Below are positions 1-64,000 of a stretch of 64,000 nt of DNA, piece after piece. The translations under genes were made by a program, and so were the position numbers. Position 1 is the first letter of the stretch, and each line of letters begins with the position of its first letter. The stretch comes from Actinomycetota bacterium (GTDB lineage: Bacteria; Actinomycetota; Acidimicrobiia; Acidimicrobiales; Acidimicrobilacustridaceae): positions 1 to 64,000 of the forward strand of contig JACPNV010000055.1 of assembly GCA_016185305.1 (NCBI GenBank), given 5' to 3'. The notes under the pieces are model-generated. The model searched no databases, was not told the DNA's origin, and worked only from the letters and a program-made list of their open reading frames with translations.

Positions 1-1
1 G

Positions 2-247
2 CCGATGATGCGCGACCTCACCCAACTGTCCGGTGACGCGCTCGACAAGGCGTTCCTCGAAGACATGATCCCCCATCACGGGGTGGCAGTGATGATGTCC
101 CAGCAGCTTCTCGGCAAGGGCCTGGCCCAGCACGACGAAGCGACCCAGCTGGCGACGTCCATCGGTGACGGCCAGCGCGCCGAGATCATGAAGATGATGG
201 GCTGGATCGGATCGTGGTTCGGCGAGGGCATGCACGGACCCCGGTGA
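2..247 (+). CDS. DUF305 family protein, C-terminal part
   Basis: The reading frame is open at the left edge, so only the last 81 codons are present and the start lies outside the window. The segment FLEDMIPHHGVAVMM followed by a Met-rich helix is the signature of DUF305 (ferritin-like four-helix fold). These are usually exported or lipid-anchored proteins, often linked to copper or other metal handling through His and Met. Neither a signal peptide nor the upstream neighbours can be seen. The family call is firm; the metal role is inference. Confidence 0.75.
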   Translation, partial: PMMRDLTQLSGDALDKAFLEDMIPHHGVAVMMSQQLLGKGLAQHDEATQLATSIGDGQRAEIMKMMGWIGSWFGEGMHGPR

Positions 248-347
248 GCCGGCGTGGTCGCGGGCGCCTCGGCATCGATCGCTAGCTAGCGTTGGCTTCG
301 ATGGTGGACGAACCGCGAGTCTCACGCCGATACGGCGCGCCCGATCG

Positions 348-1157
348 ATGACCGGCCACGACGATGTCGAGGTGCTCCTCGGTGGCGTCGGCAACGCTGG
401 CGCCGTGGTTCGCATCGGAGCCAACGTGCTCCGGCCGACCAGCGAGCATTCGCCGGCAATCCACGCGCTTCTCCGCCATCTCGAGGCCGCCGGGTTCGGC
501 GGCGCACCCCGACTGCTCGGCGTGGAGGCCGACGGCCGTGAGCGGCTCGGGTTCATCGATGGAGAAGTCCCGCTCCCACCGTTTCCGGACTGGTCGCTCG
601 CCGGTGCGGTGCTCGCGTCGATCGCAGCGCTGCTCCGCCGCTTCCACGACGCCACTACTCGATTCGTGGTCCCGGCGGGCGCCTCGTGGAGTGCTGAGCT
701 CGCCGACCCGGCACCGGGGAACGAACCGGTGCTCTGCCACAACGATGTGTGCCTGGAGAACGTCGTGTTCCGCGATGCAGCGGCCGTCGCTCTTTTGGAC
801 TTCGAGTTCGCCGCGCCCGGTCGCCGTGTGTGGGATGTGGCAGCCATGGCTCGCATGTGCGTCCCGATCGACACCGACGACGACGCCGCCCGGATCGGGC
901 GCCGGGGGCTCGACCCGTTCACCCGCCTCCGTGTCGCCGCCGATGCCTACGGGCTCGACTCGACCCAGCGTGTCGAGCTGGTCGACGCGCTCACCACGCA
1001 GGTCGAGCAGCGCGGCGACTTCGTGCGCAGGCGGGTCGAGGCCGGCGACGACGCGTTCATCGCCATGTGGGAAGCGATGGGCGGCCAGGCCCGCTACGAC
1101 CGCCGAGCCGCGTGGTTCGCGGCACGACGCGACGCCTTCCTCGCCGCGCTGGCGTAA
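348..1157 (+). CDS. Aminoglycoside phosphotransferase (APH)-like kinase
   Basis: This 269-residue protein has the APH/choline-kinase catalytic core. The catalytic loop HND with a following Asn (residues 131-138, CHNDVCLEN) and the Mg-binding DFE (151-153) are both intact. It would transfer phosphate from ATP to a small-molecule hydroxyl; the substrate cannot be read from sequence. The N-terminal ATP lobe is short and starts directly with the strand region, which is common in the actinobacterial members. The gene stands alone. A 110-nt interspersed repeat begins at its TAA stop. Most proteins of this kind are not resistance enzymes. Confidence 0.8.
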   Translation: MTGHDDVEVLLGGVGNAGAVVRIGANVLRPTSEHSPAIHALLRHLEAAGFGGAPRLLGVEADGRERLGFIDGEVPLPPFPDWSLAGAVLASIAALLRRFHDATTRFVVPAGASWSAELADPAPGNEPVLCHNDVCLENVVFRDAAAVALLDFEFAAPGRRVWDVAAMARMCVPIDTDDDAARIGRRGLDPFTRLRVAADAYGLDSTQRVELVDALTTQVEQRGDFVRRRVEAGDDAFIAMWEAMGGQARYDRRAAWFAARRDAFLAALA

Positions 1158-1267
1158 GAGGCTGCGCCAAAAGGCGCGGCCGTGGCCCGAGCGTCCCGGC
1201 GCGCAGCGCCAAGAGCGGGAGATCAGCGCCACGAACCGCGACGACCGAACCTATCCGCTGAACCTCT
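1157..1267 (+). repeat. Interspersed ~110-nt intergenic repeat, copy 1
   Basis: This stretch matches 15717-15826 on the opposite strand over its whole length with scattered mismatches. It begins at the stop codon of the APH-like gene. Its left end folds as a hairpin, GGCTGCGCC-AAAA-GGCGCGGCC (9 bp with one G-T pair), and its right end is CTATCCGCTGAACCTCT. A 19-nt match to that right end also occurs near 10108-10124. It has no coding signature. Together with the gap to 1328 it fills the space between two convergent genes. Confidence 0.7.
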
Positions 1268-1327
1268 GAAGCAAACCTGGTCAACCCGAGCGCCGACGAG
1301 CTGCTCTGCGTCCCGATGCGCTGAGCG

Positions 1328-2458
1328 TCACCCGGGCAGCCCGCTCGCCACGGCCGGGCTGCCCGCGGCGGTTGCCTTCCAGCGGGCACTGAACCGCCAG
1401 TACAGGTAGGCAGCGGCGCCGAGGGGGATGGGCAGCAACCAGGTGGCGTACCGGTAGAGCGCGATGGCGGCGACGAGAGCGGACTGCTGATCGCTGGGGA
1501 CGGCCGGGCCCAAGATGGCGAACAAGGCGGCTTCGGCCACGCCGAGCCCACCAGGTGTCGGCGCCACGGTCGTCGCCAACGACACGCCACCGAACGCCAC
1601 GACGACGAGCCAGATGCTCACCTCGTCTGGGCCGATGCCCATCATCCGGATCGCGGAGAGAAGGACGGCGATCATGCTGAGCTGGCTGACCAGCATCGTG
1701 GTGGTGAGCCGTTCCCATCGACCGCTGACGAGCGTGACGAGCTCGCTGCGCAAGCCGACGGTGCGCGTGGTGAGATCGGGAGGGCGGCGTCGGAACAACC
1801 GCGCGAAAGGGGACGCCGCTCGTGAGAGCAGAGCGCCGAACCGTGTGGCGAAGCTCTCGCTGCGCAGCACGAGCGCGAAGAGCACGAGCGCGGTGGCCAC
1901 GCCGCCGGCGACCACGAGGGCCAAACCCAGCTCGCCACCGCCGTCGCCGTCGGTGGTCGCCATCCCCACAAGGCCCGCAGCGAGCAGGCTGTAGCGGACG
2001 AGGTTCGTCCAGATCCCGGTCGTGAGCAGGCTGAGGGTGATCGCCTGCACGCGAAAGCCCCAGCTATGGAGGATGGCGAACGTCATGCCGGTGCCGACCG
2101 CGCCACCTTCGGGCAACGTGTTCGAGACCGCGGACGACGAGAGGTTCGCCACACCGGCTTGCGGGACGCGCAAACCGGGCAGTGCCGTCGCCATCGGTGG
2201 CCAGTTGGTGGCGAGGTTGAACAGCCCCAGTGCGGTGACGACGACGACCGAACCGGCGGTGATGAGCGCCCGCACCGAGCCGAGATCGACGGTGCCCGAG
2301 AGGCGGGTCGCGAGAAACGCGAAGATGGCGATGACCAACCCGAACGAGATCACACCCTTGCCGATCCGCACGGCGAGGTTGCGACTCGGGCGCGACGGGA
2401 GCTTCTCGTGCGAATCGACCGTGCCAGTCGTGGGGGTCGCCGGTTCGCCGTCAGCCAT
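1328..2458 (-). CDS. Lysylphosphatidylglycerol synthase TM-region (UPF0104) family membrane protein
   Basis: A 376-residue integral membrane protein with about eight hydrophobic segments after a polar N-terminus of ~30 residues. The motif TPGGLGVAEAAL near residues 298-310 is the hallmark of the LPG-synthase transmembrane or flippase-like domain (PF03706). Only this domain is present; there is no C-terminal aminoacyl-transferase, so it is not a full MprF. The family is thought to move or recognise lipids, and the substrate is unknown. It overlaps the upstream PAP2 gene by 8 nt, so the two are probably translated together and act on the same lipid system. Confidence 0.82.
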   Translation of the reverse strand: MADGEPATPTTGTVDSHEKLPSRPSRNLAVRIGKGVISFGLVIAIFAFLATRLSGTVDLGSVRALITAGSVVVVTALGLFNLATNWPPMATALPGLRVPQAGVANLSSSAVSNTLPEGGAVGTGMTFAILHSWGFRVQAITLSLLTTGIWTNLVRYSLLAAGLVGMATTDGDGGGELGLALVVAGGVATALVLFALVLRSESFATRFGALLSRAASPFARLFRRRPPDLTTRTVGLRSELVTLVSGRWERLTTTMLVSQLSMIAVLLSAIRMMGIGPDEVSIWLVVVAFGGVSLATTVAPTPGGLGVAEAALFAILGPAVPSDQQSALVAAIALYRYATWLLPIPLGAAAYLYWRFSARWKATAAGSPAVASGLPG

Positions 2459-3116
2459 GGTCGACGCTTGCGTCCTCGACGCTGGCGGTCACGCCGACCG
2501 CGAGGTGCCAGGCCGTGCCGACGAGGGTGCCCAGCGCGGCGCCCCCGACGACATCGAGCGGGAAGTGCGCACCGATGGCGACACGAGCGAACGCGACGAC
2601 CGACGCCAGGGCATACACGCCCGCGCGCCACGGGCGGGTGAGGTACGGCGCGACCACGGCCGCGAGCGCGAAGGCGACGGCCGCGTGGCCCGACGGGTAG
2701 CCCCCGCCCTGAACCGGCGCGCTGGCCCTCGGGACGAAATCGGCGAGCTCGGCTGCCGGCCGGCCCCGGCCGACGAGCACCTTCAACGCCTTGGCCAACC
2801 ACCACGCGCCGAGCCCGGCGACCAGCGCGCCCAGCGCGGGACGCCACTGGCGCCACACGAGGGCGGCGACGATGGCGACGGCGAGCGGAGCCAGCACCGA
2901 GCCGGCTTGCATGGGCCACCACAACAGCCCCTCGACGGGCTCGCCGATCCGGTACGCCGCATCGAGCACCCGTCGTTCCGCGGGCACGATGCCGGCGGTG
3001 GCCGCGGCGGTGGCCGCGGCGAGCACGACGGCAGAGCCAACCGTCGCGACCGCGACTGACCCGGATCGGCGAGCAACCCTCGGCCTGGCTCGCGTGTTGC
3101 CAGCTCGCGTGCTCAT
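2451..3116 (-). CDS. PAP2-superfamily membrane phosphatase
   Basis: This 221-residue multi-pass protein carries all three PAP2 acid-phosphatase motifs: K112-x6-RP (119-120), PSGH (141-144) and R178-x5-H184-x3-D188. These build a lipid-phosphate phosphatase site on the outer face of the membrane. Likely substrates are undecaprenyl diphosphate, phosphatidate or a related polyprenyl phosphate; sequence alone does not decide. The 8-nt overlap with the downstream flippase-like gene suggests a two-gene lipid-processing operon. About 130 nt upstream separate it from the toxin gene, with nothing recognised there. Confidence 0.87.
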   Translation of the reverse strand: MSTRAGNTRARPRVARRSGSVAVATVGSAVVLAAATAAATAGIVPAERRVLDAAYRIGEPVEGLLWWPMQAGSVLAPLAVAIVAALVWRQWRPALGALVAGLGAWWLAKALKVLVGRGRPAAELADFVPRASAPVQGGGYPSGHAAVAFALAAVVAPYLTRPWRAGVYALASVVAFARVAIGAHFPLDVVGGAALGTLVGTAWHLAVGVTASVEDASVDHG

Positions 3117-3248
3117 GGTCGATTCCGATCGCGTCGTTCGGGCTGCGCTCCCGCGGCCAGGCCGAGCGCGCCGCTCGTGTCCACGTCACCAGTCAACAGG
3201 AATCGGCCGGCTCCGGCCGCACACGCGTGGATCGTCGCCGGCCACACT

Positions 3249-3635
3249 TCAGACCGCTTCGATACGTAGGCGTCTGCGCACGGCGTCTGCGATCGCGTGG
3301 ATGTGGTCTCGGTTGGAGGTGACCACTGCGTCGCCGCGGCGCAGCGCGCCTTCGACGACGGCCACGTCGACGATGTCGTCGTGGTGGGCCTTGCCGGCGA
3401 GCACCCCGACGTCTCGGGCCTGATCTGCGCTCATGGGTTCGATCTCGCACAGGGTGAGCAGCCGTGCCAGGCTCGCTTGGCGGGGTCCGCCTCGCCAGGC
3501 TTCGGCGAGGGCGGGGGCGGGCACGGTGGGCACGACCTCTTCGGCGAGGAACCCGGCGTGGAGCGCCCACATGCGCCGATCGTTGCGTTCGGCGGCCACG
3601 AGTGCGCCGGTGTCATAGGTGACACCCATCGTCAC
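3249..3635 (-). CDS. vapC: PIN-domain toxin, VapC type
   Basis: A 128-residue PIN-domain protein. The acidic residues that hold the metal are in the expected order: D8 (TYDTGAL), E45, D86/D87, D90 and D110. VapC toxins are Mg-dependent ribonucleases that cut tRNA or rRNA when not bound by their antitoxin. The GTG start shares 4 nt with the antitoxin stop (GTGA read on the minus strand), which couples its translation to the antitoxin. An ATG two codons later is the alternative start. Chromosomal VapBC pairs are frequent in actinobacteria. Confidence 0.85.
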   Translation of the reverse strand: MTMGVTYDTGALVAAERNDRRMWALHAGFLAEEVVPTVPAPALAEAWRGGPRQASLARLLTLCEIEPMSADQARDVGVLAGKAHHDDIVDVAVVEGALRRGDAVVTSNRDHIHAIADAVRRRLRIEAV

Positions 3636-3901
3636 GCGGAGCGTTTCGGTCGCTTGGCCCGACCGGTGCCGAGCAGCGCGCGGGCTCGGGCGAGACCCTC
3701 GGCGAGCTCGTCAGGAGTCAGCGGCCCCTGATCTCTTTCCCACTCCGCGATGGCTTGGCGGCCGGCTTCGAGGCGCAGCCGGTGTGCGGCGGTGTCGGCC
3801 AGCCACCCGCTGAACGTGGTGCCGTCCTGGGCGGCAGCCCGGTCGATCGCGTCAGCGAGTTGGGGTGGCAGCGAGATGGATCGTTTCTCGCGTCGCGCCA
3901 T
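3632..3901 (-). CDS. vapB: Ribbon-helix-helix antitoxin, VapB type
   Basis: An 89-residue protein. Residues 5-40 (KRSISLPPQLADAIDRAAAQ onward) match a ribbon-helix-helix DNA-binding domain: a short strand followed by two helices. The C-terminal half is charged and would wrap the VapC toxin. Such pairs repress their own promoter. I start it at the ATG at 3899-3901, because the longer open frame upstream is Pro/Arg-rich and lies over the neighbouring nuclease gene. No Shine-Dalgarno sequence precedes the ATG, so the message may be leaderless. Confidence 0.8.
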   Translation of the reverse strand: MARREKRSISLPPQLADAIDRAAAQDGTTFSGWLADTAAHRLRLEAGRQAIAEWERDQGPLTPDELAEGLARARALLGTGRAKRPKRSA

Positions 3902-3948
3902 CACCGAACGGTAGCACAAGCGGTAGGACAGGCGAGGTGGGCCGGGCT

Positions 3949-4788
3949 TCAGGTGTCGCCGTCGCGGTGGGCGCGCAGGTAGGTGAGCGCGGCGGCGAGG
4001 AACCGGTAGGTCCATTCTTCGGCGAGGGGGCGGGTGTCGCAGAACACGATGTGCACTTCTGGGTAGCGAACGGTGACCGCGGCGAGCTGGTCGGCGAGGA
4101 ACCCGGGCGCGACGTACTGGTTGTTGAGCAGGCCGGCGTAGCGGTCCTCGACGACGAGCGCGGCCCGGGGCACGGTGGCGAGCTCCGCGAGGGCGTAGGG
4201 GAGTTGGCCGTCCACGAGACGGCGGGACAGATCATCGATGGACTTGCGTTCGACGACGGCGACGATCTCGTCGTCGAGGGCGACGCCGTAGTCCCCGGCG
4301 GGCAACGCGCGGCGTTGGGTGGCCGCGTGTTGTTGCCGGGTGAACTTGTAGGGGTAGCGTTCGCGGCTGTCGACGAAGATGGTCATGGGAGCGTCGAGGC
4401 CGGCGGGGCGCCCGGTGGGCACCCGGTAGGTAGGCCGTGCCTTCTTGGTGGTACGGGCGGATTGCCAGAAGATGCCTTCTCGGCCGCCGGCGATTTTGGT
4501 GAACACGAACTGGGAGCGGTTCTCGCGGGCGCGGTCCAAGACGAGGTCAACGGCGACACCTCGACGCTCACAGGAGCGCACGGGGACCTCTTCGATGATC
4601 TGGGCGTCGTCGGGCCAGTTCTCGAGGCGATGGCAGTACACCTTCGCGGTGCGGGGCCAGCTATCGCGGGTCTTGAGCAGCAGTTCGCGGTTGCCGATGG
4701 GGAGGCGCACGATGAACGGCAGGCTGGAGTCCGGGTCGGGGTTGTGGGCGACCGTGAAGGTCTTCGCGGCTCCGGTCGTCGTCTTCAT
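3949..4788 (-). CDS. ERCC4/XPF-type nuclease domain protein
   Basis: A 279-residue protein. The C-terminal half has the XPF-family nuclease signature: VDSRER (139-144), GDY (165-167) and ERKSIDD (180-186, the ERKxxxD motif). The N-terminal ~130 residues match no domain I recognise. XPF-like nucleases cut branched or damaged DNA in a metal-dependent way. I start it at ATG 4786-4788, because residues of the longer frame upstream (to 5001) look non-coding and run into a hairpin. It lies upstream of vapB on the same strand, about 47 nt away. Its biological role here is unknown. Confidence 0.72.
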   Translation of the reverse strand: MKTTTGAAKTFTVAHNPDPDSSLPFIVRLPIGNRELLLKTRDSWPRTAKVYCHRLENWPDDAQIIEEVPVRSCERRGVAVDLVLDRARENRSQFVFTKIAGGREGIFWQSARTTKKARPTYRVPTGRPAGLDAPMTIFVDSRERYPYKFTRQQHAATQRRALPAGDYGVALDDEIVAVVERKSIDDLSRRLVDGQLPYALAELATVPRAALVVEDRYAGLLNNQYVAPGFLADQLAAVTVRYPEVHIVFCDTRPLAEEWTYRFLAAALTYLRAHRDGDT

Positions 4789-5006
4789 CGGCGGGTGTCG
4801 CGGGCGCAGGTGGCGGCGTAGTTCGCCCAGTCGCTTCCCGACGCCCGAGCCCAACGCACACCGCCGGAAGGGTCCGGTGGTCTCCTCGTCGCGCTCGATG
4901 GCCAGCCCTCCGCCCGAGTCGGCGAGAGGCACGGCTTGGGCAAAAGTGTCGGTTTGACGGCCGTCCGGCGGTTGGGTGGGGTATGCTGTGTGTCCCAACA
5001 CCAGCG

Positions 5007-5052
5007 CGACGAAGCCCGCTGTCCGATGCTCTGCGTCCGGCGGGCTTCGTCG
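5007..5052. terminator. Perfect 13-bp inverted repeat, likely terminator
   Basis: CGACGAAGCCCGC at 5007-5019 pairs exactly with GCGGGCTTCGTCG at 5040-5052 around a 20-nt loop. It lies 31 nt past the stop of the minus-strand TetR gene. It has no T-run, as is usual for actinobacterial terminators. The ~295-nt space 4789-5083 holds nothing else convincing; a TATGCT box near 4982 has no well-spaced -35. Confidence 0.55.
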
Positions 5053-5083
5053 TCTCCGGGCACAGGTCCTCCCCCACGTCGTC

Positions 5084-5728
5084 CTACGAGGATGAGGAGA
5101 CGAGCAACGAACTGGCGAGCAGGTGAACCGCTCGCGCGGACTCCTCGACGCTCCGGCCGCTCGTGCGAAGGTCGTTCCATAGACCCCAGCTCAACACGTT
5201 GGCCAGCGCGGCCCGCACGATGGAGCGCTGGCCGGCTCGGAGCACCGACAGCTCAGGGTCGAACACGTCGAGCACCTGCTGCTCGCCGATCTCGGTCAGC
5301 GCATCGCGGGCGGCGCGCAGCTCTTCGGAGAAAGGTTCTTGCAGCAGCGACGCCCGGCGGACCGGCGTGATCCACTCGAGCAACTGGCTGCGCTGCGCGA
5401 CGAACTGGTCGATGCGCTCGGCGAGCGGGAGGCCATCGGAGATCGGCCGCACCTGCGCGCCGAGTCGCTCAGCCTCTCGGGCCGACGCGGCCCGGAACAA
5501 CGACTCGAGATCGCCGTAGTGGTGGTAGATGAGCCGCAGCGAGATGCCGGCCCGTTCCGCGATGCGGTTGGCCGTCGGCTGCAGGTCGCCCTCGTGCACC
5601 AGATCGAGAAGGGCGTCGACGATCGCGGACCGCGTGCGGACCGCGCGCGCCGCCCGGCCATCGACGGGTGCATCGTCGGCGTCGGGGCGCGCCGCTTCGG
5701 AAGAGGTCTTCCCTACGCCGCGAACCAC
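5084..5728 (-). CDS. TetR-family transcriptional regulator
   Basis: About 214 residues. The N-terminal helix-turn-helix (around residues 30-75, containing TANRIAERAGISLRLIYHHY) is typical of TetR, and the C-terminal half is a helical ligand and dimer domain. The only good in-frame start near the family's usual length is GTG 5726-5728, which overlaps the end of the SCP2 gene by 16 nt; longer upstream frames are unlikely. It is cotranscribed with the SCP2 sterol-carrier-like gene, so it may sense a lipid or fatty-acyl ligand (inference). A strong hairpin follows its stop. Confidence 0.8.
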   Translation of the reverse strand: MVRGVGKTSSEAARPDADDAPVDGRAARAVRTRSAIVDALLDLVHEGDLQPTANRIAERAGISLRLIYHHYGDLESLFRAASAREAERLGAQVRPISDGLPLAERIDQFVAQRSQLLEWITPVRRASLLQEPFSEELRAARDALTEIGEQQVLDVFDPELSVLRAGQRSIVRAALANVLSWGLWNDLRTSGRSVEESARAVHLLASSLLVSSSS

Positions 5729-6138
5729 GCCTGCATCTGCTGAGCGAACATCATGTCGCCACCGAGCCGGAGCTTGCCGCTCATGAACGCCTGCATGCCG
5801 TCGAGCTTGCCGGCGACGAAGCGCAAGAAGTCGGGCAGTGCCAAGCCGAGGGTCAGGCGGGGCGCCTCGGCGGCACCCTCGCTTGCCTTGCACGTCCCGT
5901 CGGCGATGGTGACCGTGTAGGAGTAGGTCTGGTCAGGTGCCGTGATGTCCCATTGCACGACGGCGGACTGGCCCGCCGCCTTGTCGGCCTGGAAGCGCTC
6001 CTCCATCGCCGAGAAGATCTGGCCCAAGATCTCGTTCACGCCGGCCTCGGCGACGAACGCGTTGATGTCGTCGTCGGTCTGCCCCTCGAGCAGTTCGCCG
6101 AGCTGATCTTGGGTTGCGATGGGGCTCTCGTCAGCCAT
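5713..6138 (-). CDS. SCP2 sterol-binding domain protein
   Basis: A 141-residue cytoplasmic protein matching the SCP2/sterol-carrier fold: an N-terminal helical part, the strand DQTYSYTVTIADGT, then the ending LDGMQAFMSGKLRLGGDMM that closes the hydrophobic tunnel and is the family's most recognisable segment. These proteins bind fatty acyl-CoA or other hydrophobic molecules. I start at ATG 6136-6138, preceded by a good GGAGAGG Shine-Dalgarno, rather than at the ATG 21 codons upstream. The TetR gene overlaps its end, so the two form one operon. Confidence 0.85.
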   Translation of the reverse strand: MADESPIATQDQLGELLEGQTDDDINAFVAEAGVNEILGQIFSAMEERFQADKAAGQSAVVQWDITAPDQTYSYTVTIADGTCKASEGAAEAPRLTLGLALPDFLRFVAGKLDGMQAFMSGKLRLGGDMMFAQQMQAWFAA

Positions 6139-6385
6139 GGTTGGTCCTCTCCTTCGCGTCGGGCCGGCCCGCTGCCGGCGTGACACTAGCCAACCATTCA
6201 TTGCACCCGATGTGCAAGAAGCTGGTCGGCGCCATCGCTCCGCCGACCGAGTTCGCCAGTCTCCGCAGGATCGCGCTCAACCGTTTGTGCGATCGCAAGC
6301 ATGACCCGCGGCTCTGTCCCCGGCGACCTCGTCGAGTCATCCTTTGCATACGACGGAAAGGGACACACGACGGAAAGGCGGAGCG

Positions 6386-7399
6386 ATGAGTCTGACACTT
6401 CTCGAAACGGGTGCGGTGGTGTGCGACGAGGACTTCTACCTCATCGCCGAGTCGATCCCCCACATCGTGTGGATGGCTGGCTCGGACGGCTCGATCGAGT
6501 ACTTCAACGTGCGCGGGAGCGAGTATGCCGGTTGGGCCCGCGGTTCGGGGCTGGGGTGGAACTGGGTGGAGCTCATCCATCCCGACGACGTGACCGAAGC
6601 GATGGCCGGGTGGGCTTGTTCGACCGAGGCCGGTGAGCCGTATGACGATCGGTTCCGGCTGCGGCGCTTCGACGGCTCGTACCGGTGGCACGCGGTGCGC
6701 GGGCTTCCGGTCCGCGACACCGAAGGGCGGATCAAGAAGTGGATCGGGACGGCGACCGATGTCGACGAGGAGCGCCGTGCACGGCAAGAGCTGTCGTGCG
6801 CCGAACACCGGTACCGGCAGCTCACGCTGGCGACGGCGGGAGCGATCGCGGCGTCGGTCGATGCCCGCGATCCCTACACGGCCGGCCATCAGCGGCGGGT
6901 CGCCGCGATCTCGGCGGCCATCGGCGCCGAGCTGCACCTGCCCGACGTCGACATCGAAGGGATCCGATTGGCCGCCTCGATCCACGACATCGGCAAGCTC
7001 GGTGTGCCTCTGGAACTTCTGGCCTGTCCCCGCCGGCTCGTGCCGGCCGAGTTCGAGCTCATCAAGACCCATGCCCAGATCGGCCACGACATCGTCGCGG
7101 GGATCGAGTTCCCCTGGCCGGTGGCCGACATGATCGTGCAGCACCATGAGCGCCTCGACGGCAGTGGCTACCCGAATGGGCTCACCGGTGACGAGATCGT
7201 GGTCGGTGCCCGGATCATCGCCGTGGCCGACACCGTGGAGGCGATGGGATCGCACCGTCCCTTCCGGCCCGCACGAGGCCTCGACGTCGCGCTCGACGAG
7301 ATCAAGGTCAATGCCGGTCGTCTCTATGACCAATCGGTGGCGAGCGCGTGCGACGAGCTGTTCAGGAGCGGCCGGCTGCAGCTCGACACCCTTGCCTGA
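6386..7399 (+). CDS. PAS domain HD-GYP phosphodiesterase
   Basis: A 337-residue cytoplasmic signalling protein. A PAS/PAC sensor (about residues 20-130) is followed by a short coiled linker and an HD-GYP domain (about 145-330). The catalytic HD is at 200-201, the HHE at 253-255 and the GYP at 261-263, so the metal site looks intact. HD-GYP domains hydrolyse cyclic di-GMP. No membrane segment is present, so the PAS domain would sense an internal cue. The ATG at 6386 follows a GGAAAGGCGGAG ribosome site. A GGDEF cyclase at the right end of the window makes the opposite reaction plausible in the same cell. Confidence 0.87.
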   Translation: MSLTLLETGAVVCDEDFYLIAESIPHIVWMAGSDGSIEYFNVRGSEYAGWARGSGLGWNWVELIHPDDVTEAMAGWACSTEAGEPYDDRFRLRRFDGSYRWHAVRGLPVRDTEGRIKKWIGTATDVDEERRARQELSCAEHRYRQLTLATAGAIAASVDARDPYTAGHQRRVAAISAAIGAELHLPDVDIEGIRLAASIHDIGKLGVPLELLACPRRLVPAEFELIKTHAQIGHDIVAGIEFPWPVADMIVQHHERLDGSGYPNGLTGDEIVVGARIIAVADTVEAMGSHRPFRPARGLDVALDEIKVNAGRLYDQSVASACDELFRSGRLQLDTLA

Positions 7400-7491
7400 C
7401 CGCGTCGCCCACCGGCTGGATGGGGCTGGATGGGGCGACCGTGAACTGACGGGCCGATCAGTAACAACCCGGCGGCGGCTACGGTTCGTTC

Positions 7492-8124
7492 GTGGGCAAC
7501 TCCCGGGCGAAGGCGCGACCGATGCGGCGGGCGGTGAGTGCAGAAGACAAGAACCGGCGCCGCGACGAGTTGCTCGCCGCGGCCAAGCAGGTCTTCGCCG
7601 AGCAGGGATACCAGTCGGCCACGGTGGCCGACGTCGCGAGAGCGGCGGGGCTCTCCTATGGCGTCGTCTACTGGTACTTCGACTCGAAAGAGGCGTTGCT
7701 GCACGCGCTGATGGAAGCCGAAGAAGCCACGTTGCGCTCGCGCATCGCCGAAGCAGTCGCGTCGGCGGAGTCCCGCGACATCCGCGTCGTGCTCACCGGC
7801 GCGGTCGGTGCGACGTTCCAGTTCTTCGACGACGACCAGGCGTCAGCGTCGTTGCTGTTCCGCGACCCATCGACGCTCGGCGCCGACTTCGGGCGCCATC
7901 TCCTCGAGATCTATGGGCGCTTCATCGGCGACCTCGACTCGGTCGTGCGCACCAGCCAGCGAAACGGCCTCGTCCGCAAGGCCCCGCCGCGGCTGCTGGC
8001 CTTCTCGGTTGCCGCACTTGTCAGCCAGGTCGCGCTCCGCCGCCTCACCACCGACGATGGCCTTCGGCCCGACGATGCCGCAGAGCTCGTCGTGGGTCTG
8101 CTCTTCGACGGGCTTGGTGCGTGA
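7492..8124 (+). CDS. TetR-family transcriptional regulator
   Basis: A 210-residue protein. Residues 22-70 form the TetR helix-turn-helix, with the well-conserved FAEQGYQSATVADVARAAG and YWYFDSKEALL. The C-terminal domain resembles those of fatty-acid and xenobiotic-type TetR proteins. It starts at GTG 7492, and basic residues precede the domain. The gene is not closely linked to a target: the next gene on the same strand is at 8809, and the intervening gene is convergent. The ~90 nt upstream contains a short direct repeat (GGCTGGATGG twice) but no clear operator. Confidence 0.85.
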   Translation: MGNSRAKARPMRRAVSAEDKNRRRDELLAAAKQVFAEQGYQSATVADVARAAGLSYGVVYWYFDSKEALLHALMEAEEATLRSRIAEAVASAESRDIRVVLTGAVGATFQFFDDDQASASLLFRDPSTLGADFGRHLLEIYGRFIGDLDSVVRTSQRNGLVRKAPPRLLAFSVAALVSQVALRRLTTDDGLRPDDAAELVVGLLFDGLGA

Positions 8125-8134
8125 AGCATTCGAC

Positions 8135-8743
8135 TCACACTTCGCGGAGCGCATCGTCGATCTCGAGGAGGCCGGCCGCCGCTCGCCACAGTTGGTCCTC
8201 CCGGTCCTCGCCGCGGTTCTCACGCCGCCACGCCGGTTCCCAGAAGTCGTCGACGATCTGGCGAAGGTGGACGCGTGCCGCCGCTCGCTCCTCGACGAGT
8301 TGTTCGCGAAACAGCGCATCGTCCGGGGCGGCGATCTTCGGCTGACGCTGGTTTCGCAGCGCCTCGATCGAAGGTTCGTCAAGACCTCCGCCGGCCGTCC
8401 ACACCAGCGCGACGCGCCGGTGGCAGGCGTTCCACGGAGGCCACACATGCGGCCGGTAGCACCACGCCATCGGTCGCTTGCCCAAACGGAGCTCGTGGCC
8501 CACCCACTCGGCGACCGGGTGCTGCGCCATCCACGGGAGCTCGCCCGGCTCGATGTCGAGCATCAGGACGACCGCACCGGCGTCCATCTCGGCGGCGCCG
8601 TCGAGGAGATCGCCGGCCACCCAGATCTCCTCCAGTGGCCATTCGATGTCGGAGTTGCGCAGACGCGTCGTGATGTCGGACGCGGTCTCGCTCATCTCCA
8701 CGAGGTGGCGGATGGCAGTCGCCCGCTTCATCTTGTCCAGCAT
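8135..8743 (-). CDS. Uncharacterised actinobacterial protein
   Basis: A 202-residue soluble protein that I cannot place in a named family. It has a mixed alpha/beta look with a Trp- and Pro-rich centre (MAWCYRPHVWPPWNACHRR near residues 93-111), a hydrophobic strand (AGAVVLMLDI) and a helical charged C-terminus. No signal peptide or membrane segment is visible. Third-position GC and codon choice match the neighbours, and it ends 10 nt from the convergent TetR gene, so it is likely real. An ATG four codons in (MKRATAIRHL) is an alternative start. Confidence 0.7.
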   Translation of the reverse strand: MLDKMKRATAIRHLVEMSETASDITTRLRNSDIEWPLEEIWVAGDLLDGAAEMDAGAVVLMLDIEPGELPWMAQHPVAEWVGHELRLGKRPMAWCYRPHVWPPWNACHRRVALVWTAGGGLDEPSIEALRNQRQPKIAAPDDALFREQLVEERAAARVHLRQIVDDFWEPAWRRENRGEDREDQLWRAAAGLLEIDDALREV

Positions 8744-8808
8744 CGCGGACTCGAAGCACGTGAGCGAGCACGACCCCGACGGCGAGGCGGTCGCTGTGCC
8801 ACGATGCC

Positions 8809-9624
8809 GTGATGCGGACCCTGTCGGCGGTCAACACCGCACCCGATTCCGAGAACCGGATGCACGGTGACGAGGCACGCCGCTTCGGTTTCCGCGGCGG
8901 GCTCGTCCCTGGTGTCGACGTGCTGGGCTACCTCGCGCACGAGGCGGTCGCCGAGTGGGGAGCGGACTGGCTTGCGAGTGGTCGCATGGAGGGGAGGCTC
9001 GACGCGCCGGTGTACGACGGCGAGGTCGTGCGAGTGCGCACCACACGCGACGGCTCGACGTTGCAGTCCGAGGTCACCGGCGACGGAAAGACCGATGGCG
9101 TCCGGGCGCGTGCCGCGCTCTCGTTGCTCGACGACGATTCGCACGCTTCCCGTGCCGACGTGCTCGCCGCAGCCGACCCGGCGCGCTTCGCCACCGCACC
9201 GCTCCCCGAACCCGATCGGCGATTGCCTGCATCGCGCGAGCTCCTCGCCCCCGGAACCGTGCTCGGCACGCAGCGGGCCGCTTTCCGCGCCGACCTCGCC
9301 CCGCGCTACCTCGATGAGATCTCCGAGGACCACCCGGCCTTCCGGGTCGACGGCCTCGCCCATCCGGGGTGGTTGCTCCGCTTCGCCAACTGGTCGCTCG
9401 CTCGAACCGTGCAACTCGGTCCGTGGATCCACGTGTCGACCGACGCGTCCTTCCTCGCCCCCGTTCGCGACGGCGACCAGCTCGAGGTACGAGGTGTGAT
9501 CGCCGATCGCTACGAGCGGAAGGCCCACGAGCTCGTCGATCTCGACGTGCTCGCCCTCAGAGACGATCGACCCGTGCTGCTCGCGCGCCACACGGCGATC
9601 TGGCGACCGCGCCCGCGTCGTTGA
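8809..9624 (+). CDS. MaoC-like double-hotdog domain protein
   Basis: About 271 residues (270 if the ATG at 8812 rather than the GTG at 8809 is used). The N-terminal half has FGFRGGLVPGVDVLGYLAHE, close to the Y-G-x-R-G-G-L-V-P-G-V motif of MaoC-like hydratase or hotdog thioesterase proteins. The C-terminal half again has a strand-rich hotdog look (HPGWLLRFANWSLARTV). The substrate would be an acyl-CoA or a similar thioester (family knowledge, not shown here). It is transcribed away from the uncharacterised gene to its left, with about 65 nt between starts. Confidence 0.7.
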   Translation: MMRTLSAVNTAPDSENRMHGDEARRFGFRGGLVPGVDVLGYLAHEAVAEWGADWLASGRMEGRLDAPVYDGEVVRVRTTRDGSTLQSEVTGDGKTDGVRARAALSLLDDDSHASRADVLAAADPARFATAPLPEPDRRLPASRELLAPGTVLGTQRAAFRADLAPRYLDEISEDHPAFRVDGLAHPGWLLRFANWSLARTVQLGPWIHVSTDASFLAPVRDGDQLEVRGVIADRYERKAHELVDLDVLALRDDRPVLLARHTAIWRPRPRR

Positions 9625-9635
9625 ACTTGGTGCGG

Positions 9636-10142
9636 TCAGCTCCGGCCGAACGTGAACCACAGGCTGGCGGCAGTGAACACGATGGTGGCACCGATCGACA
9701 CGATGATCACCCACGGCTTGACCTTGCCGTCGTCGCCCGCCGGGAGGCGCGCTTGCACCTTGTCGAGCCAGCGGCGAGCGAACGGAACGTCGATGGCCAG
9801 CAAGGCGAGCCCGGCCGCGATCGTGATGAGGCCAGGACCCGGGATGACGATGAACACGAAGCCGAGGAGCACGAGGAAGGTGCCGGCGACGATGATGGCG
9901 ATGCGGACGATCAGGTTGCGCTTCGCCTTCTCGACGGTCGATTCGCGCCGGCCGGTCTCCAACTCGACTTCGATGGCTTCCCCCACAAGCTCGTCGAAGC
10001 GACCCTCGCGTCGGCTGTCGCGCTGCTCGTCGTCACGTGATGACCCGCTCAAGCTGGCTCCTTGCCGATCGGTCTCCTCATTGTGGCCGATGCGTTCGAG
10101 CGTGCGCCTATCCGCTGAACCTCTTATTGACTGGGGAATCAA
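9636..10142 (-). CDS. Small two- to three-TM membrane protein, PGPGW/TIGR02611-like
   Basis: About 168 residues. A charged N-terminal tail is followed by two close hydrophobic helices containing VFIVIPGPGLITIAAGLALL, a motif of the PGPGW/TIGR02611 actinobacterial membrane proteins, and then a third hydrophobic helix near the C-terminus. Function is unknown in the family. The first ~25 residues overlap a 19-nt piece of the 110-nt repeat and a likely promoter of the divergent gene. The true start may therefore be further inside, but no better ATG or Shine-Dalgarno was found. Confidence 0.7.
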   Translation of the reverse strand: MIPQSIRGSADRRTLERIGHNEETDRQGASLSGSSRDDEQRDSRREGRFDELVGEAIEVELETGRRESTVEKAKRNLIVRIAIIVAGTFLVLLGFVFIVIPGPGLITIAAGLALLAIDVPFARRWLDKVQARLPAGDDGKVKPWVIIVSIGATIVFTAASLWFTFGRS

Positions 10143-10156
10143 TGAGTCCGTACGCT
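10127..10156 (+). promoter_or_regulatory. Candidate sigma-70-type promoter for the alcohol dehydrogenase gene
   Basis: TTGACT (10127-10132) and TACGCT (10151-10156) are separated by 18 nt and point toward the gene starting at 10237, with a ~75-nt leader. The match is by eye only; no transcription start is known. It lies in the divergent space between two genes. Confidence 0.4.
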
Positions 10157-10236
10157 GGCACGGTAGTCGCCACCCGGGGACGAGCTGTCGAGCGAGACGG
10201 GGAACGGGGCGAGCTCATGACCACACCGAGCGACAC

Positions 10237-11376
10237 ATGACCTCCACGGACGCAACGGCGTTGGTGCTCGAGGCGCCGCGGCAGCTCGTCGCGCACGACG
10301 TGGCGTTGCCGGTGATCGGCGACGACGATGGCTTGCTGCGCGTTGAGGCGTGCGGGTTGTGCGGGACCGATCACGAGCAGTTCGCCGGTGTGCTGCCTGG
10401 GCCCGGACCGTTCGTCCCCGGGCACGAATCGGTTGGGATCATCGAGAGGGTGGGGGAGCGAGCGGCAGCGCGGTGGGGCGTGGTGAGCGGCGACCGCGTG
10501 GCTGTGGAGGTCTTCCAGTCGTGCGGTGCGTGCGACCGTTGCCGGGCCGGCCCCTATCGCCGGTGCCGGCGCCATGGCCTCGGTGACATGTACGGCTTCA
10601 TCCCGTTCGCGAAGGAACCCGGGCTGTGGGGTGGCTACGCGTCGCACCAGTACCTCGCGCCGGACTCGATGCTGCTGAGGGTTCCAGACGGGCTCGATCC
10701 CGTCGTCGCCACGCTCTTCAACCCGCTCGGCGCGGGAATCCGGTGGGGCGTGACCATGCCGGGTACGTCGGCGGGTGACACCGTGGCGGTCCTGGGTTCG
10801 GGACTCCGCGGCCTGTGCTCGCTGGTGGCCGCCAAGGAGGCGGGCGCGTCGTTCGTGATGGTCACCGGCTTCGGCGAACGTGATCGCCCGAGGCTGGAGT
10901 GGGCGTCCAAGCTCGGTGCTGATCTCGTGGTCGACGTGAGCGACACCGACCCGAGCGCCGCCTTCCGGTCGGCGACCGGTTCGTCGGGGGCCGATATCGT
11001 CATCGACGTGACGGCCAAGGCGCCGGCCGCGCTGGGCCAAGCCGTCGACGTCGCGCGATCGGGAGCGACGATCGTGCTCGCCGGTACGCGAGGGCGTGAC
11101 GAGACGCCTGGTTTCCGTCCCGACCTGATCGTCTTCAAGGAGCTGCGACTGCTGGGCGCCCTCGGCGTCGACGTCGATGCGTACCGGGCGGCGCTCGCGC
11201 TGTTGGCGTCCGGGCGCTATCCGTTCGCCGACCTTGCCCGCGAGGTCGCAGGGTTCGATGCCCTCCCCGAGCTGCTGGCCACCATGGCGGGCGAGACCGA
11301 TCGACATCCGCCGCTGCACGGCGTGTTCACGCCAACCCCTTTCACACCAACCCCTTTCACACCAACCCGCGAGTAG
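10237..11376 (+). CDS. Zinc-dependent alcohol dehydrogenase (MDR family)
   Basis: A 379-residue medium-chain dehydrogenase/reductase. Catalytic-zinc residues are C42 (CGLCGTDH) and H63-E64 (PGHES), and the structural-zinc cysteines C96, C99, C102 and C110 are present. The Rossmann region around residue 180 reads VAVLGSGLRGL, a variant of GxGxxG. It should oxidise an alcohol or polyol with NAD(P); the substrate is unknown. The C-terminus ends in a tandem FTPTP repeat encoded by a 15-nt triplication, which is not a family feature. The next gene follows after 13 nt, so the two are probably cotranscribed. Confidence 0.85.
   Translation: MTSTDATALVLEAPRQLVAHDVALPVIGDDDGLLRVEACGLCGTDHEQFAGVLPGPGPFVPGHESVGIIERVGERAAARWGVVSGDRVAVEVFQSCGACDRCRAGPYRRCRRHGLGDMYGFIPFAKEPGLWGGYASHQYLAPDSMLLRVPDGLDPVVATLFNPLGAGIRWGVTMPGTSAGDTVAVLGSGLRGLCSLVAAKEAGASFVMVTGFGERDRPRLEWASKLGADLVVDVSDTDPSAAFRSATGSSGADIVIDVTAKAPAALGQAVDVARSGATIVLAGTRGRDETPGFRPDLIVFKELRLLGALGVDVDAYRAALALLASGRYPFADLAREVAGFDALPELLATMAGETDRHPPLHGVFTPTPFTPTPFTPTRE
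11326..11370 (+). repeat. 15-nt tandem repeat, three units, inside the dehydrogenase 3' end
   Basis: Units TTCACGCCAACCCCT, TTCACACCAACCCCT and TTCACACCAACCCGC follow head to tail and encode FTPTP, FTPTP and FTPTR just before the stop codon. The near-identity at synonymous sites points to recent replication slippage. Confidence 0.9.
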
Positions 11377-11389
11377 GAGCCAACGAGCG

Positions 11390-12364
11390 ATGCGCACCCG
11401 ACTGACCGAGCTGCTGGGCATCGAGCACCCCGTCATGCTGGCGGGCATGGGCGGCGTGTCATACGCCGCGCTGTGCGCCGCCGTGTCCGAGGCCGGGGGC
11501 ATCGGTTGCCTCGGCGCCTCGACCATGATCATGCAAGGCCAGATGCAAGCCGAGATCGCGCAGGTGCGCGAGCTGACCAGCAAGCCGTTCGGTGTCGATC
11601 TCCTGACCGCGATGCCGGGCGACATGCTGAACCAGGTGCAGCAGATCATCGACGGTGACGCGTCGATGTTCGTCGCCGGCCTCGGCGTGCCGTCCGACGT
11701 CATCTCGCTCTGCCACGAGCACGACGTGGTCGTCGTCAACATGTGCGGCAAGGTGGCGCACGCGGTACGCGCCGTCGAAGCCGGTTGCGACATCGTCGTC
11801 GCCCAGGGCACCGAAGCGGGTGGCCACACCGGGCGGGTCGCGACGATGCCACTCGTCCCACAGATCGTCGACGCGGTGGGCTCCGAGGTCCCTGTCGTCG
11901 CCGCCGGTGGCATCGTGGACGGCCGCGGCCTCGCGGCGGCCCTGTCGCTGGGCGCCGACGGCGTGTGGCTCGGCACCCGCTTCATCGCCACGCCCGAAGC
12001 GCGCGCCGTTCCCGGCTACAAGGACGCGTTGCTCGTGACCGAGGAGGACGGCACCACGATCTCCCGCGCGTACTCCGGCAAGACGATGCGCGTGGTCCGC
12101 AACTCCTACACCGATTGGTGGGACAAGAACCCCGGCGAGCTGAAGGGCTTCCCCGAGCAGATGGGGCGTTCGGTCACCGACGGGGCACTGCACCTCGGTG
12201 CGGGCAACGACGCTGGTGCGGTAGACCCGGACAAGGAGTGCTATCCCGCGGGCCAAGGCGTCGGCGCCATCCACGAGCTCACCCCGGCCGGCGATCTCGT
12301 GCGCCGCATCGTGAAGGAAGCCGAGGAGGCGATGGACCGCGTCGCCCTGCTGCGCCGGCAGTAG
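11390..12364 (+). CDS. Nitronate monooxygenase (2-nitropropane dioxygenase family)
   Basis: A 324-residue FMN-dependent TIM-barrel protein. It begins TRLTELLGIEHPVMLAGMGG, the family's N-terminal flavin site, and has GTEAGGHTGR (about residues 141-150) with the His near the flavin, followed by PVVAAGGIVDGRGLAAAL and GADGVWLGTRF for phosphate binding. These enzymes oxidise alkyl nitronates and some act as enoyl reductases. I start at ATG 11390. It follows the alcohol dehydrogenase by 13 nt, suggesting an operon, but no shared pathway is evident. Confidence 0.85.
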   Translation: MRTRLTELLGIEHPVMLAGMGGVSYAALCAAVSEAGGIGCLGASTMIMQGQMQAEIAQVRELTSKPFGVDLLTAMPGDMLNQVQQIIDGDASMFVAGLGVPSDVISLCHEHDVVVVNMCGKVAHAVRAVEAGCDIVVAQGTEAGGHTGRVATMPLVPQIVDAVGSEVPVVAAGGIVDGRGLAAALSLGADGVWLGTRFIATPEARAVPGYKDALLVTEEDGTTISRAYSGKTMRVVRNSYTDWWDKNPGELKGFPEQMGRSVTDGALHLGAGNDAGAVDPDKECYPAGQGVGAIHELTPAGDLVRRIVKEAEEAMDRVALLRRQ

Positions 12365-12392
12365 CACCGGCCCGGTTCGCTGGTGCTCCTCC

Positions 12393-12507
12393 TTCGTTCT
12401 GGGCCGTGTGCCGCGCCGGGTTCGGCGCGTTGGGCGGCCCGGTTGGGTCTGACTTCTCGTTCTGGGCCGTGTGCCGCGCCGGGTTCGGCGCGTTGGGCGG
12501 CCCGGTT
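12393..12507. repeat. Two identical 52-nt palindromic (REP-like) elements
   Basis: Positions 12393-12444 and 12456-12507 are the same 52-nt sequence, offset by 63 nt. Each folds as an outer GGGCC/GGCCC and inner CGCGCC/GGCGCG two-part hairpin. Related 52-nt elements are at 18114-18165 and 33663-33714. They sit in the 229-nt gap between the nitronate monooxygenase and cobA-hemD. The rest of that gap (12508-12593) is low-complexity GGT/CGG sequence with nothing recognised. Confidence 0.85.
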
Positions 12508-12593
12508 GCCGGTGGTCGGTGGTCGGTTGCCGGTTGCCCGTGGTCGGGGCCGGGTGGCGGGGGTGGCCCGGGGCGGTCGGTAGGCTCCGGCAG

Positions 12594-14057
12594 GTGACCG
12601 TCTACCTCGTGGGCGCGGGTCCGGGAGACCCGGGATTGCTGACCGTGCGCGGCGCGGAACTGCTCGCGAACGCGGACGTCGTCGTCTATGACCGCCTGTC
12701 GGTGTCGACCCTGCTCGACCTCGCGCCCGCAGGAGCCGAGCGGGTCTCGGTCGGGAAGGCACCCGGCCACGCGACCTTGCCGCAGGACGAGATCAACATG
12801 CTGCTCGTCGAGCGAGGCAAGCTGGGCCAGCGGGTCGTGCGCCTGAAGGGCGGCGATCCCTTCGTGTTCGCCCGCGGCGGTGAAGAGGCCGAGGCGCTGC
12901 AGGCCGCGGGCGTGCCGTTCGAGGTCGTGCCGGGCATCTCTTCGGCCGTGGCGGTCCCGGCCTATGCGGGCATCCCCCTCACGATGCGGCACTCGTCGAC
13001 GCTGTTCACGGTCATCACCGGCCACGAAGACCCTGGCAAGGACGGCGAGCTCGACTGGGAGACCGTGGCCAAGCTCGGCGGCACCATCGTCGTGCTGATG
13101 GGCATCGGCCGCCTCCCCAAGATCGTCAAGCGGCTGTTGACGGGCGGGCTCGACGCCGCCACACCGGTCGCGGCCGTGCAGTGGGGCACCCGCCCCGAGC
13201 AGCGAACGGTCCGCGCCACGCTCGCGACCATCACCGACCATGAGCTCGCGCCGCCGGCGACGATCGTCATCGGTCGGGTCGCGGCCATGAACTTCGAGTG
13301 GTTCGAATCGAAGCCGCTCTTCGGCCGGCGTGTCGTCGTCACGCGCACGCGCGAGCAGGCATCGCAGCTCTCGATGGCGCTACGGGCCCAAGGGGCCGAA
13401 CCGCTCGAGCTTCCGGTCATCGAGGTCCAGCCGCCTCCCGACGGCGGGGCGGCGCTGCGAGACGCCGCCACGCGGCTGCCGGCCGGAGCCTACGAGTGGC
13501 TCGTGCTCACGTCGCCCAACGGCGCGACGCGGTTGCTCGGCGAGCTTCGTGACGCGCGCGATCTCGGCGGTGTCAGGGTCGCGGCGATCGGGCCGGGTAC
13601 CGCCGACCGCCTGCGTGCCTTCCACATCGAGGCCGATCTCGTCCCGCCCGAGGCCGTGGCTGAGTCGCTCGTCGCCGCCTTCCCTGACGTCGACGACGGT
13701 GGTCGCGTGCTCATGGCGCGAGCGGTGGTCGCTCGCGACGTCCTTCCCGCCGGCCTGCGCGCGAAGGGATGGGAGGTCGACGTCGTGGATGCCTACGAGA
13801 CCGTTCCCGTCAAGCTGACCGCCGAGCAGCGCGAAGTGCTCGGCACGGCCGATGTCGTGACGTTCACGTCGTCGTCGACGGTGACGAACTTCGTGGCGGC
13901 CGCCGGTGCGGGCAGGGTTCCTCCCATCGTCGCCTGCATCGGGCCGGTCACCGCCGCGACCGCTCGTGCCGAGGGATTGAAGGTCGACGTCGAGGCCATC
14001 ACGCACACGATCCCCGGTCTGGTCGACGCGCTGGTCGAGCATCTTCGCCTGCCGTGA
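12594..14057 (+). CDS. cobA-hemD: Uroporphyrinogen-III C-methyltransferase / uroporphyrinogen-III synthase fusion
   Basis: A 487-residue bifunctional enzyme. Residues 1-240 are SUMT/CobA: VYLVGAGPGDPGLLT at the N-terminus and LKGGDPFVFARGGEEAEAL for S-adenosylmethionine binding. Residues ~243-487 are HemD, starting RRVVVTRTREQASQLS. HemD closes hydroxymethylbilane to uroporphyrinogen III, and CobA methylates it at C2 and C7 toward siroheme or B12. This fusion is common in actinobacteria and Firmicutes. It starts at GTG 12594, before which only repeat sequence is found. Its stop overlaps the GTG of the HAD gene. hemB and hemL lie 1.8 kb downstream, but hemA and hemC are not in the window. Confidence 0.93.
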   Translation: MTVYLVGAGPGDPGLLTVRGAELLANADVVVYDRLSVSTLLDLAPAGAERVSVGKAPGHATLPQDEINMLLVERGKLGQRVVRLKGGDPFVFARGGEEAEALQAAGVPFEVVPGISSAVAVPAYAGIPLTMRHSSTLFTVITGHEDPGKDGELDWETVAKLGGTIVVLMGIGRLPKIVKRLLTGGLDAATPVAAVQWGTRPEQRTVRATLATITDHELAPPATIVIGRVAAMNFEWFESKPLFGRRVVVTRTREQASQLSMALRAQGAEPLELPVIEVQPPPDGGAALRDAATRLPAGAYEWLVLTSPNGATRLLGELRDARDLGGVRVAAIGPGTADRLRAFHIEADLVPPEAVAESLVAAFPDVDDGGRVLMARAVVARDVLPAGLRAKGWEVDVVDAYETVPVKLTAEQREVLGTADVVTFTSSSTVTNFVAAAGAGRVPPIVACIGPVTAATARAEGLKVDVEAITHTIPGLVDALVEHLRLP

Positions 14058-14740
14058 CGGCGAGCAGCCCGTCATCGTCGCGGATGGCACTCCACGCACT
14101 GATCTTCGACTTCGACGGGTTGATCCTCGACACCGAGGTCTCTGAGTTCACGACGGTTCGCGAGGCGTTCGCCGACCACGGCCTCGAGCTGACCCTGCAA
14201 GCGTGGCAGCGGCGAGTCGGGCGGGCCGACCACGCGCACTGGCTCGACGAGCTCGAGGAGCTGTACGGCCGACCGCTACCCGATCGTGACGGGGTGCGCC
14301 AGAAGCGGATGCAGCGCCACCACGCCATGATCGAGCTCGAGGTCATCCGCCCGGGAGTCGTCGAGTTGCTCGCCGAGGCCGCGTCGCTCGGCGTGCCGGC
14401 AGCTGTTGCCTCGAGCTCGAGCCGCGGGTGGGTAGAGGGTCATCTCGACCGCCTCGGCGTCCTCGACCGGTTCTTGGCGGTCGTCACGCGCGACGACGTC
14501 GAACGAGCGAAGCCGTGGCCCGATCTGTTCCTCGAAGCGTGCCGCCGCGTCGGTGCGAATCCCGAGCGCAGCGTGGCCTTCGAGGACTCGCACAACGGCT
14601 CGCTCGCCGCCAAGCGCGCCGGGCTCTACTGCGTCGTCGTCCCCAACGACATCACCCGAGATCACGACTTCTCCCACGCCGACTTGATCATGACCACGCT
14701 GGCCGACGTCTCCATCGCCGATCTCCTTGCGCGCCGTTAG
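14054..14740 (+). CDS. HAD-superfamily hydrolase (beta-phosphoglucomutase/phosphatase-like)
   Basis: About 228 residues. Motif I is FDFDGLILDTE with the nucleophile Asp, then a cap domain, motif II near AVASSSSRGWV, motif III Lys in RAKPWPD and motif IV FEDSHNG. This is subfamily IA, acting on a phosphorylated sugar or similar small substrate. The GTG at 14054 overlaps the preceding stop (GTGA), favouring translational coupling. The ATG at 14084, which starts MALHALIFDFDG, fits the family length as well and may be the real start. Confidence 0.85.
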   Translation: MTASSPSSSRMALHALIFDFDGLILDTEVSEFTTVREAFADHGLELTLQAWQRRVGRADHAHWLDELEELYGRPLPDRDGVRQKRMQRHHAMIELEVIRPGVVELLAEAASLGVPAAVASSSSRGWVEGHLDRLGVLDRFLAVVTRDDVERAKPWPDLFLEACRRVGANPERSVAFEDSHNGSLAAKRAGLYCVVVPNDITRDHDFSHADLIMTTLADVSIADLLARR

Positions 14741-14749
14741 CGTGCTGTC

Positions 14750-15646
14750 ATGAAGATCCGCATCGGGTTCGGGCTCGGGACGCGGTCGGCGACGAACCGG
14801 GGCGACCGCTTTGCGTCCTTCGTCGACGATCTCGAACGGTTGGGGTTCGACTCGCTCTGGCTGTCCGAGCGCATCAACGGCGACACGCTCGACCCGCTGG
14901 TCGGCATGGCGTATGCCGCTGCTCGCACGACGAAGCTCAAGTTCGGGATGAGCGTGATGGTGCTCCCCGGCCGCAACCCGGTCGTCCTGGCGAAGGAGCT
15001 CGCGAGCCTCGACCTGCTCTCGGGCGGCCGCCTGCTTCCCGCATTCGGACTCGGTGTCGCAGACGTCCACGAGCAGAACGCCTTCGGTGTCCGGCGCGAG
15101 GACCGGGCGAAGATGTTCGACGAGGCACTGCCCCTGCTGCGCCGGCTCTGGTCCGAGGACGATGTCGACCACGAGGGCACCTCCTACCGCCTCCACCGCG
15201 TGACCGTTCGCCCCAAGCCGCAGCAGCAGCCGCTCGACGTGTGGATGGGCGGCATCGCTCCGTCCGAGCTGCGACGGGTGGGCCGCCTCGGCGACGGGTG
15301 GCTGCCGTCGTTCTGCACCGTGGACGACGTGCGCGAGGGCATCGCAGTGATAAGCGCGGAGGCCGGAAAGCATGGCCGCGCCATCGAGGCCGAGCACTTC
15401 GGCGCACTGATCGCGTATCGAGACGGGCCACTGCCCGACCTCGTTGCCCGGTTCATCGCCAACCGTCGGCCCGGCATCGATCCCGAGAAGGTCATCCCCG
15501 ACGGCCTCGAAGGTGTCCGCACGACCATCGAGGAGATGCTGGAGGCGGGGGCGTCGAAGTTCGTGGTGCTCCCCTTCGCCGAGCCCGACGACTGGACCGC
15601 CGAGCTCGAGCGCGTCGCGGCCGAGCTGCTGCCGCTGCAGAACTGA
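14750..15646 (+). CDS. LLM-class (luciferase-like) F420-dependent oxidoreductase
   Basis: A 298-residue TIM-barrel protein of the bacterial luciferase-like family. Seen features: FVDDLERLGFDSLWLSER near the N-terminus, LKFGMSVMVLPGRNPVVLAK, LASLDLLSGGRLLPAFGLG, then VWMGG near residue 165. In actinobacteria such proteins mostly use coenzyme F420, which I infer rather than see. It starts 9 nt after the HAD gene. The long gap that follows (15647-15829) carries the second copy of the 110-nt repeat. Confidence 0.85.
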   Translation: MKIRIGFGLGTRSATNRGDRFASFVDDLERLGFDSLWLSERINGDTLDPLVGMAYAAARTTKLKFGMSVMVLPGRNPVVLAKELASLDLLSGGRLLPAFGLGVADVHEQNAFGVRREDRAKMFDEALPLLRRLWSEDDVDHEGTSYRLHRVTVRPKPQQQPLDVWMGGIAPSELRRVGRLGDGWLPSFCTVDDVREGIAVISAEAGKHGRAIEAEHFGALIAYRDGPLPDLVARFIANRRPGIDPEKVIPDGLEGVRTTIEEMLEAGASKFVVLPFAEPDDWTAELERVAAELLPLQN

Positions 15647-15716
15647 GACCTACACGCGTTGGTGGTCGCTATCAGCGGTCGACCGGCGCAGCTTCGACTT
15701 CGCCGGGCGACGCCCA

Positions 15717-15826
15717 AGAGGTTCAGCCGATTGGTTCGGTCATTGCGGCTGGCGGCGCCAAATCTCCCGCTCTTGGCGCTGCGCGCCGGGCCGCTCGGGC
15801 CACGGCTGCCTATCGGCGCAGCCTCT
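15717..15826 (-). repeat. Interspersed ~110-nt intergenic repeat, copy 2 (inverted)
   Basis: Read on the minus strand this matches 1157-1267. The block CCCGAGCG-CCCGGCGCGCAG followed by CGCCAAGAGCGGGAGAT is nearly identical, and flanking blocks match with substitutions. The hairpin at its end is kept but with different bases (GGCTGC/GCAGCC). It ends 4 nt before the hemB ATG, so it forms the hemB 5' leader. Sequence 15647-15716 shows nothing else. Confidence 0.7.
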
Positions 15827-15829
15827 AAC

Positions 15830-16822
15830 ATGCCCCTCGTGACCTTTCCGCAACGGCGACTTCGGCGATTGCGGCGCACGCCGGCGATGCGCCGGTTGGT
15901 CGCCGAGACTCGCCTCGGCGTCGACGATCTCGTGGCGCCTCTGTTCGTCCGTGAGGGCATCGACGAGCCGCAACCGATCGTCTCGTTGCCGGGCGTCGTG
16001 CAACACACCCGCGAATCGGTCCGCAAGGAGGTGCGCGAGCTGGCCGACCTCGGTGTCCCGGCCGTGATCCTCTTCGGCATCCCCACGGCGAAAGATCCGG
16101 AAGGCTCCGAAGCTTGGAACCCCGACGGCATCGTGCAAGTCGCCCTGCGCGACCTGCGCGACGAGGTCGGCGACGGGCTCGTGCTGATGAGCGACCTGTG
16201 CCTCGACGAATACACCGACCATGGCCACTGCGGCATCGTCACCGAGTCGGGCGAGGTCGACAACGACGCGACGATCGACCTGTACGCGCAAGCCGGCGTG
16301 GCCCAGGCCGACGCGGGCGCCGACGTCGTCGCGCCGAGCGGGATGATGGACGGCCAGGTGATGGCGATCCGTGACGCGCTCGACGACGAGGGCCACGAGC
16401 AGGTGGCGATCCTGGCGTACGCGGCCAAGTACGCGTCGGCGTTGTACGGCCCGTTCCGCGACGCGGTCGACGTGACGATTCGCGGTGGCGGCGATCGCAA
16501 GGGTTACCAGCAGGACTGGCACAACGCGCGCGAGGCGCTCGAGGAGATTCGCTTTGATCTCGCCGAGGGCGCCGACATGGTCATGGTGAAGCCGGCGCTC
16601 GCGTACCTCGACGTCATCACCCGCGCGAGGGCCGAGGTCGACGTGCCGCTCGCGGCCTACCACGTGTCGGGTGAGTTCTCCATGATCAAGGCGGCCGCCG
16701 CCAACGGTTGGATCGACGGCGATGCCGTGATGTGGGAGCACCTCACCGCCATCAAGCGCGCTGGCGCCGACCTCATCCTCACCTACTTCGCCCGCGACAT
16801 CGCCGAGGCGCTGCACCCATGA
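15830..16822 (+). CDS. hemB: Delta-aminolevulinic acid dehydratase (porphobilinogen synthase)
   Basis: A 330-residue enzyme condensing two 5-aminolevulinate molecules to porphobilinogen. Both active-site lysines are in place (AYAAKYAS and MVKPALAYLD), as is the lid and substrate segment AYHVSGEFSMIKAA. The metal loop reads DLCLDEYTDHGHCG: two of the three zinc cysteines are present and the middle one is Asp, as in other actinobacterial HemB. I start at ATG 15830; GTG 15839 is an alternative. Frames further upstream are repeat DNA. Its TGA overlaps the hemL ATG by 4 nt. Confidence 0.95.
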   Translation: MPLVTFPQRRLRRLRRTPAMRRLVAETRLGVDDLVAPLFVREGIDEPQPIVSLPGVVQHTRESVRKEVRELADLGVPAVILFGIPTAKDPEGSEAWNPDGIVQVALRDLRDEVGDGLVLMSDLCLDEYTDHGHCGIVTESGEVDNDATIDLYAQAGVAQADAGADVVAPSGMMDGQVMAIRDALDDEGHEQVAILAYAAKYASALYGPFRDAVDVTIRGGGDRKGYQQDWHNAREALEEIRFDLAEGADMVMVKPALAYLDVITRARAEVDVPLAAYHVSGEFSMIKAAAANGWIDGDAVMWEHLTAIKRAGADLILTYFARDIAEALHP

Positions 16823-18087
16823 GCACCTGGTCCGAGAACGACGAGTTGTTCGAACGCGCCCAGGAGGTCATTCCTGGTGGCGTGAGCTCACCGGTGCGCG
16901 CGTTCGGGTCGGTTGGCGGGTCGCCCTACTTCGTCGCCAAGGCCGAGGGTCCACACCTCTGGGACGCGGACGGAAACCGCTACCTCGACCTCGTCCAGTC
17001 CTACGGCGCCATCATCCTCGGCCATGCCCATCCCGTGGTCGTCGACGCGATCGTGTCGGCCGCGGCCGACGGCACGTCGTACGGCGCGCCGACCGAGGGT
17101 GAGGTGCTGCTCGCGGAAGAGATCGTTCGCCGCGTGCCGTCGATCGAGAAGGTGCGCTTGGTGTCGAGCGGCACCGAGGCGACCATGTCGGCCATCCGCG
17201 TGGCCCGGGGCCACACCAAGCGCGACAAGCTCGTGAAGTTCGCCGGTTGCTACCACGGTCACGCCGACCAGCTCCTCGTGGCGGGCGGCAGCGGCGTGGC
17301 GACGCTCGGGTTGCCCGGCTCGGCCGGCGTCACGAGCAACCAGGTGGCGGACACCGTGGTCGCGCCGTACAACGTCGTGCCGACGCTCGACGAGCAGACC
17401 GCGTGCGTCATCGTCGAACCCGTCGCCGCCAACATGGGTCTCGTCGCGCCGGCCGGCGGGTTCCTCGAGGGGCTCCGAGCGGAGGGCGATCGTGTTGGCG
17501 CGCTGCTGGTCTTCGACGAAGTGATCACCGGCTTCCGGCTCGGCAACGCCGGCGCGCAGGGGCGGCTCGGCGTTCGGCCCGATCTCACGTGTCTCGGCAA
17601 GGTCATCGGTGGCGGCGTGCCGGTCGGTGCGTTCGGCGGGCGGGCCGACGTGATGGACGCGCTCGCGCCGGTCGGTCCCGTCTACCAAGCCGGCACGCTC
17701 AGCGGGAACCCGCTGGCCACCGCGGGCGGGCGGGCCGCGCTGAGCCTGCTCACCGACGACCGGTTCGCCGATCTCGAGAAGCGGGCCGGCCGGTTCGCCG
17801 AACAGCTCGAACGGCAGCTGCGCGATGCCGGCCTCGACGTGCGGGTCCCGTCGTTCGGCACGCTCGTCGGTCTCTACTTCGGCGCCGACCTCCCGGTCGA
17901 CTACGACGGTGCGAAGCGCACCGACGAGCAGGCGTACGCGTCGTTCTTCCACGCGCTGCTGGAGCGAGGCGTGGCGATCGCCCCCGGCGCGTACGAGGTG
18001 ATGTTCCCCGGCCTCGCCCACACCGACGAGATCCTCGACCGCATCCTCGACGTCGCCGCCGACGCGGCCAGCAGCACGCGTGCCTGA
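16819..18087 (+). CDS. hemL: Glutamate-1-semialdehyde 2,1-aminomutase
   Basis: A 422-residue PLP-dependent class III aminotransferase fold. The start (ELFERAQEVIPGGVSSPVRA) is diagnostic of GSA aminomutase. The PLP-binding segment is DEVITGFRLG, and the Schiff-base lysine is in LTCLGKVIGGGVPVGAFGG. It converts glutamate-1-semialdehyde to 5-aminolevulinate, the substrate of the overlapping upstream hemB. Its presence shows the C5 (tRNA-Glu) route to heme. The ATG overlaps the hemB stop by 4 nt, so the two are translationally coupled. It is followed by a 178-nt gap with a 52-nt palindromic element. Confidence 0.95.
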   Translation: MSTWSENDELFERAQEVIPGGVSSPVRAFGSVGGSPYFVAKAEGPHLWDADGNRYLDLVQSYGAIILGHAHPVVVDAIVSAAADGTSYGAPTEGEVLLAEEIVRRVPSIEKVRLVSSGTEATMSAIRVARGHTKRDKLVKFAGCYHGHADQLLVAGGSGVATLGLPGSAGVTSNQVADTVVAPYNVVPTLDEQTACVIVEPVAANMGLVAPAGGFLEGLRAEGDRVGALLVFDEVITGFRLGNAGAQGRLGVRPDLTCLGKVIGGGVPVGAFGGRADVMDALAPVGPVYQAGTLSGNPLATAGGRAALSLLTDDRFADLEKRAGRFAEQLERQLRDAGLDVRVPSFGTLVGLYFGADLPVDYDGAKRTDEQAYASFFHALLERGVAIAPGAYEVMFPGLAHTDEILDRILDVAADAASSTRA

Positions 18088-18113
18088 CGCGACCACCCCG
18101 TTGCCGTGCCATT

Positions 18114-18165
18114 CCGAACTGGGCCGTCAGACGCGCTGTTTCCAGCGCGCTCGCCGGCCCGGTTG
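18114..18165 (-). repeat. 52-nt palindromic (REP-like) element
   Basis: Read on the minus strand it begins CAACCGGGCCGGCGAGCGCG and ends GGCCCAGTTCGG. It aligns without gaps to the element at 33663-33714. Inner stem GCGCGCT/AGCGCGT replaces GCGCGCC/GGCGCGC of that copy, a compensatory change. The remaining gap sequence to zwf at 18266 shows only the zwf ribosome site. Confidence 0.8.
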
Positions 18166-18265
18166 ACAGGCGGAGACGACCGGATCGAGCGGTGATCGAA
18201 GAGGTCTGCATCAGGTCATGTCGGCGCGGGTAGCGTCACGGTGACCCGTCCGGGAGGAAGGCGCC

Positions 18266-19666
18266 GTGACCCAGCAACCGACCGATTCCCTCGTCTTGTT
18301 CGGCGCTTCGGGCGATCTGGCCGAGAAGAAGATCTTCCCGGCCATCTACAAGCTCGAAGCGCGAAGCAAGCTCGCCATGCCGGTCATCGGCGTCGCGTCA
18401 CGACCGTGGACCGACGACGAGTTCCGATCCCGAGCGCGCGCATCGGTCGAGCAACGTGTGCCGGCGGTCGACGGCGGCGCGTGGCAGCGGCTGGCTGGCG
18501 AGCTCTGCTACGTGAGCGGCGACTACCGCGACAGCGAGGTCTACCGCGTGCTGGCCGACAAGCTGAAAGAGACGGGCAGCAGCGCGCCGCTCTTCTACCT
18601 CGCCATCCCGCCGGCGCTGTTCGAGGAAGTGATAGAGGGCCTGGCCAAAGAGGGCCTGCACGAGAACGGCCGGGTCGTCGTGGAGAAGCCGTTCGGGCGC
18701 GACCGGCTCTCTTCCAAGCAGCTCAACGAGGTCGTGCATCGCTACTTCTCCGAAGAGAACGTTTTCCGCATCGACCACTTCCTCGGCAAAGACGGCATCG
18801 AGAACCTGCTCGTGTTCCGGTTCGCCAACTCGATGTTCGAACCGGTGTGGAACCGCCGCTACGTCTCGCAGGTGCAGATCACGATGGCGGAAGACTTCGG
18901 CACCGCGGGGCGGGCCAAGTTCTACGACACGGCCGGCGCACTCCGCGACGTCGTGCAGAACCATCTGCTCGAGATCGTCGCCCTGCTTGCGATGGAGCCA
19001 CCGATCGATGCATCGGCCGATTCGCTGCGCGACGAGAAGGTGCGGGTCTACAAGCAGGTCGACACCTTCGACCCCAACAAGGTCGTGCGCGGCCAGTACC
19101 GCGGCTACATCGACGAACCGGGTGTGGGCTACGGCAGCGACACCGAGACGTTCGTGGCGCTCCAGTTCCACATCAACTCCTGGCGATGGTCGGGCGTGCC
19201 GTGGCTCATCCGCGCCGGCAAGAACCTGCCAGCAACCGCGACCGAAGCCGTCGTGGAGTTCCAGCGGCCGCCCCGCAGCTTCTTCTCGGCCGACGACCTC
19301 CGCTCGCAGCGCCCGAACCACCTCCGTTTCCGGCTCGGCAAAGATGGCGGCATCATGCTCAGCGTGTCGGCCAAGTCAGCCGGCGATCGCATGACCACCC
19401 ATCCCGTCGAACTCGAGATCACCCAAGACAAGCTGTTCGGTGTGCCCGACGAGCCCTACGAACGGCTGCTGGAAGACGCGATGGAAGGCGACTCGCACCG
19501 CTTCGGGCGGTCCGACAGCGTGGACGAGCAGTGGCGCATCGTGCAGGCGATCCTCGACCATCCCCCGCCGGTCAAGACGTACGAACCCCAGACGTGGGGG
19601 CCGAGCGAGACCGACGACCTCGCCGCCCCCCTCGGCGGTTGGTACGAACCACTGGCGATGACCTGA
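18266..19666 (+). CDS. zwf: Glucose-6-phosphate 1-dehydrogenase
   Basis: A 466-residue enzyme of the G6PD family. The NADP fingerprint is [20 protein letters not shown] at residues ~10-29, followed by [10 protein letters not shown] and the catalytic region [15 protein letters not shown] (His as base, Lys for phosphate). It makes 6-phosphogluconolactone and NADPH, opening the oxidative pentose phosphate pathway. It starts at GTG 18266 after a good GGAGGAAGG site. No tal, pgl, gnd or opcA lies next to it here; it appears to stand alone and meets the convergent membrane-protein gene after 7 nt. Confidence 0.94.
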
Positions 19667-19673
19667 CCTCGCC

Positions 19674-21368
19674 TCATCTGACCCGGTAGGCCTTGATCAC
19701 CGAGCCGCGGCCGCGCTCGTCGATGACGGGTTCGAGCTTGGTGGGGTCGTCGAACCGGCACGCCAGCTGGGTGTCGACGCCGAGCTCCCAGGGCATGAGG
19801 CACCAGACCAGGTCGCCGCTCTTCACCTGCTGGTCGCGCAGCACGCCATCGAGCGGAGAGAACAACGACCGGTCGTCGTCGAGCTGGGGAACGATGTCGA
19901 AGCGTTTGTCGCCTCGCGGCGTGTTGATGAGCTCGTTGTCCGCGTAGAAGTGGCCGTAGTAGTGGTACTGGAACACGACGTTGCGTTGCGCGGGACTGTT
20001 CGCCACCCGCTCGAGGTCATAGGTCAGGTTTCGGGCGAAGGTCTCGGGCGCGGGGTCATAGGGTGGGAACCACATCGCCGCGAACAGCAGCACGAACGCG
20101 GGGATGGCGAGCGACGCGTGCTTCGGGGTGAACCACAGCACGGCTCGCGCCAAGCCGACACCGGCCATCGCGAAGAAGAAGATCTGCCAGCAGACGTTGA
20201 CCCGCTCGATGGTCATCGGCCAGCGGAAGACCGCCGACGCCACGATGGTGAGCGCCCACGCCGACCCCACCATGAAGAGAACCAACGGCCAGCGCCGCCC
20301 GACGACCACCGCGCCGGTCACGATCGACGCCAGGAGCACGACCGTTCCCACGGCGCGCACGGTGCCGTTGCCGCCCGAGATCGCCGGACCGACCAACCCC
20401 GAGGTGAGCTGGTCGGCAGTGTGGGCCAGCAGCGTGAAGATGCTGTCCGGGCCCCCGAGCGACGCCCCCTTGTCGATCCAGAACGACGAGATGCTCGGCT
20501 TGGCCGACACCGGCTTGTAGACCTTTACCCACTCGAGCACACCGAACCCGCCGGCCACTGCGCTTGCCCCGACGAGAGCGAGCAGCCGCGGCCGTCGCCG
20601 GTCTCGACCGTCGGTGTCGTGGAAGATCCACCACGCGGCGCCCAGCACCAGCGCAGGCACGGCGAAGAGCGCACCGAGGACCATCAGCGGTGCCAGAGCG
20701 ACGAGGGTGCACAGCGTCGGGAACGGCCACCGGCGCGAGCGATCGAGCTCCTCGGCGGCGAGAACGAGCACCGCGAGGTACGCGATCTCGAACGTGTAGT
20801 TGTTGAACCATTGGGTGAAGCCGGTGACGGCGGGCGTGAAGAACGCGAGCCCGACCCCGACCGGAGCGGCGAGCATCGGGACAGGTGCCGACATCCATGC
20901 CGGCCACTCGCGCGAGCTGGCGCGCTCGACCCACGATCGGCCGGCCGGGGCGCGCTCGATGATGCGAGCGAAGAGCACCGCCAACACGCCCACGCCGAAG
21001 AGCATCCACCCAATGGCCGCGGCGCGGAACACGACGGGGCGGTAGGGGAGCGGCGCGGTCAGCAGCCGCATGAGCTCGACCCAGCCGATCGGGATCGGCG
21101 TGTCGTGGGTCAGCATCCGGTCGATGGGCCGGCTCGACCGGATGAAGTCCACGCGCCACATCTCGTCGTAGAAGAAGGGCTGCCGCCACGAGCCGTTGCC
21201 GGCCATGCCTTGGAGCACCGCGACGAGCGCGATGCCGACCGCCAGCACCGCGCACCCGACCACCTTCCACTGAAGCGTCGAACCTCGAGGCGAGGCGGCG
21301 CGCGCCGTCTCTGACCGGTCGGCGTCGGTCGAGAGCACGGGCTCAGCCGGTGGGTTCGGGGATGGCAC
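19674..21368 (-). CDS. Large multi-pass membrane protein, GT-C glycosyltransferase-like
   Basis: About 564 residues with roughly ten hydrophobic helices between residues 35 and 430, then a soluble C-terminal domain of ~120 residues. An acidic pair in the first outside loop (QPFFYDEMWRVDF, around residue 68) resembles the catalytic loop of GT-C glycosyltransferases using polyprenyl-phosphate sugars. This assignment rests on architecture only. The GTG at 21368 overlaps the upstream flavoprotein stop by 26 nt. A second GTG at 21338, just past that stop, is an equally good start giving 554 residues. Confidence 0.6.
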   Translation of the reverse strand: MPSPNPPAEPVLSTDADRSETARAASPRGSTLQWKVVGCAVLAVGIALVAVLQGMAGNGSWRQPFFYDEMWRVDFIRSSRPIDRMLTHDTPIPIGWVELMRLLTAPLPYRPVVFRAAAIGWMLFGVGVLAVLFARIIERAPAGRSWVERASSREWPAWMSAPVPMLAAPVGVGLAFFTPAVTGFTQWFNNYTFEIAYLAVLVLAAEELDRSRRWPFPTLCTLVALAPLMVLGALFAVPALVLGAAWWIFHDTDGRDRRRPRLLALVGASAVAGGFGVLEWVKVYKPVSAKPSISSFWIDKGASLGGPDSIFTLLAHTADQLTSGLVGPAISGGNGTVRAVGTVVLLASIVTGAVVVGRRWPLVLFMVGSAWALTIVASAVFRWPMTIERVNVCWQIFFFAMAGVGLARAVLWFTPKHASLAIPAFVLLFAAMWFPPYDPAPETFARNLTYDLERVANSPAQRNVVFQYHYYGHFYADNELINTPRGDKRFDIVPQLDDDRSLFSPLDGVLRDQQVKSGDLVWCLMPWELGVDTQLACRFDDPTKLEPVIDERGRGSVIKAYRVR

Positions 21369-22599
21369 GGGCGAGTGTGGCCGCCACCTTGTACGCCGCT
21401 TCGGCCGGGCCGATCTCGTCCTCGCGCAGCAGGTTGGCCATGATCCGCAGCACCCACTCCATCAACGTCTGGGACTGCATGCCGACCCGGGTGAGCTCGC
21501 GCATCAAGGCGGGTCGCCCGATGATCTTCGCGAACAGGCGAGCCACCTTGAAGTACAGCCCGTACTCGTCCTCGAGCAGTTGCGGGTAGCGCTGCAACGC
21601 GAGCCCATCGCCGGTCAGCAGCGCCTCGTCGAGCAGGACCGATGCCATCCGCCCGGTCTCGTAGGCGTAGTCGATGCCCTCGCCGTTGAACGGGTTGATC
21701 GACCCGGCGGCATCGCCGATGACGATCCACGTCGGCCCCACCTTCGGCTCGATCGAGCCGCCCATCGGCAACCGCCCACCGACGGGAACCGACGTCGCCG
21801 TCTCGGGTGAGATGCCCCAGTAGCCCGGCGCGGTGGCGGCGAACTCGTTCAGGATGTGGGTCGTGTTGACCGACTTGTAGTCGCGGAAGGTCGAGAGCAG
21901 CCCGATGCCGACGTTGATCTCGCCGTCTCCGACCGGGAAGATCCACCCGTAGCCGGGCAACGAGTTGCCGTTGCGGTCGCGCAAGTCGAGGCAGCTCTCG
22001 ATCCACGGGTCGGCGTGCATGTCGCTGGCGAAGTAGCCACGGATCGCCATGCCCTGCGGGTAGGAACGCCGCCGCGCCGTGCCCAGGGCACGCCCGAACC
22101 GCGAGTTGGCGCCGTCTGCGATGACGACGTAGCGGGCGTCGATCTCCGAGCGCTCGCCCGACTCTTTGTCATGGACGACCGCGCCGGCGAGCACGCCATC
22201 GCGCAGCAGCGGAGCGACCGCCTCGGTGCCCGAGCGCATCTCGGCGCCTGCCTTCTGCGCATGCTCGGCGACCATCGTGTCGAGCTCGCGCCGGCGTACC
22301 ACATAGCCATAAGAAGGGAACACCGGATGCTGCGGCCACTGCATCTCGAGCGTGATGCCATGGGCCAGCGCGCGCAGGCCGTCGTAGCGGTGGAAGTCGC
22401 CCAGCCGGTCGGCCAAGCCCATCTCGTTGAGCTGATGGACCGCACGCGGCGTCAGCCCGTCGCCGCAGGTCTTGTCGCGCGGGAACGCCTTCTTCTCGAC
22501 GAACACGACGTCGTGCCCCGCCGTGGCCAGCCAGTACGAAGCGGACGCCCCGGCGGGCCCGCCCCCGATCACCAAGACGTCGTGTCGTTCGGCGGCCAC
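21343..22599 (-). CDS. Geranylgeranyl-reductase family FAD oxidoreductase
   Basis: About 418 residues. The N-terminal Rossmann FAD site is HDVLVIGGGPAGASASYWLA, then KTCGDGLTPRAV, and a second FAD motif VIGDAAGSINPFNGEGIDYA. Relatives saturate geranylgeranyl groups of lipids or the isoprenoid side chain of menaquinone (MenJ). The second is attractive beside a menaquinol bc complex but is inference. I start at GTG 22597-22599, because sequence further upstream is a tandem intergenic repeat that opens a false extension of 64 codons. It is followed closely by the GT-C-like gene. Confidence 0.85.
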   Translation of the reverse strand: MAAERHDVLVIGGGPAGASASYWLATAGHDVVFVEKKAFPRDKTCGDGLTPRAVHQLNEMGLADRLGDFHRYDGLRALAHGITLEMQWPQHPVFPSYGYVVRRRELDTMVAEHAQKAGAEMRSGTEAVAPLLRDGVLAGAVVHDKESGERSEIDARYVVIADGANSRFGRALGTARRRSYPQGMAIRGYFASDMHADPWIESCLDLRDRNGNSLPGYGWIFPVGDGEINVGIGLLSTFRDYKSVNTTHILNEFAATAPGYWGISPETATSVPVGGRLPMGGSIEPKVGPTWIVIGDAAGSINPFNGEGIDYAYETGRMASVLLDEALLTGDGLALQRYPQLLEDEYGLYFKVARLFAKIIGRPALMRELTRVGMQSQTLMEWVLRIMANLLREDEIGPAEAAYKVAATLARAIPEPTG

Positions 22600-22613
22600 G
22601 AGAATCAAGCTAC

Positions 22614-22832
22614 TGCGCCGGCGATGATCCGCCGGCTGCGGCTTCGCCGATCCACACGAGCCGTCTCGCTGCTCCGCCTGGCGGCTCCGCACGTTCGGTG
22701 TTGGTTGGTTGCGCCGGCGATGATCCGCCGGCTGCGGCTTGGTTGGTTGCGCCGGCGATGATCCGCCGGCTGCGGCTTCGCCGATCCACACGAGCCGTCT
22801 CGCTGCTCCGCCTGGCGGCTCCGCACGTTCGG
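22614..22832. repeat. Intergenic repeat cluster, three partial units
   Basis: The 31-nt core TGCGCCGGCGATGATCCGCC... occurs at 22614-22644, 22710-22740 and 22748-22778. The first and third copies continue into a shared ~55-nt block (CGCCGATCCACACGAGCCGT...), while the second is cut short at GGTTGGTTG. Each core holds the hairpin CCGGCG-ATGATC-CGCCGG. The cluster occupies almost the whole 255-nt gap between two minus-strand genes. Confidence 0.88.
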
Positions 22833-22854
22833 CAGTCGTCGTGGGCCTTCATCG

Positions 22855-23691
22855 TCACCCGCTGCTGCTGGCTTCGGTGCCCAACACCGTCTCGGGGGTC
22901 GTGAGCTTGCCGTCCTTGTCGAACAGCTCCTTGCCATCAGAGGTGACGAGCACGCCGGCGTCGGTGAGGTAGGGCTTGCCGTTGGCATGAGCCCGCTTGC
23001 CGTCGGGGCCGTCGGGCAAGGCCTTGGCGTCGACCTTCTCACCGCCGAGCTTCTCGCGCTCGTAGCGGACGACCTCGAACAGCTCGGTCTGGGTGAGCGA
23101 GTCCTTGAACGCCGGCATTCGGGCCGAGCCGAACCCGCCACCGGTGCGGGCCCCGCCCTCGCGGCTCGGGTCGCCGTAGGGCTTGCCGTCGAAGCCGGCG
23201 TCGCCCAAGCGCACGAACTCCATCTGCTGCTCGATGTTCGGGAACGTCTTCAGCACCTCGCCGCCGGAGAGCTGCCGGCCCACGCCGCCACCGCCCGCAC
23301 CCCCGTGGCAGCTCGCGCACTTGTTCGCGTAGAGGACGGCGCCCGCGTCGAGCTGGGAGGCCGCCGTCGCGGGCGGCTTGCTCAGCGTCTGCGCGTACAG
23401 CACGCCCCACACCGGGAAGAAGGCGAGCACGGGCATGGCCCAGTAGGGGATCTTCTTGCGGCGCACGTTGGCCTCGACGTACGGGGCCAACGGTTCGGGA
23501 GCTTTCGGCGCGACCTCCGCGGGAACCGCCGCGGCGGCCGGCTTCGCGGCCGCGGTCGGGCCCGCCTTCTCCACCTCGGCGCCCGCCGCCTCCGCCGCCG
23601 GAGTGGCCTCGCCCCCGCCTTCGCCTCCGAGCCCGAGCGCAGCCCGGCGCGCCCGGGAGCGTGCCAGTAGGTGGTCAGGTACCTCGGTCAA
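22855..23691 (-). CDS. Membrane-anchored monoheme c-type cytochrome
   Basis: A 278-residue protein. The N-terminal ~75 residues are Ala/Pro/Glu-rich and cytoplasmic-looking, one membrane helix spans about 81-101, and a single CxxCH heme site (CASCH, 125-129) lies in an outside cytochrome c domain. A Met in ARMPAF may be the axial ligand. It starts at TTG 23689-23691, chosen because GGAGG lies 6 nt upstream and because MTEVPDHLLARS matches the start of the subunit-IV-like protein. It is divergent from the bc-nuo operon and is probably an electron carrier for it. Confidence 0.82.
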   Translation of the reverse strand: MTEVPDHLLARSRARRAALGLGGEGGGEATPAAEAAGAEVEKAGPTAAAKPAAAAVPAEVAPKAPEPLAPYVEANVRRKKIPYWAMPVLAFFPVWGVLYAQTLSKPPATAASQLDAGAVLYANKCASCHGGAGGGGVGRQLSGGEVLKTFPNIEQQMEFVRLGDAGFDGKPYGDPSREGGARTGGGFGSARMPAFKDSLTQTELFEVVRYEREKLGGEKVDAKALPDGPDGKRAHANGKPYLTDAGVLVTSDGKELFDKDGKLTTPETVLGTEASSSG

Positions 23692-24013
23692 GGTGATCCT
23701 CCGACGAGATGGTGACGACGGTGCCAGAGAGCGCTTGTGCTTTCGTGCACAACCTCGCCCACACTAGGCCGCGAGCCCGGAGGGAGAACAATCACGTGAC
23801 CGCCCATTCCGTGCGTCTGGTGCCGGGCGCCCGGCGGGGCAAGCCGGGGTGGACGTGCGGTTCCGTGCACGGGCGGCGGCGGGGGGGCGGCCGCAGGGCT
23901 GATGTGCGTGCGTTGTGGGGCAGGTGCTAAACCTGCGTCCAATCCATGAGGTTCGTTTCGGTCGAGCCGCGCCGTAGCATTGTGAAAGTTCTCACGAGGG
24001 AGGTCACCGCCGA
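23692..24013 (+). promoter_or_regulatory. Divergent intergenic region with candidate promoter for the bc-nuo operon
   Basis: The ~320 nt between the divergent cytochrome c and the operon must hold promoters for both. Near the + strand gene, TAGCAT (23975-23980) is a possible -10 with a weak TTCGTT 17 nt upstream. A small palindrome GTGAAAGTTCTCAC follows at 23982-23995, and GGGAGGT lies just before the GTG start at 24014. No known operator was recognised; the rest shows nothing clear. Confidence 0.35.
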
Positions 24014-24487
24014 GTGGTTGCGTTCATCGCCAGCCTGATCATCTTGGCGCTGCTCGTGGCTCCGATCTTCCCCTACGCCAAGCGGCGCAAGGTCGGCGCC
24101 CCCCTCACGTGGGGCGAGGCCATGGCCGCTTCGGTGTACGTGTTCTTCGTGATGTTCTGGTCTTACGGGACGGTCCCCAACCTGTGGCTGACGTGGACCT
24201 CCAACGAGCTCAACTGGCGGCCCGACAAGCTGGTCTATGAGTACTGGACCGTCCCCGGGGTGAGCACGCTGTTGACGCCCCAGGAGAAGGGCGGCCCGTT
24301 CCCCGTAATCATCACTATGCAGACCCTACGCGACCTGATCGTCGTCCTCATCTACGTGGTGTTCCTCGGCGGCCAGCTTTGGCTGTGGGCCTTCTGGCAA
24401 AAGCGCGGCGAGAAGAAGTCGGTCGAGGTGGCCACGTCTGAGTACGGGCGCCCGCTCGTCAAGAGCGCGGTCGGGGCCAGGAGCTGA
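24014..24487 (+). CDS. Unknown membrane protein opening the bc-nuo operon
   Basis: A 157-residue protein with three hydrophobic segments (about 2-22, 36-58 and 104-128) and a polar C-terminal tail. Between helices two and three is an aromatic-rich loop (LNWRPDKLVYEYWTVPG). I recognise no domain, and no heme or Fe-S ligands are evident. It starts at GTG 24014 after GGGAGGT. Two nt separate it from a 2[4Fe-4S] ferredoxin gene, which is followed by the cytochrome b gene. It may therefore be a membrane anchor docking the ferredoxin to the bc complex; this is inference from position. Confidence 0.75.
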   Translation: MVAFIASLIILALLVAPIFPYAKRRKVGAPLTWGEAMAASVYVFFVMFWSYGTVPNLWLTWTSNELNWRPDKLVYEYWTVPGVSTLLTPQEKGGPFPVIITMQTLRDLIVVLIYVVFLGGQLWLWAFWQKRGEKKSVEVATSEYGRPLVKSAVGARS

Positions 24488-24489
24488 GC

Positions 24490-24906
24490 ATGGCGAAGGT
24501 CGACGCAAATCCGCCCATGCCGGAGTTCCGCGACGACTACGTGTTGCAGGAGGTCGATGCCGAGTGGCTGTCGAAGGCGGTCAAGCCGAAGCAGTTCATC
24601 CACATCGATCAGTCCGAGTGCATCATGTGCGAGGGTTGCGTCGACATCTGCCCGTGGAAGTGCATCCACATGGTCACCCCGAACGCCATCGAGGAAGCGG
24701 TGGCGACGGCCCGGCCCGGCATCGACCCGAAAGACCATGTCGTGTTCCTGATCGACGACGACGTCTGCACCCGGTGCGCGCTGTGCGTCGATCGCTGCCC
24801 GACAGGCGTGATCATCATGGGGAAGGTGGGCACGGCGCCGAGCGAGGGTGACGCGCACCAGCGCACCAACTCCCACGGGTACGGGTACGGAATGAGGCTG
24901 GCGTGA
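24490..24906 (+). CDS. 2[4Fe-4S] ferredoxin-type protein of the bc operon
   Basis: A 138-residue soluble protein with two complete 4Fe-4S motifs, CIMCEGCVDICP (about residues 44-55) and CTRCALCVDRCP (about 93-104). They are separated by a longer linker (~40 residues) than in small ferredoxins. An N-terminal segment of ~40 residues precedes the first cluster. Such a gene is not part of a standard bc1 or b6f complex. With the membrane protein before it and cytochrome b after it, it may form an electron entry or exit branch. NuoI-like is another reading, but the spacing and N-terminus differ from both NuoI proteins here. Confidence 0.88.
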   Translation: MAKVDANPPMPEFRDDYVLQEVDAEWLSKAVKPKQFIHIDQSECIMCEGCVDICPWKCIHMVTPNAIEEAVATARPGIDPKDHVVFLIDDDVCTRCALCVDRCPTGVIIMGKVGTAPSEGDAHQRTNSHGYGYGMRLA

Positions 24907-25022
24907 ATCTCGACGTCGGCACGCGGCTGCAAGCACGCACGGCGGCCGCCCCGAAAGGCACCGACGTGCCGAGCACGCGGCCGAGGAGAGCGGGGTTGGG
25001 GTCCCCGCTCGGGAGGAGATAA
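24903..25022 (+). CDS. Candidate coupling small ORF between ferredoxin and cytochrome b
   Basis: A 39-codon frame. Its GTG overlaps the ferredoxin stop (GTGA) and its TAA overlaps the cytochrome b start (TAATG), bridging a 115-nt gap without a break. The product is Arg/Ala-rich (VNLDVGTRLQARTAAAPKG...) with no domain. A strong GGGAGGAG ribosome site for cytochrome b lies in its last codons. Its role may be to carry ribosomes across the gap rather than to make a functional peptide. Confidence 0.3.
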   Translation: MNLDVGTRLQARTAAAPKGTDVPSTRPRRAGLGSPLGRR

Positions 25023-25801
25023 TGGCCACGAAGATGGACGGCAAGAGCAAGGGCGCCGAGAAGATGGCCGAGCTCACCGACAAGGTGCAGGGCTCGCAGG
25101 CGTGGAACTCGATCTTCCGGCCGGGCTCGATCTTCCGGAAGGGCTACAGCGACAGCCCGCGCAACCGGTCCTACGTGATCATGAACAGCGTGCTCTACCA
25201 CCTGCACCCGGTGAAGGTGAAGCGGCACGCCGTGAAGGTCAGCTACACGCTCTGCCTCGGCGGCTTGAGCTTCTTCCTCTTCATCCTGCTGACCATCACC
25301 GGCATCTTCTTGATGTTCTACTACCGGCCCACCGCGGCCCAGGCGTGGAACGACATCTACACCCTGCAGACCTCGATCGCCTTCGGCCTGCTCGTGCGCA
25401 ACATGCACCGGTGGGGCGCGCACCTGATGGTGCTCTCGGTGTTCTTGCACATGGCCCGCGTCTTCTACCACGGCGCGTACAAGCCGCCGCGGGAGTTCAA
25501 CTGGGTCGTCGGCGTGATCCTGCTCACGCTCACGCTGCTGCTCTCGTTCACCGGCTACCTGCTGCCGTGGGACCAGCTCGCGCTGTGGGCGGTGACCGTG
25601 GGTACCAACATGATGGGCTACACGCCGGTGTTCGGCGATCAAGTGCGCTTCGTGCTGCTGGGTGGGAAGGAGATCGGTACCGACACGCTCTTGCGCTGGT
25701 ATGTCCTCCATGTCCTCTTCGTTCCGTTCGTGACCGTCATCTTCCTTGCCATCCACTTCTGGCGGGTGCGCAAGGACGGCGGCATCTCCGGGCCACTGTG
25801 A
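25022..25801 (+). CDS. qcrB: Cytochrome b6-type N-terminal cytochrome b subunit
   Basis: A 259-residue membrane protein with four core helices. Heme ligands are H129/H143 (14 apart) and H230/H245 (15 apart); the longer second spacing and the ending RKDGGISGPL are features of cytochrome b6 rather than mitochondrial cytochrome b. Cys78 in LCLGG aligns with the b6 cysteine that covalently holds heme c_n (c_i). The protein stops after helix D, so the quinol-site C-terminal part is a separate gene, as in b6f and Firmicutes QcrBC. It should oxidise menaquinol together with subunit IV and Rieske. Confidence 0.92.
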   Translation: MATKMDGKSKGAEKMAELTDKVQGSQAWNSIFRPGSIFRKGYSDSPRNRSYVIMNSVLYHLHPVKVKRHAVKVSYTLCLGGLSFFLFILLTITGIFLMFYYRPTAAQAWNDIYTLQTSIAFGLLVRNMHRWGAHLMVLSVFLHMARVFYHGAYKPPREFNWVVGVILLTLTLLLSFTGYLLPWDQLALWAVTVGTNMMGYTPVFGDQVRFVLLGGKEIGTDTLLRWYVLHVLFVPFVTVIFLAIHFWRVRKDGGISGPL

Positions 25802-25860
25802 TGATGCGATTCGCTTTGCTGCTTCTTGTGACGGGCCCAGCCGGGAGACGACATGACTGA
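25798..25860 (+). CDS. Candidate coupling small ORF between the two cytochrome b genes
   Basis: About 20 codons from GTG 25798 (overlapping the cytochrome b stop as GTGA) or ATG 25801, ending at TGA 25858-25860, 8 nt inside the next gene. The peptide is short and hydrophobic (MMRFALLLLVTGPAG). It spans the 51-nt gap. No homology is recognised. Confidence 0.25.
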   Translation: MMMRFALLLLVTGPAGRRHD

Positions 25861-26650
25861 GATTCCCGAGCATCTCCGCAAGCGGGCCGAAGCGGCCCGC
25901 CAGAAGGCGGCGGAGAAGGCCGCCGGCGGCGAGGGCGGGGGTGAAGCCGCCGAAGCCGCGGACGTGCCCGCGGCCGAGCAGAGCGAAGCGGCCAGCAAGA
26001 TCCCGGCCCATCTCCTCGAGCGCTCCAAAGCGGCCAAGGCCCGCAAAGAAGGGGTCGCCGCCGAGACGGGCGCGGGTGCCGGTGCGGTGACGACTGCTGG
26101 CACCGCCGCGGCGGTCGCGACTGCGGCCCCGCCGCCGACCGCCACCGGGCCACAAGGCCACACCCAGCGCCTGCTCACGGTCGTCAAGTCTGGCTCGATC
26201 CAGGATGTGAAGGCCGTCCCCCAAGACAAGGTGCACGTGTGGCCGCACCTGCTGGCGGCCGAGTTCGTGGCTGCCCTGTTCATCACCGGCTTCACCCTGA
26301 TCTTCTCGATCTTCGTGAACGCCCCACTCCTCGAGCTCGCCAACGTCAACCAGACGCCGAACCCGTCGAAGGCGCCGTGGTACTTCCTCGGCCTGCAAGA
26401 GCTGCTCACCATGTTCCACCCGATGGTGGCGGGCGTGACCATCCCGGGCATGGGCATCTTCTTGCTGATCCTCGCCCCCTACATCGACCGCAACCCGTCC
26501 AACAAGCCCGAAGACCGCAAGTTCGCCATCGGCGTCTTCACGGTGCAGCTCATGTTCTGGGCCGTGCTCGTCATGATGGGCACGTTCTTCCGGGGCCCGG
26601 GCTTCAACTTCGTCGCCCCGTGGGACAAAGGACTCTTCTTCGACCTGTAG
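25853..26650 (+). CDS. qcrC: Cytochrome b C-terminal subunit (subunit IV-like) with long N-terminal extension
   Basis: A 265-residue protein. Residues ~130-265 are the subunit-IV part with three helices. The conserved quinol-site PEWY motif appears as APWY (in NPSKAPWYFLGLQELL). The first ~115 residues are an unusual Ala/Glu-rich extension starting MTEIPEHLRKRAEAARQKAA, with a second copy of the same motif (KIPAHLLERSKAAKARK) around residues 49-65. The divergent cytochrome c starts the same way. With the cytochrome b6-like protein it forms the quinol-oxidising Qo site. The extension may be an assembly or docking tail (inference). Confidence 0.88.
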   Translation: MTEIPEHLRKRAEAARQKAAEKAAGGEGGGEAAEAADVPAAEQSEAASKIPAHLLERSKAAKARKEGVAAETGAGAGAVTTAGTAAAVATAAPPPTATGPQGHTQRLLTVVKSGSIQDVKAVPQDKVHVWPHLLAAEFVAALFITGFTLIFSIFVNAPLLELANVNQTPNPSKAPWYFLGLQELLTMFHPMVAGVTIPGMGIFLLILAPYIDRNPSNKPEDRKFAIGVFTVQLMFWAVLVMMGTFFRGPGFNFVAPWDKGLFFDL

Positions 26651-26670
26651 TACAGCAGTAGGACCGAACT

Positions 26671-27558
26671 ATGAACACCGTGATACTTGCCGAGATCAGC
26701 GTAGGATTCGTGGCCCTCGTGGCCGTGGTCGTGGTGTTGCTCATCGGCTTGCTCATCTCGTCCTTCGGGCGCAAGAGCAGCCGGGAAGGCACGGGCATGC
26801 TCGCCCGCGAGACCTACCAGCGCGACAGGGCCAGCCAGGTCGAGGTCAAAGAGGAGGTGCTGGTCGGCGCCTCGGGCCGCGAGGTCGAGCGGGCGGCCCG
26901 CATCGAGCGCATCGGGGGTGAGCTCGTCCCGAAGGAGAAGGGCGACGTTGCACCGTTCGTCCCGCCCGACCCCGAGGCCCTCGGTGTCACCCGGCGCCAG
27001 TTCCTCAATCGCAGCATCGTCGCGTTCTTCATCCTCGGCCTGAGCGGCTTCGGCGCCGCCGTGCTCGCCTTCTTGTGGCCCCAGCCCAAGGGCGGCTTCG
27101 GCTCCAAGATCAAGGTCGGCAAGATCAGCGACATCAAGGCCCAGATCTCGGGAGGCAAGGGCTTCTACTACCTGCCCGAAGGGCGCATGTGGCTGACCGA
27201 GTACCCGGCGGCATCGCTCGACAAGGCCAAGAAGGCCTACACCCAGCCGGTGCTCAACAGCCTCGAAGCTGGCGTCGCGGTGATGTACCAGAAGTGCCCG
27301 CACCTCGGCTGCCGCGTGCCGTCCTGCCAGACCTCGCAGTGGTTCGAGTGCCCGTGCCACGGCTCGCAGTACAACCAGGCGGGCGAGAAGAAGGGCGGGC
27401 CGGCCCCCCGGGGGATGGATCGCTTCTCGACCTCGGTCTCGGGCGGCGAGCTCACCGTTGACACCGGCACCGTCATCCAGGGCCCGCCGATCGGCACCAA
27501 CACCACCGGCCAAGAGGCAGAAGGGCCTCACTGCGTGGGCAGCGGAGGCAAGGAATGA
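26671..27558 (+). CDS. qcrA: Rieske [2Fe-2S] iron-sulfur protein
   Basis: A 295-residue protein with two hydrophobic helices (about 8-31 and 116-136) and a C-terminal Rieske domain. Box 1 is CPHLGC (C209, H211, C214) and box 2 is CPCHGS (C227, C229, H230), giving the two Cys and two His ligands plus the disulfide pair. VTRRQFLNRS before the second helix looks like a twin-arginine signal, common for Rieske insertion. The extra N-terminal helix and cytoplasmic loop fit the actinobacterial QcrA architecture. It passes electrons from menaquinol to the cytochrome c subunit. Confidence 0.93.
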   Translation: MNTVILAEISVGFVALVAVVVVLLIGLLISSFGRKSSREGTGMLARETYQRDRASQVEVKEEVLVGASGREVERAARIERIGGELVPKEKGDVAPFVPPDPEALGVTRRQFLNRSIVAFFILGLSGFGAAVLAFLWPQPKGGFGSKIKVGKISDIKAQISGGKGFYYLPEGRMWLTEYPAASLDKAKKAYTQPVLNSLEAGVAVMYQKCPHLGCRVPSCQTSQWFECPCHGSQYNQAGEKKGGPAPRGMDRFSTSVSGGELTVDTGTVIQGPPIGTNTTGQEAEGPHCVGSGGKE

Positions 27559-27644
27559 CCGATCCCACCGCGCCGGCCCGAGCGGCGGCCGGCGACCAGC
27601 TCTCACGGAACGCGCGCCCATTCACTCCCCGAGCCCCCCACTGA
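27555..27644 (+). CDS. Candidate coupling small ORF between Rieske and cytochrome c
   Basis: A 29-codon frame. Its ATG overlaps the Rieske stop (ATGA) and its TGA ends 3 nt before the cytochrome c ATG. The peptide (MTDPTAPARAAAGDQLSRN...) is Ala/Pro/Arg-rich with no domain. It fills the whole 89-nt gap. Confidence 0.3.
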   Translation: MTDPTAPARAAAGDQLSRNARPFTPRAPH

Positions 27645-27647
27645 TCG

Positions 27648-28793
27648 ATGTCCAACACCTTCAGCAACATCGGCTGGATCATCGCGATCCTCGTCTTCAT
27701 CGGCGCCGGCATCGCGCTGTTCATCAATGCCCGCCGGGCGCGGCCCGAGATCGGCTCGGAGATCGAGCTCGCCCCCAACCGCAAGCCCTTCCTCCAAGAC
27801 GACGAGCTCGAGACCACCAAGCTCGACCGCACGTTGCTCCTGGGGCTGGCGTTCCTCGCCGTGATCGGTGTCACCTTGCCCCTCTACTGGCTCTACGAGC
27901 CGGCCCGCCAGGAAGGTGCCGTCCAGCAGATGGACGCGACGTTCGTCGCCCGGGGCCTCAAGATCTACGACGAGACAGCCAAGTGCGCCGAGTGCCACGG
28001 TCCCAAAGGCGTCGGCGGTGCCAAGGAGACGGCGATCCTCAACGACAACGGCGACTTCGTCTCGCAGGTCAAGTGGCAGGCGCCCGCGCTGAACACCGTG
28101 CTGTACCGCTACTCGACCGACGAGGTGAAGTTCATCCTCAACTACGGCCGCGGCAACACCCCGATGCCGGCCTGGGGCGCTCCCGGCGGTGGTCCCCTCA
28201 CCGAGCAGCAGCTCGACAGCGTGATCGCCTACATCCGCAGCATCCAGCTCCCGGCGAGCGAGGCTCGCGCCGAGCTCGACAAAGAGATCGAGCTGGTGTG
28301 CAAGCCCGAGCGCCAGGACGACGGGTCGCTGAAGGGCGTCAACCCCAAGTGCACGGTCAACGATCCGACGAGCCCGAACAAGCAGAAGAGCTGGAACACC
28401 CTCGGCGAGGCGTTGTTCAACCTCGGCTACTACGACGGGTTCTCCGGCGGCGCGTTCTCCTGCGCCCGCTGCCACACCAAGGGATGGTCCTACGGGCAGG
28501 CCGAGAACCCCGGCGGTGGCTTCCTCGGGCCCAACCTCACCAACGGCAGCGAGCTGCGCCAGTTCGAGACGGCTGACGCCCAGGTCAACTACGTGAGCCT
28601 CGGTTCGATCGCCGGGGCCAAATACGGCCGGGGCGGGCTGTCCGGGGCGGGGCAGATGCCCGGCTTCGGCAAGAACCCCAACACCGACCCCAAAGCTGGC
28701 CTCGTCCCGCCGGTGCAGAAGATGGATGCCACCCAGACCATGTACCTCGAAGACCAGATCAAGGCCATCGTGACCTACGAGCGGGGGCTCTGA
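27648..28793 (+). CDS. Membrane-bound diheme cytochrome c subunit of the bc complex
   Basis: A 381-residue protein with two N-terminal helices (about 8-27 and 62-82) and two outside cytochrome c domains, each with one CxxCH: CAECH (113-117) and CARCH (272-276). Likely Met ligands lie in TPMPAW and GQMPGFG. A fused diheme cytochrome is typical of actinobacterial QcrC, which hands electrons straight to a cytochrome oxidase, although here the two domains are wide apart. It lies directly after Rieske and a 29-codon small ORF, and 2 nt before the next gene. I leave the symbol blank because naming differs between split and fused cytochrome b systems. Confidence 0.88.
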   Translation: MSNTFSNIGWIIAILVFIGAGIALFINARRARPEIGSEIELAPNRKPFLQDDELETTKLDRTLLLGLAFLAVIGVTLPLYWLYEPARQEGAVQQMDATFVARGLKIYDETAKCAECHGPKGVGGAKETAILNDNGDFVSQVKWQAPALNTVLYRYSTDEVKFILNYGRGNTPMPAWGAPGGGPLTEQQLDSVIAYIRSIQLPASEARAELDKEIELVCKPERQDDGSLKGVNPKCTVNDPTSPNKQKSWNTLGEALFNLGYYDGFSGGAFSCARCHTKGWSYGQAENPGGGFLGPNLTNGSELRQFETADAQVNYVSLGSIAGAKYGRGGLSGAGQMPGFGKNPNTDPKAGLVPPVQKMDATQTMYLEDQIKAIVTYERGL

Positions 28794-28795
28794 GG

Positions 28796-29923
28796 ATGCA
28801 GAACGCCTACCTGATCGCCGGCCTCTCGTGGGACCCCGCCATCCGTGGCATCCTCGCGGTCGGCACCGGGGTCGTCGTGCTGATCGGCTCGGTCTACCTC
28901 CTCCTCAGCACCAACGTGGGGTTCCGGCTGGGCGCGCTCGTCACGCTGTCCGCGCTGACCGGCTTCCTCACGATCCTCACCGCCATCTGGTGGATCCAGC
29001 CGCCTGGCATCGGGCCTCGCGGCGGCGCCGACCCGCGCTGGGTCCCGCTCGAGATCTACGTGAACCCCGTCGGCCAGACCGACCAGCCCGCGCTGGCCAA
29101 ACAGGAAGGCGAGTACGCGCCGCCGCCGGCCACCGACGCGGGCGGCGCCTACCCGTTCCCGTACGACACCGCGACCGCGCAGAAGGTCGCCGACCTCCAG
29201 AACAAGCTGAGCGCGACGCAGATCGCGCAGCTCCCGAAGAACTACAACCTCTCCGACGTTCGCGGGCTGGAAGATGCTGACCCCTCGATCAAGGAGTTCC
29301 TGCCCGATCGCGCCGACTTCAACGACTGGAAGGTCGTGCCCAGCTCGCAGGTCGGCGAGGGCCAGGCTGCAGCCGACGTTGCGCTCGCGAACAGCGGCCT
29401 GTTCAAAGACGCCACCGAGTACAAGAAGCTCGAGGTGTACGACAGGGGCGGCACCCCGACACCGGAGGACGACTGCCCGAACGGGCAGAACAACCCGAAG
29501 AACCTGCTACCAGAGGATTGGGCCTGCCGGCTGAAGCAGCGCTTCCTCAAGACGTTCCGCATCTTCCAACCCCCGCACTACCAGATCGCCAACGTGCAGC
29601 GGGTGATCCCCCAAGAGACCACGCCGGGCGAGGCGCCCCCGGTGCCCGAGGTCGACCCGACCCAGCCCGTCGTCTCGGTCATCATGATCCGCGACCAGGG
29701 CAACGTGCGCTTGAAGCCGGCCGCCTTCTTCTTCATCTCGGCCGCGCTGTTCATCTTCTTCACCCTGCTCTTGCACTTCCGCGACAAGACGGCCGCCGCG
29801 AACCGAGCCCTCGAACCCGACAGCCCGGCCGCCCAGTACGCCGCGGCGCGGGCGGCGGAGGCCCAGCACGGCCCGCAAGATCGCGCCGGGGTCGACAAGA
29901 CCCCCGGCGACGGGGGAGGCTGA
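28796..29923 (+). CDS. Unknown membrane protein between bc and nuo genes
   Basis: A 375-residue protein. There are two helices at the N-terminus (about 16-37 and 44-66), a large polar domain of ~230 residues probably outside the membrane, one helix near 308-328, and a charged Ala-rich tail. No heme, Fe-S or metal motif is seen; the two cysteines (in DDCPNGQ and DWACRL) could form a disulfide. It starts 2 nt after the diheme cytochrome stop and ends 4 nt before nuoA, so it belongs to the operon. It could be an accessory bc subunit or a link between the bc complex and complex I. Confidence 0.75.
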   Translation: MQNAYLIAGLSWDPAIRGILAVGTGVVVLIGSVYLLLSTNVGFRLGALVTLSALTGFLTILTAIWWIQPPGIGPRGGADPRWVPLEIYVNPVGQTDQPALAKQEGEYAPPPATDAGGAYPFPYDTATAQKVADLQNKLSATQIAQLPKNYNLSDVRGLEDADPSIKEFLPDRADFNDWKVVPSSQVGEGQAAADVALANSGLFKDATEYKKLEVYDRGGTPTPEDDCPNGQNNPKNLLPEDWACRLKQRFLKTFRIFQPPHYQIANVQRVIPQETTPGEAPPVPEVDPTQPVVSVIMIRDQGNVRLKPAAFFFISAALFIFFTLLLHFRDKTAAANRALEPDSPAAQYAAARAAEAQHGPQDRAGVDKTPGDGGG

Positions 29924-29927
29924 ACGG

Positions 29928-30419
29928 GTGCCGAGCCAGGGAGCGAACCAGCTGGGGCAGTACCTCCCGATCTTCGCCATGCTCGTGCTGGCGGTCATCT
30001 TCGGGTTGCTGAGCGCGGTGGCTTCCAAGCTGCTCGCTCCCCGCAAGCCGTCCAAGGCCAAAGAAGCCCCCTACGAGTGCGGCATCATCCCCGGGAAGGA
30101 ACCGCCGGAGCGCTTCCCGGTCAGGTTCTTCTTGATGGCGATGATCTTCATCGTCTTCGACATCGAGATCATCTTCTTCTTCCCGTGGGCCACGATCTAC
30201 CGGGCGCTCGGCACCTTTGGCCTGGTGGCGATCGTGATCTTCGCGGCCGCGGTGTTCGAGTCGTTCGTCTACCTCATCAGCAAGGGCGCGCTCGGCTGGG
30301 GCCCGGTCACCCAGCCGAGGCAGCATCCCGCCGTCTCGCCCGACCGCACCACCGCCACCACCATCCGCCGCGTGGGCCTCGAAGGCCGGTCCGTCCCAGC
30401 AGAAGGGGAAGCCGCCTGA
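29928..30419 (+). CDS. nuoA: NADH-quinone oxidoreductase subunit A (complex I set 1)
   Basis: A 163-residue protein with three helices. The family signature is YECGIIPG before helix two and [12 protein letters not shown] in helix two, with conserved acidic residues of the E-channel near the quinone site. The C-terminal ~40 residues are a polar extension beyond the usual ~120 length. It starts at GTG 29928, and its stop overlaps the nuoB ATG (TGATG). It is the first gene of a complete nuoA-N set. Confidence 0.93.
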
Positions 30420-31018
30420 TGGCGAAAGAGGGGGGGTTGCTCGACGAGGGCCTCGAAGGGCTCAACCACAACTTCCTGACCGGCCAGCTCGAGAACCTCA
30501 TCAAGTGGGCGCGCTACCGGTCGGTGTTCCCCGCGACGTTCGGCCTCGCGTGCTGCGCCATCGAGATGATGGCGGCGGGCGGCCCGCACTACGACCTGGC
30601 CCGCTTCGGCATGGAGGTCTTCCGGGCGTCGCCCCGCCAGGCCGACCTGATGATCGTCGCCGGCCGGGTGAGCCAGAAGATGGCGCCGGTGCTGCGGCAG
30701 ATCTATGACCAGATGGTCGAGCCGAAGTGGGTCATCTCGATGGGTGTGTGTGCGTCCTCCGGCGGCATGTTCAACAACTACGCGCTGGTCCAGGGCGTCG
30801 ATCAGGTTGTGCCCGTCGACGTCTATGCGCCTGGCTGCCCGCCGGGCCCCGAGACCCTCATGCACGCCATCATGACGCTGCACGAAAAGATCAAAGACGG
30901 TGAGCTGACCAAGCGCCGGGGCGCGGGGAAGGGTGCCGGCTTGGTCATCGAGCAACGTGATGGCCAGACGGGTGGCGGCCGGGGTCTGGAACAACCTGTC
31001 CTGCTGTCACGGAGCTGA
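30419..31018 (+). CDS. nuoB: NADH-quinone oxidoreductase subunit B (set 1)
   Basis: A 199-residue protein that holds cluster N2. The tandem cysteines are in [10 protein letters not shown], with further ligands in GVCASSGG and PGCPPGPE. It sits at the quinone-binding junction with NuoD. The C-terminal ~30 residues after TKRRGAG are an extension. ATG 30419 overlaps the nuoA stop by 1 nt, and nuoC follows after 3 nt. Confidence 0.95.
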
Positions 31019-31021
31019 GCG

Positions 31022-31648
31022 GTGGCCGACGATCCCGCAACCGCCGTCGCCGACGACGCTCGTGAAGATGCTCACGAACAGCCGGCCGAGCCCGAGCTGC
31101 TCTACGGCGCGCCCGTGACCTGGATGCGGGGCCAGCAGGTCATCCATCCGTCCCGTGCTGACGCCAAGGCGGTGTTGAAGTCCGCGCGCGACGACGGCTT
31201 CTTGATGTGCATCGACATCGCCGGCGTCGACTACCTGACCTTTGGCGAGCGGTCTTCGGCCGAAGGCAGCGAGCGGCCCATCGTCTCGCCGACGGCCATC
31301 CCCGTCGATGAGCTGCGCCGCCGGCGGAGCCTGCCCGAGGGCATCACGCCTGATCGGTTCGAGGTGGTGATCAACCTCCTCCGGTTCGCCGACAGCAGCC
31401 GTCTTCGCGTGCGGGTCCAGGTCCCGGCCGACGATCCGACGTTCCCGACCGTCACCGACCTGTGGTTCGGTGCCGATGCCATGGAGCGTGAGGTGTTCGA
31501 CCTGTTCGGCATCGAGTTCACCGACCACCCCGACCTGAGCCGCATCCTGATGCCCGAAGACTGGGTGGGCCATCCCTTGCGGAAAGACTTCAACTCGGGA
31601 CGCATCCCCGTGCAGTTCAAGGGCGACCCGTCGGGGGAGGGGAGCTGA
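31022..31648 (+). CDS. nuoC: NADH-quinone oxidoreductase subunit C (set 1)
   Basis: A 208-residue peripheral-arm subunit. The family motif is ADAMEREVFDLFGIEFTDHP, followed by RILMPEDWVGHPLRKDF. It starts at GTG 31022. The N-terminal ~25 residues are acidic and poorly conserved. It contacts NuoD and NuoB and carries no cofactor. nuoD begins 2 nt after its stop. Length is normal for actinobacterial, non-fused NuoC. Confidence 0.94.
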   Translation: MADDPATAVADDAREDAHEQPAEPELLYGAPVTWMRGQQVIHPSRADAKAVLKSARDDGFLMCIDIAGVDYLTFGERSSAEGSERPIVSPTAIPVDELRRRRSLPEGITPDRFEVVINLLRFADSSRLRVRVQVPADDPTFPTVTDLWFGADAMEREVFDLFGIEFTDHPDLSRILMPEDWVGHPLRKDFNSGRIPVQFKGDPSGEGS

Positions 31649-31650
31649 CG

Positions 31651-32985
31651 ATGGGCGCAGACGGCTCGCCGGCAGCACAGACATTCGAAGGTCGCCAAGA
31701 GATGACGAGCGCCGCCCTCACCTCAGCCGTTGCGAAGCTGCGCGAGAGCGGCGCGGTCATGCGCATGACCGAGGAAGCGTCACAGCAGGTGCAGGAGACC
31801 TTCGACGGCGATCCCACCGGCGACGAGCGCATGATCATGAACATGGGCCCGCAGCACCCGTCGACCCACGGCGTGCTGCGCCTCATGCTCGAGCTCGAAG
31901 GCGAGACCGTGCTGCGGGTGAAGCCGGTGATCGGGTACCTCCACACCGGTATGGAGTGGACGGGCGAAGAGCTCACCTACCTGCAGGGCCCGACCAACGT
32001 GACCCGCATGGACTACGCCAGCCCCATCTTCAACGAGCTGGTCTTCTGCCTCACGGTCGAGAAGCTGCTCGGCGTCGAAGTGCCCGAGCGGGCGACGTGG
32101 ATCCGCATGCTCATGGCCGAGCTCAACCGGATGGCCTCGCACCTGCTGTTCATGGCGACCAACGGCATGGACCTCGGCGCCGTGTCGATGATGCTCTACG
32201 GCTGGCGCGAGCGTGAAGAGGTGCTGCGCTTCTTCGAGATGGTCACCGGTCTGCGCATGAACCACAACTACATCCGCTGCGGCGGTGTGGCGGCCGACCT
32301 TCCCGACGGCTGGCGCGATCACGTCCTCCGGCTGCTCGACATGATCCCGCCCCGCCTCGACGAGTACGACACGCTGATGACCGGCCAGCCCATCTGGCGC
32401 GATCGCCTCCAGGGGGTCGGTGCCATCACGGCCGAGGAGTGCGTCGCGCTGGGCGTGACCGGCCCGATCCTCCGGTCGACGGGCTACGCGTGGGACCTCC
32501 GCCGCGACGATCCCTACCTCGCCTACGACGAGGTCGACTTCGATGTCGTGGTCGGCACCTACGGCGACTGCTTCGACCGCTACGCCATCCGTCTCAACGA
32601 GATCCGCGAGTCGATTCGCATCGTGCGCCAGGTGCTCGACAAGATGCCGAAGGGCGACTACCGGGTGCAGGACCGCAAGGTCACGCCCCCGCCCCGCGCT
32701 CGTATCGACGAATCCATGGAAGCGCTCATCCACCACTTCAAGATCTTCACCGAGGGATTCAAGGTGCCCGAGGGCGAGGCGTACTGCGCGGTCGAGTCAC
32801 CGCGGGGCGAGCTCGGCTGCTACATCGTCTCCGACGGCAGCTCGCACCCGTACCGCATGCACATCCGGGCGCCCAGCTTCGTGAACCTGCAGTCGCTGCC
32901 CCACATGATGCACGGTGGCCTCATCGCCGACGGCGTCGCCGTGATCTCCTCGGTCGACCCGATCATGGGCGAGGTGGATCGGTAA
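31651..32985 (+). CDS. nuoD: NADH-quinone oxidoreductase subunit D (set 1)
   Basis: A 444-residue 49-kDa-type subunit forming the quinone pocket with NuoB. The motif GPQHPSTHGVLRLMLELEG is present with the quinone-site His. The next loop reads GYLHTGMEW, as in actinobacterial complexes, where many others have HRGTEK. The N-terminal ~55 residues before the conserved start are extra, so an internal start (for example M near MTSAAL) is possible. It has no NiFe-hydrogenase cysteine pairs. TAATG overlap with nuoE. Confidence 0.95.
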   Translation: MGADGSPAAQTFEGRQEMTSAALTSAVAKLRESGAVMRMTEEASQQVQETFDGDPTGDERMIMNMGPQHPSTHGVLRLMLELEGETVLRVKPVIGYLHTGMEWTGEELTYLQGPTNVTRMDYASPIFNELVFCLTVEKLLGVEVPERATWIRMLMAELNRMASHLLFMATNGMDLGAVSMMLYGWREREEVLRFFEMVTGLRMNHNYIRCGGVAADLPDGWRDHVLRLLDMIPPRLDEYDTLMTGQPIWRDRLQGVGAITAEECVALGVTGPILRSTGYAWDLRRDDPYLAYDEVDFDVVVGTYGDCFDRYAIRLNEIRESIRIVRQVLDKMPKGDYRVQDRKVTPPPRARIDESMEALIHHFKIFTEGFKVPEGEAYCAVESPRGELGCYIVSDGSSHPYRMHIRAPSFVNLQSLPHMMHGGLIADGVAVISSVDPIMGEVDR

Positions 32986-33623
32986 TGGCCCGCCTCACCA
33001 CAGAGAACGTCGGCGTCGCCAAGGAGATCATCTCCCGCTACCCGCGGCCCAAGTCCGCGCTCATCCCCTTGCTGCACCTGTCCCAGGAGCAGGATGGGTA
33101 TGTGACCGAGGAGGGGATGCAGCACATCGCGGAGCTGGTCGGTGTCACGCCCGCCGAGGTGCTCGGGACGTGCTCGTTCTATGAGATGTTCAAGCTCGAA
33201 CCCGTCGGGCGCTACGTCGTGAACATCTGCAACAACGTGAGCTGCATGCTCTGTGGCTCCGACGAGCTGATCCACCATGCCGAGCAGCGGCTTGGCATCA
33301 AGGTGGGCAACACCACACCCGACGGCACGTTCACGCTCGAGAGCGTCGAGTGCATAGCGGCCTGCACCGAAGCCCCGGCCCTGCAGGTCAACTACCGGTT
33401 CTTCAACAAGGTCTCGACCGACGGCTTCGACGGTCTCATCGACGACCTCGCCGCCGGCCGGCTCGATGACGACGTGCCCGCCCACGGAACCCTCGCCCGC
33501 GTCCGCCAGCACATCCCCGACGACCGCCGCGCCGGTTCGATCCCCCCCGAAGGGCAAACCGAACCGGCGTGGATGCACCTCAACGAGCCACCCGCAAGCG
33601 CCGACGGCGGGGAGCCTTCGTGA
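32985..33623 (+). CDS. nuoE: NADH-quinone oxidoreductase subunit E (set 1)
   Basis: A 212-residue thioredoxin-like [2Fe-2S] (N1a) subunit of the NADH-input module. Ligands lie in ICNNVSCML (C-x4-C) and VECIAACTEAP (C-x3-C). The N-terminal helical part (EIISRYPRPKSALIPLLHL) is typical. The C-terminal ~45 residues are Pro/Ala-rich and not conserved. ATG overlaps the nuoD stop as TAATG. Its own TGA overlaps the GTG of a small ORF that carries a palindromic repeat before nuoF. Confidence 0.94.
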   Translation: MARLTTENVGVAKEIISRYPRPKSALIPLLHLSQEQDGYVTEEGMQHIAELVGVTPAEVLGTCSFYEMFKLEPVGRYVVNICNNVSCMLCGSDELIHHAEQRLGIKVGNTTPDGTFTLESVECIAACTEAPALQVNYRFFNKVSTDGFDGLIDDLAAGRLDDDVPAHGTLARVRQHIPDDRRAGSIPPEGQTEPAWMHLNEPPASADGGEPS

Positions 33624-33733
33624 CCGCGCCCGTGCGATCGGTCGCCGTTCCCGCCCCCTCGGCAACTGGGCCGGCGAGCGCGCCGGATGTGGCGCGCGTG
33701 ATGGCCCGGTTCGGTCAGGGGGGGAGCTCGTGA
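33620..33733 (+). CDS. Candidate coupling small ORF between nuoE and nuoF
   Basis: A 37-codon frame with GTGA overlaps on both sides: its GTG overlaps the nuoE stop and its TGA overlaps the nuoF GTG. It spans a 106-nt gap. Codons ~15-32 are made from a 52-nt palindromic repeat, so the peptide itself (VTAPVRSVAVPAPSATGP...) is unlikely to be conserved. The structure suggests a selected path for ribosomes across an inserted element. Confidence 0.3.
   Translation: MTAPVRSVAVPAPSATGPASAPDVARVMARFGQGGSS
33663..33714 (+). repeat. 52-nt palindromic (REP-like) element inside the nuo operon
   Basis: CAACTGGGCCGGCGAGCGCG ... GGCCCGGTTCGG. It folds with outer stem CTGGGCC/GGCCCGG, a 5/5 internal loop and a perfect inner stem GCGCGCC/GGCGCGC around GGATGT. 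It aligns without gaps to 18114-18165 (minus strand) and to the pair at 12393-12507 (minus strand). It lies between nuoE and nuoF. Confidence 0.82.
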
Positions 33734-35112
33734 CGATCACCGACGCGCCGAAGATCCTGACGGCGCGCCTCGACCGGTACGCCGACGCCCACACCATCGC
33801 CCGCTACGAGGAGACCGGCGGTTACCAGGCGTTGCGCAAGGCGCTCACGACGTTGTCACCGGGCGACGTCGCCGATGAGGTCAAGGCTGCGAGCCTGCTC
33901 GGGCGCGGGGGCGCCGGCTTCCCCGCCGGCGTGAAGTGGGGCTTCTGCCCGCCCGGCGTGTGGCCGCGCTACCTCGTCGTCAACGGCGACGAGTCCGAGC
34001 CCGGCACCTACAAGGACCGCCTCCTCATGGAGCGAGATCCGCACCAGCTCATCGAAGGGGTGCTGCTGGCGTCCTACGCGATCGGCGCCGCCCAGGCCTT
34101 CCTCTACATCCGGGGCGAGATGCCGCTCGCGCACGAACGCGTGGCGCAGGCGCTCAACGATGCCTACGCCAAGGGCTACATCGGCCGCAACATCATGGGC
34201 ACGCCCTTCTCGGTCGACGTCGTGCTGTCGTGGGGCGCGGGCGCCTACATCGTGGGAGAGGAGACCGCGCTCATCGAGAGCCTCGAAGGCAACCGCGGCA
34301 TGCCCCGTCTCAAGCCGCCGTTCTTCCCCGCCGCCAAGGGCCTCTACCTCCAGCCCACGGTCGTCAACAACGTCGAGACGCTGTCGAACGTGCCGTGGAT
34401 CGTGAGCAACGGCGCCGCCAAGTTCACCGAGCTCGGCGCGGACACGTCGAAGGGCACGCGGATGTTCGCCGTCTCGGGCCACGTGAAGAACCCCGGCGTG
34501 TTCGAGGTCGAGTACGGCGTCACGACCTTCCGCGACGTCATCATGGCCCCGGTCTACGCGGCTGGCGTACGCGGCGATCGCAAGCTCAAGGCGTTCATCC
34601 CTGGTGGCGCGTCGTCTCCTTGGCTGTACGAGGAGCACCTCGACCTCCCGCTCGAGAAGGTGATCGTCGACAAGGCGGGGTCGATGCTCGGGTCGGGTGC
34701 GATCGTCGTGATGGACGAGACCACCGACATGGTGAAGGCCTGCCTCAGCGTGGTGTCGTTCTTCGCACACGAGTCGTGCGGGAAGTGCACGCCGTGCCGT
34801 GAGGGCACCACGTGGCTGCGCCAGATCCTCGAGCGCATCCTGGCCGGCTACGGCCGCCCCTCCGACATCGACCTCCTGATGGACGTGAGCGACAACATCA
34901 GCCCCGGCCTGGTGTGGCCGCCGAAGCAAACCACCATCTGCCCGTTGGGCCCGTCCGCCACCGCGCCCACCGCGTCGGCCATCCGCCGCTTCCGCCACGA
35001 GTTCGAGGCACACATCGACCGTGGCATGCGAGCGCGAGGAGAGCAACCACCTCCGGCCCAGGCGGTCGCGGAGCCAGCGTTCGCGGGGCGAGACCACGGA
35101 GGACTGGAATGA
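33730..35112 (+). CDS. nuoF: NADH-quinone oxidoreductase subunit F (set 1)
   Basis: A 460-residue NADH- and FMN-binding 51-kDa subunit. The NADH site is GRGGAGFPAGVKW, the FMN site includes NGDESEPGTYKDR and GAGAYIVGEETALIESLEG, and the N3 [4Fe-4S] ligands are SCGKCTPCREGT plus a distal Cys in TICPLGPSA. It starts at GTG 33730. This is the electron entry of set 1; no counterpart exists in set 2. Its TGA overlaps the ATG of a 33-codon small ORF before nuoG. Confidence 0.95.
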   Translation: MTITDAPKILTARLDRYADAHTIARYEETGGYQALRKALTTLSPGDVADEVKAASLLGRGGAGFPAGVKWGFCPPGVWPRYLVVNGDESEPGTYKDRLLMERDPHQLIEGVLLASYAIGAAQAFLYIRGEMPLAHERVAQALNDAYAKGYIGRNIMGTPFSVDVVLSWGAGAYIVGEETALIESLEGNRGMPRLKPPFFPAAKGLYLQPTVVNNVETLSNVPWIVSNGAAKFTELGADTSKGTRMFAVSGHVKNPGVFEVEYGVTTFRDVIMAPVYAAGVRGDRKLKAFIPGGASSPWLYEEHLDLPLEKVIVDKAGSMLGSGAIVVMDETTDMVKACLSVVSFFAHESCGKCTPCREGTTWLRQILERILAGYGRPSDIDLLMDVSDNISPGLVWPPKQTTICPLGPSATAPTASAIRRFRHEFEAHIDRGMRARGEQPPPAQAVAEPAFAGRDHGGLE

Positions 35113-35210
35113 GCAGCCAGACTCGCGGAGCCCGCCCGGGCCGAGCAGCTCGACCCGGCGTTGCGGCTGCGGGCAACGCCAGCCGCCACATCATCGGCGG
35201 CGCAGCATGA
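35109..35210 (+). CDS. Candidate coupling small ORF between nuoF and nuoG
   Basis: A 33-codon frame with ATGA overlaps at both ends (nuoF stop and nuoG start). It exactly spans the 94-nt gap. The peptide MSSQTRGARPGRAARPGVAA... is Arg/Ala/Gly-rich, with no domain. Confidence 0.32.
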   Translation: MSSQTRGARPGRAARPGVAAAGNASRHIIGGAA

Positions 35211-37831
35211 GTGACGTGGCCGTCACGATCAACGGGCAGGAGATCGTCGCGAACAAGGGCGAGCTCGTCATCGACGCGGCCGAGCGCCACGGCGTCTACA
35301 TCCCTCGCTTCTGCTACCACCCGCGGATGAAGCCGGTGGGCATGTGTCGCATGTGCCTCGTCGAGATCGACACCGGTCGCGGTCCGGCGCTGCAGCCGTC
35401 GTGCATGATCGAGTGCACGCCTGAGATGAAGGTCGACACGCAGTCGCCGGTCACCAAGAAGGCGCAGGACGGCGTGCTCGAGTTCCTGCTCATCAACCAT
35501 CCACTCGACTGCCCGGTGTGCGACAAGGGCGGCGAGTGCCCGCTGCAGGACCAGACCTTGACCTACGGGCCGGGCGAGAGCCGGTTCGTGGAGGAGAAGC
35601 GCCACCACGAGAAGCCCATCCCGATCAGCGACCTCGTGCTGCTCGATCGCGAGCGTTGCATCCTGTGCGATCGCTGCACGCGGTTCGCGTCGGAGGTCGC
35701 CGGCGACCCGCTCATCTCGTTCCTCCACCGCGGGAACGAGACCGAGGTCAACACCTTCCCCGACGATCCGTTCGCGTCGTACTTCAGCGGCAACACGGTG
35801 CAGATCTGTCCGGTCGGCGCGCTGACCGCGTTGCCGTACCGCTTCAAGGCTCGCCCGTGGGATCTCGAAGCGACCGAGTCCACGTGCCAGGGGTGCAGCG
35901 TCGGATGCCGCATCGCCATCCAGGAGTCGCGCAACGAGGTCCTGCGCTACCTCGGCGTCGATGCTGACCCGGTGAACTGGGGTTGGTTGTGCGACAAGGG
36001 CCGCTTCGGATTCGAGGCTGTGGGTGCCGGGAACCGGCTGCGCGATCCGCTCGTGAGGCGGGGCGACCAGTTCTCGGTCGTGCGGTGGTCCGATGCGTTG
36101 CACGCCACGGCCACTGCCATCACTGCCGCGCTGGGCTCGACCGGCCCGAGCGGCATCGCGGTCATCGGCGGGGCGCGGCTGACCAACGAGGACGCCTACG
36201 CGTGGTCGAAGCTCGCCAAGGGTCTCATCGGCACCGACAACGTCGACTGCCAGCTCGGCGACGGCTTGCCGGCGAGCGCGGTGCTGGGCCTCCCGAAGGC
36301 GACCATCGACGAGCTGTGCGCGCCGGGCGCGACGGTCATCCTCCTGGGACCCGACATCAAAGAAGAACTTCCCGTCCTCTTCCTGCGGCTCAAGCACGCG
36401 GTGCAGAACGACGGCGTGAAGGTCATCGAGGTGTCGTCGATGCCGACCGGCTTCACGAAGTACGCGTCCGTCTCGATCCGCCATCGTGCCGCCGAAGCCA
36501 ACGAAGCGGTACGGGCGCTGCTCGACGGCATCCCCGCCGGCAAGGATGGCGGCGGGGCCGACGCCCGGGTGCTCGATGCCGCCCGCGCGCTCGTCACGAG
36601 CGGCGCCCCGCTGACGGTGTTGCTCGGCCGTACCTCGCTCTCCGAGCAACCCGACGCGGTGGTCGATGCGGCGGCCGCGCTGGTCGACCGGGTGCCGGGC
36701 GTGAAGTTCCTCTCCGGGCTCCGGCGCGCGAACGTGCACGGCGCGCTCGACATGGGCCTGGCACCTGGGTTGCTGCCCGGCCGCACCACGCTTGCCGCGG
36801 CCGGCGGCTGGTTCGGCCGGGTGTGGCCGCAGGTCCCCACCCAGACCGGCCTCGACACCACCGGCATCCTGCAGGCGGCCGCCGCCGGCCACGTCGACGT
36901 GCTCATCCTGCTGGGCGCCGATCCGCTGGCCGACTTCCCCGATCGCACGCTGGCCGAGCAGGGTTTGGCCGGCGCCCGCACGGTCATCGCGCTCGACACG
37001 TTCCTCAACGAGTCCGCTCAGCAGGCCGATGTCGTGCTCGCGGCGGCGGGCTTCGGTGAGTGCGAGGGCACGACCACCAACATCGAGGGTCGGGTGAGCG
37101 TGCTCAACCAGAAGGTCACGCCGCCGGGTTCGGCCCGCACCGACTGGATCATCGCCGCCGAGCTCGCGCGCATCTTGGGCTCCGATCTCCAGCTCGAGTC
37201 GGTCGACGACATCCGCGACGAGATCGAAGAGCTGTCGGCGGCCCATCGAGGCCTGACGGTCGACGTGCTCGCCAAGATGGCCTACGGCGATGGTGTCGTG
37301 GTCCCTCTCCCGAGCGAGCCGGCGCCTGGTGCCGATGGCGACGGCGATGCCGATGGTGTGGGCAGCGAAGCCAGCGACGAAGCCGGTGACGAAGCCAGCG
37401 ACGAAGCCGGCGAACCAGAGACCGTCGGTGCCGATCTCGAGCGCCCCGGCCCCGCCCCGATCGAGCTCGAGCGCACGGACGCGCTGGAAGCGCCACCGAT
37501 CGATGCCTACTCGTACCGGCTCGTCACCGGGCGTCGGCTGTACGACCAGGGCACGCTGGTCTCCCAGGCGGGCCATCTGGCTGGCCTCGCGCCGGGGACG
37601 GTGCTGCGCATCAATCCCTACGACTTCGACCGCCTCGGCGTTGCCGAGGGCACGACGTTGCCGTTGCGCTCACCGCGCGGTCTGGTCGAGATCGAGGTCC
37701 ACACCGATCGCGAGGTTCCCCGCGGCACCGCCGTGATGTTCTTCAACCAGCCCGGCGCCGATGCGGCGAGACTGATCGACGCCACCGCCCGCGTGACCGA
37801 AGTCCGCCTCGAGACCGGCGGCCCCTCATGA
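35207..37831 (+). CDS. nuoG: NADH-quinone oxidoreductase subunit G (set 1)
   Basis: An 874-residue 75-kDa subunit. The N-terminal [2Fe-2S] (N1b) ligands are C36, C47, C50 and C66. The His/Cys N5 motif is HPLDCPVCDKGGEC and N4 is in RCILCDRCTRF with CPVGAL. A complete N7 motif, C-x2-C-x3-C-x27-C (CQGCSVGC ... C), is present. A molybdopterin-type fold without catalytic role follows. Residues ~702-745 are an acidic D/E/A repeat (SDEAGDEASDEAGE) not found in most relatives. The ATG at 35207 overlaps a small-ORF stop. Confidence 0.95.
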   Translation: MSDVAVTINGQEIVANKGELVIDAAERHGVYIPRFCYHPRMKPVGMCRMCLVEIDTGRGPALQPSCMIECTPEMKVDTQSPVTKKAQDGVLEFLLINHPLDCPVCDKGGECPLQDQTLTYGPGESRFVEEKRHHEKPIPISDLVLLDRERCILCDRCTRFASEVAGDPLISFLHRGNETEVNTFPDDPFASYFSGNTVQICPVGALTALPYRFKARPWDLEATESTCQGCSVGCRIAIQESRNEVLRYLGVDADPVNWGWLCDKGRFGFEAVGAGNRLRDPLVRRGDQFSVVRWSDALHATATAITAALGSTGPSGIAVIGGARLTNEDAYAWSKLAKGLIGTDNVDCQLGDGLPASAVLGLPKATIDELCAPGATVILLGPDIKEELPVLFLRLKHAVQNDGVKVIEVSSMPTGFTKYASVSIRHRAAEANEAVRALLDGIPAGKDGGGADARVLDAARALVTSGAPLTVLLGRTSLSEQPDAVVDAAAALVDRVPGVKFLSGLRRANVHGALDMGLAPGLLPGRTTLAAAGGWFGRVWPQVPTQTGLDTTGILQAAAAGHVDVLILLGADPLADFPDRTLAEQGLAGARTVIALDTFLNESAQQADVVLAAAGFGECEGTTTNIEGRVSVLNQKVTPPGSARTDWIIAAELARILGSDLQLESVDDIRDEIEELSAAHRGLTVDVLAKMAYGDGVVVPLPSEPAPGADGDGDADGVGSEASDEAGDEASDEAGEPETVGADLERPGPAPIELERTDALEAPPIDAYSYRLVTGRRLYDQGTLVSQAGHLAGLAPGTVLRINPYDFDRLGVAEGTTLPLRSPRGLVEIEVHTDREVPRGTAVMFFNQPGADAARLIDATARVTEVRLETGGPS

Positions 37832-37932
37832 GCGGGTGCGCGAGCGAGCCGGAGGCGCAAGCCTTCACACCCCCGACCGATTTGGTCCCTCGCGTGCGAC
37901 CGACCGAAGATGCCGGGCGGAGGACTCGGTAG
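37828..37932 (+). CDS. Candidate coupling small ORF between nuoG and nuoH
   Basis: A 34-codon frame. ATG overlaps the nuoG stop (ATGA), and TAG ends 3 nt before the nuoH ATG. It spans a 104-nt gap. The peptide MSGCASEPEAQAFTPPTD... has no domain. Confidence 0.3.
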   Translation: MSGCASEPEAQAFTPPTDLVPRVRPTEDAGRRTR

Positions 37933-37935
37933 ATC

Positions 37936-39156
37936 ATGGGTGGAGACCCGCTCTTCAGCAATGGTGTCGACCTCGCGGTCGTCCTCATCGTCATCGTGAA
38001 GGTCGTCGTCACCTTCGTGTTCTTGCTGATCGCCACCATGCTCATGGTGTGGTTCGAGCGGAAGCTCATCGGCGACATGCAGAACCGCATCGGCCCCAAC
38101 CGGGCGGGGCCCTGGGGCATCATGCAGACGCTGGCCGACGGCATCAAGCTGTTCTTCAAGGAGCACTTCATGCCCGAACGGGCCCACTCGGCGGTCTTCG
38201 TCCTGGCGCCGTTCCTGTCGTTCGTCCCGGCGTTCTTGCTCTTCGCCATCGTCCCGGTGACCGGCAACTTCGCCGACGGCGGCAACGGCACCGTGGAGAT
38301 CTTCGGGTACACCACGTACGTGCAGCTGGCCGATCCGCCGATCGGCATCCTGTTCGCGCTCGCGATGTCGTCGGTCGCGGTCTACGGGGTGATGCTCGCG
38401 GGTTGGTCGTCGGGTTCGAAGTACCCGCTCCTCGGCTCGGTTCGGGCATCGGCCCAGATGTGTTCGTATGAAGCCGCCATGGGGCTGGCCGTCGTCGGCG
38501 TCGTCCTCGTCACCGGCACGCTCGAGACCACCCAGATGGTGCTCGTCCAAGCCGGCCCCGGACCCTTCGGCTGGGTGCCCAATTGGGGCATCATCCTCAC
38601 CGCGGTCATCCCCTTCGTCATCTTCGTGATCGCCGGAACCGCCGAGCTCAACCGCCCGCCGTTCGACCTCGTCGAGGCCGAGCAAGAGCTCGTCGGCGGG
38701 TTCAACACCGAGTACAGCAGCATCCGGTTCGCGCTCTTCTTCCTCGCCGAGTTCATGAACACCATCACGATGTCGGCGATCTTCGTGACGCTGTTCCTCG
38801 GCGGACCGGCCGGCCCCGCGCCGATCGGTCCGGCGTGGGTGTGGGGACTCGTCTGGTTCTTCCTCAAGCTGTTCGTGTTCCTCTTCATGTTCGTGTGGTT
38901 CCGGGCCACGCTGCCCCGCTTCCGCTACGACCAGCTCATGCATCTCGGCTGGCGCGTGCTGATACCGCTCGCCCTCGGCTGGCTGCTGCTCCTCGCGACC
39001 GGCCACATCGCGTCTGACCAGGGCTGGCCCCTCGGCATCGCCATCCCGATCGCCCTTGTCGTGATGGCGGCGGCGTCCGGGTTGATACGGGTCGCCAGCC
39101 GCCGCGCCCTCGAAGCGCGCCTCGCCGAGCTCGAACCAGGTGGAGTCGTGCTGTGA
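37936..39156 (+). CDS. nuoH: NADH-quinone oxidoreductase subunit H (set 1)
   Basis: A 406-residue membrane subunit with eight or nine helices, next to the quinone chamber. Family segments include MVWFERKLIGDMQNRIGPNR, LADGIKLFFKE and ELNRPPFDLVEAEQELVGGF; the last is the loop facing the quinone site. It is longer than set 2 NuoH (341 residues), mainly at the C-terminus and between helices. Its TGA overlaps the GTG of a 19-codon small ORF that runs to the nuoI ATG. Confidence 0.95.
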   Translation: MGGDPLFSNGVDLAVVLIVIVKVVVTFVFLLIATMLMVWFERKLIGDMQNRIGPNRAGPWGIMQTLADGIKLFFKEHFMPERAHSAVFVLAPFLSFVPAFLLFAIVPVTGNFADGGNGTVEIFGYTTYVQLADPPIGILFALAMSSVAVYGVMLAGWSSGSKYPLLGSVRASAQMCSYEAAMGLAVVGVVLVTGTLETTQMVLVQAGPGPFGWVPNWGIILTAVIPFVIFVIAGTAELNRPPFDLVEAEQELVGGFNTEYSSIRFALFFLAEFMNTITMSAIFVTLFLGGPAGPAPIGPAWVWGLVWFFLKLFVFLFMFVWFRATLPRFRYDQLMHLGWRVLIPLALGWLLLLATGHIASDQGWPLGIAIPIALVVMAAASGLIRVASRRALEARLAELEPGGVVL

Positions 39157-39212
39157 CGGGGCCCGGGCTGACCAGTACCGACGCTGCGCAGCCGCCAGGC
39201 GGAGCAGCGTAG
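39153..39212 (+). CDS. Candidate coupling small ORF between nuoH and nuoI
   Basis: A 19-codon frame (VTGPGLTSTDAAQPPGGAA). GTG overlaps the nuoH stop, and TAG directly abuts the nuoI ATG. It spans a 56-nt gap. GGCGGAGCAG at its end may be the nuoI ribosome site. Confidence 0.28.
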   Translation: MTGPGLTSTDAAQPPGGAA

Positions 39213-39851
39213 ATGGGCTACCTCGAAGGGTTCGGCGTCACGTTCAAGAAGCTCTTCGAAGAGCGCGTGACCGACCCGTACACGATCGGCAAGGGGCCCA
39301 AAGCGCCGAAGCCGGAGCGCCAGCACGGCCGCCACGTCCTCAACCGCTACGAGGACGGGACGGAGAAGTGCATCGGGTGCGAGCTGTGCGCCGGCGTGTG
39401 CCCGGCGCGCTGCATCTACGTGCGCGGTGCCGACAACCCGCCCGACGCCCCGGTCTCGCCCGGCGAGCGTTACGGCTACGTGTACGAGATCAACTACCTG
39501 CGGTGCATCCATTGCGACCTGTGCGTGGAGGCGTGCCCGACCGAGGCGATCACCGAGACCAAGCTGTTCGAGTTCTCCTTCACCAGCCGGGCCGACGCGA
39601 TCTACACGAAAGACGAGCTCGTCGTGGGCGATGACGGCAAGCCCCAGCACCTCCCGTGGGAAGACTGGCGCGACGGCGAGGACGTCCATACCTCGGCGTG
39701 GATGCGGGCGACGTCTCCGTCCGGCAGCGCCGTGTTCGAAGGCATCGTCGCCTGGTCGGGCGAGCTCGGCTACGGCGTGCGCCATCCCGAACAGGGCCAG
39801 GCCCACGAAGACCGCCACGAGCGAGCGGCGATGGAAGAGGAGCACCACTGA
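39213..39851 (+). CDS. nuoI: NADH-quinone oxidoreductase subunit I (set 1)
   Basis: A 212-residue 2[4Fe-4S] subunit carrying N6a and N6b. Ligands are [15 protein letters not shown] (about residues 54-68) and [12 protein letters not shown] (about 100-111). The amphipathic N-terminal helix ([15 protein letters not shown]) lies along the membrane. The C-terminal ~85 residues, His/Glu-rich at the end, are longer than in set 2. It passes electrons from NuoG to NuoB. The stop overlaps a 16-codon small ORF (TGATG). Confidence 0.94.
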
Positions 39852-39901
39852 TGGCCGCCGACCGCGGCCGCGCCGCCGCCGGATCGAGAACGTCGAGGTG
39901 A
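39851..39901 (+). CDS. Candidate coupling small ORF between nuoI and nuoJ
   Basis: A 16-codon frame ([16 protein letters not shown]). ATG overlaps the nuoI stop by 1 nt (TGATG), and TGA ends 4 nt before the nuoJ ATG. It contains the GAGGTGA ribosome site of nuoJ. It spans the 54-nt gap. Confidence 0.25.
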   Translation: MAADRGRAAAGSRTSR

Positions 39902-39905
39902 CGTG

Positions 39906-40592
39906 ATGTCGGTGCAGCTCGTCGTGTTCTTCATCTGTGCGCTCATCGCGCTGTTCGGCGCCGGTGGCGTGGTGTGGTCGCGCAGCCCGGTGCACTCGGC
40001 TCTCAGCCTCGTCGCCACGCTCTTCGCCATCGCCGTGCTGTTCTTGAACCAGAACGCCCAGTTCCTCGCGGCCGTGCAGGTGATCGTCTACACGGGTGCC
40101 ATCGTGATCTTGATCCTGTTCGTGATCATGCTGCTCGGGGTGGACAAGCTGGAGAACCTCGCCGACGAGCCGCTGGGCATCGGCTTCCGGGTCGCGGGCG
40201 GCGTCGTCGCCGTGGCGCTTCTCGCGGTCTTGCTGGCGGTGTTCTTCTTCGGCGGCAGGACCATCGTGACCGGCAAGCCGGCCCAAGCCACCTTCGGCGG
40301 CACGTCGACGTACCAACCGATCTCGCAACAGGCCGTGAGCAACCCGCAGGCCGGCGTGATCGACACCGCCGACGTGCCGAACATCAACCTGCTCGGCAAG
40401 CAGATCTTCACGCAGTACATCCTCGCCTTCGAGGTGACAGCCGCCCTGCTCACCATCGCCGTCGTCGGGGCCGTGGTCATGGCGCACCGATCGAAGCAGG
40501 TGCAGCCCATCCCCGACGAACCCGAGTCGCTCGACAGTGGCGCCGACCTCGCTGCCATCGACGCCGCCGGCGAGGAGGTGCGCGAAGCGTGA
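39906..40592 (+). CDS. nuoJ: NADH-quinone oxidoreductase subunit J (set 1)
   Basis: A 228-residue membrane subunit with five helices. [20 protein letters not shown] is the helix-three segment with the pi-bulge region of NuoJ. A ~50-residue polar loop separates helix four from helix five. ATG 39906 is preceded by GAGGTGA at 5 nt; GTG 39903 is a possible start. The stop overlaps the nuoK GTG. It forms part of the proton-path core with NuoA and NuoK. Confidence 0.93.
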
Positions 40593-40894
40593 CGAACCTC
40601 GACGTGCCCTATCTCGTGCTCGCCGGCGGCTTGTTCGCAGTCGGCGCCTTCGGCCTGCTCTACCGGCGCAACCCGCTGGTGATGCTCATGTGCGTCGAGC
40701 TCATGCTCAACGCCGTGAACCTCACGTTCGTGACGTTCGGCCGGATGATGAACGATCTCAACGGCCAGGTCATCGTGTTCTTCGTGCTGGTGGTCGCGGC
40801 GGCCGAGGTCGTCGTGGGCCTCGCCATCATCGTTGCCGTGATACGAAGGCGCCCCGGCGCGTCCGCCGACGACCTCAAGGTGCTGCGCGGGTAA
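40589..40894 (+). CDS. nuoK: NADH-quinone oxidoreductase subunit K (set 1)
   Basis: A 101-residue, three-helix subunit. The conserved membrane glutamates are in [12 protein letters not shown] (helix two) and [13 protein letters not shown] (helix three), which carry protons between NuoJ and NuoN. It starts at GTG 40589, overlapping the nuoJ stop by 4 nt, and is followed by nuoL after 4 nt. Length is standard. Confidence 0.94.
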
Positions 40895-40898
40895 TCAC

Positions 40899-42923
40899 AT
40901 GCTGAACCTCATCTGGCTCGTTCCCGCGTTGCCGTTGCTCGGCTTCCTCGTCCTGTTGTTCTTCGGCAGCAAGATCGGCGATCCGCTCGCGGGGTGGCTC
41001 GCCACCTTCATGGTGGGCGCGGCGTTCGTGGTCAGCCTCGGTTTGCTGACCGGTCTCGTCAACCAGCCCGGCAACACGTTCCAGCAGGTGTTGTACACGT
41101 GGGTCCCGGCGGGCGACTTCAACGTCGACGTGGGCTTCTACCTCGATCCGCTGTCGATGACGCTGCTGCTCGTGATCTGTGGCATCGGCGGGCTCATCCA
41201 CCTGTACGCCGTGGGCTACATGCAGGGCGACCCCCGCTACCACCAGTTCTTCGTCTACTTCAACCTGTTCGTCTTCTCGATGCTCATGCTCGTGCTCGGC
41301 GACAACCTGCTGCTCACCTTCCTCGGTTGGGAGGGCGTGGGCGCGTGCTCGTACTTCCTCATCTCGTTCTGGTTCGAGCGGAAGTCGAATGCGTCCGCCG
41401 CCAAGAAGGCCTTCGTCACGAACCGGGTCGGTGACTGGGGCTACCTGGTCGGCATGTTCATGTCGTTCTTCGTCTTCGGGTCGCTGAGCTACGCGGACAT
41501 CCTCCCCAAGGCACCGGGTGTCACGCAGGCGACCGCGACGTTCATCGTGCTGTTCATGCTCGTGGCTGTGGTCGGCAAGTCGGCCCAGATACCCCTGTAC
41601 CTGTGGCTCCCCGACGCCATGGCGGGCCCGACGCCGATCTCGGCTCTGATCCACGCCGCCACCATGGTGACCGCGGGCGTCTACCTGCTCGTGCGCCTCA
41701 ACCCGCTGATCGCCGCCTCCTACGGCTGGGTGCCGTGGGTGATCGCGGTCATCGGGGCGATCACGCTGTTCGTCGCGGCCGTCCTCGGCTGCGTGCAACG
41801 CGACATCAAGAAGGCGCTCGCGTACTCCACGGTCAGCCAGCTCGGTTACATGGTGATGGCCGTGGGCGTCGGCGGCTACTCCGCTGCGGTCTTCCAGCTC
41901 GTGACCCACGCGGCCTTCAAGGCCACGCTGTTCCTCGGCGCCGGCGGGGTGGTCCATGGCATGGGCGACGAGCAGGACATGCGGAGGTTCGGCGGGCTCA
42001 AGAAGCCCATGCCGGTCATCTACTGGTGCATGATGATGGCGTCGCTCGCCATCTCTGGCATCGTGCCGTTCTCGGGCTTCTGGTCCAAAGACGACATCTT
42101 GGCGTTCACCTGGAACGCCGGGTTCAACGGTCCGAACAGCAGCCCGCTGGGCATCGTGCTCTACCTCGTCGGCCTCTTCACCGCCGTGCTCACGGGCATC
42201 TACATCTTCCGGATCGTCTACCTGACCTTCCACGGCCGGGCCCGCTACGACGATCCGGTGCCCGAAGACATCCTCCAGGACAACGCGATCAGCGAGGCGG
42301 AGTACGCCGATGGCGATCTCGAGGGTGACCACATCGAGATCCACGACGGGCACGCGCACGAACCCATCCACCCGCACCAGCCGGGGTGGCTCATGCTCGG
42401 GCCGGTCGCCGTGCTGGCGTTCCTCTCGGTCGTGATGGGCTTCATCAACCTGCCGTTCGGCAAGGCCGACTTCCTCCAGAGCTTCCTCGAGAAGGTGAGC
42501 AACCTCGAGTTGGCTCCCGCCGGGAACCTCGCCGCCATACCGGTCAACAACCTGCAGACGATCGTCATGCTCGCCATCGGGACGTCGTTCGGCGCCGCCG
42601 GCATCTTCGTTGCCTACCGCCTGTTCAAAGCGGAGAAGCTGCAAGAGCTACCGATCGTCGGCAAGCTGCCGCTCGACCCGTACAACCAGCTCGTCACGTG
42701 GTTCATGGGCCATCCCGGTCGCGTGATCTTCGACATGGTCGAGTGGTTCGATCGGACGATCATCGACGGTGCGGTCAACGGGGTCGGCAAGGTGGTTGCC
42801 GTCGCCGGTGAGGGGATCAGGCGCGTGCAGACCGGCTACGTCCGCACCTACGCCCTCGGGGTCGCCCTCGGCGCCGTGCTGATCCTCGCGTTCGTCGTCA
42901 CGAGGGTGCTGAGCCTGTCGTGA
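40899..42923 (+). CDS. nuoL: NADH-quinone oxidoreductase subunit L (set 1)
   Basis: A 674-residue Mrp-antiporter-like proton pump at the distal end of the membrane arm. The helix-five Glu is in FLGWEGVGACSYFL, followed by the lysine segment AAKKAFVTNRVGD, PLYLWLPDAMAGPTPISALI and STVSQLGYM. The C-terminal lateral helix region follows a His/Glu/Asp-rich loop near residue 470-495. The stop overlaps the nuoM GTG (GTGA). Confidence 0.95.
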   Translation: MLNLIWLVPALPLLGFLVLLFFGSKIGDPLAGWLATFMVGAAFVVSLGLLTGLVNQPGNTFQQVLYTWVPAGDFNVDVGFYLDPLSMTLLLVICGIGGLIHLYAVGYMQGDPRYHQFFVYFNLFVFSMLMLVLGDNLLLTFLGWEGVGACSYFLISFWFERKSNASAAKKAFVTNRVGDWGYLVGMFMSFFVFGSLSYADILPKAPGVTQATATFIVLFMLVAVVGKSAQIPLYLWLPDAMAGPTPISALIHAATMVTAGVYLLVRLNPLIAASYGWVPWVIAVIGAITLFVAAVLGCVQRDIKKALAYSTVSQLGYMVMAVGVGGYSAAVFQLVTHAAFKATLFLGAGGVVHGMGDEQDMRRFGGLKKPMPVIYWCMMMASLAISGIVPFSGFWSKDDILAFTWNAGFNGPNSSPLGIVLYLVGLFTAVLTGIYIFRIVYLTFHGRARYDDPVPEDILQDNAISEAEYADGDLEGDHIEIHDGHAHEPIHPHQPGWLMLGPVAVLAFLSVVMGFINLPFGKADFLQSFLEKVSNLELAPAGNLAAIPVNNLQTIVMLAIGTSFGAAGIFVAYRLFKAEKLQELPIVGKLPLDPYNQLVTWFMGHPGRVIFDMVEWFDRTIIDGAVNGVGKVVAVAGEGIRRVQTGYVRTYALGVALGAVLILAFVVTRVLSLS

Positions 42924-44440
42924 TCGCAACGCTCCTCGCCCAGGTCGCGAACGCGGCCGAGACCGCCGGACCCGAGTTCCCGATCCTGCCGGCGCTCGTG
43001 TTCGTCCCGCTCTTCGGCGCCGTCGCCATCCTGCTCGTGCCGGCCACCCGACCCGACATGCACCGGCTGCTCGCCATCGTGTCGTCGGCCATGTCCGGGG
43101 TCATCTCCCTCTACGTCCTCAAGGTGTTCGAGGTCCCCGACCCGGGCTACCAGTTCGTCTCGGAGGTCACCTGGATCGGCTCGCTCGACATCCGGTTCTC
43201 GCTGGGCATCGACGGCATCTCGCTCTTCCTCGTCGTGCTGACGGGCATCATCTTCCCGCTGGCGATCTTCGCGGCGAAGCCCGAGCACTCCGAGAAGGGC
43301 TACTACTTCTGGCTCACGCTGCTGATGGCCGGCTGCATGGGTGTGTTCCTCGCCCTCGACCTGCTGCTGTTCTTCTTGTTCTTCGAGATCACGCTGGTGC
43401 CCCTCTACATGCTCATCGGCAAGTGGGGCCACGGCCGCCGGGTGTACGCCGCCACGAAGTTCTTCATCTTCACCATGCTCGGCTCGATGTTCATGCTCGT
43501 GTCGATCGTGGCGCTTGCCTACATCGCGAAGGCCGGTCCGGGTGGCACCGTCAGCTTCGACTTCCGCAAGGTGGTCGAGGCCGACCTGTCGACTGGTACC
43601 GGCCGCTGGTTGTTCCTCGGCTTCGCGGTCGCGTTCGCGGTGAAGACGCCGATGTGGCCGGTGCACACGTGGCTTCCCGACGCGCACACCGAGGCCCCGA
43701 CCGCCGGTTCCATCGACCTCGCGGGCATCCTCTTGAAGCTCGGCACGTTCGGCTTCCTCCGCTACGGCCTGTTCCTCTTCCCCGAGGCGTCGATCTGGGC
43801 CGCCCCGGCCTTCCTCGCGCTCGGCACGATCGGCATCGTCTACGGCGGCATCGTCGCGGCCATGCAGAAGAACTTGAAGCGCCTGGTCGCGTACTCGTCG
43901 GTCTCGCACATGGGCTTCGCCATCATCGGTCTGTTCGCGCTGAACGTGGAAGGCATCGAGGGCGCGATCCTCCAGATGGTCAACCACGGCATCATCACCG
44001 GCGGACTCTTCATCCTGCTCGGCTACCTCTACTCGCGCCGGCACACCTACGAGATGTCCGAGCTTCGCGGCATCCAGCGCAGCGCGCCGGTGTTCGCAGG
44101 CATCTTCATGCTCGTGATGCTGGCGTCGGTCGGCCTCCCCGGCCTCAATGGCTTCGTCGGTGAGTTCCTCGCGCTGCTCGGCACGTTCCTGGCCAATCAC
44201 CTCTGGGCGATCATCGCGGCGACGGGCGGGATCCTCTCCTCGCTGTACCTCCTGTGGGCCTACCAGCGGGCGTTCCACGGCATCCCCGACGAGAAGAACG
44301 CGAGGTTCGCCGACCTCAAGCTCAACGAGCGCCTGGTCATGGTGCCGCTCCTCTTCCTGATCGTGCTGCTCGGCGTGTACCCGAAGCCCCTGCTCGAACG
44401 CATCGAGCCGTCGGTGCGAGCGACCATCGCGGGCCCCTGA
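42920..44440 (+). CDS. nuoM: NADH-quinone oxidoreductase subunit M (set 1)
   Basis: A 506-residue antiporter-like subunit. The essential Glu is in FLFFEITLVPLYMLIGKWG, with proton-path segments KTPMWPVHTWLPDAHTEAPT and LKRLVAYSSVSHMGFAI. It starts at GTG 42920, overlapping the nuoL stop. It is followed by nuoN after 30 nt, the one gap of moderate size here that is not bridged by a small ORF. Confidence 0.95.
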   Translation: MIATLLAQVANAAETAGPEFPILPALVFVPLFGAVAILLVPATRPDMHRLLAIVSSAMSGVISLYVLKVFEVPDPGYQFVSEVTWIGSLDIRFSLGIDGISLFLVVLTGIIFPLAIFAAKPEHSEKGYYFWLTLLMAGCMGVFLALDLLLFFLFFEITLVPLYMLIGKWGHGRRVYAATKFFIFTMLGSMFMLVSIVALAYIAKAGPGGTVSFDFRKVVEADLSTGTGRWLFLGFAVAFAVKTPMWPVHTWLPDAHTEAPTAGSIDLAGILLKLGTFGFLRYGLFLFPEASIWAAPAFLALGTIGIVYGGIVAAMQKNLKRLVAYSSVSHMGFAIIGLFALNVEGIEGAILQMVNHGIITGGLFILLGYLYSRRHTYEMSELRGIQRSAPVFAGIFMLVMLASVGLPGLNGFVGEFLALLGTFLANHLWAIIAATGGILSSLYLLWAYQRAFHGIPDEKNARFADLKLNERLVMVPLLFLIVLLGVYPKPLLERIEPSVRATIAGP

Positions 44441-44470
44441 GGCGGGCCCGCAAGCGGGGGCCGGGCGCTG

Positions 44471-46270
44471 ATGGTCGCCGCCCTCGTTGCCCAGGCCGGT
44501 GCGGCCACGTCCACGATCCCGTCGCTTTCGGGGGCGCCGGCCGCATCGGCGGTGACGACCGCCGTTCCGGGCACCGACCCGAACGCCATCAACACCATCG
44601 CCACGCCGCCCATCGACTGGTCGGCCATCATGCCGATGGTCGTGCTGTTCGCCGGCGCCGTGCTCCTCATCACCGTGACCTCGTTGATGCGGCGCAAGCC
44701 GAAGGGCTTCTACGCGGCGTGGACGATCATCACCGTGCTGATCGCCATGGCCACGGCCGTGCCCCTGTGGGCACGCGTGCAAGGCTGGACCGACATCGCC
44801 GGCCAAACGGCCTTTCTCGGCCTCGAGTACCAGCCCCCGTTCTTCGGTCCGTTCAGCGCCGTCGCCGGCGCGGTGGGCGTCGACGGCTTCACGATCTTCG
44901 CCACCTTCGTGATCTGCATCAGCGTGGCCCTCGGCGCGCTGGCGGCCGACAGCTACCTGCGGCGCGAGGGCCTCGAGGGCCCCGAGTTCTATGTCCTCAT
45001 GCTGATCAGCGCGGCGGGCGGGGTGCTGCTGGCCTCGTCGAACGACCTGATCGCGCTCTTCCTCGGGCTGGAGACGATGTCGATCGCCGTCTACGTCATG
45101 GCGGCCATGCACCTGAAGCGGGTGCAATCCCAAGAAGCCGGCATGAAGTACTTCGTGCTCGGCGCGTTCTCGAGCGCGTTCTTGCTCTACGGCATCGCCA
45201 TGCTCTACGGCGCGACCGGCACCACCAACCTCATCGGCATGAAGAACGTCCTCTCGGCAACCATCCCGCTCAACAACGCGCTGTTGATGCTCGGCTTCGG
45301 CTTCGTGCTCGTCGGTCTGGGCTTCAAGGTCTCGGCCGTGCCGTTCCACTCCTGGAGCCCCGACGTCTACGACGGTGCCCCGACGCCCGCCGTCGTCTAC
45401 ATGGCGTCGGGTGTGAAGGTGGCCGCGTTCGCCGGCATGGTCCGGGTCTTCGTCGTGGCCTTCGGGCAGTACGCCGCGGATTGGCAGCCGATCGTCTACG
45501 CCCTCGCCGTGCTGTCGCTCGCGGGTGGGGCCGTGCTCGGCGCAGTGCAGACCAACGTGAAGCGCATGCTCGCCTACTCGTCGATCAGCCATGCCGGGTT
45601 CTTGCTGATGGCGGTCGAGGCCTCCAACGGCGTCGGCACGTCCGCTCTGCTCTTCTATCTCGCCGTCTACGTCTTCATGGTGGCCGGGGCGTTCGGCGTC
45701 GCCGCCCTCGTCGGGCGGCAGGGCGACGGCCGCCACTCACTGGACGACTACCGCGGCCTCGGCCGCACCAACCCGCTGCTGTCGGCCTCGCTCGTGGTGT
45801 TCCTGCTGGCCCAAGCGGGCGTGCCGTTCACGAGCGGCTTCCTCGCCAAGTTCTACGCGATCGGCGCGGCGGTGTCGGCCGGCTCGACCTACCTCGCCGT
45901 CGTCGCCGTGATCTCGTCGGTCATCGCCGCGTTCATCTACCTCCGCATCATCGTCGCCATGTACATGAGCGAGGGTGGCGACGGTGGCGCGGAACTCCGC
46001 CCCACGCCGGAAGATCACATCCGCGTCCCCGCTACCGCGGGGTTCGGCATCGCCCTCTGCGTGCTGGTCACCATCGGGTTCGGCCTCTTTCCCGACACGC
46101 TGACGCGCCTGTCCGAGCAGGCGACCCCGGCGCTGGTCGAGGAGGTCACGCCGCCCGGCTCGGGCCAGGCGACTGCGGGCGGTCCCACCGGTCCGATCGC
46201 GGTCGACCCTACCGGCGGCGGGTCCCCGGGCGGCGCGACCGGCGCTCCAGCCGGCGGACCGGGCGGCTGA
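44471..46270 (+). CDS. nuoN: NADH-quinone oxidoreductase subunit N (set 1)
   Basis: A 599-residue antiporter-like subunit next to NuoK. The Glu/Lys path is in LFLGLETMSIAVYVMAA and then KRVQSQEAGMKYFVLGAFSS, followed by FKVSAVPFHSWSPDVYDGAP. An Ala/Thr-rich segment of ~45 residues precedes the first core helix, and a Gly/Pro-rich tail of ~45 residues ends the protein; both are longer than in most NuoN. It is the last gene of the bc-nuo run and meets the convergent protease gene. Confidence 0.94.
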   Translation: MVAALVAQAGAATSTIPSLSGAPAASAVTTAVPGTDPNAINTIATPPIDWSAIMPMVVLFAGAVLLITVTSLMRRKPKGFYAAWTIITVLIAMATAVPLWARVQGWTDIAGQTAFLGLEYQPPFFGPFSAVAGAVGVDGFTIFATFVICISVALGALAADSYLRREGLEGPEFYVLMLISAAGGVLLASSNDLIALFLGLETMSIAVYVMAAMHLKRVQSQEAGMKYFVLGAFSSAFLLYGIAMLYGATGTTNLIGMKNVLSATIPLNNALLMLGFGFVLVGLGFKVSAVPFHSWSPDVYDGAPTPAVVYMASGVKVAAFAGMVRVFVVAFGQYAADWQPIVYALAVLSLAGGAVLGAVQTNVKRMLAYSSISHAGFLLMAVEASNGVGTSALLFYLAVYVFMVAGAFGVAALVGRQGDGRHSLDDYRGLGRTNPLLSASLVVFLLAQAGVPFTSGFLAKFYAIGAAVSAGSTYLAVVAVISSVIAAFIYLRIIVAMYMSEGGDGGAELRPTPEDHIRVPATAGFGIALCVLVTIGFGLFPDTLTRLSEQATPALVEEVTPPGSGQATAGGPTGPIAVDPTGGGSPGGATGAPAGGPGG

Positions 46271-46303
46271 CCGACGGGCAGCGCGGCCGCCTCACGAACC
46301 TCA

Positions 46304-46320
46304 CGAACCGGGGCGGTTCG
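46304..46320. terminator. Small hairpin between convergent genes
   Basis: CGAACC-GGGGC-GGTTCG gives a 6-bp stem with a 5-nt loop between nuoN and the convergent protease gene. There is no T-run. It is a weak candidate for the terminator of the bc-nuo operon. Confidence 0.35.
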
Positions 46321-46337
46321 GCGAACGTGATGGGTGA

Positions 46338-47498
46338 TCAACGCAGCTTGAGCCAGGCGGACGCGCAGCCTCGCGACGCGCCGAGCGTCCAGAGACCGCG
46401 CCGGTCGCCGGGGCCGTAGCCGTCGGGACTCTGCGGGGAGAGCAGGGGGACCATGAGACCGCTCTGGTCGCTCACATGGTCGAGCCCGACCAGGTGGCCG
46501 AGCTCGTGCAGCAGCACGTTGCCCGCCGTGGCGCCCGGCCCGAAGGTCGGCGAGACCCCGCTGGTCGGCGACAACACGACGGCGCCAGACACGAAGAGCT
46601 GATCGCCGCTGTCGAAGGTCAACACCTCCGGTGACGTCACGCCGAGAGCGTCGCCGCCTTCGAGCGCCCAGATGTTGGTCTCGTTGCTTGTTGCCCATCC
46701 GATGAAGATCGGGTTGAACGCCGTGCCGAGGTCGGCGATGCCACCGGCACGGCGCGCCACCTGGGGGATGCTGTTGTTCGGCCCCGCATAGTTGAAGCGA
46801 AGCCCCGTCGCGGCCTCGACCCGCCGGACGGCTTCTTGCACCAGGGCGAGCCCGTTGCGGGGGCCGGCGCCCACGTTCACCGTGTAGTTGATGGTCTTGC
46901 ACGGGTTGAAGCCCGCCGGCTTGCCGCTCGTCGACTTGAAGAGCGCGTTGGCCTCACCCTGGTTCGCGGGTTTCGGGGGAACCTGGAGTTGGGCCGCGGT
47001 GAGGTCTTCGCGGAGGTACTCCGCCGGCGACGGTTCGCGGATCGTCGTGGTCACGCGGGGCGCGGTTGTGGTCGGCGCGGCCGTGCTCGGGGGCGCCCCG
47101 CTCGCTCGGCCCGCGCCCGGGTCTTCGGCGGTGGTGCTCGGCGAGCGGTTGGACGGAGCGGTGGGGAGGGCGGCGTCGGCGGGCGTGCCCGGGCTCGTGC
47201 CGTTGAGCTTCGGAGCGATGACCACGACGGTGACCACCATGAAGGCGAACGTGACGGCGACGATCAGGAGCGCCCAACGGCCGAGCTTCCGCGGCGCCGA
47301 CGGCGGCCCTCCGGCGGGCGGTCCCCACGGCGGCTGCCCCCATTCGGGCGGCCGGGCGGGCATCGGCCCCCAGCCGGTCGGCCCTGCTGGTGGCGGGACG
47401 CGGGCTGGCGTCTCGGGCCACACGCCTCCCGGGGTGACGTCTGTCGCGCCCCACTGGCTCGAAGGCGTCTCGCCGTCGTCTTGGTGCACGCCACGCAT
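46338..47498 (-). CDS. Membrane-anchored matrixin-like zinc metalloprotease
   Basis: A 386-residue protein. Residues 1-70 are Pro/Trp/Gly-rich and cytoplasmic, one helix spans 74-95, a Thr/Pro/Ala linker runs to ~155, and an outside catalytic domain follows. The zinc motif HELGHLVGLDH (331-341) with a following Met (SGLM) is the HExxHxxGxxH plus Met-turn of matrixins and related metzincins. It would cut proteins outside the membrane; the target is unknown. It lies between the two complex I operons on the opposite strand, 29 nt downstream of the gene at 47528-47770. Confidence 0.82.
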   Translation of the reverse strand: MRGVHQDDGETPSSQWGATDVTPGGVWPETPARVPPPAGPTGWGPMPARPPEWGQPPWGPPAGGPPSAPRKLGRWALLIVAVTFAFMVVTVVVIAPKLNGTSPGTPADAALPTAPSNRSPSTTAEDPGAGRASGAPPSTAAPTTTAPRVTTTIREPSPAEYLREDLTAAQLQVPPKPANQGEANALFKSTSGKPAGFNPCKTINYTVNVGAGPRNGLALVQEAVRRVEAATGLRFNYAGPNNSIPQVARRAGGIADLGTAFNPIFIGWATSNETNIWALEGGDALGVTSPEVLTFDSGDQLFVSGAVVLSPTSGVSPTFGPGATAGNVLLHELGHLVGLDHVSDQSGLMVPLLSPQSPDGYGPGDRRGLWTLGASRGCASAWLKLR

Positions 47499-47527
47499 GG
47501 TCGCGCGATCGCGCCGCCCCCGGTTGC

Positions 47528-47770
47528 TCAGCGGGCGTCGACCGTCCTCGGGTCGGGGTCGCGGTAGGCCAGGACGGCGACGCAGCCCAACGCGATGAGT
47601 GAGAGGAGGAACTGGCCGACCGACACGATGCCGGTGGATTGCGGTGCGAGACCCATCAACAAGAGCGCAGCGGTGGCGAGGAAACCGGCGACGACGGCCA
47701 GCGGGCTCTCTACGAATGAGCGCCAGCTCCCGAGGGTGGTGTTCGGCATCTTCCGGTTGTCGGCAGCCAA
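47528..47770 (-). CDS. Small two-helix membrane protein
   Basis: An 80-residue protein with two hydrophobic helices (about 23-42 and 48-68) joined by a short polar turn, and a charged C-terminus. No family is recognised. It is transcribed with the protease gene downstream of it (29 nt) and follows lysS by about 80 nt on the same strand. Codon use matches the neighbours, which supports a real gene. Confidence 0.6.
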   Translation of the reverse strand: MAADNRKMPNTTLGSWRSFVESPLAVVAGFLATAALLLMGLAPQSTGIVSVGQFLLSLIALGCVAVLAYRDPDPRTVDAR

Positions 47771-47852
47771 ACCGTCACACTCAAGTCAAACCTGGCGTGA
47801 CCTCGCTGTTTCCCGTCGGCGGGCGACGGGCGATCGCCCAGGTGATCGACCG

Positions 47853-49304
47853 TCATGGCGCCTCCGGCTGACCCGCCGTCGGGTTGGGGGGCACCTCCCT
47901 GAGCTGGGGGAACAGCACGACGTCGCGAAGCGTCGGGGCGTCGGTCAGCAACGAGACGAACCGGTCGACGCCGAGCCCGACACCCGACATCGGCGGCATG
48001 CCGTGCTCCATGCACTCGAGGAAGTCGTCCTCCATCATCATCGTCTCAAGATCGCCGGCCTCCCGCAGAGCGATCTGGTCTTCGAGGCGCGCCCGCTGGT
48101 CGATCGGGTCGACCAGCTCGGAGTACGCCTTCACGATCTCCCACCCGTTCACGACGACCTGGAACATGTCGAGCCTCGTCCCGTCCTCGTCGGAACGGCG
48201 GGCGAGCGGGACCAGCTCGACAGGATGGTGCACGAGGAAGCAGGGCTGCACCAACCGCGGGCGGACCGTCCGTTTGTAGAGGACGTCCACCAGGCCGGCG
48301 TAGGAGACCTGATCGCCGAGCTGATCGTCGGGGTCGAGCTCGGCGCGCTTGATCGCCGCCTTCAACGCATCGACATCGCGTATGGCGTGCAGGTCGATTC
48401 CCGTCGCGTCCCGCACCGCGGACCGGTAGTCGATCGTGGGCCACTCGCCGCCGAAGTCGAGCTCGACGCCGCTGTAGGACACCGTCTGCCGCCCGAGGAC
48501 GTGCTGCACCGTCTGCTGGAGCAGCTCGCGCACCAGCACCATGTTGTCGCGGTAGTCCCAGTACGCCGCGTACCACTCGAGCAACGTGAACTCCTGCAGG
48601 TGCGACGAGTCCATCCCCTCGTTGCGGAAGTTGCGCCCGAGCTCGTAGACGCGGTCGAGCCCGCCGGCGACGACTCGCTTGAGATAGGTCTCCGGTGAGA
48701 TGCGGAGGAAGAAGTCGCGATCGAGCGCGTTGTGGTGGGTCGAGAACGGACGAGCGGCGGCGCCCGACGCCGCTGCTTGCAGCACCGGCGTCTCGACCTC
48801 GACGAAGCCGCGCTCGTCGAGGAACGCGCGGATGAACGAGATGGCTCGCGAGCGGGTGAGGAACCGGGCCCGGCTCTCGTCGTTGGTCAGCAGATCGAGA
48901 TAGCGCTTGCGGTACTTCAGCTCGGGGTCGGCCACCCCGGCGTGCTTGTCGGGCATCGGTCGCCCGGCTTTGTTCAGCAGCACGAGCTCGGTGACCCCCA
49001 CGGTGTGCTCGCCCTTGTCGGTCGTCCACACCTCGCCGGCGATACCGACGAAGTCGCCGAGGGCGACCGAGCCGGCCCATGCCTTGAACGTCTCGGCACC
49101 GAGGTCGTTCTTGCGCAGCGAGAACTGCACGCGCTCGCCCGAGCGATCTTGGAGCTGGCCGAACGCGATGCCCCCCATCTTGCGGAAGAGCATCACGCGG
49201 CCAGCCAACCGGACCGCCGCGCCGTCGGGCTTTCGCTTGGCGTCGGCCGCCAGCGTGTCGAGGTCGAACCGATCGGCGGGGTGGAACGATGCTTGCTCGC
49301 TCAT
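47853..49304 (-). CDS. lysS: Lysyl-tRNA synthetase, class II
   Basis: A 483-residue class II synthetase that charges tRNA-Lys. An N-terminal OB-fold anticodon domain (to about 135) is followed by the catalytic core: motif 1 near [16 protein letters not shown], motif 2 [19 protein letters not shown] and motif 3 [16 protein letters not shown]. The start is the ATG at 49304. It has no evident functional tie to the respiratory genes on either side. Its position between two nuo operons on the other strand suggests that the second operon was inserted or duplicated apart from the first. Confidence 0.95.
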
Positions 49305-49347
49305 ACGGGTGGGGACGGTAGTGGCTGGCGTTGCTCCAGCCGCGACC

Positions 49348-49959
49348 CTACGACGACCCGCTTGCGGTCACGTTGGCCTTGGCTGTCCCCCGCGAGTTGC
49401 TGACGTTGAAGTTGTACGTGACGGTGCCGGGGCAGCTGAACGGGAAGTCTTTGGTACCGGTCGCGCCGAGCGTCTCGGTTGTACCGTTCGTCGCGCTCAG
49501 TTGCACCGTGCTGACGTTGCTCGACCAGCTCAGGCTGACCGTACCCGCGCCGCAGTTGGGCCCGCCGCCGCCGGTGACCGACGCCTGGACGGTGGGCGAG
49601 GGTTCGTTGTTGGCCGGCGGCAGGGTGACGGTCGCTTGGGTCGGCGGCGGCTGGGTCGGCGGCGGCTGGGTCGGCGGCGGTTGCGACACGGTCACCCGGG
49701 ACGTCGTCACGGTCGGCGGCGCCGTGGTCGTCTCCTCGGGTGGGGCCGTGGTCGTCTCGCCCGCGCCGTCGGGGACCGTCGAGCTCGAACCGCCGAGACC
49801 GGGGCCGAGATCGGCTGCGGCTTGGCCGAGCCCGCCACCGAGCCGCTTGCTCACGCCGGCCTGATCGGTCGTCGTCGTCCCGTTCGCGGCGCACGCCGCG
49901 AGCAGGCTCATCAGGAGCGTCGCCGCCAGTGCTGCGGTTGCCCTCGTTCCGGTGTGCAC
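49348..49959 (-). CDS. Secreted Pro/Thr-rich lipoprotein
   Basis: About 203 residues. A lipoprotein signal with lipobox LAAC (residues ~19-22) is followed by a Thr/Pro-rich region with three QPPPT repeats (15-nt DNA period around 49638-49680) and a C-terminal strand-rich domain of ~80 residues with two cysteines, possibly Ig-like. I start at GTG 49957-49959, since it begins the signal peptide and AGGAG lies upstream; longer frames upstream are not plausible. It would be anchored outside the membrane. Function unknown. It is divergent from the second nuo operon. Confidence 0.75.
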
Positions 49960-50060
49960 GGGCAAAGGATACTCCTGGCCGCGCGGCCGGCGTGGCGCGC
50001 CGCGGCCGCTCACAGCCGGTTTTCGCCGTTGCACGGGCGAGCGTGGGCCTGCTCGCCGAT

Positions 50061-50090
50061 TTCGTCGCTTGTGCTCGTATTCACTAGTCT
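50061..50090 (+). promoter_or_regulatory. Weak candidate promoter of the second nuo operon
   Basis: TAGTCT at 50085-50090 could be a -10, with TTCGTC (50061-50066) 18 nt upstream. If so, transcription would start within a few bases of the nuoA2 ATG at 50100, giving a leaderless message, which fits the lack of a Shine-Dalgarno there. Confidence 0.25.
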
Positions 50091-50099
50091 CCGCGAACG

Positions 50100-50564
50100 A
50101 TGCTCGCCGCGATCTCCGCGCCGTTTTCCCAGGCTGTTTCACAGGCGGTTGCCGACCCCGCGACATCGTCGGGCGCGGTCGAGTACTCCGATTTCGTGCG
50201 GCAATACCTCACGGTCGCCATCTTCAGCGGATTGGCGCTGGCCATGGTGGCCCTCATGCTCGGCATGGGTGCGATGCTCCGCCCGTCGAGCGGCCGCAAA
50301 GGCGACTTCCAGTCCCAAAAGCAGATCGTCTATGAGTCCGGGGTCGATCCGGTTGGCCTGGGCTGGACCCAGACCCAGGTCCGCTACTACGTGTTCGCCC
50401 TGCTCTTCGTGTTGTTCGACGTCGAAGCGGTGTTCATCTTCCCGTGGGCGACGCGGCTGGAGGCCTACAGCTGGTTCGGCCTCGTCGAGATGGCCATCTT
50501 CATCTTCTTGCTCCTCCTCGGCCTCGTGTATGCGATCCGGAAGAAGGTCCTCCAGTGGCTGTAG
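50100..50564 (+). CDS. nuoA: NADH-quinone oxidoreductase subunit A (complex I set 2)
   Basis: A 154-residue three-helix subunit. The conserved loop is [10 protein letters not shown], with Ser where set 1 has the usual Cys (YECGI). Helix two reads [12 protein letters not shown]. The N-terminal ~40 residues are extra. It has no ribosome site and is probably leaderless. It opens an operon of eleven nuo genes without E, F or G. A 49-nt gap to nuoB2 is the only long gap in either operon not closed by a small ORF. Confidence 0.92.
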
Positions 50565-50613
50565 GTGTCGGCAAACCAGAGGTTTGCGGACGAGAGCCCG
50601 GGAGCGTCGTCTG

Positions 50614-51114
50614 ATGGGTTTGGTAGAGAAGGGGAAGATCCCCAAGCGCCTGAACGATCTGCTCGCGCTCAGCCGGAAGTACTCGATCTGGTGCTACCAG
50701 TGGGGCCTGGCGTGCTGTGCCATCGAGATGGGCGCGGCGTTCGTGTCGCCCCGCTACGACATCATGCGGCTCGGCGTCATCCCGTTCCCAGCGAGCCCCC
50801 GGCAGGCCGATCTCGTCATCATCTCCGGCACGGTGACCGACAAGATGGCGCCGGCGGTGCGGCGGCTCTACGAGCAGATGCCCGACCCGAAGTACGTGAT
50901 CTCCATGGGCTCGTGCGCCAACTGCGGCGGCCCCTACTGGGACAGCTACTCGGTCACCAAAGGCGTCGACCAGTTGATCCCCGTCGATGTCTACGTGCCC
51001 GGTTGCCCTCCCCGGCCCGAGGCCCTGCTCGAGGGCATCGTGTTGCTGCAGGAGCGCATCCAGAGCGAAGACCCTGTCGAGCGGTTCCGAGGTGAACCAA
51101 TTGTCGTCGGCTGA
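50614..51114 (+). CDS. nuoB: NADH-quinone oxidoreductase subunit B (set 2)
   Basis: A 166-residue N2-cluster subunit: [20 protein letters not shown] and PGCPPRPE supply the cysteines. It lacks the C-terminal extension of set 1 NuoB and is clearly diverged from it, which argues against a recent duplication. nuoC2 begins inside its last codons, an overlap of up to 23 nt. Confidence 0.94.
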
Positions 51115-51796
51115 CACCGAAGCTCCCCCCGCTGACCAACAAGCAGAGGCGCCTCGCGACGAGCGGCGAGAGGCGCTGATCAGCCTGTTCAGCGCCGAGA
51201 TCGGTGACGCGGTCGTCGGCACCCACATCCGCGCCGGTGACGATCTGTGGATCCGCATCACTCGTGAGGCGTGGCTCGAGACCGCTCGCTTCGCCCAGCA
51301 GCGCCTGCGGATGGACTTCTTCGACTTTCTCTCCGGAATCGACTGGCGGCCGTCGCCCTACGGCCGCGACATGGACAGCCAGGAAGACATCGTGGTGCAC
51401 GGCACCGAGCCCAAAGAGCCTCCGGCCATGGCGACGGGTTACGCCGGCGGCGACACCCGCTTCCAGGTGTTCGCCCGGGTGTTCTCGACGGCCAGCCACG
51501 AGGGCGTGACGCTCAAGGCGGATCTGCCCGACGACGACCTGTCGATCGACTCGTGGGTCCCCGTGTACGCCGGCGCCAACTGGCACGAGCGTGAGTGCCA
51601 CGAGATGTACGGGTTCACGTTCAACGGCCACCCCTACCCGGTCAACCTGTACCTGCCGGGCGACTTCGAGGGCTTCCCGCTGCGCAAGGACTTCCCCCTG
51701 CTGGCCCGGCGCGTGAAGCCGTGGCCCGGCATCGTCGACGTCGAGCCCATGCCGGGGTCCGATGATGACGAAGGCGCTGAGGGGGGCGATAGCTGA
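51092..51796 (+). CDS. nuoC: NADH-quinone oxidoreductase subunit C (set 2)
   Basis: About 234 residues. The family motif appears as [20 protein letters not shown] followed by [18 protein letters not shown]. The C-terminal ~25 residues are acidic. Two starts are possible: GTG 51092, or TTG 51101, which has a near-perfect GAGGTGA ribosome site 6 nt upstream. Either overlaps the nuoB2 end, and I list the longer one. The stop overlaps the nuoD2 ATG (TGATG). Confidence 0.91.
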
Positions 51797-52980
51797 TGGC
51801 TGCGCCAACCGTTCCTGAGAGCAAACAGCTGCAGTACATCTCGCAGCAAGCGGCCGACAGCCGCGTCAACGTCGAGTTCGAGACCGAAGACGGCATGACG
51901 CTGAACATCGGGCCGCAGCACCCGGCGACCCACGGAACCTTGCGCATCATCACCCGGCTCGACGGCGAGCAGGTGATCTCGTGCGAACCGGTGCCCGGCT
52001 ACATGCACCGCGGCTACGAGAAGCTCACCGAGGTCCGCACCTACCCGCAGGTGACCACGCTCATCAACCGCATCGACTGGTTGGGCAGCTTCGCCAACGA
52101 GGTGCCGTTCATCCTCGCCGCCGAGAAGCTGATGGAGATCGAGGCGCCGCCGCGGGCGCGGTACATCCGCACGATCCTCTTCGAGCTCAGCCGCATGGCC
52201 AACATCGTGCTGTTCCTCGGCGACCTCGGGGCCCAGCTCGGCGGCGTGACCGCGGTGTTCTACGCGTTCCGCGATCGTGAGTTCGTGCTCAACCAGATCG
52301 AGGCGGTCACCGGCGGGCGCTTCCACCCGAACTTCGATCGCATCGGTGGGCTGAAGGACGACCTGCCGAAGGGCTGGATCGCCGAGACCAAGAAGTGCAT
52401 GACGCGCGTGCACGACTTCTGCGACGAGCTCGAAGACCTGTTGATCGGCAACGAGATCTTCCAGGCCCGCACGCGCGGCATCGGTGTCATCCCCGCCAAC
52501 GTCGGCCTGTCCTACGGTCTGTCCGGCGCCAACATCCGCGGCAGCGGCGTCGACTGGGACATCCGCCGCGACCACTGCCCGCCGGGCCTCGTCTACGACA
52601 AGGCCGACTGGAAGGTGTGTACCCACCCCGACGGCGATTCGTTCAGCCGCTCGTGGGTGCGCCTCCAGGAGGTGCGCGAGTCGGCCAAGATCGTCGACCA
52701 GTTGCTCGACTCGGTCCCGAGCGGCCCGGTCATGGCCAAGGTGCCCCGCATCATCAAGGTGCCCGAGGGCGAGGCGTACGTCGCCACCGAGAACCCGCTT
52801 GGCCAGATGGGCTACTACGTCATCTCCAAGGGCGACCTCGTGCCGTTCCGGGTCAAGATCCGTTCCGCGTCGTTCAACAACGTGTCGATCGTCCCGTGGG
52901 TGACCCGGGGCGTTTTCGTGCCCGACGTCATCACCATCCTCGCCAGCCTGTACTTCATCCTCGGAGACATCGACCGGTGA
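51796..52980 (+). CDS. nuoD: NADH-quinone oxidoreductase subunit D (set 2)
   Basis: A 394-residue quinone-site subunit. GPQHPATHGTLRIITRLDGE is followed by GYMHRGYEK, the HRGxEK form typical of Ndh, Fpo and many bacterial complexes, unlike set 1 (HTGMEW). No CxxC pairs for a NiFe centre are present at either end, so this is a quinone-reducing complex and not a membrane hydrogenase. It overlaps nuoC2 and nuoH2 by 1 nt each; in other operons E, F and G would lie between D and H. Confidence 0.95.
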   Translation: MAAPTVPESKQLQYISQQAADSRVNVEFETEDGMTLNIGPQHPATHGTLRIITRLDGEQVISCEPVPGYMHRGYEKLTEVRTYPQVTTLINRIDWLGSFANEVPFILAAEKLMEIEAPPRARYIRTILFELSRMANIVLFLGDLGAQLGGVTAVFYAFRDREFVLNQIEAVTGGRFHPNFDRIGGLKDDLPKGWIAETKKCMTRVHDFCDELEDLLIGNEIFQARTRGIGVIPANVGLSYGLSGANIRGSGVDWDIRRDHCPPGLVYDKADWKVCTHPDGDSFSRSWVRLQEVRESAKIVDQLLDSVPSGPVMAKVPRIIKVPEGEAYVATENPLGQMGYYVISKGDLVPFRVKIRSASFNNVSIVPWVTRGVFVPDVITILASLYFILGDIDR

Positions 52981-54005
52981 TGCTCGGTGACACCATCTTC
53001 GACGTCTACTGGTTCCAGACCGTCATCAAGGTGCTGGTCGTCGCGCTGTTGATCCCGACCACCGCGCTCATCCTCGGCATCGTCTTCCTCTTCAAGGTGA
53101 TGTCATGGATGCAGAGCCGCCTCGGCCCCCAAGAAGCCGGTCCGAAGGGCCTGTTGCAGCTGCTGGCCGACGGCGCCAAGTTCTTGCAGAAAGAAGACCT
53201 GACGCCGATGAGCGCCGACGTGCGCGTGTTCCGCATGGCGCCGATCGTGGTGCTGATGTCGACGTTCCTGCTGTTCGTCATCATCCCGGCCAGCCCCAAC
53301 CTGGTGGTGGAGAACCTGCCCAACGGCGTGTTCTTCGCGTTCGCCGTGTCGTCGCTGTCGGTCATCGGTGTGCTGATGGCCGGCTGGGCGTCGGCCAACA
53401 AGTACGCGCTGCTCGGCGGCATCCGCGCCGCCGGCCAGCTCATCGCGTACGAGCTGCCGATGGTGCTCGCCGTCGTCGGCGTCGTGATCCAGGCCGGCAC
53501 GCTCAGCATGAACGGCATCGTGGTCGCCCAGGCCGGCTTCCACATCGGCCCGATCCCGGTGCCCTACATCGTCACGCAGTTCCCGATGTTCCTCGTCTTC
53601 CTGGCCGCGACCCAAGCCGAGCTCACGCAGGCGCCGTTCGACATGCCCGTCGCCGAGTCCGAGCTCGTGGCTGGCTACCAGGTCGAGTACTCGGGCTTCC
53701 GGTTCCTGTTCTTCTTCATGGCCGAGTTCGCCACCGCGTTCGCCTTCGCCGCCATCGCGGCCACGCTGTTCCTCGGCGGCTACTACGTGCCCGGCCTCGA
53801 CATCAACAGCGGCATCTACTGGGTGCTCGGCCCGATCGTGCTGTTCACCAAGATCATGCTGGTGTCGTTCCTGATCTTCTGGTTCCGGTTCACCTATCCC
53901 CGGTTCCGTGAAGACCAGCTCCAGAGGTTCGCCTGGAAGTGGCTCATCCCGATCTCGCTGGTGTGGATCTCGGTGACCGCGTTGTTCAAGGTCTGGGTGG
54001 CATGA
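52980..54005 (+). CDS. nuoH: NADH-quinone oxidoreductase subunit H (set 2)
   Basis: A 341-residue membrane subunit with about eight helices. Conserved segments are [35 protein letters not shown] and [20 protein letters not shown]. The last reads TQAPFD where set 1 has NRPPFD, as in cyanobacterial and Fpo-like proteins. The stop overlaps the nuoI2 ATG (ATGA). It follows nuoD2 directly with no EFG genes between. Confidence 0.95.
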
Positions 54006-54541
54006 GTCCAGCACCGAGGTTCCAAAAGCCGCAGTTGCCCGGCATGCTCAAAGGGCTCGGGGTGACCTTCAAGGAGATGGTCAAGACCTTGAAGCCCGAC
54101 AGCATGGGCGGCGGGCCGGTCACCGTGCAGTACCCGCGCGAGAAAGAAGAGCCCGCGCCCCGCGCCCGTGGCGTCATCGCGCTGTACGAAGAGAACTGCA
54201 CCGCCTGCATGCTCTGCAGCCGTGAGTGCCCCGACTGGTGCATCTACATCGAGGCCCACAAGTACCTGGCGCCGCCGCGACGAGAGGGGGGCAAGCCCCG
54301 CCAGAAGAACGCGCTCGACCGCTTCGACATCGACTACTCGCTGTGCATGTACTGCGGCATCTGCGTCGAGGTGTGCCCGTTCGAGGCGCTGTTCTGGAGC
54401 CCCGAGTTCGAGTACTCCGAGCCCAAGATCGCCGACCTCTTGCACGACAAGACCAAGCTCGGCCTGTGGTTCGAGACGGTCCCCGACTTCGAGGCCTACG
54501 AAGGCGGCGCCGACGTCAAGGCGAAAAAGGTCCCGACATGA
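54002..54541 (+). CDS. nuoI: NADH-quinone oxidoreductase subunit I (set 2)
   Basis: A 179-residue 2[4Fe-4S] subunit with [15 protein letters not shown] (about residues 63-77) and [12 protein letters not shown] (about 112-123). In the absence of NuoEFG this is the outermost Fe-S subunit, so an external donor such as a ferredoxin would have to dock here, as in the photosynthetic NDH-1 and ferredoxin-using Fpo complexes (inference). ATGA overlaps with both neighbours. Confidence 0.94.
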
Positions 54542-55071
54542 CCAACGCTCCGACCTACCTGCCCGAGTACATCATGTTCGGCTTGATCGCGTCGTCGATG
54601 GTCGTCGCGGCGGTGCGCGTGGTCACGACGAAGAACGTCGTGCACGCCGCGCTGTGGCTCGTCCTCGTGCTCGGCGGTGTGGCTGGGCTGTTCATCCTGC
54701 TGGCGTCGGAGTTCACCGCCATCACCCAGGTGCTGGTCTACATCGGCGCCATCGTCGTGCTGTTCCTGTTCGGCATCATGCTGACCAGGGCGCCGCTCGG
54801 GAAGTCGGCCGACCTCGACAACAACGTCGCCCAACGCATCGTGGGCGCCCTCGTCGGGCTCAGCCTGCTCGGTGTCATGGTGTACGGGTTGGTCAACCGG
54901 TGGAGCGACCAGAAGATCGAGCTGGTCGGCTCCAGCACCCGCCAGTTGGGCCAGACCACCGAGCAGATCTCCGACTCGATCTTCTCCACCTACCTCGTCC
55001 CGTTCGAGGTCGTGTCGGTCTTGTTGCTCGCCGCGCTGATCGGCGCCATCGTCCTGGCGAGGAGGGACTGA
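54538..55071 (+). CDS. nuoJ: NADH-quinone oxidoreductase subunit J (set 2)
   Basis: A 177-residue five-helix subunit. The conserved helix-three segment is [20 protein letters not shown]. The loop between helices four and five is shorter than in set 1. It starts at ATG 54538 inside the nuoI2 stop (ATGA), and nuoK2 follows after 4 nt. Confidence 0.93.
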
Positions 55072-55075
55072 TCAC

Positions 55076-55411
55076 GTGCTGATCAACGCCTACCTCCTGC
55101 TGGCCGCGGTGCTGTTCTGCATCGGTGTGTACGGCGTGCTCGCCCGCCGCAACGGGGTGCTCGTGCTCATGTCGATCGAGCTGATCCTGAACTCGGTCAA
55201 CATCAACCTGGTGGCCTTTGGCGCCTGGTGGGGCGCGCAGCAGCCGTGCGGCGCCGCGCAGGGCTGCGCAGCCACCATCGGGCCGGTCTTCGCCTTGTTC
55301 GTCATCACCGTGGCCGCCGCCGAGGTGGGCGTGGGCCTCGCCCTCGTGTTGATGCTCTACCGCAACTTCAAGAGCATCGACATCGACCAAGTGGACTCGA
55401 TGAAGGGCTGA
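55076..55411 (+). CDS. nuoK: NADH-quinone oxidoreductase subunit K (set 2)
   Basis: A 111-residue three-helix subunit with membrane glutamates in [14 protein letters not shown] and [13 protein letters not shown]. An insertion with two cysteines ([12 protein letters not shown]) lies in the loop between helices two and three, absent from set 1; it could form a disulfide outside the cell. It starts at GTG 55076. A 55-nt gap to nuoL2 is bridged by a 17-codon small ORF. Confidence 0.93.
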
Positions 55412-55413
55412 AC

Positions 55414-55467
55414 GTGGATCGCGTCGAGGGATGGTGCCGCGTAGCGGCCGGTGAGGCGGGCCGGTGA
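55414..55467 (+). CDS. Candidate coupling small ORF between nuoK2 and nuoL2
   Basis: A 17-codon frame (VDRVEGWCRVAAGEAGR). GTG is 2 nt after the nuoK2 stop, and TGA overlaps the nuoL2 ATG (TGATG). The same layout is seen in the first nuo operon. Confidence 0.22.
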   Translation: MDRVEGWCRVAAGEAGR

Positions 55468-57773
55468 TGGATTCGGTCGGGATCATGGACAAGGTGTTCC
55501 TGCTGCCCCTGATCATGGCGAGCTCGTTCGTCATCATCTTGTTCGTCGGCAAGCGCTTCTCCGAACGGGTCACGTCGTCGATCGGCATCGGCGCGGTCGG
55601 CGCGTGCTTCGTCCTGTCGCTCGTCATCGGCGCCCAATGGATCAACCGGGTCGACAACCCCCCGACCGGGGCGGCTGCCGTGGCGGCGGAAGAGGCCTGC
55701 CTGGGCGGGCCCGGCGACGATCCGCAGGCCCGCGAAGGCGGCGGCCGTGGCGCCGAGCCAGGTTCCGCAGAGCGCGGTGCACCCACCGGCGCGGCCCCGG
55801 GCGAGTCGGCCGCGGTGCTGGGCCAGGAGGGCGGCGGATCGACCGAGAGCCCGAGCGCCGAAGGTGGTCAGGCGGAATCGGCCCAGGCCAAACGGGGCGA
55901 GACCATCCCGGTCTGCGCGAGCATCACCTGGTTCGAGACCGCCGTGTCCACCAGCCAGACCATCAAGTTCGAGGCGGGCACCGTCCTCGACGGCCTGTCG
56001 GCGCTGATGCTGTTCGTCGTCTCGATCATCTCGCTGCTCGTGCACATCTACTCCAAGGAGTACCTGCACGACGACCGCCGCTTCACGCACTACTACGCGT
56101 TCTTGAGCTTGTTCACCGCGTCGATGCTCTTCTTCGTCCTCGGGTCCAACAGCCTGCAGATGCTCGTGGGCTGGGAGCTCGTCGGCGTGTGCTCGTTCGT
56201 GCTCATCGGCCACTGGTGGGAAGAGGGGAACAACACCTATGCCGCCCTCAAGGCCTTCCTCACCAACCGGGTGGGCGACACCGGGCTGATCATCGGCGTC
56301 ATCGTGACGTTCTTCGCCGCCGGTGCCACCAGCTTCAACGTCTTCCGGCTCAACGAGGCCGCGCTCAGCGGCAAGGTGAGCTCGACCTTGCTGCTCATCG
56401 GCGCCATCGCCTTGTTCTGGGGGGTCACGTCGAAGTCCGGCCAGTTCCCGCTCCACACGTGGCTCCCCGATGCCATGGCCGGCCCGACGCCCGTGTCCGC
56501 CCTCATCCACGCGGCGACGATGGTCGTTGCCGGCGTCTACCTCATCGCCCGGCTCTACGGCGTCTTCTACGCCGGCCTGCAGATCAACAACAACACGATC
56601 AACTACGTCGCGTTCATCGGTGGCTTCACCGCGCTCATCGGCGCGGGCCTCGCGTTCGTCCAGAAGGACATCAAGAAGGTGCTGGCGTACTCGACGGTAA
56701 GCCAGCTCGGCTACATGGTGATGGCCCTCGGCGTCGGTGCGTGGACGGCGGCGGTCTTCCACCTGTTCACCCACGCCTTCTTCAAGGCCAGCATGTTCCT
56801 CGGGGCCGGCTCGGTCAGCCACGCCTGCCATCACACCTTCGACATGGACGAGATGGGCGGGTTGAAGAAGAAGATGCCCATCACGCGGTGGACGTTCATG
56901 TTCTCGGGCTTCGCGCTGGCCGGCATCTTCCCGTTCGCCGGGTTCTTCTCCAAAGACGAGATCCTCGCCGGAGCAGCCAACGGGCAGGGTGGCAACGCGT
57001 ACACGATCATGCTGGTCTTCGGCCTCGTCGTCGCGTTCATGACCGCCGCGTACATGGGTCGCACGTACTACCGCACGTTCGAGGGTGAGTACCGCGGGCA
57101 CGCCCATCCGCACGAGTCGCCGAAGATCATGACGATCCCGCTGATCATCCTCACCACGTTCGCGACGATCGGTGGCGTGGTGAACTTCCCCGGCAAGCTC
57201 ACCGAGTGGTTGCGCCTCCCCCAGACCTTCGGTGGGCGGCTCGAGCACTACGTGCAGCCCGAGTGGGCCGGGCGGTTCCCGACGCTCGACGTGGCCGAGT
57301 TCAACCCGTGGCTGGCGACCGGTTCGGTGCTGCTCGCGCTGCTCGGCATGTTCATCGGCATCGGCTGGTACGCGAACCGCCTCTATGAGCGCAAGCTGAC
57401 CGAGCGCAGCAAGGTGCTGCACGCCGGCTACACCTTCCTCGCCAACAAGTACTACCTCGACGCGCTCTACGAGAACGTCATCCGCGATCGCGGCGTCTTC
57501 CCGCTGGCGCGGGCCAGCTACTGGTTCAACCAGTACGTCGTAGACGGCATCGTCAACGCGGTCGGCGTCGGGTCGCGCTCGGTCGGCAACTTCCTCTACA
57601 AGTACCTCGACCAGGGCGCCATCGATGGTGCGGTGAACGGCACGGGCATCGTGTCCGACGAGAGCGGGCAGCTCCTCCGCCGCATCCAGACCGGCAAGGT
57701 CCAGCAATACGCGGCGCTGTTCTTCTTCGGTGCCACCGTCCTCACCATCTTCTTCGTCGTCTTCATCCGGTAA
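55467..57773 (+). CDS. nuoL: NADH-quinone oxidoreductase subunit L (set 2) with large loop insertion
   Basis: A 768-residue antiporter-like pump. Core motifs are VGWELVGVCSFVLIGHWW (helix-five Glu), FPLHTWLPDAMAGPTPVSAL and STVSQLGYMVMALG. Between the second and third helices, residues ~66-147 are a Gly/Glu/Ala/Ser-rich low-complexity insertion (for example EGGGRGAEPGSAERGAP) that set 1 NuoL lacks; it would lie on one membrane face. ATG 55467 overlaps a small-ORF stop; GTG 55464 is an alternative start. Confidence 0.94.
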   Translation: MDSVGIMDKVFLLPLIMASSFVIILFVGKRFSERVTSSIGIGAVGACFVLSLVIGAQWINRVDNPPTGAAAVAAEEACLGGPGDDPQAREGGGRGAEPGSAERGAPTGAAPGESAAVLGQEGGGSTESPSAEGGQAESAQAKRGETIPVCASITWFETAVSTSQTIKFEAGTVLDGLSALMLFVVSIISLLVHIYSKEYLHDDRRFTHYYAFLSLFTASMLFFVLGSNSLQMLVGWELVGVCSFVLIGHWWEEGNNTYAALKAFLTNRVGDTGLIIGVIVTFFAAGATSFNVFRLNEAALSGKVSSTLLLIGAIALFWGVTSKSGQFPLHTWLPDAMAGPTPVSALIHAATMVVAGVYLIARLYGVFYAGLQINNNTINYVAFIGGFTALIGAGLAFVQKDIKKVLAYSTVSQLGYMVMALGVGAWTAAVFHLFTHAFFKASMFLGAGSVSHACHHTFDMDEMGGLKKKMPITRWTFMFSGFALAGIFPFAGFFSKDEILAGAANGQGGNAYTIMLVFGLVVAFMTAAYMGRTYYRTFEGEYRGHAHPHESPKIMTIPLIILTTFATIGGVVNFPGKLTEWLRLPQTFGGRLEHYVQPEWAGRFPTLDVAEFNPWLATGSVLLALLGMFIGIGWYANRLYERKLTERSKVLHAGYTFLANKYYLDALYENVIRDRGVFPLARASYWFNQYVVDGIVNAVGVGSRSVGNFLYKYLDQGAIDGAVNGTGIVSDESGQLLRRIQTGKVQQYAALFFFGATVLTIFFVVFIR

Positions 57774-57788
57774 GAGCTGGGAACCTCC

Positions 57789-59477
57789 ATGCAACTTGCA
57801 CAAATCGTCGTCCAAGACACCGGGTCGTTCTTCCGAACGCCGCTCACCTACGTGGTGTTCATCCCCATCGTCGGCGCGCTCTTCATGATGCTGATCCCGA
57901 GGGCGCAAGAGTCCTTCATCAAGTGGGCCGCGCTCATCACGTCGCTCCTCGCCTTCGGTGTGTCGCTCTTCGTCGCCGCAAAGTTCGACTACAACGCGGC
58001 GAAGCCCGAGTTCTTCGCCAACCTGCCGTGGATCCCGGTGATCAACAGCCGCTACATCGTCGGCATCGACGGCATCTCGCTCCCGCTGTTGTTGCTGACC
58101 ACCTTCATCGTGCCGCTGTGCATCATCTACTCCTGGAAGCACTTCCCCGAGCCGCACAACCCGAAGGCTTTCCTCATCCTGATCCTGGTGCTCGAGACCG
58201 GCATGGTCGGCTCGTTCATCGCCCTCGACCTCATCTTGTTCTTCGTGTTCTTCGAGATCGTCCTGCTACCGATGTACTTCATGATCGGCGTGTGGGGTGG
58301 CGAGCAACGGCAGTACGCGTCGATCAAGTTCTTCCTCTTCACGCTGTTCGGGTCGGCTCTGATGATCATCAGCTTCCTGGCCCTCTACTTCCTGTCCGCC
58401 AAGGTGATGGTCGATGGGCAGCCGATGAACAGCTTCGACATGATGCTGCTGCCCGAACTGGCGCGAGGGATCTCGGCCACGTGGGCGCTGGTGATCTTCG
58501 GCGGTTTCTTCATCGGCTTCGGCATCAAGGTTCCGATCTTCCCGTTCCACACGTGGTTGCCCGACGCCCACACCCAGGCGCCGACGGTCGGCTCGGTCAT
58601 CCTGGCTGCCGTCCTCTTGAAGTTGGGCACCTACGGCTTCGTGCGCATCGCCGTCCCGATCCTTCCCGATGCGGCCCGAAGCTGGGCGCCATGGATCGGT
58701 CTGGTCGCCGTCATCGGCATCATCTACGGCGCGCTGTGCTGCCTGGCGCAGACCGACATGAAGCGCCTCATCGCGTTCTCGTCGGTCGCGCACATGGGCT
58801 TCGTGATGCTCGCCATCGCCAGCCTCACGCCCTTCGGCTTCAACGCCGCCGTGTTCGGCATGGTCGCCCACGGCCTCATCACCGGCATGCTCTTCTTCCT
58901 CGCCGGCTCCACCAAAGAGCGTTACCACACGCTCGAGATCAACCGGCTCGGCGGCCTGCTCGTGTCCGCGCCCCGCATGGGCTGGATCCTGGGCTTGACG
59001 GCCATGGCCTCGCTCGGACTTCCCGGCCTCGCCGGGTTCTGGGGTGAGTTCCCGGCCATCCTCTCGTCCTACAAACCGACGAGCCCCGACTACGTCACGT
59101 CGTTCTTCGGGGTCGAGATGCAGCCGCTGTTCCAGGGCTACATGGTGGTGGCCGTGCTCGGCACGGTCTTCGCGGCCGGCTATCTCCTGTGGCTCTACCA
59201 GCGCGTGGCGTTCGGGACACCGAAAGAAGAGTTCGCCCACGATCCGCACCTGCACGACGTGACGAAACCGGAATGGATCGCGTGGCTGCCGATGCTCGTC
59301 CTCATCGTCGTGCTCGGCGTGTACCCGAACCTCATCTTCCGCACGACCAACGACTCGGCGAAGCGGGCGACGGCGGTGCTCACGCGGCAGTCCGAGCAGA
59401 CTGGCGGCACGGGTGGAGAAGGCAGCGGCACCGGTGAAGCAGCACCGCCCCCGTCCGGCGGCGGGAACGGAGGCTGA
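57789..59477 (+). CDS. nuoM: NADH-quinone oxidoreductase subunit M (set 2)
   Basis: A 562-residue antiporter-like subunit. FVFFEIVLLPMYFMIGVWGG carries the essential Glu, followed by IKVPIFPFHTWLPDAHTQAP and MKRLIAFSSVAHMGFVML. It ends in a Gly/Thr-rich tail of ~30 residues. It starts at ATG 57789, and nuoN2 follows after 5 nt. Confidence 0.95.
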   Translation: MQLAQIVVQDTGSFFRTPLTYVVFIPIVGALFMMLIPRAQESFIKWAALITSLLAFGVSLFVAAKFDYNAAKPEFFANLPWIPVINSRYIVGIDGISLPLLLLTTFIVPLCIIYSWKHFPEPHNPKAFLILILVLETGMVGSFIALDLILFFVFFEIVLLPMYFMIGVWGGEQRQYASIKFFLFTLFGSALMIISFLALYFLSAKVMVDGQPMNSFDMMLLPELARGISATWALVIFGGFFIGFGIKVPIFPFHTWLPDAHTQAPTVGSVILAAVLLKLGTYGFVRIAVPILPDAARSWAPWIGLVAVIGIIYGALCCLAQTDMKRLIAFSSVAHMGFVMLAIASLTPFGFNAAVFGMVAHGLITGMLFFLAGSTKERYHTLEINRLGGLLVSAPRMGWILGLTAMASLGLPGLAGFWGEFPAILSSYKPTSPDYVTSFFGVEMQPLFQGYMVVAVLGTVFAAGYLLWLYQRVAFGTPKEEFAHDPHLHDVTKPEWIAWLPMLVLIVVLGVYPNLIFRTTNDSAKRATAVLTRQSEQTGGTGGEGSGTGEAAPPPSGGGNGG

Positions 59478-59482
59478 CCAGC

Positions 59483-61018
59483 GTGCTCGCTGCTGTCGCA
59501 CCGATCCTCGCCCAGATCGCCCCTGGAGGGTTCCAGGGCCCGCCCGTCAATTGGGTCGCGTTCTCGCCGGAGGTGGTCCTCACCGCGACGCTGGTCGTGG
59601 TCGTGCTGGTCGACGTCTTCACCGAGCGCTACGACAAGGGCGCCATCAACACGCTCGCCGGAATCGGCGTGCTGCTGTCGTTGCTGTTCGTCGGCGTGGT
59701 CGTGGTGACGGCCAACAACAGCGAGTCGATGTTCGGTGGCGCGTACGTGGTCGACAACTTCGCGCTGATCATGAAGGCGTTGTTCTTGCTGTCGGGCTAC
59801 GTCGTCATCCTCATCTCCACGAACTACATCGGCGAAGGCGACTACTGGGAGGGCGAGTACTACCAGCTCATCCTGGCCTCGGTGCTCGGCATGCTCGTCA
59901 TGGCCTCGGCCCGCGATCTCATCAGCATCTTCATCGCCCTCGAGCTGCTGTCCATCCCCGCCTACATGCTGGCGGCGTGGCGCAAGCGCGACCTCAAGTC
60001 CGACGAGGCGGGCATGAAGTACTACCTGATGGGCGTCTTCGCCACGGCGGTGATGCTGTACGGCATGTCGTTGCTGTACGGCCTCACCGGCGACACGTTG
60101 CTGACCAAGATCAACGCGGCCATCAGCACCGGCACCAAACCGCCGGCGATCCTCATACTGGCGGTGATCTTCGTGCTCGTCGGGTTCGGCTTCAAGGTGT
60201 CCGCGGTGCCGTTCCACACGTGGGCACCCGACACCTATGAGGGCGCGCCGACGCCGGTGACGGCATTCCTCGCCGTCGCCTCGAAAGCCGCCGGCTTCGT
60301 CGCCCTCATGAACCTGGTGTTCATCGGCTTCCTCGGCCGGGCCGACATCGTGCAGCCGCTCATGTGGGCGCTCTCGGCGCTGACGATGACCGTCGGCAAC
60401 CTCATCGCGCTCCGGCAGACGAACGTGGTCCGGATGTTTGCCTACTCCGGTGTTGCCCAGGCGGGCTACATGCTCGCGCCGCTCGCCGTGGCCGGTTCGA
60501 GTGGCACCGACCCCAACGTCGCCGTGCGGTCGATCGTGACCTATCTGTTGATCTACGCGGCGATGAACCTCGGGGCGTTCGCGGTGGTGATCGCTCTTGC
60601 TCGCAAGACCCGCTCTGCGGAGATCACGTCGATGAGTGGCGCCTTCCACTACGCGCCGGGGCTGGCATGGTGCCTGACGATCTTCCTCACCTCGCTCGCC
60701 GGCATCCCCCCGTTCGGTGGGTGGTTCGCGAAGTTCTCGATCTTCCAGGCGCTGTTCACCGCGGCGACTCCGGCGGGCTACACGCTCGCTGTGCTGCTGG
60801 TGGTCAACTCGGTCATCGCCGCCTTCTACTACATGCGCGTCGTCCGGGTGATGGCGTTCGAGCCTGCCGACGATGTGGACATGACCCCGGTGAAGGTGCC
60901 TTCCTCGTTGCTCGTCGCGATGGGCATCACGGTCGTCGTCACCGTCCTCACCGGCGTGGTACCCGCGATCGTGAGCCAGTTCGCCAGCAGCGCGTCGCTC
61001 GTCGGCTTCGGAGGCTGA
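59483..61018 (+). CDS. nuoN: NADH-quinone oxidoreductase subunit N (set 2)
   Basis: A 511-residue antiporter-like subunit. The Glu/Lys path is in FIALELLSIPAYMLAAW and KRDLKSDEAGMKYYLMG, followed by FKVSAVPFHTWAPDTYEGAP. It starts at GTG 59483. It lacks the long N- and C-terminal extensions of set 1 NuoN. It is the last nuo gene of this operon; a methyltransferase gene follows after 22 nt. Confidence 0.94.
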   Translation: MLAAVAPILAQIAPGGFQGPPVNWVAFSPEVVLTATLVVVVLVDVFTERYDKGAINTLAGIGVLLSLLFVGVVVVTANNSESMFGGAYVVDNFALIMKALFLLSGYVVILISTNYIGEGDYWEGEYYQLILASVLGMLVMASARDLISIFIALELLSIPAYMLAAWRKRDLKSDEAGMKYYLMGVFATAVMLYGMSLLYGLTGDTLLTKINAAISTGTKPPAILILAVIFVLVGFGFKVSAVPFHTWAPDTYEGAPTPVTAFLAVASKAAGFVALMNLVFIGFLGRADIVQPLMWALSALTMTVGNLIALRQTNVVRMFAYSGVAQAGYMLAPLAVAGSSGTDPNVAVRSIVTYLLIYAAMNLGAFAVVIALARKTRSAEITSMSGAFHYAPGLAWCLTIFLTSLAGIPPFGGWFAKFSIFQALFTAATPAGYTLAVLLVVNSVIAAFYYMRVVRVMAFEPADDVDMTPVKVPSSLLVAMGITVVVTVLTGVVPAIVSQFASSASLVGFGG

Positions 61019-61040
61019 CGCGCCGGCGCGGGGAACAGCG

Positions 61041-62174
61041 ATGAGGTCGTTGGCTGATGAGCTCAGCGACCTGATCGACCGGTTCGGCCCGGTCCCGTTC
61101 GATCAGGTCATGGAGCTGGCGCTGTATGACCCCGACCGCGGGTTCTTCACGACGACCGGCGCCGCGGGGCGGCGCGGCGACTTCCTCACCAGCGCGGAGG
61201 TGGGCCCGCTGTTCGGTGCGGTCATCGCCCGGGCGCTCGACACGTGGTGGCGCGAGCTCGGTTCGCCCGACCCGTTCGTCGTGGTGGACGCGGGTGCCGG
61301 GACCGGCGCGCTGGCGCGCGCCGTGCTCGCGGCCAAGCCGCAGTGCGTGGGCGCGTTGACCTACCTCCTGGTCGAACGCTCCGCCGCGCGGCGAGGCCAG
61401 CAGGCGCGCGGGCTGCCCATCGTGCCGGCGGCGTTCGCGTTCCCGCCGACGGCCGTCGACGGCGACGGGTTCGCGGTCACCGTCGATGCGGGCACCGGCC
61501 CGCGAGCCGTCTCGATGGCCGAACTGCCGGCCGCGCCGTTCGCGGGTGTGGTCATAGCCAACGAGCTCCTCGACAACCTCCCGTTCCGCATCGTCGAGCG
61601 GGCGCGGGATGGGTGGAAGGAGGTGCGCGTCGGGCATGGCGCGGCTGGCTTCACCGAGATCCTCACCGAGTGCCCGCCTGAGCTCACGGCTGTCGCCGAT
61701 GCTGTCGCTCCCCAGGTCATACCGGGCTCGCGGCTTCCTCTCCAGCTCGCCGCGGCCGACTGGCTGGCCGCGGCCCTCGAGCGCCTGACCGCCGGCCGGC
61801 TCGTCATCGTCGACTACGCGGCGACGTCACCAGAGCTCGCCGCCCGCGGGCGCGGTTGGCTGCGCACCTATCGCGCCCATGAGCGTGGCACCGACCCGTT
61901 GCTCGACCTCGGCGAGCAGGACATCACGGCCGACCTCGCGGTCGATCAACTGGCCCGGGTCCGGCCTCCGACGTCCCGAACCACCCAGGCCGAGCTCCTC
62001 CGCACCTTCGGCATCGACGAGCTGGTCGCAGAAGGGCGGACGACCTGGCACGAGCGAGCCGCGATCGGCGATCTCGGAGCGATCCGCGGCCGCAGTCGCG
62101 TGCGCGAGGCGGAGGCACTCCTCGACCCGGCGGGCCTCGGCTCCTTCGCTGTCCTCCAGTGGGTCATGCGATGA
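61041..62174 (+). CDS. MidA/NDUFAF7-family SAM-dependent methyltransferase
   Basis: A 377-residue protein. It begins GPVPFDQVMELALYDPDRGFF, the family N-terminus, with a SAM-binding VVVDAGAGTGALARAVL (about 81-97) and IANELLDNLPFRIVE (about 171-185). In mitochondria NDUFAF7 dimethylates an Arg of NDUFS2, the NuoD homologue, and is needed for complex I assembly. Its place right after nuoN2 in the same direction fits a role in maturing this complex (inference). Bacterial members are often far from nuo genes. The ATG 61041 lies 22 nt after the nuoN2 stop. Confidence 0.87.
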   Translation: MRSLADELSDLIDRFGPVPFDQVMELALYDPDRGFFTTTGAAGRRGDFLTSAEVGPLFGAVIARALDTWWRELGSPDPFVVVDAGAGTGALARAVLAAKPQCVGALTYLLVERSAARRGQQARGLPIVPAAFAFPPTAVDGDGFAVTVDAGTGPRAVSMAELPAAPFAGVVIANELLDNLPFRIVERARDGWKEVRVGHGAAGFTEILTECPPELTAVADAVAPQVIPGSRLPLQLAAADWLAAALERLTAGRLVIVDYAATSPELAARGRGWLRTYRAHERGTDPLLDLGEQDITADLAVDQLARVRPPTSRTTQAELLRTFGIDELVAEGRTTWHERAAIGDLGAIRGRSRVREAEALLDPAGLGSFAVLQWVMR

Positions 62175-62194
62175 ACCACGTGCAGAGCCTCGCC

Positions 62195-62214
62195 CCCGGC
62201 GAACGAACGCCGGG
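62195..62214. terminator. GC-rich hairpin between convergent genes
   Basis: CCCGGCG-AACGAA-CGCCGGG forms a perfect 7-bp stem with a 6-nt loop in the 51-nt space between the methyltransferase and the diguanylate cyclase. It is placed to end transcription from both sides. Confidence 0.55.
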
Positions 62215-62225
62215 CGCACGAATGC

Positions 62226-64000
62226 CTACTCCTCCGGCCGCTTGCCCGTCACCCGCTGCTTTTGGGCGGCGCGTGGTGTCTCCGTCTCGAGGGGCTCCAT
62301 GTCGACCTTGATCGGTGCGTCGCCGTTGCTCGACGGGTCGTCCGCCGGCGGTGGTGAAGCCTTGTCCCCGCCGTTCTCTTGCCACCGCTCCGCCGCTGGT
62401 ACGCCTCCGAGTGCGGCTGCGGCTTCGCCGTCGACCATGATGCAGTTCCGGCCCGCTCGCTTGGCTGAGTAGAGCGCCGCGTCGGCGACGGCGATCATCT
62501 CGTCGAAGGTCGAGCCGGCGCTGTGATCGGTCAGACCCCAGCTCGCCGTGAACGGCATGCTCTGCACGCGATCGATCTCGAGAGCGAGCGCAGATTGGAG
62601 GCGCTCCAGTGCCGCGAGTGCCTCGACGATGTTCGTGTCGGGGAGCAGGACCACGAACTCCTCGCCCCCGTAGCGCGAGGGGATGTCGCCGGGCCGGAGG
62701 TTGTCCTTCATGACCTTGGCGAAGAGGCGAAGCGCTCGGTCCCCGGCTTCATGGCCGTAGGTGTCGTTGAGGTCCTTGAAGTGATCGAGGTCGGCGATGG
62801 CCACGCTGAACTGGTCGTCGTCGAGCATCAGCGAGCGGGCTTTGGACTCGACGCTCCGCCGGTTCAGCAGCCCAGTCAGGCCGTCGGTCGAGGCCTGCAG
62901 CTCGGTCATCTGTGTGACGCGCAACGTGCCCGTGCGGTTGCCGGTCTCTGAGGCGAGGACCGTGAGACGCTCGATTTGGGTGTGGTCAGGCGGCTGGTTG
63001 TCGTTGCCAACCGTGTGCAGCACGCCGAGGGCCTGGCCGCTGAACATCACGGGGACGCACACGGCCGAGCACGCGCCACCCGAATGCTCGGGCAGCTTGG
63101 GGCACACGTTCAGCATGCGGCTGCTCTCGAACACCTGGGTCTGGCCTCGACGGATGGCGGCGCAGCCGCGGGGGGAATCGACGGGGCAGCCGGGCGCACC
63201 GAGCACGGGATTCACCTGCGCCTTGCGGAGGTGGGACTGGCTGGAGTCCATCAACAACAGCTCGGCCTTGTTGTCGGGGATGATCTCCAAGACTGCCCGA
63301 CCGACTGCCGCAAGCACCTCGTCTTCGGAATCGGTCACCTCGAGAGCGGAGTTCAGCGCGGCGCGGAACGACTGACGTTCGTTGTTCTCGCGATGAACCT
63401 TTTCCGCCTCTTCGAGTTGGGTCGTCTCGCTGCGGATCTTCTGTGCCATCGGCCGGAAGAGCAGAAGGGCTATGGCAGTCCCGAGGATCACGCCGCCCGC
63501 AAGCATCAGCGCGTTCGCATCCTGTTGCTCGGAAACGACCCTCGTCACCTCGTCACGGTAGATGTCGACGCTCTTTTGGAGAGCTTGCACCGCCGTGTCC
63601 TGGGCGTTCTGGAGCGCGATCACCTTGTCTTGGCGAGCCGAGTTGTTCTCTTCGCGCGCTGGTTTGAGGTTGAACACCTGGTCGGCGGTGTCGGCGATGG
63701 TGGTGATCTGCGTGTCGAGGGCTTCGTTGTCGAAGTAGATCTCCTTCAGCCGCGGGGTCATCTCGGTGGCCTCCAGACCCAACACCGGATCACCGTTCAA
63801 CAAGCCACGTTCGGTTTGGCGGAGCCGGCCGGCGTCGTCCTTCAGCTCTTGCCCGAGCTTGTCGATCTTCTCGACATCACCGACAAACTGGGTGCGCCCG
63901 TTCGGATCGGGGTTGCCGTTCGCATCGCGAGACACGATGAACTTCGACGCCTCGACGTTGAGCTTTTCGGCTTCGGAGGTGATCTTGTAGATCCGGGCCG
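62226..64000 (-). CDS. GAF-GGDEF diguanylate cyclase with periplasmic sensor, N-terminus cut by window edge
   Basis: The frame is open to the right edge, so the true start lies outside; 591 codons are present. In order there is an extracytoplasmic helical region, one membrane helix (ALMLAGGVILGTAIALLLF), a coiled linker, a GAF domain with several cysteines (GCPVDSPRGC and CPKLPEHSGGACSAVC), and a GGDEF domain whose active site reads RYGGEEF and is therefore likely active. It makes cyclic di-GMP. A variable Asp/Pro-rich tail ends the protein. The cysteine-rich GAF could bind a metal or sense redox state (inference). Confidence 0.88.
   Translation of the reverse strand, partial: ARIYKITSEAEKLNVEASKFIVSRDANGNPDPNGRTQFVGDVEKIDKLGQELKDDAGRLRQTERGLLNGDPVLGLEATEMTPRLKEIYFDNEALDTQITTIADTADQVFNLKPAREENNSARQDKVIALQNAQDTAVQALQKSVDIYRDEVTRVVSEQQDANALMLAGGVILGTAIALLLFRPMAQKIRSETTQLEEAEKVHRENNERQSFRAALNSALEVTDSEDEVLAAVGRAVLEIIPDNKAELLLMDSSQSHLRKAQVNPVLGAPGCPVDSPRGCAAIRRGQTQVFESSRMLNVCPKLPEHSGGACSAVCVPVMFSGQALGVLHTVGNDNQPPDHTQIERLTVLASETGNRTGTLRVTQMTELQASTDGLTGLLNRRSVESKARSLMLDDDQFSVAIADLDHFKDLNDTYGHEAGDRALRLFAKVMKDNLRPGDIPSRYGGEEFVVLLPDTNIVEALAALERLQSALALEIDRVQSMPFTASWGLTDHSAGSTFDEMIAVADAALYSAKRAGRNCIMVDGEAAAALGGVPAAERWQENGGDKASPPPADDPSSNGDAPIKVDMEPLETETPRAAQKQRVTGKRPEE

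Follow-up and report, generated by a model that had tools for sequence, protein, structure and literature searches.

A MidA/NDUFAF7-family gene linked to a second complex I gene set in Acidimicrobiia, with NuoD2 as candidate substrate

The MidA/NDUFAF7 family and its reaction are already known. Human NDUFAF7 is required for the symmetric dimethylation of Arg85 in NDUFS2 and for complex I assembly (PMC3829151; review PMC9006661), and in a yeast complex I, mutating the corresponding Arg leads to loss of the N2 cluster and of the quinone site (PMC8042128). The residue is reported to be dimethylated in the bovine, human, Pichia and Paracoccus proteins and unmodified in E. coli, the mark in Nqo4 of Paracoccus denitrificans being a symmetric dimethylation of the same Arg in a NuoD homologue (PMC3750175). 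A 2025 paper describes the role of bacterial MidA as known from in silico inference only, and also reports adenine and cytosine methylation for a Wolbachia MidA expressed in E. coli (PMC12455994). With regard to complex I itself, forms without the NADH module have been described, e.g. in Desulfitobacterium (PMC11238625), and S. ambofaciens has its nuoD2 at a site apart from nuoA2, B2, H2, I2, K2, L2, M2 and N2 (PMC8388888). Among open-licence PMC papers, we found no prior report of midA linked to a nuo set 2 or to nuoD2.

Here, such a linkage is described for a 64,000-nucleotide stretch of an acidimicrobial genome, the whole of which is referred to as the window, and is followed through the class Acidimicrobiia and the phylum Actinomycetota. 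In many actinobacteria, midA appears to go with the second complex I and NuoD2.

The midA locus and the two nuo sets

The window carries two sets of nuo genes (Table 1). Set 2 spans positions 50100–61018 in the order nuoA2, B2, C2, D2, H2, I2, J2, K2, L2, M2, N2, the assignments of A, H, I, J and K being based on translation and gene order. The genes nuoE, nuoF and nuoG are absent from this interval, which leaves 11 genes, and in the 80 class loci described below, searches with the set-1 proteins NuoE, NuoF and NuoG found no match within the set-2 clusters. Judged by its gene content, set 2 is an 11-subunit complex I without NADH module; it may take electrons from a donor different from NADH, or else could borrow NuoEFG from set 1. 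The two NuoD proteins were placed in a tree of 73 rows, a chosen subset that comprises the two from the window, 27 of 57 class NuoD2, 17 of the 24 NuoD2 paired with midA elsewhere in the phylum (see below), 19 rows from midA-less genomes, seven of the 17 NuoD1 that were fetched, and a single long-branched row of NuoD1-like type. The 64 NuoD2 rows form a single set (support 100/91), separate from NuoD1. Around the two sets, a proline-rich protein is encoded in between (46338–47498, minus strand) with the sequence HELGHLVGLDH, presumably a zinc-protease-like motif; 5' of set 1 stand a protein with two CxxCH haem motifs (27648–28793, plus strand) and, after it, a membrane protein without NCBIfam match (28796–29923).

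Table 1 Coordinates of midA, the nuo genes and the proposed modification site in the window
Feature	Position	Strand	Basis
nuo set 1, all 14 subunits A–N including E, F, G	29928..46270	+	NCBIfam, translations
nuoA2, first gene of set 2	50100..50564	+	translation, conserved order
nuoB2	50614..51114	+	TIGR01957, 210.7 bits
nuoC2	51107..51796 (start approximate, open frame from 50987)	+	PF00329, E 4e-28
nuoD2, proposed substrate, short NuoD type	51796..52980	+	PF00346, E 7e-76; best NCBIfam models are NuoD
Codon of NuoD2 Arg50 in GPQHPATHGTLR, proposed methylation site	51943..51945	+	counted on translation
nuoH2	52980..54001 (end approximate)	+	translation, conserved order
nuoI2	54002..54541 (start by inspection)	+	translation with two CxxCxxC motifs, conserved order
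nuoJ2	54538..55071 (start by inspection)	+	translation, order
nuoK2	55076..55411	+	translation, order conserved in relatives
nuoL2	55464..57773	+	PF00361 and PF00662
nuoM2	57789..59477	+	TIGR01972, 549 bits
nuoN2	59483..61018	+	TIGR01770, 398 bits, above cut-off
midA, MidA/NDUFAF7-family class I SAM-dependent methyltransferase, 377 aa, ATG start	61041..62174	+	PF02636, structural model

As originally predicted, midA starts 22 nt after the end of nuoN2 and its product is of the NDUFAF7/MidA type. The protein matches PF02636 (Methyltransf_28) with an E value of 7e-38 and 130.9 bits against a cut-off of 23.3 bits, covering profile positions 1–236 of 249, and this is the sole PF02636 match in the source genome (assembly 72% complete, 99 contigs). 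A structural model was built on the window protein and 32 relatives (pLDDT 92.2, pTM 0.91), and MidA/COG1565 proteins occupy the top five places among its structural matches: Burkholderia 4G67 and 4F3N (Z 34.7 and 34.5), Dictyostelium MidA 5ZU0 and 5ZTZ (both Z 34.3), and Rhodopseudomonas 1ZKD (Z 32.5). The best non-MidA methyltransferase reaches Z 14.3, so that the full-length MidA fold is modelled and not merely a Rossmann core; Foldseek agrees. In the alignment of 33 rows, G87 and G89 of a GAGTG motif are invariant, as is N174-E175-L176-L177-D178, a NELLD-type motif. The glycine-rich GAGTG is the presumed SAM-binding motif. On profile and model, the product is firmly placed in the MidA/NDUFAF7 family, with predicted methyltransferase activity. 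A study in Cell Reports (2018) reportedly argued for a proteobacterial origin in the MidA/NDUFAF7 context.

A scan of positions 60800–62400, which for promoters covered sigma-70-like sites, found neither promoter nor terminator and is no proof of co-transcription. On the 3' side, a GAF and GGDEF diguanylate cyclase (62226–63998) is encoded on the opposite strand, ending 51 nt from midA and cut by the window end.

Both NuoD proteins hold the Arg in the motifs quoted originally, i.e. Arg77 in HGVLRL of NuoD1 (codon 31879–31881) and Arg50 in HGTLRI of NuoD2, the latter invariant across 36 NuoD2 rows. The presence of this residue had been offered as support for a conserved function, a use that did not hold up. 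HGVLR is kept in each of the 17 NuoD1 examined from genomes that have neither midA nor nuoD2 (17 of 19 such genomes). Outside the class, the 19 NuoD2 read from midA-less genomes all have HGVLR or HGVFR; in E. coli the Arg is reported as unmodified (PMC3750175). Since NuoD proteins of midA-less genomes keep the Arg too, its conservation is not diagnostic of midA; being kept in every NuoD checked, with or without midA, it was rejected as evidence for MidA action. As a caution, conservation of this Arg tells nothing about its methylation.

Linkage and co-occurrence with nuo set 2 in the class

Linkage was followed in 80 class genomes, one for each of 73 midA-bearing genera (the window's own excluded) plus seven more, over stretches of up to 20 kb around midA in each genome. 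The original prediction had named a lack of linkage in any relative as an observation against it; by tblastn, nuoN2 precedes midA in the same orientation in 69 of the 80 loci, so the prediction was not refuted on this point. The gap between the tblastn matches is at most 350 nt in 50 loci and at most 1 kb in 53, whereas it amounts to 1–5 kb in eight loci and to more than 5 kb in another eight. Two loci with midA 2–4 kb from nuoN2 were inspected, and the intervening genes, which include Asp/Glu racemase-like and BP74_N proteins in one (L064) and an argininosuccinate-lyase-like protein in the other (L062), have no common pattern. Among the 11 loci without nuoN2, five have only a short piece of contig on the 5' side of midA (about 0.3 to 5.5 kb; L055, L081, L083, L087, L088). 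The other six (L059, L070, L074, L084, L085, L101) have room enough on the 5' side, yet nuoN2 was not found near midA, and in these midA looks truly unlinked to nuoN2.

By a second route, 80 named loci were found with the MidA alignment, mostly in records titled Acidimicrobiia, Acidimicrobiales or Actinomycetota, and nuoN2 lies 5' on the same strand in 74 of them. The remainder comprises four short or cut contigs (L125, L139, L161, L182), one locus in which nuoN2 was not found in 10 kb (L187), and one in which it is located 3' of midA on the opposite strand (L168). Five records from this set (L133, L134, L137, L158, L161) are titled Acidobacteria, Rubrobacter, Bifidobacterium breve or Dehalococcoidia while their MidA is of the window's class type, with nuoN2 before midA in four of the five at the threshold used; these genomes are probably mislabelled or mis-binned.

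The linkage of midA to complex I genes is thus real, old and conserved across the class, but it is a linkage to set 2 and NuoD2 and not, as first put, to complex I generally. Nor can it serve as the direct support for a bacterial function that had been claimed: linkage is not methylation, and the dimethyl-Arg of Paracoccus denitrificans was already the more direct evidence (PMC3750175).

The co-occurrence of midA with nuo operons, which the original prediction had proposed as a check, divides in the same manner. PF02636 was found in 122 of 148 class genomes. NuoD2 was called at 500 bits or more with the NuoD2 profile, or in the case of G119 from a NuoD2 split over two contigs, and is present in 128 of the 148, only a NuoD1-type match being found in the other 20. 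Accordingly, 121 genomes hold both midA and nuoD2, 19 neither, one midA only, and seven nuoD2 only. The midA-only genome (G108, 77% complete) still has two NuoN. All seven nuoD2-only genomes have a contig end close to nuoD2 or nuoN2: at most 3.4 kb of contig are left in G021, G039, G093 and G115 and 2.1 kb in G081, nuoN2 is cut at the contig end in G025, and 6.2 kb remain past nuoN2 in G109, where the same-genus genome G030 has midA 6.5 kb after nuoN2. The genomes with neither gene belong to families f3, f4 and f5, to f9 and f24 (in each case one member of the two sampled), and to f14 (three incomplete genomes). All 19 retain a NuoD (nuo set 1, NuoD1). Fisher's test of midA against nuoD2 gave 3e-17, a value that ignores relatedness; many class genomes share descent and are not independent trials. 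From these counts, including the 19 genomes that keep a NuoD with neither gene, it follows that midA tracks set 2 in the class and not complex I as such.

midA and nuoD2 elsewhere in the phylum

The phylum sample consisted of 198 genomes, 17 of them class genomes already counted. PF02636 was found in 66, of which 52 lie outside the class; one of these (G277) was set aside, leaving 51 midA-bearing genomes. Its contig L267 (G277:C498) is of the window's class type, with nuo set 2 and midA, within a genome of another family, and is probably mis-binned.

According to profile coordinates, nuoD2 is located within 7 kb of midA on one contig in 24 of the 51 genomes, with 229 to 6,942 nt between the profile matches and 20 pairs convergent, three tandem and one divergent. 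A binomial chance calculation for 24 of 51 (chance 1%) was set aside, as it ignores shared descent. The 24 genomes span seven families (f42, f43, f54, f63, f66, f77 and f80). Seventeen of the paired stretches were read; NuoD1 was not found near midA in any of them, and 16 showed no nuo gene besides nuoD2, the only exception being a 4.2-kb contig (L254) on which nuoC2 accompanies nuoD2. A search for NuoB and NuoN in 23 of the 24 genomes (all but G255) placed every match either on a different contig or at a distance from nuoD2 of more than 60 kb, the nearer NuoB being about 147 kb away in G169, 174 kb in G265, and about 302 kb in G193. A similar arrangement is seen in Nonomuraea gerenzanensis (L301), with nuoD2 at 8001–9113, midA 4.4 kb off, and no further nuo gene found in 17 kb. 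The f54 genomes are probably Streptomyces, because S. ambofaciens shows the same arrangement with nuoD2 apart from the nuo2 operon. In the tree, the paired NuoD2 fall into three well-supported groups, i.e. f42; f43, f77 and f80; and f54, f63 and f66, the latter two of which may be of one origin (support 90/55). In one stretch (L274:6903–8942), about 300 codons without Pfam match precede the NuoD domain in the nuoD2 open frame, perhaps due to a wrong start.

In the remaining 27 of the 51 genomes, nuoD2 does not lie within 10 kb of midA. One of the midA-bearing genomes (G232) has a single NuoD match, with a NuoD1-like score, and several others have one NuoD of intermediate score; by virtue of G232, the statement that MidA occurs only with NuoD2 was rejected at phylum scale. 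Conversely, 24 midA-less genomes with a NuoD2-like match were picked and 20 of them fetched. Nineteen carry a nuo2 operon with nuoD2 in place (families f42, f45, f46, f49, f60, f67 and f74), and the twentieth (L297) proved NuoD1-like. All midA-less NuoD2 rows but L293 form one group of 18 in the NuoD2 tree. That MidA accompanies every NuoD2 was therefore rejected outside the class, and the 19 nuo2 operons that occur where midA is missing mean that the second complex does not always depend on MidA.

Proposed role of MidA and comparison with known systems

We consider it likely that MidA is a protein-Arg methyltransferase that ends the apparent set-2 operon, dimethylates Arg50 of NuoD2, and aids assembly of the 11-subunit complex. 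The guanidino group of Arg50 would receive two methyl groups from MidA (GPQHPATHGTLR), and the modification would precede or accompany the joining of NuoD2 to NuoB2, near cluster N2 and the quinone site, where the mark would help the quinone module to assemble. Reaction, site and assembly role are carried over by analogy from the mitochondrial enzyme. NuoD2 rather than NuoD1 is the main substrate that we infer: the nearness of midA to a detached nuoD2 in other lineages makes NuoD2 a candidate, and this nearness, even where nuoD2 is apart from the operon, together with the homology suggests as the likeliest course that MidA modifies NuoD2 before NuoB2 joins. That NuoD1 would be spared is the bolder step, its one basis being the co-occurrence.

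Several other explanations have to be weighed. MidA might methylate both NuoD1 and NuoD2, its site after nuoN2 merely coupling expression to the second complex; the motif is nearly identical in the two proteins, and the modified protein in human and Paracoccus is the only NuoD homologue named (PMC3829151, PMC3750175). We regard this as rather unlikely: of the 20 class genomes in which nuoD2 is absent, 19 are also without midA, and in the 17 of these that were read the Arg of NuoD1 is still in place. The linkage in the class covers all of set 2 and does not single out NuoD2, so the target could be another part of it (NuoB2, NuoC2) or an assembly partner, and nuoC2 is indeed found beside nuoD2 in one stretch where the latter is detached (L254). 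Still, elsewhere midA is near nuoD2 where nuoD2 is apart from both nuoB2 and nuoN2, and a different target is considered quite improbable.

The methylation of adenine and cytosine reported for Wolbachia MidA in E. coli (PMC12455994) would fit a DNA or small-molecule methyltransferase whose linkage is incidental. Against the class-wide linkage and co-occurrence, the nearness to nuoD2 elsewhere, and the presence of Dictyostelium MidA among the best structural matches, we deem such an activity more improbable still. Least credible of all is a neighbourhood without functional meaning, inherited as a gene order from one ancestor. Much descent is shared in the class and inheritance can preserve gene order, but midA and nuoD2 are jointly absent in f3, f4 and f5 and, within f9 and f24, in one member of the two sampled from each; apart from the class, the NuoD2 tree also has the paired NuoD2 in three distinct groups.

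Building on methylation of NuoD2 as the preferred reading, a possible if tentative extension is that MidA of Actinomycetota is dedicated to one isozyme, modifying NuoD2 and not NuoD1, so that the Arg mark would separate the assembly of the two complexes and a detached midA and nuoD2 would form an enzyme–substrate module. Should the f54 genomes be those of Streptomyces, as seems to be the case, NuoD1, NuoD2 and MidA would coexist in a single cell. This would offer a cultivable test of which of the two isozymes carries the modification and of whether assembly requires it.

In comparison with the known systems, human NDUFAF7 and Dictyostelium MidA (PDB 5ZTZ, 5ZU0, 5ZZW) belong to the same Pfam family as the window MidA, and the Dictyostelium protein shares its full-length fold (rmsd 2.7 over 341–342 residues) at 21–22% identity. 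A further likeness is that midA in the window is linked to a homologue of NDUFS2, the substrate of NDUFAF7. Unlike these proteins, the window gene is bacterial and placed after nuoN2, and its putative partner is the NuoD of a complex without NADH module. The COG1565/DUF185 proteins of Burkholderia thailandensis and Rhodopseudomonas palustris have the same fold. As to gene context in other bacteria, two rhizobial relatives of midA are located between lgt and pgeF and one on a Comamonas plasmid near neither lgt/pgeF nor nuo genes, with no annotated nuo gene within 6 kb of any of the three. Nqo4 of Paracoccus carries the mark on the same Arg as proposed for NuoD2, likewise in a bacterial NuoD homologue. 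Unlike the window's set 2, Paracoccus complex I has the NADH module, and the mark there belongs to such a complex. The passages on the Paracoccus mark name neither a bacterial enzyme nor a gene linkage (PMC3750175). The Desulfitobacterium complex I resembles set 2 in being without NADH module, and a term search gave no mention of a methyltransferase (PMC11238625). Finally, the nuo2 operon of Streptomyces with its separate nuoD2, as in S. ambofaciens, is matched by the arrangement of the f54 genomes; a term search of the main text of PMC8388888 returned neither MidA nor a protein methyltransferase, and nuoD2 beside midA is seen in the present data.
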